The translations under genes were made by a program, and so were the position numbers. DNA of 61,779 nucleotides from Rhodanobacter sp. PCA2 (GTDB taxonomy: Bacteria > Pseudomonadota > Gammaproteobacteria > Xanthomonadales > Rhodanobacteraceae): NCBI RefSeq assembly GCF_013620825.1, contig NZ_NJIC01000019.1, positions 131,334 through 193,112 of the forward strand, written 5' to 3'. Shown piece by piece: positions 1 to 61,779 of this stretch. Position 1 is the first letter of the stretch. Each line of letters starts with the position of its first letter. Under the pieces are notes generated by a model. That model searched no databases, was not told the origin of the DNA, and was given only the letters and a program-made list of their open reading frames with translations.

Positions 1-1
1 T

Positions 2-289
2 CGCTTGTTGGCCGGCGGACTCGAGACCGACTGGAAGCAGCGCGCCTACGAGGATGCCGACGTGCAGCGCGTGGTCGCCGAGCTGAAGAAGCTGGCGCCC
101 GATGACCTCGAAGGCCGGCTGCGGATCGGCGGCTTCACGCTGACCCCGTACGTGGGGGAGGAAGACCCGGAGATCGAGCAGGCCTGCAGCACCTGCATGT
201 ACTATGAGCTGCACAAGAAGTACTGCGCCTTGCCCGAGTTGGATCTCTACGCGGAACCGGAGTGGTCGTGCATCCTGTGGCGCATCTGA
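2..289 (+). CDS. HiPIP-like four-cysteine protein of a hydrogenase cluster (5' truncated)
   Basis: The reading frame is open at the window edge, so the N-terminus is probably missing and the TTG at 5 is unlikely to be the real start. The C-terminal half carries C-X2-C-X9-C-X14-C-X2-W, close to the cysteine spacing of high-potential iron-sulfur proteins (C-X2-C-X~16-C-X13/14-C-X2-W), with aromatic residues around the cysteines. It sits just upstream of a hydrogenase maturation protease, so an electron-carrier role next to a [NiFe] hydrogenase encoded further left is plausible. The cysteine pattern is seen directly; the HiPIP assignment is inference. Alternatively it is a small hydrogenase-cluster protein binding a different metal site. 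Confidence 0.6.
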   Translation, partial: RLLAGGLETDWKQRAYEDADVQRVVAELKKLAPDDLEGRLRIGGFTLTPYVGEEDPEIEQACSTCMYYELHKKYCALPELDLYAEPEWSCILWRI

Positions 290-383
290 CGGATCCCGAT
301 GGCAGCAGCGGCGTCGGCCGCGGGCGGCTCGTCGAAGGCGCTTCGCGGTTCGCGCCGCCCCGGCAGAAGCAGGTGGAATCGCG

Positions 384-845
384 ATGCTGCTGGTGATCGG
401 CTGCGGCAATCCGGCGCGCAGCGACGATGGCGCCGGCATCGAGGTCGTGCGGCGGCTGTCGCAAAGACACCCGGGCCCGGAAAGCCCCATGAAGCTGATC
501 GACGCGGGCACCTCGGGCATGGAGGTGATGTTCCAGGTCCGTGGCGCCGCGCACACCGTCATCGTCGACGCGTGCAGCAGCGGCGGGGAGCCGGGCGCGG
601 TCTATCGCCTCCCGGCGAAGGAGGCGGCAACGCCGACCGAACATCGCTACGGCATGCACGGCCTGCGCTGGGACCATGCGCTGTATGCGGGGCAGAAGAT
701 GCACGGCGAGAATTTCCTCGACCACGCCGAGGTCTTCCTGATCGAAGCCGGCAGCCTGGACTACGGACTGGAACTCGGTGCCGCGGCGCAACGCGGCGTC
801 GCCCTCGTCGTCGCCGAGATCGAAAAGCTGGCGGCGCTGGCATGA
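384..845 (+). CDS. [NiFe]-hydrogenase maturation endopeptidase (HupD/HyaD family)
   Basis: A 153-residue protein of the M52 family, which removes the C-terminal extension of the hydrogenase large subunit after nickel insertion. The N-terminus has the family signature GCGNPARSDDGAG, where the DD pair occupies the place of the usual D-E nickel-recognition residues (Asp is common in this subgroup). The second motif LIDAGTSGME contains the conserved Asp, and a HGL motif near residue 92 supplies the His. The ATG at 384 was chosen because it is preceded by AGGTGG; an upstream in-frame extension has no family similarity. Its stop overlaps the start of the next gene (ATGA), so the two are probably translationally coupled. 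Confidence 0.9.
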   Translation: MLLVIGCGNPARSDDGAGIEVVRRLSQRHPGPESPMKLIDAGTSGMEVMFQVRGAAHTVIVDACSSGGEPGAVYRLPAKEAATPTEHRYGMHGLRWDHALYAGQKMHGENFLDHAEVFLIEAGSLDYGLELGAAAQRGVALVVAEIEKLAALA

Positions 846-1153
846 GCGCAGCGGTCGCCGAGATCGTCCTCCGCGACGGCCGCCTGCACATGGCCCGCGA
901 TGTGCACGAACGCGTGCTGTTCGCCTGCGAGAACGTGGCCCTGCTGGCACGCGGCGACGGCTGGCTGCTGATGCCGCTGCGCGCCGGCGCCGGCGGCCTG
1001 CAGGTCAAGCTGCGCAATGCGCGCGGCGACCGCGTGGTCGAATCGCAGGAGTTCTTCCGCAACCAGGGGATCGACGATTCGGCGGAGCCGCGGCGCCTGC
1101 TGCTCGTCGACGTTCCCGGGGAAGCCGCATTCGCGATGCGCTTCGACCCGTAG
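842..1153 (+). CDS. Small conserved hydrogenase-associated protein, function unknown
   Basis: A 103-residue soluble protein, rich in beta-strand-like alternation, without signal peptide, cysteines beyond one, or recognisable catalytic motif. It overlaps the maturation protease by four bases (ATGA) and is the last gene of the rightward hydrogenase operon entering from the left edge. Genes of this size at the end of uptake-hydrogenase operons are usually assembly or maturation helpers; that role is inferred from position only. I do not recognise the family. Confidence 0.7.
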   Translation: MSAAVAEIVLRDGRLHMARDVHERVLFACENVALLARGDGWLLMPLRAGAGGLQVKLRNARGDRVVESQEFFRNQGIDDSAEPRRLLLVDVPGEAAFAMRFDP

Positions 1154-1221
1154 GGCACCTCTCGTCCATCGTGCGCCTCGCGACAGCGGGCCGAAGCCCG
1201 TTGGCGCACGTTGCCGGTCGA

Positions 1222-2421
1222 TCAATGGAAATGCTCGTGCCGGTGCCGGGTGTGGTCGGCGTGGACGTGTTCGTGCGCGTGCAGCGCGGGCGTCCCTATC
1301 CGCTGTTCAAGGCGGCCGAATTTCCAGATCGCCACCGACAGCGCCCATGCGAGCAGGAACATGGCGACCACGATGTAGCCCAGCACGCCGAAGTCCAGCG
1401 TCGCGATCCGGTCCAGCAACGGCCCGCGCCAGCCGAAGCGCTCGATCGCCACCTGCAGCAATTCGACCGAGCCGATCGCCAGCGCGACGACCACGGACAG
1501 CGTCGTCGTCGCCAGGCCGTAGAAGATCTTGCGCAACGGGTTGACGAAGGCCCAGTCGTAGGCCTTGGTCATCAGCACGCCGTCGGTGGTGTCCATCAGC
1601 GACATGCCGGCGGCGAACAACACCGGCAGCGCCAGCGTCGCCGGCACCGGCAGGTTGCCGCTTGCGGCGCCGGCGGTCATCGCCAGCAGGCCGATCTCCG
1701 AGGCGGTGTCGAAGCCCAGCCCGAACAGCAGGCCGAGCGGATACATCTGCCTGCTGTGGCGGATGAACTTCGTCAACCTGCCGCCGAACAACCGGTTCAG
1801 GAACCCGCGCTGCGCCAGCAGCCCTTCCAGGTGCGCGTGGTCGTGGGTACCGCTGCGCGCCTGCTTCCACACCTGCAGCATGTCCAGCAGCACGCGCAGG
1901 TTGAGCAGGCCGATGAGCCACAGGAACAGGCCGGACACGCTCATGCCGATGATGCCGCCGATCTCCCTCATCTGCGGCAGCTCGCTCGCGACCGTTGCCG
2001 CGGCGAAGGCCAGCGCAAGCGCCAGCGCAAGCACGATGGTCGAGTGCCCCAGCGAGAAGAAGAAACCCACGCCCAGCGGGTTGCGGCCGTTCTGCAACAT
2101 GTAGCGCACAGTGTCGTCCACCGCGGCGATGTGGTCGGCGTCGAACGCGTGGCGCAGGCCGAACATGTAGGCGGCGAAGCCGAGGCCGAGCAGGGCCGGG
2201 TGGCTGTCGCGGTAGTACAGCAGGGTGCCGATGCCGATGGCGTGCAACAAGGCGATGAAGCCGTACAGGCCGAGCAGCGACAGCCGCTCGCCGGCGTCGA
2301 AGTGCAGCGCGCCGCCGGACCGCAGCGGCGCCGACCGGCCGTTGGCGGCGGGCATCGGACGAAACACCACCGCGTCCATCGCGGCAAGGGCAGGGCGGGC
2401 GGCGTCCGCAAGCTGGTTCAT
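1222..2421 (-). CDS. hoxN: NiCoT-family high-affinity nickel permease (HoxN/NixA type)
   Basis: A 399-residue inner-membrane protein with about eight hydrophobic segments. The signature RHAFDADHIAA in transmembrane segment II (residues 90-100) and LGHSTIV (124-130) are diagnostic of NiCoT transporters, which import Ni2+ or Co2+ with high affinity; LGFDTASE is the third conserved motif. The C-terminus is metal-binding in character, with nine histidines in the last 19 residues. The ATG at 2421 is preferred over a TTG one codon upstream. It lies downstream of and co-oriented with a TonB receptor, between hydrogenase and Calvin-cycle genes, so it most likely supplies nickel for the [NiFe] hydrogenase. 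The family is certain; nickel rather than cobalt is inferred from context. Confidence 0.93.
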   Translation of the reverse strand: MNQLADAARPALAAMDAVVFRPMPAANGRSAPLRSGGALHFDAGERLSLLGLYGFIALLHAIGIGTLLYYRDSHPALLGLGFAAYMFGLRHAFDADHIAAVDDTVRYMLQNGRNPLGVGFFFSLGHSTIVLALALALAFAAATVASELPQMREIGGIIGMSVSGLFLWLIGLLNLRVLLDMLQVWKQARSGTHDHAHLEGLLAQRGFLNRLFGGRLTKFIRHSRQMYPLGLLFGLGFDTASEIGLLAMTAGAASGNLPVPATLALPVLFAAGMSLMDTTDGVLMTKAYDWAFVNPLRKIFYGLATTTLSVVVALAIGSVELLQVAIERFGWRGPLLDRIATLDFGVLGYIVVAMFLLAWALSVAIWKFGRLEQRIGTPALHAHEHVHADHTRHRHEHFH

Positions 2422-2538
2422 CAAGATGTCCCGCGCGATGTCTGGCCGTGAATCTGGATTGGGCGCGGGGCCGTTGTCATCCCGCAGCGCGCAATTGCAT
2501 AGTTGGTAGGCAGCGGTTCGCGGCGCCCCGGGCCGACC

Positions 2539-2553
2539 TGCAAACCTGTTTGC
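2539..2553. promoter_or_regulatory. TGCAAA-type palindrome upstream of the nickel permease
   Basis: GCAAAC-CT-GTTTGC (2540-2553) is a perfect 6+6 inverted repeat between the TonB receptor stop and the permease start, about 120 bases upstream of the latter. No T-run follows on either strand, so it does not look like an intrinsic terminator. Related TGCAAAC/TTTGCA elements occur at 4774-4796 and 26268-26284, also ahead of metal or hydrogenase genes, suggesting an operator. Confidence 0.35.
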
Positions 2554-2569
2554 CGGACGGGTGCGCCGT

Positions 2570-4648
2570 TCAGAGCGACCAGCGCGCGGTCAGGCGCAGG
2601 CTGCGCGGCGCCATCGGGTGGAAATGAGTGTCCTCGACGCCTGCCGCCGGCTCGCCCGGCAGGCGCGATGCGTACCAGTAGTCGATGTCGTGGTCGTCGC
2701 TGTCCAGCAGGTTCAGCACGTCCAGCGCCAGGCCGAAGCGCTTCCAGTCCTTGCCCACGCGCAGGTTGACCACGGTGGTGCCGGCGGACTCGTGGCTGCC
2801 GTCCTCGACCAGCGGGTAGGCGGCGAAGTGGCGCAGGCGGCCGCCCAGGTACCAGCCGCCGTCGAAGTTCGCGCGCACGCCGAGGTTGGCCACGAACGGG
2901 ATCGCGCCGGGAATCCGGTTGCCTTGCGGGGCGCTGTCGCTGAACTCCGACTTCGTCCACGACAGTTCCGCGTCGACGGCGATGCGCTCGTCCGGGAACC
3001 AGTAGATGCCCAGTTCCGCGCCGCGCCGCTTGCTCCGGCGGCTGGCCTCGGTGTTGCCGGCGTCGCCCACGAACAGCAGTTCCGAGTCCAGCTTCAGGTC
3101 CCACAGCGCGAAGGTCGCGTGGAGCTTTTTGCCCGGCTGCCATCGCGCGCCGAATTCACGGCCGGTCGAACGCACCAGTGGATCGACCGGCTTCACCGGA
3201 TCGCCGCTGACCGGGTCGACGCGGGTGGTCGTGCCGCGCGCGTCGTTGGAATGCAGGCCCTGGCCCCAGCTCGCGTAGAGGTCCAGCGCATCGGCGGCGC
3301 GGAAGGCTAGGCTGGCCTTCGCCGAAACGAGACTGTCGCCGACATGGCCGGCGTTCTCCGGCTGCAGCGAGTCCACGTCGAAGTCGTAGAGGTCCCAGCG
3401 CACGCCCAGATAGCTGCGGAACCTGTCCGTCCAATGCGTTTCGCGGGCAACGAACATGCCGATGCTGTCTTCGACCACGCTGTCCATGCGGATGGTGGAC
3501 AGGCGCATGCGGTGCTGCGTGTGGTACAGGCCGATCGCGGCGATGTCGTCGCGCCGGCCTTCCGCGCCGAACTGCCACTTGCCGAGGTCGTCGCTCCATT
3601 CCTGCACCGCGTTGTAGCCGTAGACGTGGCGGTTGTCGTGCTGCTCGAACTGGTCGCCGGTGTCCGGATGGTCGAGGAAATAGGTGAAGTCCGACCACAG
3701 GCTCAGCTTGTAGCCGATCGCGTAGGCGCTGACGCGCAACTGGCCGCCGAAAGCGTTGCCGTCCCAGCTGCCCGACAGGCTGTGGCGCGAGGATTCGCCG
3801 CCCACCGTGGTGTCCAGCGAACCCAGTGCGTCGATCAGTCCCTGGTCGACGGCGCGTTGCGGGATCTGGTCCGGGGAGTTCCACGTATTCCGGTAATCCA
3901 TCGCGGTGACGCGGAAGACGCCGTTGCCGGCGTCGTGGCTGTAGCGCAGCACGAGGTTGCGCTTGTTCACGTCCTCGTGGATGTCGGTCCACGGCCCGTC
4001 GTCGCGCTGCAGTTCCGCGCCGATCAGCAGATCGCCGCCGCCGGCGCCGAACGAATCGGCGAACACGGTGCGGCCCCAGCCGTTCTCGCCGATGCCCACT
4101 TCCAGCAGGCCCTGGTCCAGCTTGTCGAACAGCTCGAAAGATGCCGAACCGGCGGCGGAAAAATCGCCCACGTCGGCGTGATACGGGCCCTTGCGGTAGG
4201 TCAGCGTCTGCACCAGCTCGGGGATCAGGAAGTTCAGGTCGGTGTAGCCCTGGCCGTGGGCATGGGTGCGCAGGTTGACCGGCATGCCGTCGACCCAGGT
4301 CGCGAAGTCGGTGCCGTGGTCCAGGTTGAAGCCGCGCAGGAAATACTGGTTGGCCTTGCCGCTGCCGGAATGCTGCGTGGCGACCAGTCCCGGCACGAAT
4401 TCGATCAGGTCGCCGGTGCGCAGCAACGGCCGCCTGGCCAGGTCGTCGGCGGAGACCGAACCCTCCGATGCCGAGATGGCGTTGCCGACCAGGTCTTGCC
4501 GGCGGCCGAGCACGGTGATGCGCTCCAGTTCGGTCGCATGCCTGTCGTCCGGCGCAGGGTCGGAATCCGGCGTCGGCACGGCTTGTGCGAAGGTCGGAGG
4601 GGACAGGCAGGCAAGCAGTACGGCGGCAACCATGGTCTTGCGTGGCAT
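2570..4648 (-). CDS. TonB-dependent outer-membrane receptor, probably for nickel or a metal complex
   Basis: A 692-residue protein with a signal peptide (about residues 1-21, ending FAQA), a plug domain containing LARRPLLRTGDLIEFVPGL and QYFLRGFNLDHG, and a C-terminal beta-barrel ending in LTARWSL, a typical outer-membrane C-terminus with hydrophobic last residues. There is no N-terminal signalling (STN) domain. The gene precedes the NiCoT permease on the same strand with a 149-base gap. TonB receptors paired with nickel/cobalt permeases have been proposed as metal transporters from comparative genomics, so nickel uptake for the hydrogenase is the best guess. Substrate is inference; the fold assignment is secure. 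Confidence 0.9.
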   Translation of the reverse strand: MPRKTMVAAVLLACLSPPTFAQAVPTPDSDPAPDDRHATELERITVLGRRQDLVGNAISASEGSVSADDLARRPLLRTGDLIEFVPGLVATQHSGSGKANQYFLRGFNLDHGTDFATWVDGMPVNLRTHAHGQGYTDLNFLIPELVQTLTYRKGPYHADVGDFSAAGSASFELFDKLDQGLLEVGIGENGWGRTVFADSFGAGGGDLLIGAELQRDDGPWTDIHEDVNKRNLVLRYSHDAGNGVFRVTAMDYRNTWNSPDQIPQRAVDQGLIDALGSLDTTVGGESSRHSLSGSWDGNAFGGQLRVSAYAIGYKLSLWSDFTYFLDHPDTGDQFEQHDNRHVYGYNAVQEWSDDLGKWQFGAEGRRDDIAAIGLYHTQHRMRLSTIRMDSVVEDSIGMFVARETHWTDRFRSYLGVRWDLYDFDVDSLQPENAGHVGDSLVSAKASLAFRAADALDLYASWGQGLHSNDARGTTTRVDPVSGDPVKPVDPLVRSTGREFGARWQPGKKLHATFALWDLKLDSELLFVGDAGNTEASRRSKRRGAELGIYWFPDERIAVDAELSWTKSEFSDSAPQGNRIPGAIPFVANLGVRANFDGGWYLGGRLRHFAAYPLVEDGSHESAGTTVVNLRVGKDWKRFGLALDVLNLLDSDDHDIDYWYASRLPGEPAAGVEDTHFHPMAPRSLRLTARWSL

Positions 4649-4773
4649 GCATCGACCCCGCTGTCGAGCAGTTTGCGTGTAGCCGCAAGCTCGCCGCGAA
4701 CGGGGCCGATATCAACGCCCGTTGCGGAACTGCACAGCGAATGGACTGCCCGGCCGGCCGGCCGGGTGGAAAG

Positions 4774-4796
4774 TGCAAACTTGCCATGCAGGTTTG
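4774..4796. promoter_or_regulatory. Inverted repeat CAAACTTGC-CAT-GCAGGTTTG upstream of the TonB receptor
   Basis: A 9+9 imperfect palindrome (one mismatch) with a 3-base centre lies about 130 bases upstream of the receptor start. It shares the word TGCAAACYTG with the palindrome at 2539-2553, found at about the same distance upstream of the nickel permease. A shared regulator of the two genes is possible; no known Fur, Zur or NikR consensus is visible. Confidence 0.35.
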
Positions 4797-4845
4797 ATGG
4801 AAGACGCCCCGGCCCGTTTGCGCCGCCGCGTGCGCCGGAGCCGCA

Positions 4846-5775
4846 TCACTTTTCCGGCAACGGGGAATATCCGGCCAGGAACGGCGCCATTTCCTCGAGC
4901 AGGAAATGGCGGAAACGCGTCGCCGCCGGCGACAGCTTCTTAGAGCGCATATGCACGACGTGCCAGTTGCGCTTGACCGGCGTGCCGACCACGTCGAGCA
5001 GCGCCACCTCGCCGGCGCGCCGCTCCAGCGTCAGCGTGTGCAGCGACAGCAGGCTGATGCCCATGCCGGCCATCACGGCCTGCTTCACCGTCTCGTTGCT
5101 GCCCATCACGCTGGTGCGCGCGGGCACGAACAGGTGCTGCTTCAGCACCTGTTCCATCACGTTGCGGGTGCCCGAGCCGGGTTCGCGCAGCAGGAAGGTC
5201 TCGTGGCGCAGCTCGTGGATGTCGAAGGACTTCGCCGTGGCCAGCGGGTGGTCGTGCGCGGCGACCAGCAGGTGCGGATTCTCGGCCGCGGCTTCGGAAA
5301 CCGCGTCCAGCCTGTCCGGCGGGCGTCCCATCACCGCCAGGTCGATCTCGTTGTTCTCCAGCAGGCCGATCAGCACCTCGCGATTGCCGACCGACAGCCG
5401 CACCTCGATGTCGGGATAACGCTCGGTGAAACGCGACAGCAGGCGCGGGGTGAAGTACTTCGCGGTGCTGACCAGGCCGACCACGACCATGCCGCCGCGC
5501 AGTCCCTGCAACGCCTGCAGCGATTGCCCGGCGTCCTGCAGCTCGCCCAGCACGCGTGCGGCGTGGCCGCGGAACAGGGCGCCGGCTTCGGTCAACGCCA
5601 GCTTGCGCCCCACGCGTTCGAACAGCGGCAGGCCGACGGCCTCCTCAAGCTGGCGGATCTGCATCGAAACCGCCGGCTGGGTCAGGTGCAGCGCTTCGGC
5701 CGTGCGCGCGAAGTTCATCAGCCGCGTGGCTTCGACGAAGACCTGCAACTGCCGGAGGGTCAGGTGGCGGATCAT
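4846..5775 (-). CDS. cbbR: CbbR, LysR-type activator of the Calvin-cycle operon
   Basis: A 309-residue LysR-family regulator. Residues 1-60 form the winged helix-turn-helix (LTLRQLQVFVEATR, then LTQPAVSMQIRQLEE), followed by the effector-binding domain (about 90-295). It is divergently transcribed from cbbL across a roughly 100-base gap, the standard arrangement of cbbR. CbbR proteins activate cbb operons in response to metabolites such as RuBP or NADPH. The 5' end at 5775 gives a normal-length N-terminus and leaves the intergenic palindrome free. Confidence 0.93.
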   Translation of the reverse strand: MIRHLTLRQLQVFVEATRLMNFARTAEALHLTQPAVSMQIRQLEEAVGLPLFERVGRKLALTEAGALFRGHAARVLGELQDAGQSLQALQGLRGGMVVVGLVSTAKYFTPRLLSRFTERYPDIEVRLSVGNREVLIGLLENNEIDLAVMGRPPDRLDAVSEAAAENPHLLVAAHDHPLATAKSFDIHELRHETFLLREPGSGTRNVMEQVLKQHLFVPARTSVMGSNETVKQAVMAGMGISLLSLHTLTLERRAGEVALLDVVGTPVKRNWHVVHMRSKKLSPAATRFRHFLLEEMAPFLAGYSPLPEK

Positions 5776-5785
5776 GGCTGAAGCA

Positions 5786-5799
5786 TAAGCTATTGCTTA
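5786..5799. promoter_or_regulatory. Candidate CbbR operator between cbbR and cbbL
   Basis: TAAGC-TATT-GCTTA is a perfect 5+5 inverted repeat that contains the T-N11-A pattern of LysR-type binding sites. It lies 10 bases upstream of the cbbR start and about 80 bases upstream of the preferred cbbL start, in an AT-rich stretch (5780-5840) unlike its surroundings. This is where an autoregulated LysR activator would bind. The palindrome is seen directly; binding is inferred. Confidence 0.55.
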
Positions 5800-5820
5800 A
5801 TCCAGTCAAACAAATTGTGA

Positions 5821-7380
<1,560 letters not shown>

Positions 7381-7394
7381 CCGGAGCAACCGCC

Positions 7395-7811
7395 ATGCGC
7401 ATCACCCAGGGTACGTTCTCGTTCCTGCCCGACCTGACCGACGAGGAAATCGGCCTGCAGGTGGCCTACGCGCTGCGGCAGGGCTGGGCGCTGGCCGTCG
7501 AATACACCGACGATCCGCACCCGCGCAACGCCTACTGGGAAATGTGGGGCAACCCGATGTTCGACCTGGCCGACCCGGCCGCGGTCGTGCACGAGCTGCG
7601 CGAGTGCCGCAAGGTGTTCCCGCGCCATTACATCAAGATCAACGCGTTCGACTCGACCCGCGGCTTCGAATCCGTGCGCCTGTCGTTCATCGTCAACCGC
7701 CCGCCGGAGGAACCCGGCTTCGAGCTGCTGCGCACCGAGGCGCAGGGCCGCGTGCAGCGCTATGCGTTGCGCGCCTACGCCACGGACCATCCGGTCGGCC
7801 GGCGTTACTGA
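7395..7811 (+). CDS. cbbS: RuBisCO small subunit
   Basis: A 138-residue small subunit of hexadecameric form I RuBisCO. The start [19 protein letters not shown] and the segment [10 protein letters not shown] are characteristic of red-type small subunits, as is the longer C-terminal extension that forms the central hairpin barrel. It lies 14 bases after cbbL and 9 bases before cbbX, so it is co-transcribed. Nothing unusual is seen. Confidence 0.97.
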
Positions 7812-7820
7812 GGCCATGCG

Positions 7821-8756
7821 ATGAACGTCGCCCGCACCCTCGAACCGCCGCCGGTGGCCAGCGCCTCGCTTGCCGCGTTGTATCGCGAAGCCGGCATCGC
7901 GGACGTGTTCGAGCGCCTGGACGCCGAACTGGTCGGACTGGTGCCGGTGAAGACGCGCATCCGCGAGATCGCCGCGCTGCTGGTGGTCGACCGCGCGCGC
8001 CGCCAACTCGGGTTGAACGCCGAACCGCCCAGCCTGCACATGTGCTTCACCGGCAACCCCGGCACCGGCAAGACCACGGTGGCGCAGCGCATGGCGGAAC
8101 TGCTGCACGGCCTGGGCTACATCCGCCGCAACCACCTGGTCTCGGTGACCCGGGACGACCTGGTTGGCCAATACATCGGCCACACCGCGCCGAAGACCCG
8201 CGAAGTGTTGAAGAAGGCCATGGGCGGGGTGCTGTTCATCGACGAGGCCTACTACCTGTACCGACCGGAGAACGAGCGCGACTACGGCCAGGAAGCGATC
8301 GAGATCCTGTTGCAGGCCATGGAAAACCAGCGCGACGACCTGGTGGTGGTGCTGGCCGGCTACAAGTCGCGCATGGACGTGTTCTTCCGCAGCAACCCGG
8401 GCCTGTCCTCGCGCATCGCCCACCACATCGATTTTCCCGATTACGCACCGGACGAGCTGCTTGCCATCGCGCGGCTGATGGTGCGGCGCATGGACTACCG
8501 GCTCGACGCCGAGGCCGTCGCCGCGCTGTGCGAATACATCGCGCTGCGCCTGCGCCAGCCGCATTTCGCCAATGCGCGCTCGATCCGCAACGCGCTCGAC
8601 CGCATGCGCCTGCGCCAGGCCAATCGCCTGTTCTCGACGGCACTGGCCGGCGACGGGGAAGTCGACGCCGACGCGCTGCGTTCCATCGACAGCGCCGACA
8701 TCCGCAGCAGTCGCGTATTCGCCAACGCATCGCCAGCCGGGGAGGGGACCGCATGA
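7821..8756 (+). CDS. cbbX: CbbX, red-type RuBisCO activase (AAA+ ATPase)
   Basis: A 311-residue AAA+ protein that remodels inhibited red-type RuBisCO by transiently pulling the large-subunit C-terminus. Walker A GNPGTGKT is at residues 78-85, Walker B reads [12 protein letters not shown], and sensor and arginine-finger regions follow in the segment ending [13 protein letters not shown]. Length and order directly after cbbS match the family. The stop overlaps the next start by four bases (ATGA). Confidence 0.96.
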
Positions 8757-9844
8757 CCGGGACACTGATCGAGGTACGCCGGGAAAGCCTGCGCGACTTC
8801 CTTGGCGCGCGCCTGTACGCCAGTGAGGCGGACCGCGACCTCGCGTCGCTGCTGCTTGCGGTGGCTGCCGCGGCGCGCAGCATCGCGGGCGTGGTGGCGC
8901 GCGGGGCGCTGGCGGAAGCCGGCAGGGGCGCCGGCGCGGTCAACGTGCACGGCGAGGTGCAGAAGCCGCTGGACCTGATCGCCAACGAGATCTTCCTGCG
9001 CGCCTGCGAACGCGACGGCGTGGTCGCCGGCATGGTGTCCGAGGAACTCGACGAACCGTACGCCATTCCCGAGCGCTACCCGCGCGGGCGCTACCTGCTG
9101 GCGTTCGACCCGTTGGATGGATCGTCGAACATCGACGTCGACGTCACCGTCGGTTCGATCTTCTCGGTGCTGCGCCACGCCGGCGACGAGCCGCCCTGCG
9201 CAGACGATTTCCTGCAGGCCGGCAACCGCCAGGTCGCCGCCGGCTATGCGCTGTACGGCCCGGCGACGATGCTGGTGCTGAGCATCGGCGAAGGCGTGCA
9301 CGGCTTCACCCTGGACGCGGGCAGCGCCGAGTTCGTGCTGACCCACCCCGCGATGCGCATCGACCCGGACGCCGGCGAATTCGCGATCAACGCATCGAAC
9401 GCGCGCTTCTGGCAACCGGCGGTGAAGCGCTACGTCGCGGACTGCCAGGCCGGCCGCGACGGCCACTTCGGCCGCGACTTCAACATGCGCTGGATCGCCT
9501 CGCTGGTGGCCGAAGTCCACCGCATCCTGATGCGCGGCGGCGTCTACCTGTACCCGCGCGACGAGAAACTTCCGGCCAGGGCGGGGCGCCTGCGCCTGCT
9601 GTACGAGGCCAATCCGATGGCGATGCTGGTCGAGCAGGCCGGCGGCCGCGCCAGCACCGGGCGCGAACAACTGCAGCAGCTGCTGCCCGACGCCATCCAC
9701 CAGCGCATCCCGCTGATCCTCGGCGCGCGCAACGACGTGGAGCGGATCGAGCGCTACCACCGGGAATCCGACGACGGCAGCGACCGGCCGTTCGCGTCGC
9801 CGCTGTTCCACGAGAACTCGCTGTTCCTGCCGGAGGCACGCTGA
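8753..9844 (+). CDS. cbbF: Fructose-1,6-bisphosphatase class I (CbbF)
   Basis: A 363-residue class I FBPase that dephosphorylates fructose 1,6-bisphosphate (possibly also sedoheptulose 1,7-bisphosphate) in the regenerative phase of the Calvin cycle. The metal and substrate motif [18 protein letters not shown] is at about residues 117-134, and the [14 protein letters not shown] motif is near the C-terminus. It overlaps cbbX by four bases and cbbP by one base, so translation of the three is probably coupled. Confidence 0.95.
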
Positions 9845-10719
9845 TGTCGGTCAAGCATCCGATCATCGCCATCACCGGCTCCTCCGGTGCCGGCACCACC
9901 ACGGTGCTGCAGAGCTTCCAGCACATCTTCCGCCGCGAAGGCATCCGCGCGCAGGTCGTCGAGGGCGATGCGTTCCATCGTTACGATCGCCTGCAGATGC
10001 GCGAGAACATGAAGGCGGCCGAGGCGCAGGGCGACAAGCACTACAGCCACTTCGGCCCCGAGACCAACCTGTTCGACGAACTGGAGGCGCTGTTCCGCGA
10101 CTACGGCGAAAGCGGTCGCGGCCGCTCGCGCAAGTACCTGCACGACGAGGCCGAGGCCGCGCCGTACGGCCAGTCGCCCGGGACGTTCACGCCATGGGAG
10201 CAGATTCCCGACGGCACCGACATGCTGTTCTACGAAGGCCTGCATGGCGCGGCGAAGTCGGATGCGGCCGATGTCTCGCGCCATCCCGACCTGCTGGTCG
10301 GCGTGGTCCCGATCATCAACCTGGAGTGGATCCAGAAACTGCATCGCGACCAGAAGACGCGCGGCTACTCGCAGGAGGCGGTGGTCGACACCATCCTGCG
10401 GCGGATGCCCGATTACGTGCAGCACATCGTGCCGCAGTTCTCGCGGACCCACGTCAACTTCCAGCGCGTGCCGACCGTGGACACGTCGAACCCGTTCATC
10501 GCCCGCGACATTCCCACGCCGGACGAGAGTTTCGTGGTGATCCGTTTCGCCCGGCCGAAGGGCATCGACTTTTCGTACCTGCTGGCGATGCTGCACGACT
10601 CGTTCATGAGCCGCCCGAACAGCATCGTCGTCCCCGGCGGAAAGATGGGCCTGGCGATGCAGCTGATCTTCACGCCGATGATCCTGCAGTTGATGGATCG
10701 CAAGAAGCGCGCCGCTTGA
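9844..10719 (+). CDS. cbbP: Phosphoribulokinase
   Basis: A 291-residue proteobacterial-type phosphoribulokinase, which makes RuBP from ribulose 5-phosphate and ATP. The P-loop GSSGAGTT is at residues 12-19, and the motifs YEGLHGA and VVPIINLEWIQKLHRD are typical of the bacterial octameric enzyme. It begins at the last base of the cbbF stop codon. Ten bases with a strong GAGGAGG separate it from cbbT. Confidence 0.96.
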   Translation: MSVKHPIIAITGSSGAGTTTVLQSFQHIFRREGIRAQVVEGDAFHRYDRLQMRENMKAAEAQGDKHYSHFGPETNLFDELEALFRDYGESGRGRSRKYLHDEAEAAPYGQSPGTFTPWEQIPDGTDMLFYEGLHGAAKSDAADVSRHPDLLVGVVPIINLEWIQKLHRDQKTRGYSQEAVVDTILRRMPDYVQHIVPQFSRTHVNFQRVPTVDTSNPFIARDIPTPDESFVVIRFARPKGIDFSYLLAMLHDSFMSRPNSIVVPGGKMGLAMQLIFTPMILQLMDRKKRAA

Positions 10720-10728
10720 GGAGGTCGA

Positions 10729-12789
10729 ATGAATCGCGAGATCGCCATCGAATCCGTGCCTCCCGCGCCAACGGCGGCGCCGCACCGGTGCGCCGATGCG
10801 CTGCGCGTGCTGGCGATGGATGCAGTGCAGCGCGCCAGCTCGGGCCATCCAGGCGCGCCGATGGGCATGGCCGACATCGCCGAGGTGTTGTGGCAGCGCT
10901 ACCTGCGCCACAACCCGGCCAACCCGCAGTGGCCTGACCGCGACCGGTTCGTGCTGTCGAACGGCCATGCGTCGATGTTGCTCTATGCGCTGCTGCACCT
11001 GAGCGGCTACGACTTGCCGCTGGACGAACTGAAGCGCTTCCGCCAATGGCGCAGCCATACGCCGGGGCATCCCGAGCACGGCGAAACGCCCGGCGTGGAA
11101 ACCACCACCGGGCCGCTGGGCCAGGGCCTGGCCAATGCGGTCGGCATGGCGCTGGCGGAAAAGCTCCTGGCCGCCGAGTTCAACCGCGACGGCGCAACCA
11201 TCGTCGACCACCACACCTACGTCTTCCTCGGCGACGGTTGCCTGATGGAGGGCATCTCGCACGAAGCGTGTTCGCTGGCCGGGACGCTGGGGTTGGGCAA
11301 GCTGGTGGCGTTCTACGACGACAACGGCATCTCCATCGACGGCGAGGTGCAGGCCTGGTTCACCGACGACACGCCGCGCCGCTTCGAGGCCTATGGCTGG
11401 CAGGTCATTGCCGCCGTCGACGGCCATGACGCCGCCAGCATCGACCTTGCGATCCAGCAGGCCCGCATGGAGCGGGCGCGCCCGAGCCTGATCTGCTGCA
11501 AGACCCGGATCGGCCAGGGCAGCCCGAACAAGGCGGGCACCGAGGCGGTGCATGGCGCACCGCTGGGCGCCGACGAGGTCGCGGCCACGCGCCGCGCGCT
11601 CGACTGGCCGCATGGCGAGTTCGAAGTGCCCGAAGACATCGCCCGCTGCTGGAATGCGCGCGGGCGTGGCGCGCAACTCGAGGCGGAGTGGTGCGAGCGC
11701 TTCGCCCTCTACGAGTCGCGCCATCCGGAGCTCGCCGCCGAGTTCCGCCGCCGCACCGGCCAGGGCGGCGGGTCCGCCGCCGCGTTGCCCTCCGGGTGGG
11801 AGACGGCGCTGGACGACATCGTCGACGGCGTGTACGACGACGCACCCGTCGCCACGCGCAAGGCCAGCCAGCTGGCGATCGCGCAACTCGCGCAACGCCT
11901 GCCGGAACTGCTGGGCGGTTCCGCCGACCTGACCGGCTCCAACCTGACGAACTGGCCCGGCGCGCAAGACGTCTCGTCCGCGCAGCGCGGCAACTACCTG
12001 CACTACGGCGTGCGCGAGTTCGGCATGGCCGCGGCGATGAACGGCATCGCCCTGCACGGCGGCTACCTGCCGTTCGGGGGCACCTTCCTGGTGTTCTCCG
12101 ACTATGCGCGCAACGGCATCCGCATGGCCGCGCTGATGCGCCAGCGCGTCATCCACGTGCTGACCCACGATTCGATCGGACTGGGCGAAGACGGCCCCAC
12201 CCACCAGCCGGTCGAGCATGCAGCCAGCCTGCGCCTGATCCCCAACCTCGATGTGTGGCGGCCCTGCGACCGCACCGAGACCGCGGTCGCCTGGATCGCC
12301 GCGGTCGGCCGCACCGGCGAGGACGGCGGACCGAGTGCGCTGCTGCTGTCGCGGCAGAGCCTGCCGCAGTTGTCCACGCGCGGCAGCGACTGGCGAAGGG
12401 TGTTGCGCGGCGGCTACGTATTGCACGACACAGACGGTGCGAAAGCGATCATCCTCGCGACCGGCTCGGAAGTCTCGCTGGCGGCAGCGGCGCACGAGCG
12501 CCTGGCCAGTTTCGGACTCCCGACCCGCGTGGTGTCGATGCCGTGCACGCGTCGCTTCGACGAACAGCCCGAGAGCTACCGGAACGAGGTGCTGACACCG
12601 GGACTTCCGTGCGTCGCGGTGGAAGCGGGAGCGACCGACTGCTGGTGGAAGTACGTGGGTCGCGGCGGCGCGGTCGTCGGTCTCGACCGGTTCGGTGCCT
12701 CCGCGTCCGCCGGCGAGTTGTACCGGCAATTCGGCATCACCGCCGAAGCCGTCGTCGATGCGGTACTGCGCATCTGCGGCGGAGATTGA
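10729..12789 (+). CDS. cbbT: Transketolase
   Basis: A 686-residue thiamine-diphosphate enzyme that moves two-carbon units among Calvin-cycle sugar phosphates. The start region contains [26 protein letters not shown], and the thiamine-binding motif [13 protein letters not shown] is at about residue 169. The pyrimidine-domain motif [16 protein letters not shown] and the C-terminal transketolase domain are complete. A GAGGAGG ribosome-binding site decides the start. A second, housekeeping transketolase would be expected elsewhere in the genome. Confidence 0.96.
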
Positions 12790-12895
12790 AAGAACGCCTT
12801 GCCGCCGCGCCGCTGCAGGATGGCGTCGCGGCATCGCCGGACCTGCCTGCGCAGCCGGCCAACCATTTCCCTTCCCGAACCACGAGCCGACGACC

Positions 12896-13909
12896 ATGAG
12901 CCTGATCGCCTTGCGCACCTTGCTGGACCACGCCGCCGAGCACGACTACGGCGTGCCCGCGTTCAACATCAACAACATGGAGCAGATCAACGCGATCATG
13001 CAGGCGGCCGACCGCTGCGATTCGCCGGTGATCCTGCAGACCTCGGCCGGTGCGCGCAAGTACGCCGGCGAACCCATGCTGCGGCGGATGGTCGAGGCAA
13101 CCACCGAAATGTACCCGCATCTCCCCATCGTGCTGCACCAGGACCATGGTGCCAGCCCGGCGGTGTGCCAGGCTTCGATCCGCAGCGGCTTCACCAGCGT
13201 GATGATGGACGGCTCGCTGCGCGAGGACATGAAGACGCCGGCGACGTACGAATACAACGTCGAAGTCACCGCCAAGGTGGTCGAAATGGCGCACGCGGTC
13301 GGCGTGTCGGTCGAGGGCGAACTCGGATGCCTGGGCTCGCTGGAAACCGGGCGCGCCGGCGAGGAGGATGGTTCCGGCGCCGACGGCGAGCTCGATCACT
13401 CGCAACTGCTGACCGACCCGGGGCAGGCCGCCGATTTCGTCGCGAAGACGGGCGTCGATGCGCTGGCCATCGCCATCGGCACGTCGCACGGCGCATACAA
13501 GTTCTCGCGTCCGCCCAGCGGCGAAACCCTGGCGATGGCGCGGTTGAAGGAAATCCACGCAAGACTGCCGAACACGCACCTGGTGATGCACGGTTCGAGT
13601 TCGGTGCCGCAGGAATGGCTGGCGACGATCCGCGAGTTCGGCGGCGACCTCAAGGAGACGTACGGCGTGCCGGTCGAGGAGATCGTCGAGGGCATCCGAC
13701 ACGGCGTGCGGAAGGTCAACATCGACACCGACATCCGCCTGGCGATGACCGGCGCGATGCGCAAGCTGATGGCGCAGAAGCCCGACGAGTTCGATCCGCG
13801 CGCCTTCCTGAAGGCGGCCATGGCCGCGGCCGCCGCGCTGTGCGGGCAGCGCTTCGTCGCATTCGGCAGCGCGGGCCACGCCGCGGGGTTGCGCCGCGCG
13901 CAGCGTTAG
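12896..13909 (+). CDS. cbbA: Fructose-bisphosphate aldolase class II (CbbA)
   Basis: A 337-residue zinc-dependent aldolase of the Calvin-cycle type, which joins dihydroxyacetone phosphate to glyceraldehyde 3-phosphate or erythrose 4-phosphate. Zinc and active-site motifs are [10 protein letters not shown] (about residues 78-87), [12 protein letters not shown] and GTSHGAYKF. The ATG at 12896 matches the family start [14 protein letters not shown] 106-base spacer separates it from cbbT. The TAG stop lies at the very edge of a repeat element (13907-14070), so the element inserted at, or has evolved next to, the operon end. Confidence 0.95.
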
Positions 13910-14070
13910 GGAAGGTCTGATTAATCGGCTGCCTGCTTGTCATTCCTGCGAACGCAGGAATCCAGTGCCTTTGTGTTCCGTGGCTTACAGGCACTGGATG
14001 ACCAGCTTTGCTGTTGTGAAGCGCTTCCAGCCTTCGCTGGGATAACGAGCAAAAATCAGACCATCCTTAG
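13907..14070. repeat. REP/MITE-like element with terminal inverted repeats (copy 1)
   Basis: About 160 bases bounded by inverted ends: GGAAGGTCTGATT on the left and, reversed, GGATGGTCTGATT on the right. Inside are two perfect hairpins: ATTCCTGCG-aa-CGCAGGAAT and CAGTGCCT...AGGCACTG. It fills the gap between the convergent cbbA and zinc-ribbon genes, including the cbbA stop codon. Related copies of the left half occur at 33315-33404 and, inverted, at 33716-33774. No transposase is encoded, so this is a non-autonomous REP or MITE-type repeat. It may also act as a transcript-end hairpin for both converging operons. Confidence 0.75.
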
Positions 14071-14076
14071 CGCGAT

Positions 14077-14297
14077 TCAGCCCCGGCGGTTGCCGCACGC
14101 AGGGCACTCGGTCTCCAGCATCAATCCGTACCAGATGCCCTGGCAACGGCTGCACCAGTGACCGTTGAGATGGGTGTCGCCCACGCCCAGGCGCTGCGCC
14201 ATCCTGCCGATGCCGAGATCCTTCGCCCCGGCGGGGCTGTGCGGCGGCGCAGCGCGCGACCAGGGGAAGGGCAGTACCCGGCTGGAGTCGTCCTGGT

Positions 14298-14301
<4 letters not shown>
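14077..14301 (-). CDS. Small zinc-ribbon protein at the end of the hyp operon
   Basis: A 74-residue protein whose C-terminal part has the ligand set C-X2-C...C-X2-C (HWCSRCQGIWYG and ECPACGNRRG), a rubredoxin-like or zinc-ribbon knuckle pair. Its ATG overlaps the stop of the upstream activator gene, so it is co-translated with it. In hydrogenase operons small rubredoxin-type proteins (HupI/HoxR class) help assembly under oxygen, but this protein is shorter and the spacing differs, so that link is only suggestive. Zinc binding is inferred from the cysteine pairs. Confidence 0.75.
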
Positions 14302-15844
<1,543 letters not shown>

Positions 15845-15848
<4 letters not shown>

Positions 15849-16828
15849 CGTTGTCCCCCCCGCCCGGCGCGCAGCCAGTCGTACCAGGCCTGCATGCCGT
15901 CCCCGCTGCGGCTGGAAACGCGCAGGCAGGCGATGCCGGGGTTGATCGCGCGCGCGTTCGCTTCCGCCTTGTCGGCGTCGAAGTCCACGTACGGCAGCAG
16001 GTCGGTCTTGGTCAGCACCATAAGCTCCGCGGCACGGAACATGTGCGGGTATTTCAACGGTTTGTCGTCGCCCTCGGTACAGGACAATACCACCACGCGC
16101 GCGCCTTCGCCGAGGTCGAACAGGGCAGGGCAGACCAGGTTGCCGACGTTCTCGACGAACAGCAGGCTGCCGGCGACGGGATCGAGGATATCGATCGCGC
16201 GTTCCAGCATGTCGGCCTCCAGGTGGCAGCCCGCCCCCGTGTTCACCTGCACCGCTTTCGCGCCGGTGGCGCGGATGCGCTCGGCGTCGGCGCTGGTTTC
16301 CTGGTCGCCTTCCACCACCGTCATCGGCAGTTCGGCGCCGAGTTCGGACAGCGTGCGCACCAGCAGCGTGGTCTTGCCCGAGCCGGGGCTGGACATCAGG
16401 TTGACGGCGAATACGTCGCTCGCGGCCAGCCTCGCGCGGTTGGAGGCTGCGATGGCATCGTTCTTGCCCAGCAGCGAGGCTTCGAGTTCGATCAGTTCGG
16501 CATCGCTTTCGCGGCCGCTGCGCAGCGCATCATGGTGGTGATGGTGGTGGTTCCCCCCGTTGGAGGGCAGGGACCAGGGCGGGCTCACGGCGGATGCGGA
16601 ACGCCTTGCCGCACCCTCCATTTCCGTGGATGGAGCCGCGTGGTGAGGATGGGCATGCGAGCCGGAATGCGCCGGCAGCATGACGACAGGCAACGGCTGG
16701 TCGTGCCCATGGTCATGGTCGTGGCTGTGCACGACGCGGGTGCCGTCGGGCAGCACGTGCACGTGCTCGCCATGGGCGCCTTCGATGCGCACGCCGTCTT
16801 TCTGGTTGCAGCCGCAGGTCAGGCACAT
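15845..16828 (-). CDS. hypB: HypB, GTPase for hydrogenase nickel insertion
   Basis: A 327-residue G3E-family GTPase that delivers nickel to the hydrogenase large subunit together with HypA. The N-terminus keeps the high-affinity metal motif C2-X2-C5-X-C7, followed by a long histidine-rich stretch (residues 20-100, including six consecutive His at 94-99) that can store nickel. The P-loop SSPGSGKTT begins at residue 147 and [15 protein letters not shown] is the switch region. The ATG at 16828 is fixed by the family start MCLTCGC; it overlaps the end of hypA by ten bases. The long His segment suggests extra nickel storage beyond delivery. Confidence 0.95.
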
Positions 16829-17061
16829 GGTTCCACCTCCATTGCCTTGATGTTGAGCCGGTCGCCCTCGTGTTCGAGGATGTCGAGTTGCGCGCCTTCG
16901 AGCGGGGTGCCCTTCGAACAGACGTCGAAGCAGAAGCGCACCGCGTCCGGCAGGATCGCGCTCCGGGTACCGATTTCCAGCCACACCCTGCGCACGCGCC
17001 TGCCCGCGGCATGCTCGCTGACGATGGCGACGAGGTTGCGGGTGAGGCCGAGTTCGTGCAT
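16819..17061 (-). CDS. hypA: HypA lacking its zinc-binding domain
   Basis: Only 80 residues against about 113 for the family. The N-terminal nickel site MHE and the body up to [16 protein letters not shown] match HypA, and the very C-terminus [11 protein letters not shown] matches the family end, but the intervening roughly 33-residue segment with the two CxxC zinc pairs is absent. The reading frame is intact across the junction, the start overlaps the hypE stop (ATGA), and the stop lies within hypB. HypA carries nickel to HypB; its zinc domain is structural and helps HypB/SlyD interaction. This is either a tolerated in-frame deletion or a minimal HypA working with the unusually His-rich HypB. 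Confidence 0.85.
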
Positions 17062-18119
17062 CAGCAGATCCTCGGAAGCTGTTCGCCGAGCAGCAGGTCC
17101 ACGACGCGCTCGCCGCCAAAGCGCGAGCGCATCGTCACCAGCCCCGGGCGTTCCGCATGCACCTCGCCGACCACTGCGGCGTTGCGGCCCAGCGGGTGCG
17201 ACCGCATCGCCGCAAGGAGGCCGTCGGCTTCCTCCGCCGGCACCAGCGCGGCCAGCTTGCCTTCGTTGGCCAGGTACAGGATGTCGAAGCCCAGGATCTC
17301 GCAGGCGCCGCGCACCGCATCGGCGACCGGGATCGCGGCTTCGTCCAGGACGATGCCGAAGCGGCCCTCGCGGGCGAATTCGTTCGTTATCGTCGCCAGC
17401 CCGCCGCGGGTGGCGTCGCGCAGCCAGCGCAGCCCCGGTGCGGCGGCGAACATCGCCTCGACCAGCCCGTTCAGCGGCGCGGCATCGCTCTGCACCGGGA
17501 TCTGCAGGGCGAGGTCGTTGCGCGCGGCCATCACCGCGATGCCGTGGTCGCCAAGCGTGCCGTTGACGATCAGTTTGTCGCCGGGCCGCACCATCCGCGG
17601 CCCGGTGTCGCGGCCGGCGGGGATCGCGCCGATGCCGGCGGTGGTGATGAACAGTCCGTCGGCCGCGCCGCGTTCGACCACCTTGGTGTCGCCGGTGACG
17701 ATGCTGACGCCCGCTTCTTCGGCCGCCCGCGCCATGCTCGCCAGCACTTCGCGCAGCGTTTCGACGGGCAGGCCTTCCTCCAGGATCAGCGCGCAGCTCA
17801 GATGCTTCGGCACCGCGCCGCCGACGGCGAGGTCGTTGACCGTGCCGCAGACCGCGAGCCGGCCGATGTCGCCGCCCGGGAAGCGCAACGGCGAGACCAC
17901 GAAGCTGTCGGTGGTGAAGGCGAGGCTCTCTCCGTGGCCGAGCAGGCTGCCGGCGATCCGCGCCTGGTCCTCCAGCGGAGCGAGCAGGCCGTTGTCGAAC
18001 GCCGGCACGATGACCTCCTCGATCAGCTCGCGCATCGCGCGGCCGCCGGCGCCGTGGGCGAGGGTGATGTGCTGGTCGCGCCAGTGGTCGACGGCCCGGG
18101 GCTTGGCGACCGCGTTCAT
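17061..18119 (-). CDS. hypE: HypE, carbamoyl dehydratase of cyanide-ligand synthesis
   Basis: A 352-residue PurM-like ATPase that dehydrates the carbamoyl group on its C-terminal cysteine to thiocyanate, the source of the CN ligands of the [NiFe] site. The protein ends in PRIC, as required, with the reactive Cys352 at the very end. ATP-binding motifs HGAGGRAM and [11 protein letters not shown] are in the N-terminal half. It overlaps hypD upstream and hypA downstream by four and three bases. Confidence 0.96.
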
Positions 18120-19243
18120 GCGACTTCCTCCACCGCATGCGTCGAATACTGGTAATAGGCCGCGCATGCGCCCTCGCTGGACACCATCAGCGCGCCGAGC
18201 GGCGTGCGCGGCGTGCAGGCCTTGCCGAACACCTTGCACTGCTGGGGCTTCAGCACGCCCTTGATGACTTCGCCGCACTGGCACGATTTCGGGTCGGCGA
18301 TCTTCGCGTTCGGCACGGTGAACTTGCGTTCGGCGTCGAACGCGGCGTAGGGCGCGCGCATGCGCACGCCGGAATGGTCGATCGAGCCCAGCCCGCGCCA
18401 TTCGAAGAACTCGCGCAGTTCGAACACCTCGGCGATGGCCTGCATGCCGACCCGGTTGCCGTCCGGGTCGACCAGCCGCGCGTACTGGTTCTCCACGCGC
18501 GGCCGCTTCTCCAGCAACTGCCTCAGCACCATCCACAGCGACTGCAGGATGTCGTTCGGTTCGAAGCCGGAGATCACCAGCGGGCGGTGGTAGCGCTCGG
18601 CGATGAAGCGGAACGGGGCGCTGCCGGTGACCATGGCGACGTGCCCGGGGCCGATGAAGCCGTCGATCCGCATGCCCGGCGAATCCAGCACCGCCTTGAT
18701 CGTCGGCACGATGGTGATGTGGTTGCAGAACAGCGAGAAATTCTTCAACCCGCGGCGCTTCGCCTCCAGCACGGTCATCGCGGTCGACGGCATCGTGGTC
18801 TCGAAACCGAGGCCGAAGAACACCACCTCGCGATCCGGATGCTGTTGCGCCAGCGACAGCGCGTCCAGCGGCGAATACACCATGCGCACGTCGGCGCCGT
18901 TGGCGCGCGCCTGCAGCAGGCTGAGCTTCGAGCCGGGCACCCGCATCGCGTCGCCGAAGGTGGTGAAGATCACCTCCGGCCGCTGCGCGATCGCGATGCA
19001 GTCGTCGACGCGGCCCATCGGCAGCACGCAGACCGGGCAGCCGGGGCCGTGGACGAATTCCAGCGACTTCGGCACCAGGTCCTTCAGCGCATAGCGGAAG
19101 ATCGAATGGGTGTGGCCGCCGCAGACTTCCATCACCTGCACCGGGTTCTGCTCGGTCGCGCCGAGCTGGTCCAGGCAGGCGGTGACTTCGCGCAGCAACG
19201 CCTTCGCGGTCGAAGGGTCGCGGAATTCGTCGACGAATTTCAT
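18116..19243 (-). CDS. hypD: HypD, scaffold for Fe(CN)2CO assembly
   Basis: A 375-residue iron-sulfur protein that with HypC assembles the Fe(CN)2CO moiety. Conserved motifs are CGGHTHS (Cys41), GPGCPVC (Cys69 and Cys72), FGLGFETTMPSTA and the [4Fe-4S] cysteines in CQCGEVIKG, FGKAC and EGACAAYYQY near the C-terminus. All expected cysteines are present. The start overlaps the SIS gene stop by four bases. Confidence 0.96.
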   Translation of the reverse strand: MKFVDEFRDPSTAKALLREVTACLDQLGATEQNPVQVMEVCGGHTHSIFRYALKDLVPKSLEFVHGPGCPVCVLPMGRVDDCIAIAQRPEVIFTTFGDAMRVPGSKLSLLQARANGADVRMVYSPLDALSLAQQHPDREVVFFGLGFETTMPSTAMTVLEAKRRGLKNFSLFCNHITIVPTIKAVLDSPGMRIDGFIGPGHVAMVTGSAPFRFIAERYHRPLVISGFEPNDILQSLWMVLRQLLEKRPRVENQYARLVDPDGNRVGMQAIAEVFELREFFEWRGLGSIDHSGVRMRAPYAAFDAERKFTVPNAKIADPKSCQCGEVIKGVLKPQQCKVFGKACTPRTPLGALMVSSEGACAAYYQYSTHAVEEVA

Positions 19244-19962
19244 GCCGCACCTCCGTCTTGCGCTTCGGTTCGCGCCGCCGCGCCCCCGGCCGGCCCGCGA
19301 TCGCTGGCGAGCAGCGTGTGCACCAGGTCCCAGAGGATGTGGTAGATCGCCACATGGGTTTCCTGGATGCGATGGATGCTGTCGCTGCCCACGCACAGGC
19401 ACAGGTCGACGTAGCCGGCGCGCGCCATCTCGCCGCCGTCGCTTCCGGTCAGCGCGATGGTGCCGGCGCCGAGCTGCTTTGCCGCCTCCAGCCCGCGCAG
19501 CACGTTGCGCGAGTTGCCGCTGGTCGACACGCCGATGGCGCAGTCGCCGTTGCTGACGAGGCCCAGCACCTGGCGTTCGTAGATGTTGTCGATGCCGACG
19601 TCGTTGCCGACCGCGGTGATCATCGCCATGTCCTGCGCCAGGTTCTGCGCCGGCAGCGCCGGCCGGCCGGCGGTGACCGGGTGCGAGAACTCGACCGCGA
19701 TATGCGCGGCGTCGCAACTCGAGCCGCCGTTGCCGAGGGTGAACAGGCGGCCGCCGTTGCGGTAGCAATCGGCGACGATGTGCGCGGCGCGGACCACGTC
19801 GGCGCCGTGGGCCTCGAAGAAGGCCTGCTTCACGACGAGGCTTTCGCCGGATTTCTGCCGCACCGAGTCGAGCAGCGCGGCGTCGATCGCGTGCGGATCC
19901 GGCGTGGCGTGCGGGGCCAGGTGCGGATAGAACGAAGCGAGTTGTCCGGAAGTCGTGTTCAT
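19240..19962 (-). CDS. SIS-domain (GmhA-like) protein in the hyp operon
   Basis: A 240-residue sugar-isomerase (SIS) domain protein close to phosphoheptose isomerase: FTLGNGGSSCDAAHIAVEFSH and GVSTSGNSRNVL are the phosphosugar-binding loops. It lies between hypC and hypD with overlapping ends, so it is an integral part of the hydrogenase maturation operon. SIS proteins recur in actinobacterial-type hydrogenase clusters, where their job is unknown. A heptose-pathway role is less likely here given the context. Fold secure, function open. Confidence 0.85.
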   Translation of the reverse strand: MNTTSGQLASFYPHLAPHATPDPHAIDAALLDSVRQKSGESLVVKQAFFEAHGADVVRAAHIVADCYRNGGRLFTLGNGGSSCDAAHIAVEFSHPVTAGRPALPAQNLAQDMAMITAVGNDVGIDNIYERQVLGLVSNGDCAIGVSTSGNSRNVLRGLEAAKQLGAGTIALTGSDGGEMARAGYVDLCLCVGSDSIHRIQETHVAIYHILWDLVHTLLASDRGPAGGAAARTEAQDGGAA

Positions 19963-20243
19963 GTCGTTGCCTCCACTCCACGTAGCGCCGCCGCCTCGGC
20001 CTGAGCCTCGCCGAGCGCGTGCAGCAGATCGAGGGTGATTTGTGCTTCCTTCTCGTCGATCCGGCTCATCGCGAAGCCGACGTGGACCAGCACCCACGCG
20101 CCGACGACGTCCTCCGCTGTCTCGCCGTCGCGGATCACGCAGGCGATGTTGACCTCGCGACGCACGCCGAGCACGTCCACCAGCGCGAGTTTCGCTTCCG
20201 TGTTGGTGACTTCCGCGATCTGTCCCGGGATTCCAAGGCACAT
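19959..20243 (-). CDS. hypC: HypC/HupF chaperone
   Basis: A 94-residue hydrogenase assembly chaperone that carries the Fe(CN)2CO group with HypD and keeps the large subunit open. It begins MCLGIPGQI, with the essential Cys2. The ATG at 20243 is decisive because Cys2 must follow the initiator Met; an in-frame GTG two codons upstream would bury it. A GGAGGGGG ribosome-binding site lies just upstream. Ends overlap the SIS gene by four bases. Confidence 0.95.
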   Translation of the reverse strand: MCLGIPGQIAEVTNTEAKLALVDVLGVRREVNIACVIRDGETAEDVVGAWVLVHVGFAMSRIDEKEAQITLDLLHALGEAQAEAAALRGVEATT

Positions 20244-20255
20244 GTCCACCCCCTC

Positions 20256-22625
20256 CTAGTTGTTTCTGGCCAGCGCGATCAGCGCCTGCCCGAACGCCAG
20301 CCCGCCATCGTTGGCCGGCAGCCGGCCGGGCAGGAGCGCGCGCAGGCCGCGCTCCCGCAGGCAGGCGACCACGCGCTCGGCCAGCACCTTGTTCTGGAAC
20401 ACGCCGCCGGACAGGGCCACGGTGTCGTAGCCCAGTTCGTCGACGAACTTGCTTGCCATCATCGCCACCGCGTTGGCGAAACCGCGGTGGAAGCGCGCGG
20501 CCATCAGCGCCGCCGGCGTGCCGAGGACCATGTCGCCGAGCAACGCCTGCCACATCGCCAGCGGCTCGATGTACGGCAGCCCCTTGCCCTTGTCGAGGCG
20601 CGGGATCTGGAACGGGTAGTCGAGTTCGCCATCCTCGGCCAGGTGCTCGTCGCGGATCGTCGCCTCCATCCGGATCGCCGCCTCGCCCTCGTAGGCAACC
20701 CGTTCGCGGCAGATGCCGATCGCCGCGGCGACGGCATCGAACAGGCGCCCGGCGCTGCTGGCCAGCGGCGCGTTGGCGCGGTTCCCGATCATCGCGGAAA
20801 GCAGGTCGCGCGGCCTGGATTCGAGGAAACGGCAGAGCTCCAGCCCGGAGAAGTTCATGGCGAACCGCGCCCACCCCATCTCGGCCATGATGTGCGCGTA
20901 GGTGTTGCGCCACGGCTCGCGCGAGGCGAGGTCGCCGCCGATCAGCGCCACCGGCTTCAGCGTGCCGACGCGGGTGCATTCGGCATAGTCGCAATGCAGG
21001 AACTCGCCGCCCCACAGTTCGCCGTCTTCGCCCATGCCGAGGCCGTCCAGCGCGATGCCCAGGACCTTGCCGCCGTCGCGCGGCCAGCCATGCTCGCCGA
21101 GGCAGGCGGCGATGTGCGCGTGGTGGTGTCCCACGGACACGCGGCGCGACGCGTATCGGCGTTCGGCCAGCTGCGTGCTGGCGTACTGGGGGTGCAGGTC
21201 GCAGGCGACCAGGTCGGGTTCGAAGTCGTAATAGCCGAGGTAATCGGCCAGCGCGCGTTCCCAGTCGGCATGGCATGCGGCGTCGTGCAGGTCGCCGATG
21301 TGCTGCGACAGCACGCACTGGCCGTCGCGGAGCAGGGCGAAGGTGTTCTTCAGGTCGCCGCCCAGCGCCAGCACCTGCGTCCTGGCGTCGAAGCCCCGCG
21401 GCAGCAGCAGCGGCGCCGGCGCATAGCCGCGGGCGCGGCGCATCACGCGGAACCCGCCGGCGACCACGCGACCGACCGAGTCGTCGACGCGGCGGGCGAT
21501 CGGGCGGTTGTGGTCCAGCACCCAGTCGGCGCAGTGCGACAGCCGCGACGCGACCTGTTCGGCGTCGATCGCCTGCGGCTCGTCGCTGAGGTTGCCGCTG
21601 GTCAGCACGATGGGCGCGCGGCGGCGGCGCATCAGCAGGTGGTGCAGCGGTGTGTTCGGCAGCATCACGCCGAGCGTCGACAGGCCCGGTGCGATGCCGG
21701 ACGCCAGCGGCGGCGCGTCGTCGCGGCGCGGCAGCAGCACGATCGGCGCCTGCGGACTGGTCAATGCGGCTTCGGATTCCCCGTCGATGACGCAGTACTC
21801 GCGCAGCATGTCGAGGTCCTTGACCATCAGCGCGAACGGTTTGGCTTCGCGGTGCTTGGTCGCGCGCAGCTTCGCGACGGCCGCCTCGTTCGCCGCGTCG
21901 CAGGCAAGCTGGTAGCCGCCCAGGCCCTTCACCACGACCGTTTCGCCCTTGCCGAGCAGCGAGGTCGCTGCATCGACCTCGTCGAGGAAGCTCAGCGCGT
22001 CCAGCGCGAAGGCCTTGCCGTCCATGCGCCGCAACGTCGCCCGCGGGCCGCAGGCGTGGCAGGCCGTCGCTTCGGCGTGGAAGCGGCGGTCGTCGATGTC
22101 GGCGTATTCCTTCGCGCAGTCCTTGCACAACGGAAAAGCGGCGAGCGTGGTGTTGTTGCGGTCGTATGGCGTGTGCACGAACACCGACAGGCGCGGGCCG
22201 CAGTCGGTGCACGCGGTGAACGGATAGCGATAGCGGCGCGAGAACGGGTCCAGCGTTTCCGCGACGCAGTCCGGGCAGGCCGCGAGGTCGGGGGCGATGC
22301 CGAGGCCGGGTTGCGCCGAGGTGCTGGCGACGACGCGGAAATCGGCCGGCGCACCGGCGCCGGGCAGGGGCTCGGTCTGCAATGCGTCGACACGGGCGCC
22401 GCCGCGGTGCAGCGAGCGCACCGCGTCGACGAAGGCGGCGAGGTCGTCGGTCGCGGCAAAGGCTTCGATGACGACGGCGGTGCCTTCGTTGCGTACCGTG
22501 CCGGTGACATGGTGATCGCGCGCCAGCCGCAGCGTCGCCGGGCGGAAGCCCACCCCCTGGACGATGCCGCGGACATTCAGGCGCAGGCCTTCGGCATTCG
22601 CGACGGCAACCGATTGCGGGCTCAT
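20256..22625 (-). CDS. hypF: HypF, carbamoyltransferase
   Basis: A 789-residue multidomain protein that converts carbamoyl phosphate to the carbamoyl adenylate passed to HypE. In order: acylphosphatase domain (RGIVQGVGFRP at 19-29), zinc fingers with four CxxC pairs (about 105-185), YrdC-like domain (GLGGYQLACDAANEAAV) and Kae1-like domain with the metal motif GHHHAHIAACLGEHG and the C-terminal ALSGGVFQN. The start overlaps the NHL gene stop (ATGA). Length is normal for the family. Confidence 0.96.
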   Translation of the reverse strand: MSPQSVAVANAEGLRLNVRGIVQGVGFRPATLRLARDHHVTGTVRNEGTAVVIEAFAATDDLAAFVDAVRSLHRGGARVDALQTEPLPGAGAPADFRVVASTSAQPGLGIAPDLAACPDCVAETLDPFSRRYRYPFTACTDCGPRLSVFVHTPYDRNNTTLAAFPLCKDCAKEYADIDDRRFHAEATACHACGPRATLRRMDGKAFALDALSFLDEVDAATSLLGKGETVVVKGLGGYQLACDAANEAAVAKLRATKHREAKPFALMVKDLDMLREYCVIDGESEAALTSPQAPIVLLPRRDDAPPLASGIAPGLSTLGVMLPNTPLHHLLMRRRRAPIVLTSGNLSDEPQAIDAEQVASRLSHCADWVLDHNRPIARRVDDSVGRVVAGGFRVMRRARGYAPAPLLLPRGFDARTQVLALGGDLKNTFALLRDGQCVLSQHIGDLHDAACHADWERALADYLGYYDFEPDLVACDLHPQYASTQLAERRYASRRVSVGHHHAHIAACLGEHGWPRDGGKVLGIALDGLGMGEDGELWGGEFLHCDYAECTRVGTLKPVALIGGDLASREPWRNTYAHIMAEMGWARFAMNFSGLELCRFLESRPRDLLSAMIGNRANAPLASSAGRLFDAVAAAIGICRERVAYEGEAAIRMEATIRDEHLAEDGELDYPFQIPRLDKGKGLPYIEPLAMWQALLGDMVLGTPAALMAARFHRGFANAVAMMASKFVDELGYDTVALSGGVFQNKVLAERVVACLRERGLRALLPGRLPANDGGLAFGQALIALARNN

Positions 22626-23809
22626 CCGGCGATCTCCCACAGCAGCACGCGGTTGTTCCCCGAATCGGCGATCACGCACAGGTCGCCGTGCACCGACAGG
22701 TTGTACGGCCAGCAGATCGATTCGCGCGTTGCCGGCTGCCAGCGGTTGTCGCCCTTGTCGGCGAACGAGAACTGCCCGGCAAGCGCCAGGGCTTCGGCGT
22801 CGTCCGGCGCGTCGTAGCGCAGGATGCGCGAGTTCGCGGTGTCGCCCACCAGCAGCCGGCCGCGGTGCACGGCGGCGGCATAGGGCATGTTGAAACTGCC
22901 TGCGGTCGGCCAGTATTCGCCGCGGTTGTGGTCGACGGCCTGTGCGTCGCGCTGGCCGATCACGATGTCGGCCGGCGCATGGTCGCGCGGTGCGGCGTCG
23001 CGCCAGAACAGCACGCGGTTGTTGCCGGCATCCGCGACGGCCAGTCCGCCGTTCCAGTGCGCGATCGCGTGCGGCCAGCGCAGGCTGCCGGCATCGATCC
23101 CGCCGGCGTTCTCGTCGCGATGGAGAAAGTCGGGTTGCCCGAGCACGCCGTCGGCCGCTTGGCCGTTGCGCTCCGGCACCCGGTCCCAGCGCAGCACGCG
23201 GCGGTTGCCGGTGTCGGCCACCCACAGGCGTTCGCCGTCGAAATGCACGCCGTACGGCCAGTACAAGGTGTCGGCGGCGGGACCGTCGCAGCCGCGATTG
23301 ATCCCGCCCGAATCGAGATCCGCCTGCCCGAGCACGACGTCCGGCGCCTGATGACTCGAAGCCGGCGAGCGCAGCCAGATCAACACGCGATGGTTCCATG
23401 CGTCCGCGACGGCCAGCCCGTCGCCCACCGCGCAGATCCCGGTCGGCACGTTCAATGTCTGCGCGGACACCGGCCCGTTCGCGTTGCGGCCTTCGCGGTC
23501 GAAGTCCGGCTGCCCGAACAGCCAGGTCGCCGCCTCGCCGTCCCGATCCGGCAGCGAAGGCCAGCCGAGCAGGCGATGGTGGCCGGTGTCGCAGACCCAC
23601 AGCGCGCCGTCGCGGGTGATCGTGGCGCCGCGCGGGCCGAACAGCGTATCCGCCGCCGGCACGATCGACGCCGTCGCGAGCAGGATGTCGTCCAGCGTCT
23701 CGGCGCGCGCGCCGAGCATCACGCGTGCGCCACCACGCGCCAATGCCTCCGGCGCCGCCGTCCGTTCGCGTTGCCGCGCCAGCGAAACATGAAACACCTG
23801 CGCGTTCAT
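22622..23809 (-). CDS. NHL-repeat beta-propeller protein of the hydrogenase operon
   Basis: A 395-residue protein built from about six NHL-type repeats, each with a core like LWVCDTGHHRLLGW, LAVADAWNHRVLIW, LWVADTGNRRVLRW, LAVADAGNNRVLFW, LLVGDTANSRILRY and CVIADSGNNRVLLW. The repeats alternate with GQPDFDREG-type linkers. No signal peptide is visible, so it is probably cytoplasmic. It is translationally coupled to hypF and only 3 bases from the NifU-Rieske gene. NHL proteins are recurrent members of actinobacterial-type hydrogenase clusters, with unknown role (scaffold for assembly or protein interaction). Confidence 0.85.
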   Translation of the reverse strand: MNAQVFHVSLARQRERTAAPEALARGGARVMLGARAETLDDILLATASIVPAADTLFGPRGATITRDGALWVCDTGHHRLLGWPSLPDRDGEAATWLFGQPDFDREGRNANGPVSAQTLNVPTGICAVGDGLAVADAWNHRVLIWLRSPASSHQAPDVVLGQADLDSGGINRGCDGPAADTLYWPYGVHFDGERLWVADTGNRRVLRWDRVPERNGQAADGVLGQPDFLHRDENAGGIDAGSLRWPHAIAHWNGGLAVADAGNNRVLFWRDAAPRDHAPADIVIGQRDAQAVDHNRGEYWPTAGSFNMPYAAAVHRGRLLVGDTANSRILRYDAPDDAEALALAGQFSFADKGDNRWQPATRESICWPYNLSVHGDLCVIADSGNNRVLLWEIAG

Positions 23810-23812
23810 ACG

Positions 23813-24706
23813 CTAGGCCTCCAGCTTCACCGCGACGCGACCGTCGCGTACGCGCACCGCGTGCACCACCAGCTGCACTTCAGGCACGGTCAGGCATTCG
23901 CCGGTGTCGAGCCGGTACTGGAAGCCGTGGTGCGGGCATTCGATCATGCCATCGACCACCTCGCCGCCATCCAGCGGCATGCCGAGGTGGGCACAGGCGT
24001 TGTCCACGCAGCTGACGCTGTCGTGGTCGCGCCAGAACAGCACCTCGCGGCCGGAGACGGCGAGCGCGGTCGCAACGCCGAGCGGCAACTCGTCGAGCGC
24101 GCAGGCGTCGACGAAGCCGCCGTCGTTTTCCCTCGCGAACGGGCTGACGAAGTGCAGCGGGATCTTCTTGCCGTCGTTCGCCGGTTCGGCGCCCTTGACC
24201 GCGGCGATCCGGGTGATCTCCGGCGCGTACTCCCGGATCGCCTTCTCCACGCCCTGGTGCAGGGTCATGCCGGCGGCGGGGCAGCCGTTGCAGGCGCCGG
24301 TCAGGCGCACTTCGACCGTATCCGGCGGCTTGATCGCGACCAGCTGGACGCCGCCGCCGTGCTCGGCGAGGAACGGCGCCACCGACTCCAGCGCCGCGCG
24401 CACCCGCGACTCGAGCGGATCGCGCACCAGCCCGTGCAGGCGCAGCACGCCGAACACCAGCGGATCCTGCACGACCTTGCGCAATTGCTGCGCGGCGGCA
24501 GGGTCCTCGCGCAAGCCCTGCACGATGCGCAGCAGCGCCTCGCGGTGCAGCGCCTCGATCGCGTCCTTCAGGCGGGCGAGCGTCGCCTGCTGATCCGGCG
24601 GCCATGCCGCTCCGATCGCCTCCAGCATCGCTACGTCGCTGGCCAGCTTCGCCAGCCGTTCGGCGGCGTTGTCCGGGGTCGTCTGGATACTGGCGTCTGC
24701 TGGCAT
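23813..24706 (-). CDS. NifU-Rieske fusion iron-sulfur protein (HhyE/HucE-like)
   Basis: A 297-residue protein. Residues 100-175 form a NifU C-terminal-type domain with CNGC (Cys139/Cys142), and residues 195-297 a Rieske ferredoxin domain with CAH (Cys238/His240) and CPHHG (Cys257/His260) that binds a [2Fe-2S] cluster. The first 95 residues are helical and unassigned. Proteins combining these domains (HucE/HhyE in Mycobacterium smegmatis) are linked to high-affinity [NiFe] hydrogenases and proposed as electron acceptors. All cluster ligands are present. Electron transfer from the hydrogenase is an inference from this precedent. Confidence 0.88.
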   Translation of the reverse strand: MPADASIQTTPDNAAERLAKLASDVAMLEAIGAAWPPDQQATLARLKDAIEALHREALLRIVQGLREDPAAAQQLRKVVQDPLVFGVLRLHGLVRDPLESRVRAALESVAPFLAEHGGGVQLVAIKPPDTVEVRLTGACNGCPAAGMTLHQGVEKAIREYAPEITRIAAVKGAEPANDGKKIPLHFVSPFARENDGGFVDACALDELPLGVATALAVSGREVLFWRDHDSVSCVDNACAHLGMPLDGGEVVDGMIECPHHGFQYRLDTGECLTVPEVQLVVHAVRVRDGRVAVKLEA

Positions 24707-24721
24707 GTCGGCGATATCCGA

Positions 24722-24943
24722 TCAGCGGTACTTGAGGTCCTTGAACAGGTACGGCATCAGCGCGCCGCCCAGCAGGCCGCCGCTGATCGCCGCGATCAGC
24801 GGGTTGACCAGCAACGCCAGCGCGAGCAGCACGGCCAGGGTGATCGCCAGCCCGACCAGCCACTGCTTCAGCACCTGGCTGGAGTTCTGGAAAAGCTTGC
24901 CGCGCAGGAACAGCTTGGCCGAGTTGAGGAACATGTCGAACAT
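24722..24943 (-). CDS. Small membrane protein of the hydrogenase operon
   Basis: A 73-residue protein with an amphipathic N-terminal helix (MFDMFLNSAKLFLRGKLF) and a hydrophobic stretch at about residues 29-60, possibly one long or two short transmembrane segments. It lies between the NifU-Rieske gene and another small membrane protein, tightly spaced on the same strand. I do not recognise a family; a membrane anchor for the hydrogenase electron-transfer complex is one possibility. Coding status is supported by operon context and spacing. Confidence 0.65.
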   Translation of the reverse strand: MFDMFLNSAKLFLRGKLFQNSSQVLKQWLVGLAITLAVLLALALLVNPLIAAISGGLLGGALMPYLFKDLKYR

Positions 24944-24948
24944 GGCGG

Positions 24949-25149
24949 TCAGCTCCGAACCAGATGGAGGACGATGGCGGCGACCAGCGCGGCCGGAACC
25001 GCGGCGACCAGCCCGTAGAACGCGCCCATCAGCGAGGCAAGTTCCTTGCCCAGTTCGGCTCCGGCCAGCTTGAGGCCGCCGAGCGCGCCGCCGACGGCGC
25101 CGAACAGGATGGTGACGAGCGGGAACAGCAGCAGGGTGGATGCCATCAT
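24949..25149 (-). CDS. Small two-helix membrane protein of the hydrogenase operon
   Basis: A 66-residue very hydrophobic protein with two predicted transmembrane segments (about 3-30 and 42-63) separated by KLAGAELGKELASL. Two adjacent ATG codons (25149 and 25146) can serve as start and overlap the stop of the TPR gene upstream. The next small membrane gene follows after 5 bases. Function unknown; with its neighbour it may anchor hydrogenase components. Confidence 0.65.
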   Translation of the reverse strand: MMASTLLLFPLVTILFGAVGGALGGLKLAGAELGKELASLMGAFYGLVAAVPAALVAAIVLHLVRS

Positions 25150-26213
25150 TGGATTCCTTGGAGTGCAGTGGAGTCGGGTGTGTGGCCAGCGTCGTCGCCG
25201 AGCATGGCCAGCGCGTCGGCGACCGCGTCGGCGTGGCCGGGCAGGCCGCGTTCGACGAACAGTGCCTGTGCCTCGCGGTACAGCGCCCGCGCTTCGCGCA
25301 GGTTGCGCTGCTGGCCGGAAAGCGGGTCGGCTGGATCGTCGGGCAGGTTGGCCAGCGCATTCGCCTTGTTGGCGATGGTGTTGGCGTACTCGGCCGGCGT
25401 GTCGCGCGAGCTGCGCACTTTCAGCGCCTCGTCGTAGGCCTCGACCGCGCGCAGCAAGTTGGCGATGCGGTTGCCGCCCGGTGCGTACTGCAGGGCGTTG
25501 CCGAGGTTGTTCTGCGCCATCGCGTATTCGACCGGGTGGTCAACCAGGTTCACCACCTTCAGCACCTGCTCGAACGACTGCACCGCCATCGCCTCGCGCA
25601 ATTCGCCGGCCTTGTCGCTGGCCGGCAACGACAGATAGATGATCGCCAGGTTGTTGTGGACGACCGCGTGTTCCCGCGGAAACGCGGTTTCGCTGAACAC
25701 TTTCAGTGCGCGGTGGTAGTACGAAATCGCGTCCTGGATGCGCGCCAGCCCGGCAGCGGCCAGCGACTGCGCGACCAGCCCCAGGTTCAGGTCGACCTCG
25801 GCGGTCTCTTCCGGCAGGCCGAGTTCGTCCAGTACCGGCCGCGCCGCCTCGAAGCAGGCGAGGGCGTCCTGCAGCGATCCGGCGCCGCCGTCGGGCAGGG
25901 CCTGGTGGGCGGTGCCCTCGCGGGCGAGGGTGCGTGCCGCCAGGAGGCTCTCGCCCTCCGGCACCAGCGCCCGCGCACGCCGGTACAGAGTCACGGCATC
26001 GTGCAACTGCTGCGGATTCCGCGGTTTCAGCTGCAGGCCGCGGGCGATCTCCACCAGCATCTCGGCACGTTCGACCGGGTCGACGGAAGGGTCTTCGGCC
26101 GCCGCCAGGGCAGCGCGCACCTCGGCGTCGGCCAGCCCGCGAGAGGTTTCATCTGAGGATTGCACCAGCATCGGCGGCCCCTGCTTCTGCAGTGCCGCCC
26201 GGACAGGCGGCAT
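25146..26213 (-). CDS. Tetratricopeptide-repeat protein, first gene of the hyp operon
   Basis: A 355-residue soluble helical-repeat protein. TPR-like units are visible as QDALACFEAARPVLDELG, QDAISYYHRALKVFSE, EYAMAQNNLGNALQYA and LLRAVEAYDEALKVRS. No signal peptide. An ATG at 26171 has a better ribosome-binding sequence (AGGGG) and would shorten the protein by 14 residues. It heads the maturation operon; TPR proteins are regular members of actinobacterial-type hydrogenase clusters and presumably act in assembly. The precise role is unknown. Confidence 0.8.
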   Translation of the reverse strand: MPPVRAALQKQGPPMLVQSSDETSRGLADAEVRAALAAAEDPSVDPVERAEMLVEIARGLQLKPRNPQQLHDAVTLYRRARALVPEGESLLAARTLAREGTAHQALPDGGAGSLQDALACFEAARPVLDELGLPEETAEVDLNLGLVAQSLAAAGLARIQDAISYYHRALKVFSETAFPREHAVVHNNLAIIYLSLPASDKAGELREAMAVQSFEQVLKVVNLVDHPVEYAMAQNNLGNALQYAPGGNRIANLLRAVEAYDEALKVRSSRDTPAEYANTIANKANALANLPDDPADPLSGQQRNLREARALYREAQALFVERGLPGHADAVADALAMLGDDAGHTPDSTALQGIQ

Positions 26214-26240
26214 CTAGGGGGCGACCCTCTTACCGGGCCT

Positions 26241-26257
26241 GCGGGTTGTCAACCCGC
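26241..26257. other. Perfect hairpin GCGGGTTG-T-CAACCCGC
   Basis: An 8+8 perfect inverted repeat with a single-base centre in the gap between the fdhD stop and the TPR gene start. Neither strand has a following T-run, so it is not a classical terminator. It could be an operator or a weak transcript end for fdhD. It lies 28 bases upstream of the TPR gene start. Confidence 0.4.
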
Positions 26258-26267
26258 GTTGCGCCAT

Positions 26268-26284
26268 TGCAAATGTTGTTTGCA
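26268..26284. promoter_or_regulatory. TGCAAA-N5-TTTGCA palindrome upstream of the hyp operon
   Basis: A perfect 6+6 inverted repeat about 55-70 bases upstream of the first gene of the hydrogenase maturation operon. It resembles the TGCAAAC-containing palindromes upstream of the nickel permease (2539-2553) and TonB receptor (4774-4796), though the arm spacing differs. A common metal- or hydrogen-responsive regulator is conceivable. Confidence 0.35.
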
Positions 26285-26405
26285 TGCGTGCAGGGAATCC
26301 GCCGTCCTGCCAGCCGGCACACTGGTGGGCTGACCATCGCGCCGAAGGCGATCGAACGGTGTGGAGCAGACCGCATCGACGGCGCCGACGCCGATGGTCC
26401 ATCGT

Positions 26406-27299
26406 CTACCCGGAAACCAGCCGCTCAGGATGCGTGTAGATGTTGTGGCTACCCGGCCGGGCGAAGCCGACCAGGCATACGCCGGCGCTGCGCGCCAATT
26501 CCACGGCCAGTGCCGTGGGTGCGGAAATCGCCGCCATGAAACCGATGCCGGCACAGGCTGCCTTGGCGACCATTTCGTAGCTGGCGCGGCTGGTCAGCAA
26601 CAACATGCCGGAGCCAGGCGCCATGCCTGCGCGGACCATGGCGCCGATCAGCTTGTCGAGTGCGTTGTGCCGGCCTACGTCCTCGCGCACCAGCATCACG
26701 TTGCCCTCGGCGTCGGCCCAGACGGCGGCATGCATGGCACCGGTGGCGGCATTCATCGGCTGCCTGGCCTGCAACTGGGCCAGGGCGCGTTCCAGCGCTC
26801 CGGTACGGAACGTGGCGGCGTGCCGGATGCGCTCGGGTTGGCGCACCGCATCCTCCAGCTCGCGCGCGCCGCAGATGCCACAGCTTCCGCGCCCGGGCAG
26901 CAGGCGCTGGGTCGCGCCGTCGAGACGTGCAGCGGGAGCAGCGGGAGCCACCGTGATGGAGAGGCGGATGCCTTCGAGCAGTTCGGCCTGCACGATGGAT
27001 TCAAGTTGCGCCGGCTCGGCGACCAGCCGTTCGCTGAGCGAAAAGCCGAGCGCGAAGTCCTCCAGATCGCGCGGCGTTGCCATCATCACCGCGAAGGACA
27101 CGCCGTTGTACTGCATGGCGATGGGCATTTCCTCGGCGATGCAATCCTCGACCTGTTCGCCATGCCCCTGGCGCCATCGCTCCATGCGGCGGCCGACATA
27201 GCCGGATGAAACGGACCCGGAAGGCAACGCATCGGGACTCATCGAGGCCATTTCCGGCGCCTTGCCCGTATTCGTGCTCGAGCAATCGTCATTCCGCAT
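26406..27299 (-). CDS. fdhD: FdhD, sulfurtransferase for formate dehydrogenase-type enzymes
   Basis: A 297-residue FdhD protein, which takes sulfur from IscS and sulfurates the molybdenum cofactor of formate dehydrogenases. The catalytic loop GRGSCGICGA has both cysteines; EDVGRHNALDKLIG and LTSRASYEMVAKAA are the other family blocks. The ATG at 27299 overlaps the upstream oxidoreductase by 11 bases; ATGs at 27251 or 27242 are equally possible and leave a normal-length protein. Pairing with the YdeP-type gene indicates that enzyme needs a sulfurated cofactor. Confidence 0.92.
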   Translation of the reverse strand: MRNDDCSSTNTGKAPEMASMSPDALPSGSVSSGYVGRRMERWRQGHGEQVEDCIAEEMPIAMQYNGVSFAVMMATPRDLEDFALGFSLSERLVAEPAQLESIVQAELLEGIRLSITVAPAAPAARLDGATQRLLPGRGSCGICGARELEDAVRQPERIRHAATFRTGALERALAQLQARQPMNAATGAMHAAVWADAEGNVMLVREDVGRHNALDKLIGAMVRAGMAPGSGMLLLTSRASYEMVAKAACAGIGFMAAISAPTALAVELARSAGVCLVGFARPGSHNIYTHPERLVSG

Positions 27300-29598
27300 G
27301 TGCACGCACGATACGCACGGGAATGGATTTGTACGATGGCGTTCCGCTGGCCTGGTCGTTGTAGTCGAGCGGCACCAGGCAGTTGGCTTCGGGGTAGTAG
27401 GTCGCCACGGATCCCCTGGCGATGCTGTATGCAACGGCGATGACCTTGGCCAGTTGGCGCTCCGGCCCCTGGCCGATGGCCGTTTCGACGAGGATTTCGT
27501 CGCCGGGCTCGATGCCGCGTTCGGCCAGGTCGTCCTTGTTCATGAACACCACGTCGCGTCGCCCGAAGACGCTGCGGTAGCGGTCGTCGAGGCCGTAGAT
27601 GGTGGTGTTGTACTGGTCGTGGCTGCGTACGGTGGTCAGCGTCAGGATCGTCGGGTCGGCGGGCAGGGGATCTTCGTCCAACCCTTTCATGCGCAGGAAT
27701 TCCGCCTTGCCTGACGGCGTGTTCCAGATCCGCTCCGTGGGCGGCAGCGGCAACCTGAAACCGCCCGGGACGAGGATGCGTTCGTTGTATTGCGCGAAGT
27801 TCGGGAAGACGGCCTCGATGGCGTCGCGGATGAGGTCGTAGTCCTCGATGAACTTCATCCACGGCACCTTGCTGTGGGGCAGGGTGGCTGCGGCCATGCC
27901 CGCGATGATCGCCGGCTCCGAACGCAGGTGCGGCGAGGCCGGGGGCAGCTTGCCCAGCGATGCATGAACCATCGACATCGAGTCTTCCACCGTCACGGCT
28001 TGCGGGCCGCCTGCCTGCAGGTCGCGTTCCGTGCGCCCCAGGCAGGGCAGGATGAAGGAGTGCTTGCCTGTGAGCAGGTGCGAGCGGTTGAGCTTGGTGC
28101 CGATATGCACCGACAGCTCCAGGCCGCGCATGCCCGGGAAACAGCGCTGCGGGTCCGGCATGGCGACGGCGAGGTTGCCACCCAGGCAGATCAGCACCTT
28201 CGACCGCCCCTCGCTGATCGCCTGCATGGCTGCGACGGCATCATGGCCGTGCGTGTCCGGCGGCTTGAAGCCGAAGGTCTCCTCGATGCGCCGGAGCATG
28301 TCGGCACCCGGCTTTTCGGTGATGCCGACGGTGCGATCGCCCTGCACGTTGGAGTGGCCACGCAGTGGACAGATGCCTGCGCCCGGCTTGCCGAAATTGC
28401 CGCGCATCAGCAGCAGGTTGGCGACCTGCTGCACGTTCTGCGTGCCCTGGTGGTGCTGCGTCAGCCCCATGCCGTAGGTGATGATGGTGGCATTCGACTT
28501 GGCGTATGCGGCGGCGACATCCCGCAATGCCTGCATCGGCAGGCCGGACCTGGCTTCGATGTCCTGCCAGGAGGTCGCCCTCACGTCGGCGGCCAACTCC
28601 TCGAAACCACGGGTGTGCTCGGCGATGAACGCATGGTCGAGTACGCCGGAGCCGGGCGCGCTGGCATCGTCCATTTCCAGCAGCGACTTCATGACCCCCT
28701 TGAGCGCGGCCGCGTCGCCGCCGATCCTGACCTGCAGGTAGGTGGACGCGATGGGTGTCGAACCGAACGTGGCCATCTCCACCGGGTTCTGGGGATCGGT
28801 GAAGCGTTCCAGCGCGCGCTCTTTGAGCGGATTGAACACGATGATAGGCGCGCCGCGGCGGGCCACTTCCTGGAGCGTGCCCATCATCCGGGGATGATTG
28901 GTGCCGGGGTTGTGCCCCATCGCGATGATGAGCTCACAGTGGTCGAAGTCGTCCAGCGAGACCGTGCCCTTGCCGATGCCGATAGCCTGCGGCAGGCCCA
29001 CGCTGGTGGCCTCGTGGCACATGTTCGAACAGTCCGGAAAATTGTTCGTGCCATATTCGCGGGCGAACAGCTGATAGAGGAACGCGGCCTCGTTGGAAGC
29101 GCGGCCCGAGGTGTAGAACTCGACCGTGTCCGGATCCGCCTGGTTACGCAGGATCTCGCCGATGCGCGCCACGGCCACGTCCCAGTCGACCGCTTCGTAG
29201 ATGTCCTTCTCCGCGTTGTAGGCCATCGGGTGGGTCAGGCGCCCTTCGTCCTCGAGCTGGTAGTCGCTCCAGCCCAGCAGTTCGGTCACGGTGTGGGCAG
29301 CGAAGAATTCCGGCGGAACGCGTTTCCTGGTCGCCTCCCAAGTGACGGCCTTGGCGCCGTTCTCGCAGAACTGGAAGGTGGAAGTGTGCTTTTTGTCGGG
29401 CCACGCGCAGCCGGGACAATCGAACCCCTCGGGACGTTTGGAGCGCAGGGCGTAGGGCTTGTTGGTCCGGAACAGCGTGACCGCCGCCTCCGGAGCGTTC
29501 ATCTGTTCGAAGACTGCCTTGGCCGTGGCGCGTAGCGCACCCCAACCACCCGCAGGTTGATCGTAGGGGTGGATGCCGGGGATCTCCTTGTCAGCCAT
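27289..29598 (-). CDS. YdeP/FdhF-type molybdopterin oxidoreductase
   Basis: A 769-residue bis-MGD oxidoreductase of the YdeP family (E. coli YdeP has about 760 residues). The N-terminus carries CPGC (Cys61/Cys64) followed by WPD, unlike the four-cysteine [4Fe-4S] motif of true formate dehydrogenases. The metal-ligand region NMCHEATSVGL offers a cysteine rather than selenocysteine. The C-terminal molybdopterin dinucleotide-binding domain (FMNKDDLAERGIEPGDEI) is complete. It is co-transcribed with fdhD. YdeP proteins are linked to acid resistance, with formate oxidation proposed but not proven, so annotation as plain formate dehydrogenase would be too specific. The ATG at 29598 fits the family start. 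Confidence 0.88.
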   Translation of the reverse strand: MADKEIPGIHPYDQPAGGWGALRATAKAVFEQMNAPEAAVTLFRTNKPYALRSKRPEGFDCPGCAWPDKKHTSTFQFCENGAKAVTWEATRKRVPPEFFAAHTVTELLGWSDYQLEDEGRLTHPMAYNAEKDIYEAVDWDVAVARIGEILRNQADPDTVEFYTSGRASNEAAFLYQLFAREYGTNNFPDCSNMCHEATSVGLPQAIGIGKGTVSLDDFDHCELIIAMGHNPGTNHPRMMGTLQEVARRGAPIIVFNPLKERALERFTDPQNPVEMATFGSTPIASTYLQVRIGGDAAALKGVMKSLLEMDDASAPGSGVLDHAFIAEHTRGFEELAADVRATSWQDIEARSGLPMQALRDVAAAYAKSNATIITYGMGLTQHHQGTQNVQQVANLLLMRGNFGKPGAGICPLRGHSNVQGDRTVGITEKPGADMLRRIEETFGFKPPDTHGHDAVAAMQAISEGRSKVLICLGGNLAVAMPDPQRCFPGMRGLELSVHIGTKLNRSHLLTGKHSFILPCLGRTERDLQAGGPQAVTVEDSMSMVHASLGKLPPASPHLRSEPAIIAGMAAATLPHSKVPWMKFIEDYDLIRDAIEAVFPNFAQYNERILVPGGFRLPLPPTERIWNTPSGKAEFLRMKGLDEDPLPADPTILTLTTVRSHDQYNTTIYGLDDRYRSVFGRRDVVFMNKDDLAERGIEPGDEILVETAIGQGPERQLAKVIAVAYSIARGSVATYYPEANCLVPLDYNDQASGTPSYKSIPVRIVRAHAE

Positions 29599-29695
29599 GA
29601 TGAATTGACCCGTCGTCAGCGTGGTGAGGTTCGCAAGCCGAAACGTGCAGCCACTTGCAGGCTGAGTTCTATACCCCAACCGGCAAGAAGAATTC

Positions 29696-29839
29696 ATGAA
29701 GAAGTGATTCATCGAAAAGCAGACCATCACGGTCCTGCATGAGGGCGACGCGCCCGCAATATGCGGTGTATCCGATGCCCGCCGACTGAGGGAACCGGAG
29801 GCGGAGAACGCTCGCCTGAAACGGTTGCTCGGCATGGAC
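29696..29839 (+). pseudogene. IS3-family transposase OrfA remnant
   Basis: Forty-eight codons from an ATG. After an in-frame TGA at codon 4 the frame reads FIEKQTITVLHEGDA, matching the start of IS3-type OrfA proteins, then jumps to VSDARRLREPEAENARLKRLL, their leucine-zipper end. The middle (helix-turn-helix and the region up to YGG) is deleted. Both ends align to the same protein family in one frame, so this is a decayed copy of a single orfA. No orfB or terminal repeats are nearby. Confidence 0.7.
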
Positions 29840-29844
29840 CGCAA

Positions 29845-29910
29845 GGCCAGCCGCCCCGGCTGGAACCCGTAGCCGTTCTCGCCGACCAGCTCGCCGCGCG
29901 GGGGCGGCAC
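29845..29910 (-). pseudogene. Fragment of a DUF3653-type phage gene
   Basis: On the minus strand this stretch encodes RGELVGENGYGFQPGRLA, which parallels RTGELISPSGYSFQPGRLA in the intact DUF3653-like protein at 32817-33350. The similarity ends abruptly on both sides and no start or stop belongs to it. It lies between the IS3 remnant and the P-type ATPase end, mirroring the intact gene on the other side of the ATPase. Confidence 0.5.
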
Positions 29911-29965
29911 CGGGGGCGCTGTACGCCGATCCGGTCGTTCGCGGCACCCGATGCGGGCGCGGGCT

Positions 29966-32497
<2,532 letters not shown>

Positions 32498-32816
32498 GTC
32501 ATGTCCTTCAGCCTGGTGCACACCAGGCTCGCACAAGCTTGCAGGCCTCGCGTTCGTCGCCGAGTGGGGCGGCGAACAGGCAACGTGGTGCGTCGAGTGC
32601 TCGCGCCGCGTCGATCAGTGGCAAACCGGCACCGGCACCTCATCTTGCAACAACACCTTCCGTGTCTCGTCGCCCGGCAGCAGCCGGGTCATGCCACACC
32701 AGCCACGAGAACTGCAGGCTCGCGCATGCAAGGCAGGTGGACATGCATGCCGCGCTTGCGGCGTGCCCGCGACTATAGGTCGGCCCCTCCCAGGTCCGGT
32801 TGACTTTGGTCAACAT
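32498..32816. other. Gap upstream of the P-type ATPase
   Basis: The 319 bases between the ATPase start and the stop of the DUF3653-like gene contain no supportable gene. Open frames here are not like any known family. The one notable element is an FNR-like palindrome at 32799-32814. Confidence 0.5.
32799..32814. promoter_or_regulatory. FNR/ANR-like box GTTGAC-N4-GTCAAC
   Basis: GTTGAC-tttg-GTCAAC is a perfect 6+6 inverted repeat in the FNR/CRP-type geometry (TTGAT-N4-ATCAA consensus, with C/G at the fifth position). It is about 300 bases upstream of the P-type ATPase, which is far for a direct operator. P-type ATPases of this kind are often in low-oxygen regulons, which makes it worth noting. 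Binding is not shown. Confidence 0.3.
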
Positions 32817-33350
32817 CTACTCGGCGGGGAGTGGCTCCGGCGGAGGGGAGGGCAAAGCCTCGGTGGTCACCTCCGCCTTCCAGACTTCGGGTTGAAGCGT
32901 CACGGCCTGCGGCCTCGCGGGGGCCAAGGCCCCCACACCCCCAGCCGCGCGCCGCTCGTATTCCTCGTGCCAGAGCCGTGCCTCGGCATAGACGACGGTC
33001 CAGTTCGCCAGCCGCCCAGGCTGGAAGCTGTAGCCGCTGGGACTAATCAGCTCGCCGGTGCGGCTGTTGACGATCCAACCGGCCCAGCGATCATGCAGCG
33101 CGCCCACGTCGCCCAGCCGGTGCAGGCGCAGCAGCCGGACCGCTGACCACGGCACCCGGCAACGGCCAGTGTCCCAATGCTGCACCGTCCGCACCGAGAC
33201 GCCCAGGAACTTGGCGCACGCCTTGAGGCTCAAGAAGCAGCTGCGCCGGAGTTCCCGGAAGCCCTCGGCGGAGACGTACCAGGTGCGGACCCGGCGACGG
33301 CTGGCCCGTGCTTTGGGGAATGTCTGATTAATCGGTTGCCTGCTCGTCAT
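32817..33350 (-). CDS. DUF3653-type phage-associated DNA-binding protein
   Basis: A protein of up to 177 residues. The core WYVSAEGFRELRRSCFLS, CAKFLGVSVRTVQHWDTGRCRVPWSAVRLLRL is a helix-turn-helix-like domain typical of DUF3653/VC1465-type proteins found with filamentous phages and XerCD-dependent elements in Xanthomonadales and Vibrio; GELISPSGYSFQPGRLANW follows. The C-terminal 40 residues are Pro/Ala-rich. The only good start codon (33350) lies inside repeat copy 2, so the first 14 residues are repeat-encoded. This may be a gene whose original start was replaced by the repeat, or a gene no longer translated. Family assignment moderate, activity uncertain. Confidence 0.6.
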   Translation of the reverse strand: MTSRQPINQTFPKARASRRRVRTWYVSAEGFRELRRSCFLSLKACAKFLGVSVRTVQHWDTGRCRVPWSAVRLLRLHRLGDVGALHDRWAGWIVNSRTGELISPSGYSFQPGRLANWTVVYAEARLWHEEYERRAAGGVGALAPARPQAVTLQPEVWKAEVTTEALPSPPPEPLPAE

Positions 33351-33404
33351 TCCTGCGAACGCAGGAATCCAGTGCCTTTGTGTTCAGACGCTTGCAGGTG
33401 TCTG
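33315..33404 (+). repeat. REP/MITE-like repeat (copy 2)
   Basis: Begins GGGGAATGTCTGATTAATCGG and continues through TGCCTGCTCGTCATTCCTGCG with the hairpin ATTCCTGCG-aa-CGCAGGAAT, nearly identical to copy 1 at 13910-13975. The second hairpin differs (CAGACGCTTGCAGGTGTCTG). It overlaps the 5' end of the DUF3653-like gene. With the inverted copy at 33716-33774 it brackets a 320-base segment. Confidence 0.75.
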
Positions 33405-33640
33405 ACGATGTGAAACTGCCGAATTTCTAGGTAATTGAATATAAATAGATATTTCGATATGACGCGGCGAGTTGACGTACAGACTACAGACCGACAACCC
33501 GCCGCATTTTTCACGCCAAGCGGACAACCTGCCGCTGAAATGCAGGTCCAGCCAACAAACCACCCCAAACTCGCAGCCGCGATCGACAAGTCGCCGCGAT
33601 GGTTGCGCTCAGGTCTGGCGCTTCACTTTTTCCGGACCTT

Positions 33641-33718
33641 CTAGACGTCGCGACGCAATCCCTTGTGCTGGTAGAAGCGGATCGTCCCGACCTTCACCCC
33701 GGCTGCCTTCGCGAAGGC
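33641..33718 (-). pseudogene. MerR-family regulator remnant (mercury-resistance type)
   Basis: On the minus strand 25 codons and a TAG read AKAAGVKVGTIRFYQHKGL plus short flanks, matching the first recognition helix of mercury-type MerR (AKAAGV.VETIRFYQRKGL). The similarity begins exactly at the edge of repeat copy 3 and stops after KGL. No other mer genes are in the window. This is a truncated fragment, not a working gene. Confidence 0.7.
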
Positions 33719-33774
33719 ACTGGATTCCTGCTTCCCCAGGAATGACGGGCAGGCAGTCGATCAACCAGACATAC
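33716..33774 (-). repeat. REP/MITE-like repeat (copy 3, inverted)
   Basis: Read on the minus strand: GGTATGTCTGGTTGATCG, then CTGCCTGCCCGTCATTCCTG and GCAGGAATCCAGTGCCTT, parallel to copies 1 and 2 but more diverged in the hairpin loop. It lies just past the stop of the avidin-like gene and ends at the merR remnant. It is in inverted orientation to copy 2, about 400 bases away. Confidence 0.7.
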
Positions 33775-33775
33775 C

Positions 33776-34558
33776 TCAGGTACGGAGACGTCGGAATCGC
33801 ATGCCTTGCGCCTGGGTTTGCAAATAGCGGCTGCCATGATTCGTGGCAGAGCTGCTCAAATCGAGCAGACAAAGTTCGGTTCCTTCGACTGTCAGCCAAC
33901 CCGCAAGGCTGTACGCGCATCGCCTTTGTGCAGACCAGCCGGTGAGACTCACGCCGTGCAAGGTGGGGGTATTGTTCGACGCCAGTGCGTCGGCATAGCC
34001 CCGAATAGGGCCGGGCTCGGCATCGCCTTCTGTCATGGCGCCCAGGACCTCCCCTTCCTTCGTGACGGATAATTCAAGTCGCAACGAATCGTCGTGCGTA
34101 GAAACCCATGCTCCGCCAAGCAAGTGCGTCGGGTCGATGGCTGTCCCGTTTGCGGACAACGAAAGAAGGGGAAGGGATTCTCCCGTTGGTTCGTATTGCA
34201 ACTTGTCCAGGTGAAACCCGGTACCTTTCGGTGCAGGGGCATGAGTCGAGACGACCAGGTTGTGCATCAACAGCAGGCGAGGGCCTTGCGGCGTGTGCAG
34301 AAGCTGCCCGCTCAGCCCGGACACCCATTGCGAACCGGGTTCTTCATCATCGCCATCAATGGCTCGCCAACTGATGCCCAGGGACAGTGCACGGGCATGG
34401 TTACCGTCGATCGCGGCGGGCTCGATGAACCCGGTGACGTGATAATCGCCGCTGGATCCGGTCGTGGAACGGTAAAGCCCCCGCACACATCCATCGGTGC
34501 CTTCGCGAAGGCGCATGAGCGACCCGTATTCGTTTCGCCACGTGGTTTCACTGACCAT
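33776..34558 (-). CDS. Cytoplasmic protein with two avidin-like domains
   Basis: A 260-residue protein without signal peptide. Residues 5-122 follow the streptavidin pattern: TTWRNEYGS, DGCVRGLYRSTTGSSGDYHVTG, LGISWRA, SQWVSG and a late LVVSTHAPA. Equivalents of the biotin-binding Asn23, Ser27, Tyr43, Ser45 and Trp79 are Asn9, Ser13, Tyr29, Ser31 and Trp64; the Trp108 and Trp120 positions are not Trp. Residues 147-258 repeat the pattern more weakly (GGAWVSTHDDS, EGEVLGAM, SLTGW, YSLAGWL). The start overlaps the hyuB stop by one base, so it is translated with the hydantoinase. Known avidins are mostly secreted single-domain biotin binders; here a cyclic-ureide ligand related to the hydantoinase substrate is possible. 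Avidin fold: fairly sure. Ligand: inference. Confidence 0.72.
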   Translation of the reverse strand: MVSETTWRNEYGSLMRLREGTDGCVRGLYRSTTGSSGDYHVTGFIEPAAIDGNHARALSLGISWRAIDGDDEEPGSQWVSGLSGQLLHTPQGPRLLLMHNLVVSTHAPAPKGTGFHLDKLQYEPTGESLPLLSLSANGTAIDPTHLLGGAWVSTHDDSLRLELSVTKEGEVLGAMTEGDAEPGPIRGYADALASNNTPTLHGVSLTGWSAQRRCAYSLAGWLTVEGTELCLLDLSSSATNHGSRYLQTQAQGMRFRRLRT

Positions 34559-36228
34559 CAGCCTGCCTCGTGGCGGTAGCCGTAAACATCAGCCGCCCGG
34601 CGAGCATCGAGGTAACCGTTCTTGAGGTCGGAGACGATGGCTTCTCGCGATCGCTTGGCTGGGTCGCCATAGCCGCCGCCGTTGGCCGTGACGATACGAA
34701 TGACGTCGTCTCGATTGACCTCCAGCGAGGTGACTACGGCGAAGTCCCGGGTCTCACCGTTGGCCCGGATCACGCGCACGTAGTTCGAGGAACCTTCCCT
34801 GCCGCCTTGCAAGCCCCAGGGATGATGCTTGTTGCGCGAGTACGAAGCCGTCAGGAAGCAACCGTCGCTGCGTACCCTGTAATCGAGCACGATGCCCTTG
34901 CCGCCGCGGTGCTGACCTTCACCGCCCGGCTCGTCGTTGAGGGCGAGTCGATCCACGTAGAGGCCGTAGCGCGTTTCGGCGATTTCTGCGGGGCAGTTGA
35001 AAGTTTCCCCATGCATGGCACTGAACATGGCGCTGTTGCCGTCGGCATCGTGGCTGCCGCCCCAGCCGCCGATTTCAGGCTCGACGATGGTGAAATGCCG
35101 TCCCGTGTCCGGATGCACGCCACCGATGACGGTGCCGCAGATACTTGAAAAGTGGCCGCTTGGCAGCGTGTCGCCCATATGGGGAGCGAGACAGCGCCAC
35201 AGCAGGTCATACAAACGCATGCCTACCTCGTAGTAGATGCCGATGGCCGCCGGTGGCTTGGCATGAAACACGGTACCTTCCCGGGTTTTCAACTGGATCG
35301 GACGGAACGTGCCGCCATTGGTAACGCCATACGGATCGGTGATGTTCTTGAACATCATCTGGACGGATACCAGGCTGTCATCCTGGCTGCAGTTGTTCGG
35401 CCCGTTGTCTTGCGGCGGGTTGTCGGTCAGGTCGACGACAAAGCTGTCATCCCTGATGTCGATGGTGGCCTTGTAGGTCATGCCATTGTCTTGCGCCTCT
35501 TCGATGGTGAAGCGCCCCTTCGGCAGGGCTTTCAGACCTTCCAGGGCGACCTGTTCGCCGTAATCCATGAAGTGCTTCATTGCTTCGAGGAAAATGGGCT
35601 TGCCGTACTTCGCAACCAGTTCCGCGATGCGCCGCGCGCCGATGCGTGCGGCGGCCACGCCGGCCCATAGGTCCCCTTCGAGAAAGTCGGGCAGGCGGCT
35701 GTTGGTCTTGATGATGTCGAATACGGGGCGAATCAGATCCCCTCGTTCGAATAGCTTCACGGCGGGAAGGCGAATGCCTTCCTGAAAGATCTCTTTCGCG
35801 TCCGGCGAGAACGAGCCGGGCGCCGCACCACCGACATCGTTCCAGTGCGCGATGTTGGCGGCCCAGGCGATCAGCTCGTCGTCGGCGAAAACCGGCATCA
35901 GCAACACGTTGTCGTTCAGGTGGGTAACACCGCCGAAATAGGGATCGTTGGTGATGAAGATGTCGCCGGGAAGAATGTCGCCGGGCTTGGCGTGCAGCGC
36001 CAGGATGCTTTTGACGGCCTTGTCGAGAACGCCCACGAAACCGGGGATGCCCGCACCGCTGGAGGCCAGATTGCCTTGGCCATCGGTGATGCAAGTGCCC
36101 ATGTCCAGCACTTCATAGATGATGGCGCTCATCGCCGTCTTGCGCATCGCGGCGAACATTTCGTCGGAGATGGCTTGCAGCGAGCTCTGAATGATTTCCA
36201 AAGTGATTGTGTCGGCGGCCCGGTTCAT
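34558..36228 (-). CDS. hyuB: Hydantoinase B/oxoprolinase family subunit
   Basis: A 556-residue subunit of an ATP-dependent N-methylhydantoinase/5-oxoprolinase-type enzyme. Family blocks seen are LEIIQSSLQAISDEMFAAMRKTA at the start, ITNDPYFGGVTHLNDN, GGWGGSHDADGNSA and a glycine-rich C-terminal region (TANGGGYGDP). It overlaps hyuA by four bases and the avidin-like gene by one. The ring-opening substrate (hydantoin, N-methylhydantoin, 5-oxoproline or similar) cannot be told from sequence; the nearby NCS1 permease favours a nucleobase-like or hydantoin-like cyclic ureide. Confidence 0.93.
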   Translation of the reverse strand: MNRAADTITLEIIQSSLQAISDEMFAAMRKTAMSAIIYEVLDMGTCITDGQGNLASSGAGIPGFVGVLDKAVKSILALHAKPGDILPGDIFITNDPYFGGVTHLNDNVLLMPVFADDELIAWAANIAHWNDVGGAAPGSFSPDAKEIFQEGIRLPAVKLFERGDLIRPVFDIIKTNSRLPDFLEGDLWAGVAAARIGARRIAELVAKYGKPIFLEAMKHFMDYGEQVALEGLKALPKGRFTIEEAQDNGMTYKATIDIRDDSFVVDLTDNPPQDNGPNNCSQDDSLVSVQMMFKNITDPYGVTNGGTFRPIQLKTREGTVFHAKPPAAIGIYYEVGMRLYDLLWRCLAPHMGDTLPSGHFSSICGTVIGGVHPDTGRHFTIVEPEIGGWGGSHDADGNSAMFSAMHGETFNCPAEIAETRYGLYVDRLALNDEPGGEGQHRGGKGIVLDYRVRSDGCFLTASYSRNKHHPWGLQGGREGSSNYVRVIRANGETRDFAVVTSLEVNRDDVIRIVTANGGGYGDPAKRSREAIVSDLKNGYLDARRAADVYGYRHEAG

Positions 36229-38312
36229 GACGCAGCTCCCTCGATGTCGATGTGCACATTGCCGTAATCGTCGATGGACACACGGTTGCCCGGATGGATC
36301 AAGATGGTGGTGCCGGGGGTCTCGATCACCGCAGGGCCATCGAAACGCATGTCCGGTTCGAGCAGCAGACCGTCGTAGATGCCCGCATCGTGGACGCCTT
36401 GCGTGTCGAAATCGACCCTGCGTGTTCCCTTCAGCGCATCGGTCAACGATCGGCCCGTGGCAGGTAGCCGCCCCGGCGTCAGCTTGCCGATGTCGGCGAA
36501 GGCGACGATATGCAGGCCGACGAACTCGATGGCGGCGTTCAGTTGATAGGTGTACTCGTGTTCGTAAGCGACATGGAATGCCTTGCTGATCTCGTCGACG
36601 CCGGCGGCATCGAAAGCCCTTGCGGGCATGATCACTTCGACGTGGTGCTCCTGATTCTCGTAGCGGAGCTTGGCGTAGCGCAGGAACCGTACTTGGGTTG
36701 GCGGGACGCCTTCCTTGCCGAGTTGTTCGAGTGCGGCCTTCTCGTTTTCCACGACCAACCGGTCGATCGTGGGGGCGTGCGACGCATCCAGGCTTTCCAG
36801 ATGGCTGATGAAGTAATCGCGGCGCAGCCCGCTCATCAGCATGCCCCACGCGCTGAACACATCCGCTGCTCGGGGAATGACGACCTTGCGTATGTTGAGT
36901 TCGGCCGCCAGCGCTGCCGCATGCATCGGGCCGCCGCCGCCGAATGCCACCAGCACGAAATCGCGCGGATCGTGGCCGCGATTCATCGAAACGAGCTTCA
37001 GCGCGTTCACCATGTTGTTGTTGGCGATGCGCACGATGCCCCGTGCCACTTCAACCGGGGTCATTTGCAGGCCGGCCGCCAGAGGGGCCAGCGCGCGATC
37101 CACGGCGGCGAGGTCGGCGGCAATGGCGCCGCCACAGAAGAATTCCGGATTGATCCGGCGCAGCAGTACGTTGGCATCCGTGGTCGTCGCCTGGGTGCCG
37201 CCATTGCCGTAGGCCGCCGGACCCGGCACCGAACCCGCCGACTTCGGCCCCACGTGCATTTTGCCGAAGGAATCGAGCCAGGCGATGCTGCCGCCGCCGT
37301 TGCCGATTTCGACCAGATCGACCACGGGAACCATGATCGGATAGCCGGCCGATTGCCCGCTGCGTTCGATCCAGTAGTCGGTCATGATCTTGACCTGGCC
37401 ATTCTCGATGAGGCTGCATTTGGCCGTCGTGCCGCCGATGTCCAATGCAAGTACATTGGGTTCGCCGATCAGCAACCCCAGTTCCGCCGCGCCCCAGAAG
37501 CCGCTGGCCGGCCCGGACTCGACCATCGTGATGGGAGTCTCCATGGCGTGCTCGATGGAGTCCACGCCGCAGTTGGACTGCATGACGTAGAGCTGCCCGC
37601 CGAAACCGTCGGCGAGCAATCCGCTTTTCAGACCGGTCAGGTAGCGGGCGGCCGTCGGCTGCACGTAGGCGGAAAAGACCGTCGTGCTGGTACGTTCGTA
37701 TTCGCGCCACTCGCGGGTGATCTGGTGCGAGGCCACCAATGGCACTTCCGGCCAGAGCCGACGCACCTCTTCGAGTACACGCTGTTCGTGGACAGGGTTG
37801 GCATAGGCATGCAACAGGCACACGGCAATGGCTTGCACCTGTTCCTTGCGAAAGTCGTCGAGGATCCCGGGCAGGACACTGAGATCGAGCGGCGCGCGTT
37901 CGTGTCCGTCAGGCGCCAGTCGTCCCGGGATTTCCCGGCGCAGATGGCGGGGTACGAAGGGCTCGGGTTTGCGGTAGGAAAGATTGAAGAAATCCGGCCT
38001 GTTGCCGCGTGCGATTTCGAGCGAATCGCGGAAGCCTTCGGTCGTGACAAGGGCGACCTTCTCGCCTTTTCGTTCAGTCAGCGCGTTGATGACAACGGTC
38101 GTTCCGTGCGCATGAAAGACCACGTCCGGCATGGAAACGTTGGCCTTCCGCATCACATTGAGTACGCCGCGTTCGAATTGAGGCGGAGTGGTATCGACCT
38201 TGGCGGTCACGATGTGCTGCGCGCCACTGGCTTCGTCGGTATAGAAACAGACCAGATCAGTGAATGTGCCACCGATGTCGGTTGCAACGCGCAGGGATGC
38301 TTTCGAACTCAT
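36225..38312 (-). CDS. hyuA: Hydantoinase A/oxoprolinase family subunit
   Basis: A 695-residue ATP-binding subunit with the actin-like phosphate motif TDIGGTFTDLV at residues 11-21, a second LALDIGGTTAKCSL motif, and HGTTVVINALTERKG and FGGGGPMHAAALA, all typical of hydantoinase A. The C-terminal domain (from about residue 520) is complete. The start lies 115 bases after the TonB receptor stop on the same strand, so all four genes down to the avidin-like protein probably form one transcript. Confidence 0.94.
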   Translation of the reverse strand: MSSKASLRVATDIGGTFTDLVCFYTDEASGAQHIVTAKVDTTPPQFERGVLNVMRKANVSMPDVVFHAHGTTVVINALTERKGEKVALVTTEGFRDSLEIARGNRPDFFNLSYRKPEPFVPRHLRREIPGRLAPDGHERAPLDLSVLPGILDDFRKEQVQAIAVCLLHAYANPVHEQRVLEEVRRLWPEVPLVASHQITREWREYERTSTTVFSAYVQPTAARYLTGLKSGLLADGFGGQLYVMQSNCGVDSIEHAMETPITMVESGPASGFWGAAELGLLIGEPNVLALDIGGTTAKCSLIENGQVKIMTDYWIERSGQSAGYPIMVPVVDLVEIGNGGGSIAWLDSFGKMHVGPKSAGSVPGPAAYGNGGTQATTTDANVLLRRINPEFFCGGAIAADLAAVDRALAPLAAGLQMTPVEVARGIVRIANNNMVNALKLVSMNRGHDPRDFVLVAFGGGGPMHAAALAAELNIRKVVIPRAADVFSAWGMLMSGLRRDYFISHLESLDASHAPTIDRLVVENEKAALEQLGKEGVPPTQVRFLRYAKLRYENQEHHVEVIMPARAFDAAGVDEISKAFHVAYEHEYTYQLNAAIEFVGLHIVAFADIGKLTPGRLPATGRSLTDALKGTRRVDFDTQGVHDAGIYDGLLLEPDMRFDGPAVIETPGTTILIHPGNRVSIDDYGNVHIDIEGAAS

Positions 38313-38427
38313 GGGCGATTCCGGGAAAGGTAAAGATGGCCATCCATGGCCTCGGGGAAAACATCGAGGGGAGGGTGCCGCCGCAGTCGGGGGACGATCG
38401 AATCGACGTCCCTACGAAAGAAAGGCA

Positions 38428-40734
38428 TCAGTACAGGTTGTAGCGGAAGTCGATGCCGTAGCTGCGTGGCTCGGCGATCTGCGTGAAGCCACCCAGTACG
38501 TACTCGGCGTTGTAGCGTGAGTTGGTGGCGTTCTTTGCCCAGAGCGTCGCGGTCCATTTGCCATCCCAGCTTTCCACGCCGAGTCGCAGGTTGAGCAGGT
38601 CGACAGCCTTGCGTTCGGTGGTATTCCCCGGATCCCAGAACTGGGGACCGATGACTTCGTAGTCCAGGCGCAACAGGCCATTGAGGCGGCTGCCCAATGC
38701 TGGCGAGTATTGGAAGCCGATGTTCGAGGTGTAGCGCGGGATGTAGGGGGCTGCATTGCCCACGTTGCTCGGATCGAGCCCGAACTTTTTGATCTGACTA
38801 TGCGTATAGCCATAAGCGCCATACACGGTCAGGTCGTCGAGGACGCGGAACTTGGCATCCAGTTCGTAGCCACGCAGATCCACCTTGTCGATGTTGGTCA
38901 GCACCTGCGCGCCAAGCGCCCCGACGAAGACGAAATACAGTTGATTGCGATCCCGGGTGTCAAACATGCTGCCGTTGATTTGCAGCCGATTGTCGTCCAG
39001 CGAGCTCTTGAACCCCAGTTCGGCACTCTTGGCCGTTTCAGGCTGGTAAAGATCGCTGACGCCGATCAACCCCACGCTTGCCGCATCCGCACCGGTACCG
39101 TTCTGGTTGAACCCGCCGCTGCGGAACCCCACACCCCAGCTTCCGTAGAAGGTGAAGTCCGTGTTCGCCTTGTAGGTAAGGGTGAATTTGGGTTGCGACT
39201 TGCTGAATGTGCCATGGCGGACCTGCCCGGCAAAGGGGTCGAATTGGGGCATGGAGACATCGCGTTGGGTGAGCTGGAAGCGGTCGTAGCGCCACGCCAG
39301 ATCCGCTTCCAGCTTCGGGGTGATGTCGTAGGCCACCTGTCCGAAAATCGACGAGTTGTTCTCGCTGGCGCGATCGGCGAGGAAGGATGAAGTCGGATTC
39401 CGGCTGTTGGCGGGTGCCGGCGTCTTCTTGACGCGAATGATGCCGCGGCCAAGATCCAGGCCGATGGTGTTGGACAGATAGCTGTCCGTATGAAGGAACG
39501 AAGTTCCCGCGATCCAGCGCAGGGGCTCGTCCGAGGGCGAAGTGAATCGCAGTTCGACCTGCCTGGCGTTGGTGTCCAGGTACTGGGCTTGTGTGCCATC
39601 AGTTCCCGGGCCCAACGGTGAATTCGCGGAAATGGCCGGCGTGTAGGGGAAGTTGTCCCCGTCGGAATACTCGTTGATGTGATCCAGTGCAGCGATGGCA
39701 GTCAAGGTACCCGCGCTGGTCTGGTAGTCGCCCTTGATCGAGAAATGATCGATGGTCCGGATGTCATAGCCCTTGTTGTTGGCCGTGATCGGAATCGAGG
39801 TGTTGTTGACGTCGTCGACGCCGTAGAGCGGCTGGTACACGTAGTTCAGGGAGCCGCCGATCGTGCGGGAGCTGCTGGCCTGCGTATCGAGCGTGAAGTG
39901 GTCGGTGACATCGGCCAGCACGCGCAGGCGAAGTCCCCGGTTACGTGCGTTGTCCACGGGCCTGTGCAGGTAATCATTCTGGATCAGGCCGCCGAGGAAG
40001 TTGTCGATGCCCGACAGCAGATAGCGCACCTTGCCGTTGCCGATCGGGCCGCTGAAGCTGAAAGCCCCGTCTCGATAGTGGCCGTTGCCAACACCAACCT
40101 GGATCCAGCCGGCAGGAGTATCGGAAGGCAGCTTGGTATTGATCAGAATCGCGCCGCCCAGTGCGTTGCGGCCGTAGAGCGCGCCTTGTGGGCCTTTCAG
40201 CACCTCGATGCTGTCGAGGTCGTAAAGGTCCTGGTTGAACTGGTTGGGGCTGACTTGTTGCACGCCGTCCACCACGGTAGCCACCGGCGGGTCGCCGTTG
40301 CGTACCTGGGTGATGCCGCGAATCGTGAGAAAGTCGGTGCCCGCGTTCTGCGATTGCACCATGCTCACGTTGGGCGTCAGCTGCACGAAATCCGCTGGCG
40401 ATTGAATGCCCGCATCCTCGATCTGCTGATCGGTGAACGCCGTGATCGCAATCGGTACGTCCTTGATGGATTCGGAGCGCTGGCGCGCCGTCACGGTGAC
40501 CTCGGTGAGGGTCACGGCATTTTTTTTCTTCGATGCCTTGGTCTGCGTGCCTTGTGCGGGAGGGGGCGGCGCCTGGTTCGCAGGCGTGTCCGAGTTCGTC
40601 GCTGTTTCCTGTGCGGAGGCGAAGAACGGCATGCCATACAATCCCACGGCAACGCTGACACTCAGGCAGGTCAGCTTTCGCCAGGGCGATGCGGGCGAGC
40701 ATCGGGAGCCATCAGGCCGGGCCAATCGGGTCAT
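38428..40734 (-). CDS. TonB-dependent receptor of the hydantoinase locus
   Basis: A 768-residue outer-membrane receptor. The signal peptide is about residues 1-41 (ending FFASAQ), followed by a Pro/Lys-rich linker, the TonB box region LTEVTVTARQRSES, the plug (IKDVPIAITAFTDQQIEDAG...VLKGPQGALYGRNALGG) and a barrel ending in FRYNLY. It belongs to the large group used for diverse organic substrates. A GGAGG site precedes the start. The operator-like element at 40850-40869 lies upstream, and hyuA, hyuB and the avidin-like gene follow, so it probably imports the locus substrate. Confidence 0.93.
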   Translation of the reverse strand: MTRLARPDGSRCSPASPWRKLTCLSVSVAVGLYGMPFFASAQETATNSDTPANQAPPPPAQGTQTKASKKKNAVTLTEVTVTARQRSESIKDVPIAITAFTDQQIEDAGIQSPADFVQLTPNVSMVQSQNAGTDFLTIRGITQVRNGDPPVATVVDGVQQVSPNQFNQDLYDLDSIEVLKGPQGALYGRNALGGAILINTKLPSDTPAGWIQVGVGNGHYRDGAFSFSGPIGNGKVRYLLSGIDNFLGGLIQNDYLHRPVDNARNRGLRLRVLADVTDHFTLDTQASSSRTIGGSLNYVYQPLYGVDDVNNTSIPITANNKGYDIRTIDHFSIKGDYQTSAGTLTAIAALDHINEYSDGDNFPYTPAISANSPLGPGTDGTQAQYLDTNARQVELRFTSPSDEPLRWIAGTSFLHTDSYLSNTIGLDLGRGIIRVKKTPAPANSRNPTSSFLADRASENNSSIFGQVAYDITPKLEADLAWRYDRFQLTQRDVSMPQFDPFAGQVRHGTFSKSQPKFTLTYKANTDFTFYGSWGVGFRSGGFNQNGTGADAASVGLIGVSDLYQPETAKSAELGFKSSLDDNRLQINGSMFDTRDRNQLYFVFVGALGAQVLTNIDKVDLRGYELDAKFRVLDDLTVYGAYGYTHSQIKKFGLDPSNVGNAAPYIPRYTSNIGFQYSPALGSRLNGLLRLDYEVIGPQFWDPGNTTERKAVDLLNLRLGVESWDGKWTATLWAKNATNSRYNAEYVLGGFTQIAEPRSYGIDFRYNLY

Positions 40735-40849
40735 CGCGGTGCCTCCGTGGTTGGTAAGACGGTGTCTTGCTCCCTTTCAGGTTTATGACGCTTGCAGCAC
40801 TTCGTCCACAGCCATGGGGGGTAGGGCCCCTCTGCGCACGACTGGCGCA

Positions 40850-40869
40850 TACCCAATCGGGTGGGTAGG
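40850..40869. promoter_or_regulatory. TACCC-N4-GGGTGGGT element, site A (TonB receptor promoter)
   Basis: TACCC-AATC-GGGTGGGTAGG lies 116-135 bases upstream of the TonB receptor start, in the gap between the regulator gene and the receptor. The same pattern with identical spacing occurs at 43728-43746 upstream of the permease and regulator. It is a likely binding site of the MalT-type regulator encoded between the two sites. Confidence 0.55.
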
Positions 40870-40949
40870 ACCGGGGCAAGTGTCGGAAATGGATGCGCGC
40901 AGCAGACCGCCGCCACTACGCTGGTGGCGGGAAACGTCTGTGGAACGAA

Positions 40950-43637
40950 TCAATCGGCGTCCGGCTGCAACGACAATCGCCGCGCTTCGGACAGGGCGGC
41001 GGTACGCGAATCGACGTTGAGCTTGCGGTAGATCTGCTTCAGATGGAATTTCACCGTGTTTTCCGAGAGGCCAAGCATGCGGCCGATCGATTTGTTCGAA
41101 TGCCCGCGGTAAAGCTCTCGAAGCACCTCGAACTCGCGGTGGCTCAGGTGTCCTGTCTCGGCGTCTTGATCGGCGTGCAGCTCGCGTTGCACTCGAAGGA
41201 GAAATTCGCGTCGCGGGTCGATGAGCGGCAGGTTCCTCGTATCGCCGAGCAAGTCCCGAATCAAGGATTCGATGGCCGGGCCAAGCTGGAAAAACATGCG
41301 AGTGGCCTGGGCTTCAGCCGCGAAACCGAGGGCTTCGATAAAACGCCTCATTGCCTGCGGCAACTCTCCGCGTCCCTTCAGGGCCAGTGCCGACAGCGCA
41401 TGGAACATGGCGGCATGGGCGCGTCGCCCGTGTGCGGTGCACGAGGCCAGTTCGCTTTCGGCCCATTGCAAGGCCCGCGAGTACTGCGCACTGGCCAACG
41501 CGCGCCTGATCCTGGCAATGGCCCATGCGTGGCGCAAACGCCAATCGCTGCCCTGCTTGTCCGGGAAGTGTCCTTCCGGCCACGTCTTGGCGCAAGTCGA
41601 GGACGGTCCATCATGCTCGGCAACTTCGTATTCGTATTGCCAGGCGTCGACCAGGTACTCCAGTTCGCGCAAATCACGCAACTTCGCGTAGGTTCGTACG
41701 TGCTGAAGCTTGGCGATGCCCGCCTTGTGGCCCTGTTCCGCGAATGCGATGCGCACGGATGTTTCGCACGCCAGTGCGTAGATGTCGAACCAGCCATCCT
41801 GGTGTTCGATCACATCCAGTGAGGCATCGATCAACGCACTGGCTTCGGTCAGGCGATTGCGGTCGTAGAGCAGCTTGGCCATCAGGCTGCCGGCCACGGC
41901 CTTGAGCATGCTGTCCTTGCCGAAGTTGGCCTCGGCCATTTCCAGCGATTCGGCGAAAACGCTTTCGGCGCGCTTCCAGTCGCCCCGGTAATAAAAGCTC
42001 TGGCCAAGGTGGAACAGGCAATAGGTGATGCCGACAATGCAATTGCCTGCACGCATGTCCGAGATGCCATCCTGGCTGTAGCGCTCGCCCAACGAAAATT
42101 CGGCGAGGGCAATGGCGCAGACGGCGCATACCGCATAAGCCGTGGCACGGGTCACACGGTCGCTGGCGTCCAGAGAGCGGGTAAAACAGTCGAGCTTTTC
42201 GATCTGCGCGCGGTTGTCCGATTCATCGCAATAGCCTTGCCGCAAGGCATTGATGATGGTGTAGGCGTTCCGGGTGCTGCTCTCGTCCGAAACCATGGTT
42301 GCGCGCGCAAGGTCCAGGCAGCGGTGTACCTCCGACCACTCACCGCGCTTGATGCACAGATACGCCTTGACGATAAGCAGCAAGGGGTACTGGTCGATGG
42401 TCGATGGAGGAAACAGTTGCAGCAAGTTGCTCACGAAGCCGATGCCGTGACTCATGATCAACTGCCAGCTACCCGCTTGATCGATCAACTCAACGGCGGA
42501 CGCCAGGCTTTTGGCATGGACGGCTTGCCTCACCGCTTCAAGCAGATCGCCCTGGCGAAGGAACCACTGTGACGCACGAAGCCGAAGCGGCGACATGCGT
42601 TCGGGTCTGTGCATGCGTAGATGGTTTCGCAGGAAATCCCCGAACAGGGGATGGAACCGGAACCATTTGCGCTTGTGATCGAGCGGGATGAGCAGGGCAT
42701 CCAAGTGGTTTAGCTGGTTCAGCAGCCTGGCGCTGTCATTGCACTCGCGCACCTCGTCCAGCAATGCGGCGCAAAACCGCTCGAACACGGACGCATCCGT
42801 CAGGAAGTCCTGCAGCGCTTGCGGAAGATCCTGCAAGACCTGCTCGCTCAAGTAATTGGCGACGTCCACATGACGACCGCTGAAATCGTTGAGCGAGTGT
42901 TCGCGGTCGGCCTGGTGCTGCATCCAGATGCGCGCCAGTTGCGAGACGACAGCCCAGCCTTCGCTGCGTGCGTACAGGGAAGCATGTTCATCGGCCGACA
43001 GCAGTCCTGCAAACAAGACGGCCGACTCGTCCAGCGACAGCATCAGATCCGACGCACTGATGGTCTGGACTACGCCACGTGCAATGAGTGTGGATAGGTG
43101 AATCGAAGGCGGATCGCGCGAACTGATCGCCAGGTGCAGGTTGTGCGCGCCATGACGCAGCATGGTCTCGATGATTTCGTTGGTTCCGTTGGACTGCGCC
43201 AGTTGGTAATCGTCAAGAATCAGGATGACGGCCGATTTGCTGGTGACGATCTGGCCCATCAGGCTGGAAAGCACCGCCTTGGCAGAGGCTTCCAGCAAGC
43301 CGTTTTCGGCGATGGATTCCAGTTCCCCGACATCCAGCCCGGCGCGTTGCAGGGAAAGGATCATGTCGGCCAGGAACCGGGCCGGTTCGACGCCATCCTC
43401 GCTGAGCGTGAGCCAAGCCGCGACCACATCGCGTTGAAGGTTCAGTTGCTCGTGCCACTGGGTCAGCAGGGTGGTTTTGCCGAAACCGGGCGGCGATATA
43501 ACGAGCGTGAGGGCATATTCGCGCCAGGCTTGAAGGCGATCGAGCAGTGCCAGGCGGGGAGTGAGGGCCACCCTCTGGCTGGGCGGCTCGAATTTGCCGA
43601 TCGAAAGAATGCTTGTTGTCGGCATGGGTGACTTCAT
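40950..43637 (-). CDS. MalT-type (LAL) LuxR-family transcription activator
   Basis: An 895-residue STAND ATPase regulator: Walker A SPPGFGKTT at about residues 48-56, a Walker B-type VILILDDYQLA, a long helical-repeat middle (about 350-800) that senses the inducer in MalT-like proteins, and a C-terminal LuxR helix-turn-helix (LSHREFEVLRELYRGHSNKSIG, LSENTVKFHLKQIYRKL). The ATG at 43637 is decided by the strong GGAGGGGGGAAGG before it. It sits between the TonB receptor and the divergent permease, whose promoters share an element, so it is presumably the local activator. Inducer unknown. Confidence 0.92.
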   Translation of the reverse strand: MKSPMPTTSILSIGKFEPPSQRVALTPRLALLDRLQAWREYALTLVISPPGFGKTTLLTQWHEQLNLQRDVVAAWLTLSEDGVEPARFLADMILSLQRAGLDVGELESIAENGLLEASAKAVLSSLMGQIVTSKSAVILILDDYQLAQSNGTNEIIETMLRHGAHNLHLAISSRDPPSIHLSTLIARGVVQTISASDLMLSLDESAVLFAGLLSADEHASLYARSEGWAVVSQLARIWMQHQADREHSLNDFSGRHVDVANYLSEQVLQDLPQALQDFLTDASVFERFCAALLDEVRECNDSARLLNQLNHLDALLIPLDHKRKWFRFHPLFGDFLRNHLRMHRPERMSPLRLRASQWFLRQGDLLEAVRQAVHAKSLASAVELIDQAGSWQLIMSHGIGFVSNLLQLFPPSTIDQYPLLLIVKAYLCIKRGEWSEVHRCLDLARATMVSDESSTRNAYTIINALRQGYCDESDNRAQIEKLDCFTRSLDASDRVTRATAYAVCAVCAIALAEFSLGERYSQDGISDMRAGNCIVGITYCLFHLGQSFYYRGDWKRAESVFAESLEMAEANFGKDSMLKAVAGSLMAKLLYDRNRLTEASALIDASLDVIEHQDGWFDIYALACETSVRIAFAEQGHKAGIAKLQHVRTYAKLRDLRELEYLVDAWQYEYEVAEHDGPSSTCAKTWPEGHFPDKQGSDWRLRHAWAIARIRRALASAQYSRALQWAESELASCTAHGRRAHAAMFHALSALALKGRGELPQAMRRFIEALGFAAEAQATRMFFQLGPAIESLIRDLLGDTRNLPLIDPRREFLLRVQRELHADQDAETGHLSHREFEVLRELYRGHSNKSIGRMLGLSENTVKFHLKQIYRKLNVDSRTAALSEARRLSLQPDAD

Positions 43638-43727
43638 GACCTTCCCCCCTCCTACAGACATATAGGCGCAACGTTTATGTAACACCTGGTCAAGGTCGAA
43701 ACAACTGGAAAGGGCACTGCATGTACC

Positions 43728-43746
43728 TACCCTTTTGGGTGGGTGG
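43728..43746. promoter_or_regulatory. TACCC-N4-GGGTGGGT element, site B (regulator/permease divergent promoter)
   Basis: TACCC-TTTT-GGGTGGGTGG lies about 90 bases upstream of the regulator start and 145 upstream of the permease start. It matches site A (40850-40869) in 15 of the 15 fixed positions of TACCC, GGGTGGGT and the following purine-G, with only the N4 differing. Conservation of spacing supports a real protein-binding site. Confidence 0.55.
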
Positions 43747-43888
43747 CCCGGACGTGCGGTTGAACGCTCACCCTCGGACGGACTTTGTCCTGGGCATTGT
43801 CCGAACTACCTTCGTGGCTCGTTTCGTTTCACGCTTGCACGGGGCGGAGCCAAGCCCATGCGGCATGTGGGGATACAGGGGAGACTTC

Positions 43889-45163
43889 ATGAGTAAATCC
43901 GCGTCCGCTGCTCCAGAACAGGATTTTGCGCGCGACATCGTGCCGGATGAGGCGACGGGGCCGGCCCGCCAGGTGTTCTACATCGTGGCCGGCAGTTGCA
44001 GTGGCCTGACGGTTTTCATCCTGGCGTCAGAGGTTGCCCACGGCTTGGGGTTGCTCCGTGCTTTATGGGCTTTCATCGCCGGGTCGCTGATCAGCGGAGT
44101 GCTCGGCGCGATCAGCGTCTACGTGGGATCACGCACACGCCTCTCGTTTGCCTTGCTGGTGCGGCACACCTTCGGGGCATGGGGCGCCCAGGCCGTCCGG
44201 CTGGTGGTTGCGCTTTCCCTGATCGGCTGGTTCGCGGTCATCGTCAGCCAGCTTGGGGCGGCAGCTTCGGAATTGGTGCGGCACATGCTTGGCTGGGATG
44301 TAGCCGCACCCTGCATCTCGATACCGCTGAGTTTCCTGATTACGTTGGTGGTGCTGAAGGGCGTAAGCGGCCTGGAACGATTGGGGCAGGTCGTTGTCGT
44401 GCTCACGGTTGTACTGCTGCTTGTCGGTGTCGCAATGACGTGGCATGCGCTCGGTCCTGCAGGTCTCGACCACGGATCCGGCTCGCTGACCTTCGGCGAA
44501 GCGGTGTCGGCCGTGGTGGGCTCGTACATCGTGGGTATCGTCATCCAGCCCGACTACGGTCGATTCGTTCGTTCGCCGTCCAGAGCAGCCTTGGCGGTGT
44601 TGTGGGCCCTTGGCCTGGTTTATCCGATCAGCCTGTTCCTGTCGGCGGTTCCCGCCGCCGCATTGAACCAGCCGGATTTCAGCGTCGCATTGATATCCAT
44701 GGGGATCGGCCTGCCAGCTCTTTTGTTGCTTTTTCTGGGCGCCTGGATGGGAGCGGCGGCCTGTCTGTATTCAGGAAGCCTGTCGTTGGCGAACCTGCTT
44801 CCACGACTGAAGATGAACTGGGTAGTGGTCGGGGCGGGGAGCCTTGGGGCGTTACTGGCCTTGCTGCATATCGACCGCCACTTCATGCCGTTCCTGCAGT
44901 TGCTGAGCGTGACACTTCCACCTGTCGCCACGGTGCAGTGCTTTGATGTGCTTTGGGCGGGCCGACATGGTTCCGTGTGGAATAGAAGTTCACTGGAAAC
45001 CGGTGTATCGATCACTGCATGGATCGTCGGCAGCGCCATCGGGCTTGGCGGCGAACATCATGTGTTTGAAGCAACAGGCATCGCGACACTTGATGCCATC
45101 CTGGGCACCCTGATGGCGATGGGTATAGGCAGGCTACTTGTACGGCGTGGTTCCAACGACTAG
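43889..45163 (+). CDS. NCS1-family permease (CodB-like)
   Basis: A 424-residue inner-membrane transporter with about twelve hydrophobic segments, resembling cytosine/purine/hydantoin permeases: the start PARQVFYIVAGSCSGLTVFILASEVAHGLG and the motif SYIVGIVIQPDYGRFVRSP are typical. NCS1 members import nucleobases, allantoin or hydantoins with a cation. The ATG at 43889 is preceded by GGGGAGA; an upstream in-frame extension is not family-like. Divergent from the MalT-type regulator and opposite the hydantoinase operon, it probably brings the cyclic substrate into the cytoplasm. Confidence 0.9.
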   Translation: MSKSASAAPEQDFARDIVPDEATGPARQVFYIVAGSCSGLTVFILASEVAHGLGLLRALWAFIAGSLISGVLGAISVYVGSRTRLSFALLVRHTFGAWGAQAVRLVVALSLIGWFAVIVSQLGAAASELVRHMLGWDVAAPCISIPLSFLITLVVLKGVSGLERLGQVVVVLTVVLLLVGVAMTWHALGPAGLDHGSGSLTFGEAVSAVVGSYIVGIVIQPDYGRFVRSPSRAALAVLWALGLVYPISLFLSAVPAAALNQPDFSVALISMGIGLPALLLLFLGAWMGAAACLYSGSLSLANLLPRLKMNWVVVGAGSLGALLALLHIDRHFMPFLQLLSVTLPPVATVQCFDVLWAGRHGSVWNRSSLETGVSITAWIVGSAIGLGGEHHVFEATGIATLDAILGTLMAMGIGRLLVRRGSND

Positions 45164-45288
45164 GTTCTGCAGGCTTGGTCCATGCGAGTACGTGCAACCC
45201 TCCGCATCGGATCACGGCGGAATGTCGTGGCACGGGATGATGATGGCGCTCCAGGCCGCCAAGTTGGTTGCTCCCGGCGCGCACCGAA

Positions 45289-46761
45289 TCAACGGTTTCG
45301 TCGGTAAACGCGTATGGCGTCACGAAGCGCGCCCACCGCCGGGCTTTGGAAAGTGGCAGGGATGTTGAAACGCATATAGGAGCGAGCGGCTTCGGTGAAG
45401 GTGAAAAATATTCCCGGGGCCATGAGGTAACCCGCGTCGAGCATGATTTTTGCCATGGCCGTGGCATCCACACCATCGCCAAGCGAACCCCACAGGTACA
45501 TGCCCGCCGCCGGGGGAGAGTCGAATGTGCATCCGGCGCCGACGAGCTGCGCCATCGCCTGCCCCCTGATATCGAGAAGCCGGGCACGCAAGGACTCGCA
45601 ATGGTGTCGATATTTTCCCTGCGAAAGTATCTGGTGGATGACACGTTCGCTCAGCGAAGTGCTGCTGATCGGCCCGGCGGACTTGTAGAGCGCGATGCGC
45701 TCGATGTGCCCGGGGCTGGCGGCAATGAAGCCGACGCGCAGGCCGGGGGCCACCGTCTTCGAGAAACTGCCTATATGGATCACGCGCTTCAGCTGGTCCA
45801 GGGTCGCCAGTCGGGCGGCAAGGTTGGCTTCCACGGGGGAAAGGAGGTCGCCATACGTGTCGTCGTCGATGACGATGAAGTCGAACTCGTCCGCCAGCTT
45901 CAGTATCTGGAATGCCTTGTGCGGGGAAAGGTTGGTCGAGGTGGGGTTCTGCAGTATCGAACTGCATAGAAAGGCCCGTGGTCTGTGCTTGCTGCATATC
46001 GCACGCATGGCCTCGATGTCCGGGCCGTCGCTTTCGCGGGCGACCCGGGCGATCTCCAGGCCACTGGCCAGCGCCCGCTGGATATGCATGGGAGGCGCCG
46101 GGTCCTCGACCAGCACATAGTTGCGGGCGCTATTGACGTGCGACCACAGCACCAGATGGAGGGCATCCGCTGCACCGGCCGTGGTGACGATTTGTTCAAC
46201 CTGGGTGTGGATACCCTGTTCGGCCAGCTTGACCTGCAATTGCTGCCGCAACGGCAGGTAGCCCCGCGGTGATTCGTATTCGGCCAGGGCGCGGGAAGGT
46301 ATGCGAGTGAGGCTGCGCAGGGCGCTGGACAAGGTGGCCCGATCCATCCATGCCTCTGGCAAGAAGCCGTAGCCCGGCCTTCGTTCATAGGGCAAATCCG
46401 ACCAGAGCAATTTCCTCCAGTCGTATTCGTCATCCGTCTGCTGCGCCCAGTGGGAGGCAGAGGGATGGTTGCCTGCGGACGATCCCGCCTTGACATAGAA
46501 GCCCGATCCGCGACGTGGCTCGACATAGCCGTGTGCCACCAACTTGTCGTAGGCGCGATGGGCCGTTTCATTGCTGACCTGATGGTCGATGGCCAACTGT
46601 CGGACCGACGGAAGGCGGCTGCTGGGTGGCAGCTTGCCGCTCTGTATTTGCTGCTGGATCAGCGTGAAGATCCTGTCCGTCAGCGGGACGGCCGGGCGAT
46701 TGCCGTTCTCGCCTCGAGCCATAGGCGTGCGGTCGGATACGTTGTTCCGGCTTTTTCTCAT
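45289..46761 (-). CDS. MocR-type GntR regulator with aminotransferase-like domain
   Basis: A 490-residue MocR/PdxR-family regulator. The N-terminal winged helix (LTDRIFTLIQQQIQSGKLPPSSRLPSVRQL) is followed by a class I aminotransferase-like domain binding PLP, with the Schiff-base lysine in HIGSFSKTVAPGLRVGF and the PLP-Asp motif VIDDDTYGDL. These proteins sense PLP and an amino compound and usually regulate the divergent gene. Here that gene is an STN-domain TonB receptor 319 bases away, and a pair of direct repeats lies in the gap. The effector is unknown. Confidence 0.93.
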   Translation of the reverse strand: MRKSRNNVSDRTPMARGENGNRPAVPLTDRIFTLIQQQIQSGKLPPSSRLPSVRQLAIDHQVSNETAHRAYDKLVAHGYVEPRRGSGFYVKAGSSAGNHPSASHWAQQTDDEYDWRKLLWSDLPYERRPGYGFLPEAWMDRATLSSALRSLTRIPSRALAEYESPRGYLPLRQQLQVKLAEQGIHTQVEQIVTTAGAADALHLVLWSHVNSARNYVLVEDPAPPMHIQRALASGLEIARVARESDGPDIEAMRAICSKHRPRAFLCSSILQNPTSTNLSPHKAFQILKLADEFDFIVIDDDTYGDLLSPVEANLAARLATLDQLKRVIHIGSFSKTVAPGLRVGFIAASPGHIERIALYKSAGPISSTSLSERVIHQILSQGKYRHHCESLRARLLDIRGQAMAQLVGAGCTFDSPPAAGMYLWGSLGDGVDATAMAKIMLDAGYLMAPGIFFTFTEAARSYMRFNIPATFQSPAVGALRDAIRVYRRNR

Positions 46762-47080
46762 GGCTGCTCGATGTTGTCTGGAAAGAGCTGGCGATGCATG
46801 AAATTGTCTTGGTCAGTGCTCGAAAGTGTCATGGTCGATGCATCAAGACAGTGTTGTCAAATTTTTGCCACAGTGTACGGGTTGAAGCAAAAATGAACTG
46901 CTAGCTTGGCGATGCCTGCGGTGGAGGCCTGCGCAGACAGGTCCCGCCGATTGTCATGCCGCTCGCGGAGGGCGTACCCGCATGGCGCCGGGCATCGATG
47001 GTCTCGGCAAGAACCGGGTCGCGGTTCGATTCTCCGGTACAGCCAGGCTCCTACAAGAACCGAGCAAGGGGAGGGGATTT
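46762..47080. other. Divergent promoter region of the MocR regulator and TonB receptor
   Basis: The 319-base gap contains the direct repeats at 46805-46841 and an AT-rich run (46850-46870) but no gene. The right part (46980-47080) is open in the receptor frame, but the receptor's signal peptide and GGGGAGGGG ribosome-binding site place the start at 47081. A T-arm-like sequence near 47020 lacks the rest of a tRNA. Confidence 0.6.
46805..46841. promoter_or_regulatory. Direct repeats, probable MocR binding site
   Basis: TGTCTTGGTCAGTGC (46805-46819) and TGTCATGGTCGATGC (46827-46841) agree in 12 of 15 positions and start 22 bases apart, two helical turns. MocR-type regulators such as GabR and PdxR bind direct repeats in divergent promoters, so these are good candidates for autoregulation and control of the receptor operon. 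They lie 44-80 bases upstream of the regulator start. Confidence 0.5.
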
Positions 47081-49489
47081 ATGTCCAATCGCAAAGCAAT
47101 ACACTGGCAAAAACATGTCCGGCATTCCGCGGTCACGCTGTGCGGTGCCACGTTGCTCCTCAGCATGATGGCCCCGGCGCCGACGCAGGCTGCCGCTGCA
47201 GAGGCCCCGAGTTCCACCGTGGGGCACGATGACGTCAAGCTCCGTTTTTCATTGCCCGCCGAGCCGCTCGCCACCACCTTGCGCGCCATCAGCCAGCAGA
47301 GCGGGCGGCCCGTCCAGTTCAATCCCGGCGATGTGGAGGGTATCCAGGCGCCGCCTCTGCATGGCAACTACACCGTGGCGGCGGCATTGCAGGAAGCGGT
47401 TGCCGGCAGTCGGGTCACCGTGACCTCGGGGTCGAACGGCGGCTGGGTGGTGTTTGTCCCGCAGGCCCAGAACCTGGGCGTCGTTACGGTAACTGCGAGT
47501 TTGAACGAGGCCGAAACAGGATTTCAGGCTACGCGCTCCGACACCGCCACGCGCAGTGGTGCCGACCTGATGGACACGCCGGAATCGATGACGATCATCA
47601 CCAGTGACGTCATGAGGAGCCAGCAGGCTCTCAGCATCCAGGATGTCCTGCAGGATGTGAGCGGGGTGCAGACGTCGGCCGCAGCCTCTCAGGGGCCCGC
47701 AAGCGCGAGTATTCGTGGACTGACCGTGACCAGCCTGTCCAATGGCATCGCCAGCCCGTTCGCGACCAACACGAATATCGTGGGTGTGGAACGCATGGAG
47801 GTCCTGAAGGGGCCGCAGGCAATTCTCTCGGGTGGCGATTCGCTGGGCGGCGCCGTCAACATCGTGACGAAAAAACCGTCCGCGGATCCCGTCGCGAATC
47901 TTTCGTTCCAGGATGGGACCTTTGGCGACAAGACCGCCAGCGCGGACTTTTCGGATGCGCTGAGCAGCGACAAGAAGTTGAGTGGCCGTGTCCTGGGTTC
48001 ATGGACGCGCGCAGCATCCAGCGATGCAGGCTTCGATGGCCGACGCGAAAATTACTTCATGCCCCAGATCCGCTGGAAGGACGACCGCACCGATTTCATC
48101 CTTGGGGCTTCCTACGACGACGAGTTCGATCCGATCGGGCGCTATACGTTCGCGCTGCAAAACTCGATAAGCCCCATTCCGTCCATGCTTCTGGGAAACA
48201 AGAGCAACGGAATCGAAGTCAAGACAAGGTCGCTGTTTTACAGTCTGGAGCACAAGTTCACCCCTTGGCTCAGTGTTGTCAGCCGAGTGAGCCGTGATCT
48301 GACCAAGCAGGATCTGAGTGTTTGGCAGGCTCAGTTTCCGCTGGACATACCCAGCATGACGCTGGCCTTCCTGCCCACGAATTCCAGCAGCCGGTATGGC
48401 GTCACGAGCAGCGACAACTACTTGCGCTTCACCTTCCGAACGGGGGCTTTGCAACATGTGTTGTCGACGGGTGTAAACACAACAGCCATGAGCTACACCC
48501 AGAGCGAATACCAGTTTCCGTCCTTCCTGGCCGGGCAACCATATGCCCCACAGCAGATCGACTTCCCACATCCGGTGCGCGATGCGGCAAGTCTTTACAG
48601 CATCAATCAAATCCAGCAGAAGCAGTTGGGATGGTACGCCCAGGATCTCGTCACCTGGGGCAATTTTCACGCCATGCTGAATTTCCGGCGTACGTACTAT
48701 CAGCAGGGACCTGTGCAAATCAATTTTGTCCAATTCAACTCGATCAGAAATACGCCGCAAAAATCCATCTACAAGAACACGCCAGGAGCTGGGCTCGTTT
48801 ACAACGTCACCCCGAACGTGTCGGTGTATGGCGCCTGGTCCCAGGGTTTTGCCCCGAACTTCACGACGACGCAATTGTGCGGTGGCGGGTTGGCCTCTCC
48901 TCCGAGAACCTCGCGAAACCAGGAAGTCGGCGTCAAATTGTCGTCATCGGACGGACTGTTTTCGTTGACCTCAAGCGCCTTCAATCTCACCCAGCAGAAC
49001 GTTCTGAAGTACAACAACGCCCTGCGCTGCAACCAGCTCATTCTGGGGCAACGCACGCGAGGCTTCGAGGTGGACGCGCAAGGGCAACTGGCCAAAGGCT
49101 GGAACCTGATTGCCAACTTCACGCATAGCAATTACACCAATGTGGGAGTACCGGGACAGATCATTGCCGGCGAGCCGCGAAACCATTTCAACTTGTGGAC
49201 GACCTACGATTTTCCGGATGGTCCTCTCCATGGGTTTGGAATCGGCGGCGGCATTACCGCCTACAGCCGCAGCTATACGGATTACGTGCGCGACTCCCCC
49301 GAGGAGCCGGGTGGTGCCCGTGTGGACCTGAGCGCGTACTACCGGTTGATGCAGCATTGGTCGTTCACGCTGGGTGTCAAGAACGTGTTCGATCGGACGC
49401 TCTACGGTGTGGCGACCACACCGATCTACATCCCGGTGAATACTGGTCGCACCATGATGTTCACGGTCAAGTACGACTTCCTGAAGTGA
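47081..49489 (+). CDS. TonB-dependent receptor with STN signalling domain
   Basis: An 802-residue siderophore-class receptor. After the signal peptide (about residues 1-39) comes an STN domain (FSLPAEPLATTLRAISQQSG ... GNYTVAAALQEAVAGS), then the TonB box and plug (DTPESMTIITSDVMRSQQALS ... RMEVLKGPQAILSGGDSLGG) and a barrel ending VKYDFLK. STN domains normally talk to a FecR-type anti-sigma factor, but no fecI/fecR pair is in the window; a MocR regulator is adjacent instead. It heads a co-oriented series with an ABC transporter, thioredoxin and peptidases, so its ligand is probably a peptide-like compound. The start at 47081 has a GGGGAGGGG site. Confidence 0.92.
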   Translation: MSNRKAIHWQKHVRHSAVTLCGATLLLSMMAPAPTQAAAAEAPSSTVGHDDVKLRFSLPAEPLATTLRAISQQSGRPVQFNPGDVEGIQAPPLHGNYTVAAALQEAVAGSRVTVTSGSNGGWVVFVPQAQNLGVVTVTASLNEAETGFQATRSDTATRSGADLMDTPESMTIITSDVMRSQQALSIQDVLQDVSGVQTSAAASQGPASASIRGLTVTSLSNGIASPFATNTNIVGVERMEVLKGPQAILSGGDSLGGAVNIVTKKPSADPVANLSFQDGTFGDKTASADFSDALSSDKKLSGRVLGSWTRAASSDAGFDGRRENYFMPQIRWKDDRTDFILGASYDDEFDPIGRYTFALQNSISPIPSMLLGNKSNGIEVKTRSLFYSLEHKFTPWLSVVSRVSRDLTKQDLSVWQAQFPLDIPSMTLAFLPTNSSSRYGVTSSDNYLRFTFRTGALQHVLSTGVNTTAMSYTQSEYQFPSFLAGQPYAPQQIDFPHPVRDAASLYSINQIQQKQLGWYAQDLVTWGNFHAMLNFRRTYYQQGPVQINFVQFNSIRNTPQKSIYKNTPGAGLVYNVTPNVSVYGAWSQGFAPNFTTTQLCGGGLASPPRTSRNQEVGVKLSSSDGLFSLTSSAFNLTQQNVLKYNNALRCNQLILGQRTRGFEVDAQGQLAKGWNLIANFTHSNYTNVGVPGQIIAGEPRNHFNLWTTYDFPDGPLHGFGIGGGITAYSRSYTDYVRDSPEEPGGARVDLSAYYRLMQHWSFTLGVKNVFDRTLYGVATTPIYIPVNTGRTMMFTVKYDFLK

Positions 49490-49500
49490 CCTGAAGTGAC
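49481..49500 (+). repeat. Tandem duplication CTGAAGTGAC x2 across the receptor stop codon
   Basis: The decamer CTGAAGTGAC occurs twice in direct succession; the first copy contains the TGA stop of the TonB receptor. It looks like a simple replication-slippage duplication and has no evident function. Confidence 0.8.
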
Positions 49501-49551
49501 CCTTGTCCTGGCCCAGGTGAAGCGTGTGGCGGCCGCCAAAGAGCTGCCGCC

Positions 49552-51309
49552 ATGCGCAAACATGTGGAAACCCGATGCATGAGTAACGACGCTGGCGGCC
49601 ACCGCCCTCGACTGTTCCAGCTGATCTACCCCTACTGGGTATCCAACAGGAGCTGGAAATCCTGGCTGCTCGTCGCCTGTCTGCTGGCCTACTCGTTTGG
49701 CGGCGTCTATCTGGCCGTGTGGGCGAATCGCCTTACCGGCGAAGTCGTCGACGCCATGGTGAAACGCGACTGGGAGCAACTGTGGCCCGTGTTGCTCACG
49801 ACGGTCGGCGTGGGTGTTGCGGGGGTGGTGGCGACGTTGACGAATTACGTTGCGTCGCAGCTGTTGAATCTCGAGTGGCGGGCCTGGATGACCGACCGCT
49901 ACCTGAACGCCTGGGCGGAACATGGTGCCTACTACGAAATCGAGCGGGAGGGCTTGCTGACCAATGCGGATCAGCGCCTCTCCCAGGATATCCAGATGTT
50001 CATCCAGGATACCTTGACGCTTTCGTTTGGCGTGATCCATGTCGTTGTCACGATAATCTCGTTCACCGTGGTGCTTTGGCAACTCTCGGGCACATTGTCG
50101 TTCACCGTGCACGGCTGGCATGTATCCATCCCCGGGTACATGGTCTACATAGCGTTCCTGTACCAGATCATCTCGTTCACGATTACGCACTACAGCGGCC
50201 GTGCGTTGATCCGGTTGCTGTCGCACAAGCAGACGGTGGAGGCAAACTTCCGCTATCTGGGCATGCAGTTGCGGGAAAACTCCGAGCAAATCGCCTTCTA
50301 TCGCGGCGGCGAGCGGGAACGCCAGCAACTGCGGGGGCACTTCGGCGACGTTCTCCACAACTGGAAAGACATCATCTTTTGCACCGGCCGGATGATGTTT
50401 TTCCGCGACACCTACGTGCAGGCCGTAGGGCTGGTGGTGCCGACCTTGTCCGCACTGCCGCGCTACCTGATCGGCGCCATCACGCTGGGGGACGTCACGC
50501 GCATCACCGGTGCGTTCAACAGTTTGACGAGCGCGCTGTCTTTCTTCACGCAGGCCTACACCACGTTCAGCGAGTGGCTGGCGCTGGGGCATCGGCTTCA
50601 GGACTTCTCGTGGGCGCTTTCCAGGGCGGAACACCTTCCTCGCAACATCGAGGTGCGTCGACATCCCGGCAGCGAAATCGAAACCAGCCCGGTCGTGCTG
50701 GCGCTTCCCGATGGCGAGCTGATGGCCAAGGTGCCCTCGTTGCGTATCAAGCAGGGCGAGCGATGGCTGATCCGGGGCAGGTCGGGCGTCGGCAAGAGTA
50801 CCTTTCTCCGGGCCATCGCCGGCATGTGGCCGTATGGCTCCGGCACGGTGAGCCTGCCCGGAGTGGCGTCGCTGATGTTCCTGCCCCAGCGGAGCTATAT
50901 CCCGTACGGGAAGCTGAAAGCGGCTCTGTGTTACCCGTCCGAATCGGACCGTTTTTCCGATGAGGAATGCCGCCACGCCCTCCAGGAATGCCTGCTTGGC
51001 CATTATGCAGGAGTCCTCGATGTGGAGGACCGGTGGCAGCAGAAGTTGTCCGGCGGGGAGCAGCAACGCCTGGCGTTCGCCAGAGTCATTCTCCATCGGC
51101 CGGCCTTCGTGTTCCTCGACGAGGCCACCAGCGCGCTGGATGGAGAGTCTGAAAGCCGGTTGTACTCGCTGCTCATCGAGCGCCTGCCAAACAGTGCGGT
51201 GATCAGCGTCGCTCATCGCGAGGCGCTTGAAACCTTCCATGACCATGTGCTGGTCATCCAGCGACCGGACGACACGGCCTCGTCGCCGTATTCAACTGCC
51301 ACGGCTTGA
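49552..51309 (+). CDS. SbmA/YddA-type ABC transporter (fused permease-ATPase)
   Basis: A 585-residue protein: an N-terminal transmembrane domain of about six helices (to residue 330) with the family motif EIEREGLLTNADQRLSQDIQMF, then an ATPase domain with Walker A GRSGVGKST (about 409-417), signature LSGGEQQRLAFARV and Walker B FVFLDEATSALD. This group (ABCD/SbmA-like) includes importers and exporters of peptides and cobalamin. It follows the TonB receptor by 62 bases and precedes thioredoxin by 67, suggesting it moves the receptor's substrate across the inner membrane. Starts at 49552 or 49579 are both possible. Direction of transport is inferred. Confidence 0.88.
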   Translation: MRKHVETRCMSNDAGGHRPRLFQLIYPYWVSNRSWKSWLLVACLLAYSFGGVYLAVWANRLTGEVVDAMVKRDWEQLWPVLLTTVGVGVAGVVATLTNYVASQLLNLEWRAWMTDRYLNAWAEHGAYYEIEREGLLTNADQRLSQDIQMFIQDTLTLSFGVIHVVVTIISFTVVLWQLSGTLSFTVHGWHVSIPGYMVYIAFLYQIISFTITHYSGRALIRLLSHKQTVEANFRYLGMQLRENSEQIAFYRGGERERQQLRGHFGDVLHNWKDIIFCTGRMMFFRDTYVQAVGLVVPTLSALPRYLIGAITLGDVTRITGAFNSLTSALSFFTQAYTTFSEWLALGHRLQDFSWALSRAEHLPRNIEVRRHPGSEIETSPVVLALPDGELMAKVPSLRIKQGERWLIRGRSGVGKSTFLRAIAGMWPYGSGTVSLPGVASLMFLPQRSYIPYGKLKAALCYPSESDRFSDEECRHALQECLLGHYAGVLDVEDRWQQKLSGGEQQRLAFARVILHRPAFVFLDEATSALDGESESRLYSLLIERLPNSAVISVAHREALETFHDHVLVIQRPDDTASSPYSTATA

Positions 51310-51376
51310 GCCCATGCAGCGACCCGCTGGTCCAGTTGCTGCGGGCGTCACCCCAAGAACCACAAGGAATCGCGAC

Positions 51377-51709
51377 ATGTCCCAACACGTAAAAAACATC
51401 ACCGACAGCACGTTCAACGATGAAGTTACCGGGACGAGCGGCCCCGTACTCGTCGATTTCTGGGCCGAATGGTGCGGGCCTTGCAAGGCGCTTGCCCCGG
51501 TTCTCAACGACATTGCCGACGACTATGTCGATGCCGTCCGGATCCGCAAGATCAACGCGGACGAAAACAAGGAGGCCTCTGGTCGGTACAACGTCCGCGG
51601 CCTGCCGACGATGATCCTGTTCGTGGACGGTGAGGAGAAGGAGCGCATCCTCGGCCTCGTGTCCAAGACGCGCATAGCTGCGCTCCTGGACCGATATGTG
51701 GAAGGCTGA
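51377..51709 (+). CDS. Thioredoxin
   Basis: A 110-residue thioredoxin with the active site WCGPC (Cys33/Cys36) and the cis-proline motif RGLPTMILF. All fold landmarks are present and there is no signal peptide, so it is a cytoplasmic disulfide reductase. It lies inside the receptor-peptidase operon, and a thioredoxin reductase gene begins at 61691. A dedicated role in reducing a disulfide of the imported compound is suggested by context; a housekeeping role cannot be excluded. Confidence 0.94.
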   Translation: MSQHVKNITDSTFNDEVTGTSGPVLVDFWAEWCGPCKALAPVLNDIADDYVDAVRIRKINADENKEASGRYNVRGLPTMILFVDGEEKERILGLVSKTRIAALLDRYVEG

Positions 51710-51710
51710 A

Positions 51711-52604
51711 ATGTATTCTCCGGCATATCTGGGCGACGCCCTGTGCAAGCGGCAAGTACTCGAGCGCCTCTTGTCGCTGCAGAAAGCGGACACGTGGGCA
51801 ATGCGCCCGATTTACTGGGACGGGCGTACGGGCAGCTTGGTCGGCAGCCTGCTGCAGGGGGAAAACCTCGACGAGTGGGAGCGCCTGTTCGGTTTGCCGA
51901 AGTGGCTGGCACTCGCGATCGACAACCTCTTCGCCTCCGGGCCGGACCTGAAAGCGGGCCTTGAGTTCGGCATCGCTTTGCTTGACGCGATTCCCGTGGG
52001 TGCCGATATGCGCACCGTCGGCAGCCGCGTCGTGATCGAACTGCTGGAAGGTCTGCCGTGTGGCTTGTTGCCGATCGTCTCGATGCACGCGATGACTGAA
52101 ACACTGATCTCGGTTTCATCGCTCCACCGCCGCATCACGGATGGAGGCGACGTGGATGCCGCCGAATGGCGTGCGGTGCGCCGGCGCGCGGTAGCCCAGA
52201 CGGACGCGGTCGAAAGGGGCAGTGTCGATGCCGACGTTGGTGCCTGCATCGAAGCCGCCACATGGGATCCACGGACGTCGCGAACCGCGGTGTCCGATAC
52301 GGGCAGGGTCTGGATCAAGGCGACCAGCGATGCGGAAGTGGCTCGCCAATCCGGTTGGTGCGCTCATGACGACGAACGGATGAAGGCTCTGCTCGACCGT
52401 CTTCATGCCGATGCGAAGGCGGCGGGCGCCACCGGGTTCATCGATGTATTCAAGCTGCTGGATGAAAAGCATCCCGAAGAGGCGCGGCAGCTGAAGGCGC
52501 ACATCGCCTTGGAGCATGCGTGCCGCGGAGCGCAGTGGCGAAAGATAACCGACCTTCTGCTGCGTGTTGCCACCGAGGCGGGCGGGGCAGTCAAGGCGGC
52601 GTAA
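51711..52604 (+). CDS. Uncharacterised protein, paralogue of the adjacent peptidase's N-terminal domain
   Basis: A 297-residue soluble protein without signal peptide. It contains [39 protein letters not shown] and WDPRTSRTAVSDT, all of which recur in the first 300 residues of the next gene. The pattern also recalls a widespread uncharacterised bacterial family with YW..GKGCAVGC and RFLEAIPVGADL signatures, though the paired cysteines are absent. The ATG at 51711 is favoured by GGAAGG seven bases upstream; an ATG at 51696 would overlap the thioredoxin gene. Function unknown; neighbours imply a role with thioredoxin and peptidases. Confidence 0.8.
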   Translation: MYSPAYLGDALCKRQVLERLLSLQKADTWAMRPIYWDGRTGSLVGSLLQGENLDEWERLFGLPKWLALAIDNLFASGPDLKAGLEFGIALLDAIPVGADMRTVGSRVVIELLEGLPCGLLPIVSMHAMTETLISVSSLHRRITDGGDVDAAEWRAVRRRAVAQTDAVERGSVDADVGACIEAATWDPRTSRTAVSDTGRVWIKATSDAEVARQSGWCAHDDERMKALLDRLHADAKAAGATGFIDVFKLLDEKHPEEARQLKAHIALEHACRGAQWRKITDLLLRVATEAGGAVKAA

Positions 52605-52697
52605 CCCCGGTTGCAAAGAGCGACAGCGAACACGGAAGCGCCGCCGGCGCGCCGTGATGGCGGGATTGGCGTGAATCTGGCGGAGATAGACGTGGAC

Positions 52698-55508
52698 ATG
52701 CGTTCCTTTCGAAACGATCCTTCCTTGAAGCTGCAGATCATGGAGCGGCTTCGTGCCGCCGAGGCGGCGGGCAATTGGGTCGCACGCTCGGCGTGCTGGA
52801 CCGGCGAAGCCGGCAGCCTGGTCGGTACCGCGCTGCGCGGCGAGGACCTGGATGCATGGGAAGACGACTTCGGGCTGCCCAAGTGGCTGGCCGTCGCGAT
52901 CGATCACGTCCTGATCGCGGCGCCTTCCATCGAAGACGGAGTCCGGAGAGGTATCGAGATCATGGCGGCGCTGCCGGTGGGCGTCGACCTGCAGCGTGCG
53001 GCAAGTCGCATCGTGCTGGACTTCCTCGATGGCAAACAGTTCGGAGCTGCAGCCGTGGTGACGGATGCGCGACTGCGCCAGGTGATCCACGAGGTTGCCG
53101 CTCTGCACCAGCAACGCTTGAAGGGCGATGCGGTCGCGCCTGCGCAATGGCGTCAGGCCCGGCGCAACACGACCGCCTTTGCCGAAACCACGGGGTTGAC
53201 GGAGTATGACGCCGAGGTCGCCTTGTGCGTCGAGGCAGCTGCCTGGGACCCTGCGACGTCGCGGACGCTGGTGACGGACACCTTCCATCGCTGGGCCATG
53301 GCCATGATGGCGGCAATGAAGGCCCGGAATGAATGGAAGGGCCCGGACAGGGATCGTATGCAGGCGCTACTCAGCCAAGTTTACGGCGAGGCCAAGGCGG
53401 AGGCAGGCGACTCCGGTGCGCGCATCGACGTCTTTGCCGAGCTCAGGCGGCGGCACCCCGATGAGTGGAGCATCCTGAAGTCGCACATCGATCTGGACCA
53501 CGCGCAAACCAGGGAACGAACCATCGAGAGTTGGCTCGAGCTGGGCAACATCCTGGAGAGCGCGGTCAGGGAACCATGCGAGGGCGCACCGCCGCTGATT
53601 CCCCGGGCACACCTGTTCGCCAATCCGGCACGCGCCGGTATTGCCATAAGCCCCGATGGGCAGTGGCTGGCGTGGCTGTCCAATGCCAGCGGCGTGATGA
53701 ACATCTGGGCCGCGCCGGCCCATGCGCCGGGTGACGCCCGCCAGCTCACCTTCGACCGCCATCGCGGCCTGCAGGGCTTCAGCTGGACCTACGTGCCTGG
53801 CCTCCTGCTCTATTCGCAGGATCGCGACGGCGACGAGAACTGGCGGCTCTTCGGCGTCGACGCATCGAACGGAATCGCGCGTGAACTCAGCCCCTCGGCA
53901 CCAGGCGTGCGCACCAGCATCCAGGGCATCAGCCGGGTCCGGCGCGACGAAGCACTGGTCACCATCAACCAGCGCGACCCGCGCTATCCCGATCTCTACC
54001 TGCTGGATCTGAAGAGCGGCGCACTGACGCTGCTCGAACAGAACCCCGGTTTCTCGGGTTACATGGCCGACGAGGAGTTTTCGGTACGACTGGCGGGTCG
54101 GAGCATGCCCGATGGCGGCAGCGAGCTACTGTGCCGGAATGCGGACGGCGAGTGGGAGGAGTGGATCTCGCTTTCACCGGACGACGCGCGCAATTCCGGC
54201 CCCACCCATTTCAGTGCCGATGGCAAGACGCTCTATTTCCGGGACAGCCGCGGCTGCGACAAGGCGGCGCTGACAGCCATCAACATCGAAAGCGGTCACC
54301 TGACCGTGCTGGCGACGGACGCCAAGGCCGATATCGGCGACGTGCTCAGCGACCGCGTCGATTATCGGCCGCTCGCCTATGGCGTGCTGTATGACCGGTA
54401 CAGGCTGCACGTGATCGACGAGAGCATCCGCGCGGACATCGATTACCTGGATGCGCAGGACATCGGCGAATGGCACCGTGGCAGCCGCACGGAAGACGAC
54501 ATGTTCTGGGTGATCAATGCCTCGTCGGACATCCGCCCGAACGCCGCTTATCTGTATGACCGTTCCAATCGCGCGCTGACGAAGTTGCTCGATCTCCGCC
54601 CCGAGCTGGCGGGCGCGCCGTTGGCGCGCATGCAATCCGCGGTCATTCCGGCCCGGGATGGCCTGGAGCTGGTGTCGTACGTGACGCTGCCCGTGGGTCA
54701 GGAGGAGGGCGAACTTCAGTCTCGTTGCCCGCTGCCCCTGGTGCTCATCGTGCATGGCGGACCGTGGGCACGGGACAGCTTCGGCTACAACACCATGCAT
54801 CAATGGTTGGCCAACCGTGGTTACGCGGTGATGAGCGTCAACTTCCGCGGCTCCACGGGTTTTGGAAAATCATTCGCCGTCGCCGCGGACGGCGAATGGG
54901 GCCGGAAGATGGACGAGGATCTGGAAGACGCCGTCCAATGGGCCATCGATCGAGGCCTGGCCGACCCGGCGCGCTTGGCGATCTTCGGCGGAAGTTATGG
55001 CGGCTACGCCGTGCTGTCGGCACTGACCCGCTACCCCGAGCGCTACGCGTGCGGCATCGACGTCGTCGGCCCGTCCAATCTGGAAACGCTGCTGGCCTCG
55101 ATTCCTCCCTATTGGGAGGCGGCGCGAGCAGCGCAATACCGCGCCATCGGCAATCCGGAAACGGAGGCCGGGCGGGCGCTGCTGCATGACCGTTCGCCGC
55201 TCCATCGCGCCGCCTCGGTGCGTTCGCCCCTGCTGATCGCCCAGGGAGCCAACGATCCGCGGGTCAAGCAGGCCGAAGCCGAACAGATGGTGGCCGCGCT
55301 CAAGCGCAACGACATTCCGGTGACCTACGCGCTGTACTCGGACGAGGGCCATGGTTTCATCCGCGAAGCCAACCGCATGTCGTTCAACGCCTTGTGCGAA
55401 AGCTTCCTGGCCCGGCATCTGGGCGGCCGCGAGGAGCCATGGTCGCCGGAGGATTTCCCTGGAACGTCCTTGAAGATCGTCGAGGACGACGAGCGCAGGG
55501 CAGCGTGA
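52698..55508 (+). CDS. S9-family peptidase with unusual N-terminal paralogous domain
   Basis: A 936-residue protein. Residues 1-295 match the preceding 297-residue protein; residues 305-640 form a beta-propeller ([28 protein letters not shown] begins it) and residues 650-920 the alpha/beta-hydrolase domain of prolyl oligopeptidase/acylaminoacyl peptidases. The nucleophile Ser766 is in GGSYGGY, with Asp in NDPRV (about 852) and His in EGHGF (about 884), so the triad is complete. No signal peptide: cytoplasmic. The ATG at 52698 was chosen; GTG or TTG codons up to 29 residues upstream are possible. It cleaves peptides up to about 30 residues in known relatives; the added domain may restrict or target the substrate. 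Confidence 0.88.
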
Positions 55509-56632
55509 TGCAGACCGGTGTCTCCACAGCCGGGCAACGCGAGTGGGAGTCGGCCTCGATCGCGAGGATCAAGGCCGACTTCAACCGTTCGGGCGACACG
55601 CATCTGATCCCCGTTCCGCTGTCGGGATATCCCGGCATCGACGTCTACCTCAAGGATGAGTCCAGTCATCCCACAGGCAGCCTCAAGCACCGGTTGGCGC
55701 GCTCGCTGTTCCTGTACGCGCTGGCCAATGGCTGGTTGCGCGAGGGCACACCAGTGATCGAGGCTTCCAGCGGTTCGACGGCAGTGTCGGAAGCCTACTT
55801 CGCGCGCCTGCTCGGGTTGCCGTTCATTGCGGTGATGCCGGCCACGACATCGCCGGAGAAAATCGCCGCCATCGAATTCCAGGGAGGCCGCTGCCACTTC
55901 ACCGAGCGCGCTCGCGATCTTTACGGCGTTTCGCAGCAGTTGGCCCGGGATACCGGCGGCCACTTCATGGACCAGTTCACCTACGCCGAGCGGGCCACCG
56001 ATTGGCGCGCCAACAACAATATCGCCGAGTCGATCTTCCGGCAGATGGCGGCGGAACCGCATCCCGTGCCCGACTGGATTGTCTGCAGCCCGGGCACCGG
56101 GGGCACCGCGACCACGCTGGGGCGCTACGTCCGCTATTGCGGCCACCCGACCAGGGTTTTGTGCGCAGATCCGGAAATCTCGGTGTTATTCGACTACTAC
56201 CGCAGCGAATGCGCCGGGGCGGCCGATCCGTCGCTGGTGCTGGAGCAAGGATCGCGCATCGAGGGAATCGGCCGCCCGCGCGTCGAACCGAGCTTCATCG
56301 CCGGTTGTGTGGATGCGATGGTCAAGGTACCCGATGCATTGTCGCTGGCCGCCATGCGCCACGTCAGCGCCGTGCTCGGCCGCCGGGTCGGCGGTTCCAC
56401 TGGCACCCAGTTCGTCGGCGTGCTGCTCGCGGCCCGGAAGATGTACGAAGAAGGCCGCATGGGCTCCGTCGTGAGCATCCTCTGCGACAGCGGCGACCGC
56501 TACACGCACAGCTACTACGACCCCGACTGGTATGTGCGCCAGGGCATCGACATCGATGCAGCCGATGCACAGTGGATGCGCGCGTTGCAGGGCGATCCAC
56601 TGCGCGGCTTGCAGGTTGCAGGCGTGCTTTGA
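55508..56632 (+). CDS. PLP-dependent Cds1-like cysteine desulfhydrase/cysteine synthase family enzyme
   Basis: A 374-residue fold-type II PLP enzyme. The cofactor lysine is Lys60 in [13 protein letters not shown], a motif typical of the Cds1 (L-cysteine desulfhydrase) branch rather than CysK (which has PxxSxKDR). The phosphate-binding [12 protein letters not shown] and substrate loop [13 protein letters not shown] are present. The start overlaps the peptidase stop by one base (TGATG), so the two are coupled. Cds1 of mycobacteria releases H2S, ammonia and pyruvate from cysteine; here it could degrade cysteine freed by the upstream peptidase. A beta-replacement reaction is the main alternative. 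Confidence 0.85.
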
Positions 56633-56653
56633 GCCCCGCGCGATTTCCCCACG

Positions 56654-56681
56654 CCGGTTGGCAGTGGCCGCCGGTTTTTTT
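56654..56681 (+). terminator. Rho-independent terminator after the receptor-peptidase operon
   Basis: Stem CCGG-tt-GGC, loop AGTG, stem GCC-g-CCGG, followed directly by seven T. It begins 22 bases after the stop of the Cds1-like gene and ends 26 bases before the M3 peptidase start, so it closes the operon that begins at 47081. Confidence 0.75.
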
Positions 56682-56706
56682 ATTCATCGAGTGACGAAGC
56701 ACCACC

Positions 56707-58731
56707 ATGACCAACCCCTTGCTCGACTTCTCAGGCCTGCCCCATTTCGATGCGGTGACCCCAGACCACATCACGCCGGCCGTGGAGCAGTTGATCGCCG
56801 AGGCCACGGAGGCCATGACCCGTGCCGAAGCAGTGGCGCCCGTTGCCTGGGACAACCTGGTGGTGCCGCTGGAAGCGGCCACCGAGCGTCTTGGACGCGC
56901 CTGGGGTGTGGTCAATCATCTCCAGTCCGTGGTCAACACGCCGGCGTTGCGCCAGGCTTACAACGAGAACCTGCCGAAGCTCACGGCGTTCTGGACACGC
57001 TACGGGCAAAACCAGGCCCTGCATGCCCAGTACCAGGCCCTGGTGCGTTCGCCGGAATACGCAGGTTTCGACCCGGTGCGCCGCCGTGTCGTCGAGCTTG
57101 TCCTGCGCGATTTCCGCCTCAGCGGCGTTGCCCTGGCGGACGCCGACAAGCTGCGCTTCAGCGCCATCCGTCAGGAGCTGTCGACGTTGTCGGCGACCTT
57201 TGCCGAGCACGTGCTCGACGCCACCGATGCATACGCCCTCTACATCGACGACGAGGCCGAGCTGGCCGGCGTGCCAGCCGACGTCATCGCCGCTTGCCGT
57301 GCGGCGGCGGAAAGGGAAGGGCGCAGCAGCTACAGGCTCGGCCTGCAGATGCCTTGTTATCAGCCCGTACAGGTGCACGCCGAGAACCGCGAGCTGCGTC
57401 GCACGCTCTACCTGGCCAGCATCGTGCGCGCCTCCGACCTGGGGCCGGCCGAGCACGACAACGGCCCGCTGATCGAACGCATCCTCGCGCTCCGCACGGA
57501 ACTGGCCAAGCTGCTGGGCTTTGCCACTTACGCGGAGTGTTCGCTGGCCACCAAGATGGCCGACAGCCCCGAACAGGTACTGGCGTTCCTGCAGGATCTG
57601 GCCGTGCACGCGCTTCCTTATGCACAAGCCGAACGGAGAGAGCTGGAGGCATTCGCGCGCGATGCGCTTGGCCTCGATGCGCTGGAGCCGTGGGACATCT
57701 CCTGGGCCAGCGAAAAACTCAAGCAGGAGTCCTATGCGTTCTCGCAACAGGAAGTGAAGCGCTATTTCACCGAACCAAAGGTGCTGGCTGGGCTGTTCGA
57801 GGTGGTGCAGACGCTCTATGGCCTCCGTTTCGTACCCGACGAAGCGCCGACCTGGCACCCGGACGTGCGCTTCTATCGCCTCGTCGATGCGGACGGCCAC
57901 ATGCTGGGGCAGTGCTACATGGATCTCTACGCGCGCGAGGGCAAGCGCGCCGGCGCCTGGATGGACGTATGCCGCAACCGCAAGCGCGACGGCAGGGGCT
58001 TGCAGACGCCGGTGGTCTATCTGGTCTGCAACTTCGGGCGTGGCGTCGACGGGAAGCCGGCCACTTTCGATCACCGCGAAGTCGTCACCCTGTTCCACGA
58101 GACCGGGCATGCCTTGCATCAGCTGCTGACCGAGGTTGATGAGCTCCGCGTTGCCGGTATCGCCGGCGTGGAGTGGGACGCGGTGGAATTGCCCAGCCAA
58201 TTCATGGAGAACTTCTGCTGGGAGCGGGAACACGTGCTCGGCATGACTGCACATGTCGAGACCGGCGAGCCCCTGCCGAGCGCATTGTTCGATCGCATGC
58301 TGGCGGCCAGGAACTTCCAGGCGGGCATGTTCACCGTGCGCCAGCTCGAATTCGCGTTGTTCGACATGCGGCTGCACAGCGCTTTCGATCCGGCGAACGA
58401 CAGCGTGCTGGCATTGCACCGGCGCGTACGCGAGGAGGTTGCGGTCAATCCGGCACCCGACAGCGACCGCTTTCCCTGCCAGTTCAGCCACATTTTTTCC
58501 GGCGGTTACGCAGCCGGCTACTACAGCTACAAGTGGGCGGAGGTGTTGAGCGCCGATGCCTACGAGGCCTTTGCCGAGGCTCCCCAGCGGACAGGCGAAA
58601 TTGGTGCGCGATTCCGCCGGGAAGTGCTTTCGCGAGGCGGCAGCCGCCCGGCCATCGAGAACTTCCACGCATTCCGCGGCCGCGATCCGGAAGTGTCCGC
58701 GCTGCTGAAGTCGAGCGGCATGACGGCATGA
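56707..58731 (+). CDS. prlC: Oligopeptidase A (M3 family zinc peptidase)
   Basis: A 674-residue cytoplasmic metallopeptidase that degrades peptides of roughly 5-20 residues, including cleaved signal peptides. The zinc site HETGH is at residues 464-468, with the third ligand in the downstream segment EWDAVELPSQFMENF (Glu). Length and domain order match E. coli OpdA/PrlC. It starts after a terminator and overlaps the next gene by four bases (ATGA), tying it to the DAHP-synthase-like gene. It may be a housekeeping gene recruited next to the cluster or part of it. Confidence 0.94.
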   Translation: MTNPLLDFSGLPHFDAVTPDHITPAVEQLIAEATEAMTRAEAVAPVAWDNLVVPLEAATERLGRAWGVVNHLQSVVNTPALRQAYNENLPKLTAFWTRYGQNQALHAQYQALVRSPEYAGFDPVRRRVVELVLRDFRLSGVALADADKLRFSAIRQELSTLSATFAEHVLDATDAYALYIDDEAELAGVPADVIAACRAAAEREGRSSYRLGLQMPCYQPVQVHAENRELRRTLYLASIVRASDLGPAEHDNGPLIERILALRTELAKLLGFATYAECSLATKMADSPEQVLAFLQDLAVHALPYAQAERRELEAFARDALGLDALEPWDISWASEKLKQESYAFSQQEVKRYFTEPKVLAGLFEVVQTLYGLRFVPDEAPTWHPDVRFYRLVDADGHMLGQCYMDLYAREGKRAGAWMDVCRNRKRDGRGLQTPVVYLVCNFGRGVDGKPATFDHREVVTLFHETGHALHQLLTEVDELRVAGIAGVEWDAVELPSQFMENFCWEREHVLGMTAHVETGEPLPSALFDRMLAARNFQAGMFTVRQLEFALFDMRLHSAFDPANDSVLALHRRVREEVAVNPAPDSDRFPCQFSHIFSGGYAAGYYSYKWAEVLSADAYEAFAEAPQRTGEIGARFRREVLSRGGSRPAIENFHAFRGRDPEVSALLKSSGMTA

Positions 58732-60086
58732 ACCCTGGTGCGGGCGTCACGGCAAGCCATGAGGCGTGGACGCCCCGTGGCTGGCGTACATGCGCGCCAG
58801 CGTGTGTGCCCGACTACGCCGACGCTGCGGAAGTAACGGCGGTCGCCGCCCAGGTAGGGGCGTTGCCGCCGCTGGTCACCTCCTGGGAGATCCTTGCGCT
58901 GAAGCGGAGGCTTGCGGAGGCTCAGCAGGGGTGCGGATTCCTGCTTTCGGGCAGCGAGTCGCTGGAACATTTCTCGGGTTCACGGGCAGACACGCTGGCC
59001 AACCGCCTCAAGGTCATGCTGCAGATGAGCCTGCTGCTGGCCCATGGCCTCCGACAGCCCGTCATCCGGCTGGGAAGCTTTGCGGGGCAATATGCCTGCA
59101 TCCAGAAGGGTGGGCCGGATGGCGTTGCGTGTCGCGGCGACATCGTCTCGGTGGACATGGCATCTGTACCGGACCCTCATCGGATGCTGGATGCACATGT
59201 CCATGCCGCTCTTTCGATGAACTTCATCCGGGCCTTGATCGATGGTGGCTTTACCGACATCGGCCAGCTCAAAAGCTGGAACCTTGCCTGGGTGGAGAAG
59301 TCGGCGTCGTCACCGGATTCGCGCGCGCCGATCGAAGCCCTGCAGGATGCCCTGCAGTTCATGAAGGCATGGGCGGATTGCGAGCCCAACGACATGGGGC
59401 GGGCGGAGCTCTACTTTTCGCACAACGCGCTGTTGCTGCCGTACGAGGAAAGCTGCACGCGCCAGGTTCCCAGACACCCCGGGTGGTTCAACCTGTCGAC
59501 CCACCTCCCATGCCTGGACCCCCACGTTGCGCACAACCATGGTGCACACGTCGAATATCTGCGTGGCCTGGGCAACCCTGTGGCCGTTCATGTGGGACCC
59601 CGCATGAAGCCCGCGGAGTTGCTGGGGCTCATCGATATCCTGAACCCAGGCAACGCGTGCGGGCACCTGGTCCTGATCCACCACATGGGAGTGTCGGCGA
59701 TAGACGAGGCATTGCCGCCTCTCCTGCGCGCAGTGCACCAAGCCAAGCGGCAAGTGCTGTGGGTCTGTGACCCCATGAGCGGCAACACCGTGCCTGCCGG
59801 AAATGGATGCATCACGCGCCATTTCCAGGCGATCCGAGAGGAACTGGCACGGGCAACGGCATGGCACGACGCCGAAGGTACGCATTTGGGCGGCATCCAT
59901 CTGGAACTGACAGGCGAGGACGTACGCGAGTGCGCCGAAAACACGCCCGATGATGGAGCCTCCGGGTCATTCCTGCCTGCGGACTCGTCGCTGCTGCCGC
60001 GGTTGAACTACAGGCAGTCGCTGGAAATCGCCATGCATGCCGTGCGGCTGCAGCGCGACAAGCCGGGCGTCGCGGCGTGTTGCTGA
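58728..60086 (+). CDS. Class II DAHP-synthase-fold protein lacking the catalytic residues
   Basis: A 452-residue protein that follows class II DAHP synthase along its whole length (WTPRGWR, PPLV, AGQYA, SHNALLLPYE, GAHVEYLRG, LNPGNACGHLVLI, GGIHLELTGEDVREC, PRLNYRQSLE). However, metal ligands are replaced: Cys87 to Ser78, His369 to Ser351 (DPMSGNT for DPMHGNT) and Asp441 to Leu423 (numbers of M. tuberculosis DAHPS first); only the Glu is kept (Glu393). PEP-binding residues are also gone: KPRS is CIQK, the vKvGP Lys is His288, the LIxRMG Arg is His319, and GERTR is lost. It therefore cannot be a normal DAHP synthase; it is a repurposed enzyme or binding protein. Coupled to the M3 peptidase gene. 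Confidence 0.85.
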   Translation: MNPGAGVTASHEAWTPRGWRTCAPACVPDYADAAEVTAVAAQVGALPPLVTSWEILALKRRLAEAQQGCGFLLSGSESLEHFSGSRADTLANRLKVMLQMSLLLAHGLRQPVIRLGSFAGQYACIQKGGPDGVACRGDIVSVDMASVPDPHRMLDAHVHAALSMNFIRALIDGGFTDIGQLKSWNLAWVEKSASSPDSRAPIEALQDALQFMKAWADCEPNDMGRAELYFSHNALLLPYEESCTRQVPRHPGWFNLSTHLPCLDPHVAHNHGAHVEYLRGLGNPVAVHVGPRMKPAELLGLIDILNPGNACGHLVLIHHMGVSAIDEALPPLLRAVHQAKRQVLWVCDPMSGNTVPAGNGCITRHFQAIREELARATAWHDAEGTHLGGIHLELTGEDVRECAENTPDDGASGSFLPADSSLLPRLNYRQSLEIAMHAVRLQRDKPGVAACC

Positions 60087-60140
60087 AAAGAAGCACGCCC
60101 CCAATACCTGGATCCCTTCAAACATCTGGATACCGCGTCC

Positions 60141-61619
60141 ATGAAGATCGAACTGCAACGTGCATTGTCGGATGAAGATCTCCTCCAATACCCCTGCGAC
60201 TGCCTTGTCGTGGGTATCGCCGCGGAGGAGGGCGGTGCATCGCAGACCTTGCTGACGTCCATCGACCAGGCCAGCGACGGCTTGCTTGCACGGCTCCGCA
60301 GCGAGCGGGAATTGCCGCGCAAGGCCGGGCAGACGTTGCTGCTCCATGCCGTCGCCGGGGTGGCTGCCAGGCGACTTCTGCTGGTTGGCCTGCAGGATGT
60401 CGGCACCGATGATGCCATCAGGTTCCAGAAGGCAGCCCGGGCAGCGGCCGCTGCCATCATGGGCAGTCGCGCGGTGTCGATCGCATGGATGGTGGGCAAT
60501 ACGTCGGATCGGCTGATGCTGTCGGTACTGGCGCTGCAGGAGGCCGATTACCGATGCGACCACTACCGGAAGGTGGAGGAGAATCCGCTGGAGCGCACGG
60601 CGTGCCTCTTTACGGCCACCGATGATGTATCGACCCAACGGCGCGTGGCAGAAGCCGTGGCCATCGCCCATGGCGTGGCCCTGGCACGGGACCTCGGCAA
60701 CGCGCCGGCCAATGTCTGCACGCCCACCTATCTCGGCGATGCGGCGAAGGCCCTCGCGCAACACTCGGCATGCGAAGTCGAAGTGCTGGGCCGTGAAGAG
60801 ATCGGGAAGCTGGGCATGGGGGCGTTCCTGGCCGTTGCACGCGGTTCCGCGGAACCGCCGCAACTGATCGTCGTGAACTACCGTGGCGGACAGGACGGCT
60901 CCGCGCCGATCGCCCTGGTGGGGAAGGGCGTCACCTTCGATTCGGGCGGCATCTCGATCAAGCCGGCCGAGGCCATGGACGAGATGAAGTACGACATGGG
61001 CGGCGCAGCCAGCGTGCTGGGCGCCTTGCATGCCTGCGTGGAACTGAAGCTTCCGATCAACGTGGTGGGCGTCATCGCCGCCTGCGAGAACATGCCGGGC
61101 GGCAATGCGCTCAAGCCGGGCGACGTGATCCGCAGCCTCTCGGGCAAGACCATCGAGGTGCTCAACACCGATGCCGAAGGGCGCCTGATCCTGTGCGATG
61201 CGCTCACCTATGTGCAGCAGCGCTTCTCGCCGGCCTTGACCATCGACCTGGCGACGCTGACGGGCGCGTGCGTGGTCGCACTCGGCAACGTGCACAGCGG
61301 GCTATACGCCAACGACGACACGCTGGCCACACAACTGATGGCGGCGGGAACCAAGGTTGGCGACCGCGCCTGGCGGATGCCGCTCGATGACGATTATCAG
61401 GAACAACTCAAATCGTCCATCGCCGATGTCGCCAACCTTGGCGGCCGCACGGGCGGAAGCATCACGGCAGCGTGCTTCCTCTCCCGCTTCGTCGAAGGCA
61501 AGTGGGCGCACATGGACATCGCCGGCACGGCCTGGAAGGGCGGTGCGAACAAGGGTGGCACCGGGCGACCGGTATCGCTGCTGGCGCAATTCCTCGTTGA
61601 TGCGGCGGCGCCTGTCTGA
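60141..61619 (+). CDS. pepA: Leucyl aminopeptidase (M17, PepA)
   Basis: A 492-residue manganese/zinc aminopeptidase that removes N-terminal residues, and in some relatives cleaves Cys-Gly. The signature NTDAEGRL is at residues 342-349, and VGKGVTFDSGGISIKPA and YDMGGAASVLG hold the metal and lysine ligands. It follows the DAHPS-like gene by 54 bases and precedes a thioredoxin reductase gene by 71. No signal peptide. Cys-Gly hydrolysis would fit the sulfur-compound theme but is speculation. Confidence 0.95.
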   Translation: MKIELQRALSDEDLLQYPCDCLVVGIAAEEGGASQTLLTSIDQASDGLLARLRSERELPRKAGQTLLLHAVAGVAARRLLLVGLQDVGTDDAIRFQKAARAAAAAIMGSRAVSIAWMVGNTSDRLMLSVLALQEADYRCDHYRKVEENPLERTACLFTATDDVSTQRRVAEAVAIAHGVALARDLGNAPANVCTPTYLGDAAKALAQHSACEVEVLGREEIGKLGMGAFLAVARGSAEPPQLIVVNYRGGQDGSAPIALVGKGVTFDSGGISIKPAEAMDEMKYDMGGAASVLGALHACVELKLPINVVGVIAACENMPGGNALKPGDVIRSLSGKTIEVLNTDAEGRLILCDALTYVQQRFSPALTIDLATLTGACVVALGNVHSGLYANDDTLATQLMAAGTKVGDRAWRMPLDDDYQEQLKSSIADVANLGGRTGGSITAACFLSRFVEGKWAHMDIAGTAWKGGANKGGTGRPVSLLAQFLVDAAAPV

Positions 61620-61678
61620 ACGTTCAGGGGAGGTCGCACAGCGCGATCCACCGATATACGACAGCGACCAATATCTGA

Positions 61679-61779
<101 letters not shown>

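Follow-up and report, generated by a model that had tools for sequence, protein, structure and literature searches.

Gene organization at the locus

A 61,779-nucleotide stretch of the Rhodanobacter sp. PCA2 genome (assembly GCF_013620825.1, contig NZ_NJIC01000019.1, positions 131,334-193,112; hereafter, the window) includes a gene that encodes a 260-residue protein with avidin-like domains and that overlaps the gene for one subunit of a hydantoinase/oxoprolinase, raising the question of what an avidin fold might contribute beside such an enzyme. HyuA (36225-38312) is matched by PF05378, PF01968 and PF19278, HyuB (34558-36228) is matched by PF02538 with 512 bits, and the tandem avidin is encoded at 33776-34558, all on the minus strand, as the initial annotation had placed them. 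hyuA and hyuB overlap by 4 bases, and the claim that the avidin gene starts on the last base of the hyuB stop codon was borne out, with the A of its ATG also being the A of the hyuB TGA (GGCTGATGG). In three genomes of this family, the hyuB and avidin genes overlap by 1 (the window), 8 and 8 bases (G156 and Rudaea). Upstream of hyuA and on the same strand lies a gene encoding a TonB-dependent receptor (38428-40734; PF00593, PF07715), followed by a gene, also on the minus strand, encoding a MalT-like LuxR-family regulator with ATPase, TPR and GerE regions (40950-43685).

HyuA of the window contains the ATP-site motifs DIGGTFTD, DIGGT and GSVPGP, with the corresponding patterns (DxGGTxTD, DxGGT and GxxPGP) being intact in all 10 aligned HyuA sequences. 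Likewise, the Asp-His-Asp-His metal ligands of HyuB, positioned by alignment to 5l9w, are present in all 11 aligned sequences; both alignments included G017, a genome considered below. In having both subunits, the ATP motifs and the metal ligands, the pair resembles known ATP-dependent hydantoinases/oxoprolinases, such as N-methylhydantoinase (7hk5, 6yra) and the caprolactamase CapAB (PMC8453981). HyuAB of the window scores below the NCBIfam caprolactamase equivalog cut-off, at 484.7 and 219.3 bits against 1000. Moreover, no avidin partner is described for CapAB in the cited portion of that report (PMC8453981). The locus also draws attention to a HyuAB type that is uncharacterised and whose partners recur between genomes.

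Predicted fold of the tandem avidin

Domain 1 (residues 6-127; 34178-34543, minus strand) exceeds the curated PF01382 cut-off over residues 5-89 (30.4 bits against 24), and in phmmer comparison with streptavidin chains gave a best E of 1.9e-5. Among relatives scanned with PF01382, G1087 (35.4 bits) and G1191 (31.1 bits) pass, G838 (23.9 bits) falls just below the cut-off and G901 gave no match. Domain 2 (residues 143-260; 33779-34132, minus strand) has no Pfam match, and a ten-row profile of this domain found no avidin among PDB sequences, the sole match being a hydrolase at E 0.055. Direct comparison of the two domain profiles by hhalign nonetheless yielded a probability of 91.9 (E 6.9e-7, 105 columns). 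AlphaFold2 predicted eight strands and one helix for domain 2 alone (pLDDT 78.8), and when this model was compared with the PDB by Foldseek, the best 50 of 447 matches (E up to 10) were all avidins or streptavidins; the matches listed have probability 1.00, TM of ~0.6-0.7 and rmsd of ~5 Å, with no E below 3e-3. The full-length model presents 8+8 strands and is weak (pLDDT 66.2, domain-1 blocks at 43-71), and avidins made up 46 of the best 50 Foldseek matches listed for it. The earlier reading of two streptavidin-like domains is thus upheld, for domain 1 by Pfam and for domain 2 by profile comparison, AlphaFold2 and Foldseek, with an eight-stranded barrel being predicted for each half, at low confidence in the case of domain 1.

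The initial annotation also held that the protein lacks a signal peptide. Indeed, none is apparent from the position of the first-strand Trp (residue 7) and from N-terminal hydropathy, where the highest 12-residue mean for starts within residues 1-40 is 0.74, so that the tandem avidin would appear, from its N-terminal sequence, to be made without one. The accompanying generalization that avidins are secreted or periplasmic did not hold, since signal peptides are reported in only ~50% of avidins in the 2021 survey of Laitinen et al. (PMC8033661).

That same survey defines an 'Extended clade' of avidins with an unidentified C-terminal extension of ~150 residues, describes fusions of certain avidins with a pepsin-like A1 protease, and names Cupriavidus pinatubonensis, Marinomonas species and, as an outlier, a Rhodanobacter (PMC8033661). 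The window protein resembles this clade in its overall length, in having an extension (residues 128-260) and in having a C. pinatubonensis relative. The group is hence already catalogued, and the earlier statement that no such system had been described stands only in part; what had gone unrecognised is that the extension is, by prediction, a second and degenerate avidin barrel, and hydantoinases are absent from the main text of the survey, in which the terms hydantoin, TonB, LuxR and tandem occur 0 times. A literature search over openly accessible papers returned none joining an avidin with a hydantoinase. Among the titles and abstract beginnings of the matches listed, there was neither a hydantoinase paired with a naturally occurring tandem avidin nor anything relevant on an avidin in a gene cluster with a TonB-dependent receptor or LuxR regulator.

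Distribution and linkage to hyuAB

Scanning contigs with the window protein alone as query revealed no relatives, and a three-row profile found two among 60 candidate stretches. A PF01382 screen gave 11 positives in 398 genomes of the order, including G142, where a single avidin domain is fused to a pepsin, and G141, where a pepsin homologue lies beside the avidin match. The class sample (369 genomes) gave 2 positives (G000 and G838) and the phylum sample (398 genomes) gave 6; inspection of the stretch around a 30-residue match in G1124 (L045), from the phylum sample, led to its removal.

In all, the tandem avidin was found within a hyuA-hyuB cluster in ten genomes of Alpha-, Beta- and Gammaproteobacteria. 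In genus g370, this HyuB type occurs in 4 of 149 genomes and the tandem avidin in 4 of 159, these being the same four genomes. One of the four, G1087, is the centre of that genus sample. In the family of the window, three of the four genomes with the window's HyuB type (the window included) encode the tandem avidin, and none of the 229 others contains a full-length match. Pairwise identities of HyuB and avidin across the ten genomes are correlated (r 0.71), a value reached in none of 20000 permutations. At the same time, 16 of 48 genomes of the G1010 family encode a tandem avidin with no hyuAB in the stretches read, and G017 contains a LuxR-HyuA-HyuB cluster without an avidin, meaning that HyuAB can do without this partner. 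The linkage to hydantoinase genes is real, though not universal. The two outcomes that the initial annotation had named as refuting it, a fold other than the avidin barrel and a lack of such linkage in other genomes, thus did not arise.

The binding pocket

Residues were counted in 26 tandem avidins, namely the 10 hyu-linked proteins and 16 others. Excluded were G1402, where a contig end splits the gene, G1423, which is decayed and has an internal stop, and G141 and G142, in neither of which domain 2 was found. The avidin ORFs of L012, L013 and L016 served as canonical comparators in an alignment that also contained a wrong frame of L017.

In streptavidin, the ureido group is contacted, at its oxygen and one N-H, by Asn23, Ser27, Tyr43 and Ser45 (PMC4888747). 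The equivalents in domain 1, corresponding to N9, S13, Y29 and S31 in the window protein, are invariant in all 26 sequences, as are W64 and S80. By contrast, the positions of domain 2 aligned to these contacts each match in at most 4 of the 26. With pocket conservation confined to domain 1, the tandem avidin probably offers one binding site rather than two. Domain 2 includes an aromatic residue, Y245, spaced like Trp120 of streptavidin.

The pocket tryptophans of streptavidin (79, 92, 108 and 120) fare differently, with only Trp79 being retained in domain 1 (26/26). The Trp108 position is His or Asn throughout, being H99 in all 10 hyu-linked proteins and Asn in the 16 others. At the Trp92 position, Leu, Met, Tyr or Phe is found, the 10 hyu-linked proteins having L/M82 and the others Phe or Tyr. 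No Trp occupies the position aligned to Trp120, which is aromatic in 0 of the 10 hyu-linked proteins versus 13 of the 16 others, the alignment being unsure there. D118 is present in 10/10 hyu-linked proteins and 13/16 others; this residue aligns two positions away from Asp128, which is hence not clearly conserved, and a simple equivalence of the two was dropped. In a tree, the hyu-linked proteins fall on one side of a single branch (support 72/89), so that the residues separating the two groups are not independent events. The ureido contacts, being common to the 16 members without nearby hyuAB and to avidins generally, may similarly reflect ancestry.

The earlier suggestion of a cyclic-ureide or biotin-type ligand thus gains support for its first half, given the invariant ureido contacts and the two tryptophan positions at which hyu-linked members differ. 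Biotin, however, is unlikely to be the main ligand of the tandem avidin, and the ligand of the hyu-linked proteins is probably not biotin.

Proposed role and alternatives

The favored reading, assigned a probability of about 0.45, is that the tandem avidin is an intracellular small-molecule binder in a pathway for the uptake and ring opening of cyclic ureides or lactams, serving as a carrier or buffer for HyuAB. A small cyclic compound would be imported via a TonB-dependent receptor, or via an outer-membrane protein and an MFS carrier; hyu-linked clusters carry transport genes, and in G156, Rudaea, Novosphingobium and G017 a homologue of the receptor gene neighbours hyuAB. HyuAB would spend ATP on opening a ring amide or ureide, and a racemase (homologues in 6 of the 10 hyu clusters, with the Novosphingobium protein matching PF01177) and an M24 enzyme (genes in 5 of 10), where present, would act on substrate or product. 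The tandem protein would have arisen when an avidin barrel was duplicated. Domain 1 would retain the carbonyl/N-H clamp of streptavidin and bind the cyclic ureide or lactam of the pathway, with domain 2, its own site lost, acting as a pseudo-dimer partner whose conserved aromatic possibly closes the domain-1 pocket. The most likely task of the protein would then be to keep the substrate in the cytoplasm and pass it to HyuAB. As substrate, a cyclo(X-Pro) diketopiperazine, opened by HyuAB and then processed by the M24 Xaa-Pro enzyme, is chemically attractive, an idea based on the M24 genes; the cited portion of a paper on diketopiperazine breakdown (PMC3852281) speaks neither for nor against it.

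MalT is controlled by accessory proteins. As such, the avidin-fold protein could instead be a ligand-bound sensor that, on binding the inducer, controls the MalT-like regulator, homologues of which are found in 9/9 hyu-linked clusters whose stretch reaches that far (all except G1191). Cupriavidus has its avidin gene divergent from the regulator gene and beyond it, and that of Novosphingobium precedes the LuxR gene by 110 bases on the same strand. A sensor is unlikely, however, considering that the hyuB-overlapping avidin genes of the window, G156 and Rudaea sit at the opposite end of the gene run from the regulator, that G017 keeps the regulator without an avidin, and that no homologue of the LuxR regulator of the window or of Novosphingobium was found (E 1e-8) in any of the 16 G1010-family stretches with a tandem avidin. 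This variable gene order also counts against a structural third subunit of HyuAB, a role suggested by the overlapping hyuA-hyuB-avidin genes of the window, the hyuB-avidin overlaps of G156 and Rudaea and the correlated divergence of the two proteins. Acetone and acetophenone carboxylases do have small extra subunits, yet the 16 genomes without nearby hyuAB, the avidin-free HyuAB of G017 and the pepsin-like fusions in four of the ten hyu-linked genomes make such a subunit very unlikely.

Those fusions bear on a further possibility, namely that the protein serves a pepsin-like aspartic protease as partner or substrate-capturing domain, or else inhibits it, with its presence in hyu clusters being a later borrowing. 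In 15 of the 16 G1010-family genomes, with no hyuAB in the stretch, a pepsin-like gene adjoins the tandem avidin; the same frame also encodes a pepsin-like part in G1087, G1191, G1300, G1308, G901 and G838; and both catalytic Asp motifs are present in 17 of 18 pepsins read. Shewasin D provides a precedent for a cytoplasmic bacterial pepsin (PMC4814920), although a 2009 survey considered the Marinomonas and Sinorhizobium homologues likely inactive as peptidases (PMC2761423). Given also that no pepsin homologue was found in 6 of the 10 hyu-linked stretches (the window, G156, Rudaea, Cupriavidus, Novosphingobium and G1257), and that simple inhibition leaves the ureido clamp without a role, a protease partnership appears quite unlikely. 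Least probable of all is an ordinary cytoplasmic biotin binder, serving in biotin storage or in a breakdown route where HyuAB opens the ureido ring of biotin. The ureido contacts and Trp79 position, identical in 26/26, agree with this, and the chemistry would suit HyuAB, but the replacement of Trp108 in every sequence and of Trp92 by Leu or Met in 10/10 hyu-linked proteins, together with the uncertainly aligned Trp120 position, where none of the ten is aromatic, argue otherwise. Tight capture of biotin in the cytoplasm should, moreover, harm the cell, and titles and abstract beginnings on biotin degradation or catabolism offered no bacterial gene set.

Proposals for the function of bacterial avidins include biotin-based defence against competitors or grazers (PMC8033661). 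Should the carrier or buffer reading be true, a concrete and testable metabolic role would be assigned to a cytoplasmic one-site avidin, and a streptavidin pocket put to new use would be known from nature. These observations suggest that the avidin fold is used inside cells for more than biotin capture. It is conceivable, if somewhat doubtful, that the fold plies a second natural trade, in which the ureido clamp holds the substrate of a ring-opening enzyme and domain 2 is a built-in lid. Relative to streptavidin and chicken avidin, the predicted fold and the four ureido contacts are the same, whereas the tandem chain, single conserved pocket, lack of an apparent signal peptide, replacement of Trp92 and Trp108 and location in a catabolic-type gene cluster set the present protein apart. 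Two avidin units per chain are also found in dual-chain avidin (PMC3105096); that protein is engineered and circularly permuted, whereas the tandem avidin considered here is natural and has probably lost one of its sites.

Gene Organization in the Rhodanobacter sp. PCA2 Window

Examination of the minus strand of the window revealed, in transcription order, genes encoding a MalT-like LuxR regulator (43685-40950) and a TonB-dependent receptor (40734-38428), followed by hyuA (38312-36225), hyuB (36228-34558) and, last, the tandem avidin gene (34558-33776). There is a 4-base overlap between hyuA and hyuB, while hyuB and the avidin gene have a single base in common (TGATG). Both HyuA and HyuB belong, as full-length proteins, to the ATP-dependent hydantoinase/oxoprolinase family, with N-methylhydantoinase 7hk5 and 6yra being their nearest solved relatives by sequence. 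When positions were set from residues in PMC8453981 and from alignment to 5l9w, the ATP-site motifs and four metal ligands were all found to be intact. Both proteins score well below the NCBIfam caprolactamase cut-offs, such that family membership does not reveal the substrate. Positions 32817-33350, downstream of the avidin gene, encode a DUF3653 "phage protein" that matches a helix-turn-helix weakly.

Two Predicted Barrels and One Conserved Pocket

The initial annotation had assigned two streptavidin-like domains to the protein. For domain 1 (residues 6-127), this was borne out by the Pfam Avidin model, whereas domain 2 (residues 143-260) fell below detection by that model and was not linked to solved avidins by any sequence search. 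Support for domain 2 came instead from an in-register match between domain-1 and domain-2 profiles built from 10 proteins (probability 91.9, E 6.9e-7) and from its AlphaFold2 model, which contains 8 strands. In a Foldseek search with this model, all 50 of the matches listed were avidins, although the best E was only 3e-3 at an rmsd of ~5 A. A tandem avidin fold is predicted.

Alignment of 26 intact tandem avidins revealed that the domain 1 positions corresponding to streptavidin Asn23, Ser27, Tyr43 and Ser45 are identical in all 26, as are those of Trp79 and Thr90 (the latter as Ser). According to PMC4888747, the ureido oxygen is held in streptavidin by Asn23, Ser27 and Tyr43, and the ureido hydrogens by Ser45 and Asp128. 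The chance of all four ureido positions falling among the 18 invariants in 120 is 4e-4 under random placement, although such residues may be generally conserved in avidins. A possible but uncertain Asp128 counterpart, D118, is present in 23 of the 26 but aligns two residues away. The Trp108 position is His in 10 and Asn in 16, and that of Trp92 is Leu, Met, Tyr or Phe. The ureido set is not conserved in domain 2, where no aligned position matches in more than four of the 26 and 5 of 118 positions are invariant, against 18 of 120 in domain 1. Position 245, however, is aromatic throughout (Tyr 19, Phe 5, Trp 2), and in the window protein Y245-T248-F255 are spaced as are streptavidin Trp120-Thr123-Phe130. 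Because Trp120 of streptavidin reaches biotin in the adjacent subunit (PMC12105034), a fair reading is that domain 2 may form a built-in lid over domain 1. In G156 and Rudaea, domain 1 carries an insert of ~24 residues that repeats an "LxGIYxS" strand beside the original, like a duplicated hairpin (L008:7297-8160, L009:6991-7851).

Bacterial avidins with a C-terminal extension, as well as pepsin fusions, are already catalogued in PMC8033661, in which no domain is recognised in the extension; hydantoin, TonB and LuxR are not mentioned in its main text. As no paper with both avidin and hydantoinase was found in the literature searched either, it appears that neither the second barrel nor the design with one pocket nor the linkage to hyu genes has been described within that literature.

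Distribution and Linkage to hyuAB

Tandem avidins were sought in Rhodanobacteraceae (233 genomes), the class (369), the phylum (398), genus g370, perhaps Pseudomonas (159), and the G1010 family, perhaps Marinomonas (48), as well as in the genome_contigs collection, using peptide patterns, and in plasmids. This revealed a tandem avidin together with hyuAB in ten instances, namely, the window, G156, G209 (Rudaea sp. 3F27F6), Cupriavidus pinatubonensis HN-2 (L031), a Novosphingobium sp. EMRT-2 plasmid (L034), and genus g370 G1087, G1191, G1300, G1308 and G1257. Within the stretches read, a LuxR homologue occurs in 9/9 that reach the site, being cut by the stretch end in G1300, G1308 and G1257 (the G1191 stretch ends short of the site and was excluded). 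Transport genes comprise a TonB receptor in four of these stretches and an outer-membrane protein with an MFS carrier in the remaining six; six of the ten also hold a racemase, and five an M24 enzyme. In the G156 cluster, a PF02133 cytosine/purine/allantoin-type permease gene is divergent from the LuxR gene (L077:4883-6184).

In genus g370, HyuB of the window type (E up to 1e-100) was detected in 4/149 genomes, the same four as carry a tandem avidin (4/159), with the two samples not being identical and G1087, the centre, having been picked for its avidin. With G1087 left out, the chance of this overlap is ~2e-6, assuming an independence of genomes that does not hold. Within Rhodanobacteraceae, three of four genomes with this HyuB type encode a tandem avidin; without the window genome, the value is 2/3 among 232 (chance ~1e-4, on the same untrue assumption). 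Across the ten genomes, HyuB and avidin identities are correlated (r 0.71; 0/20000 permutations as high), to which shared descent of the hosts contributes.

The ten hyu-linked proteins make up one side of a single branch (support 72/89). With at most two residues allowed per group, three positions perfectly separate them from the 16 others: 82 (Leu/Met vs. Phe/Tyr), 99 (His vs. Asn) and 248 (Thr vs. Ala/Ser), the first two being the Trp92 and Trp108 biotin-pocket positions by alignment. The aligned Trp120 position, of less sure placement, is aromatic in 0/10 hyu-linked proteins vs. 13/16 others. Such a pattern suits a ligand that changed along with gene company, perhaps in one event given the single branch.

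Proposed Role of the Tandem Avidin

The genes, their linkage and co-occurrence, and the conserved residues are observed; from these we infer a ligand, a lid and a role: with a probability of roughly 0.45, the tandem avidin would be an intracellular binder that holds the cyclic ureide or lactam of the pathway, which would then be carried or buffered for HyuAB. That the protein instead serves as sensor for the LuxR regulator seems unlikely, yet is the strongest of the alternatives.

A role as pepsin partner is less probable still. Pepsin is the other recurrent partner of the tandem avidin: a pepsin-like part is fused in four of the ten hyu-linked stretches, and in the G1010 family, where 16/48 genomes encode a tandem avidin, a pepsin-like gene lies beside it in 15/16, the exception, G1423, holding a decayed copy with an internal stop (G1423:C1:2572098-2572369). 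Pepsin-like A1 protease genes are fused to the tandem avidin in L041, L042, L079 and L080 and adjoin it in L043 and L082-L095, with both Asp motifs in 17 of the 18 read. No hyuAB was detected near the avidin in any of the 16 G1010-family stretches (9.7-19 kb read), nor PF02538 anywhere in G1010, the one of these genomes searched whole. In G901 and G838, the pepsin-avidin fusions begin with a hydrophobic N-terminus resembling a signal peptide, and HyuB sits on a different contig. In G017, a Rhodanobacteraceae genome, LuxR, HyuA, HyuB, TonB receptor and MFS genes are present, but no tandem avidin was found. Avidin and hyuAB are therefore separable. That the avidin is a subunit of the HyuAB enzyme, as its shared base with hyuB might suggest, is improbable beside this separability, and a biotin protein, with the ureido set retained and the Trp92 and Trp108 positions replaced, is the least probable of all. 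The ureide or lactam binder is the preferred reading.

Directly after the G901 fusion lies a gene for an 892-aa AAA/TPR protein (L044:9591-12269), in which Pfam detected no LuxR-type DNA-binding domain. Elsewhere in the window, positions 45289-55508 contain a MocR-type regulator gene on the minus strand and then four plus-strand genes, encoding a TonB-dependent receptor, an SbmA/BacA-like ABC protein, a 302-aa protein that Pfam does not match and an S9 prolyl oligopeptidase; together, these genes resemble a cluster for the uptake and processing of peptides.
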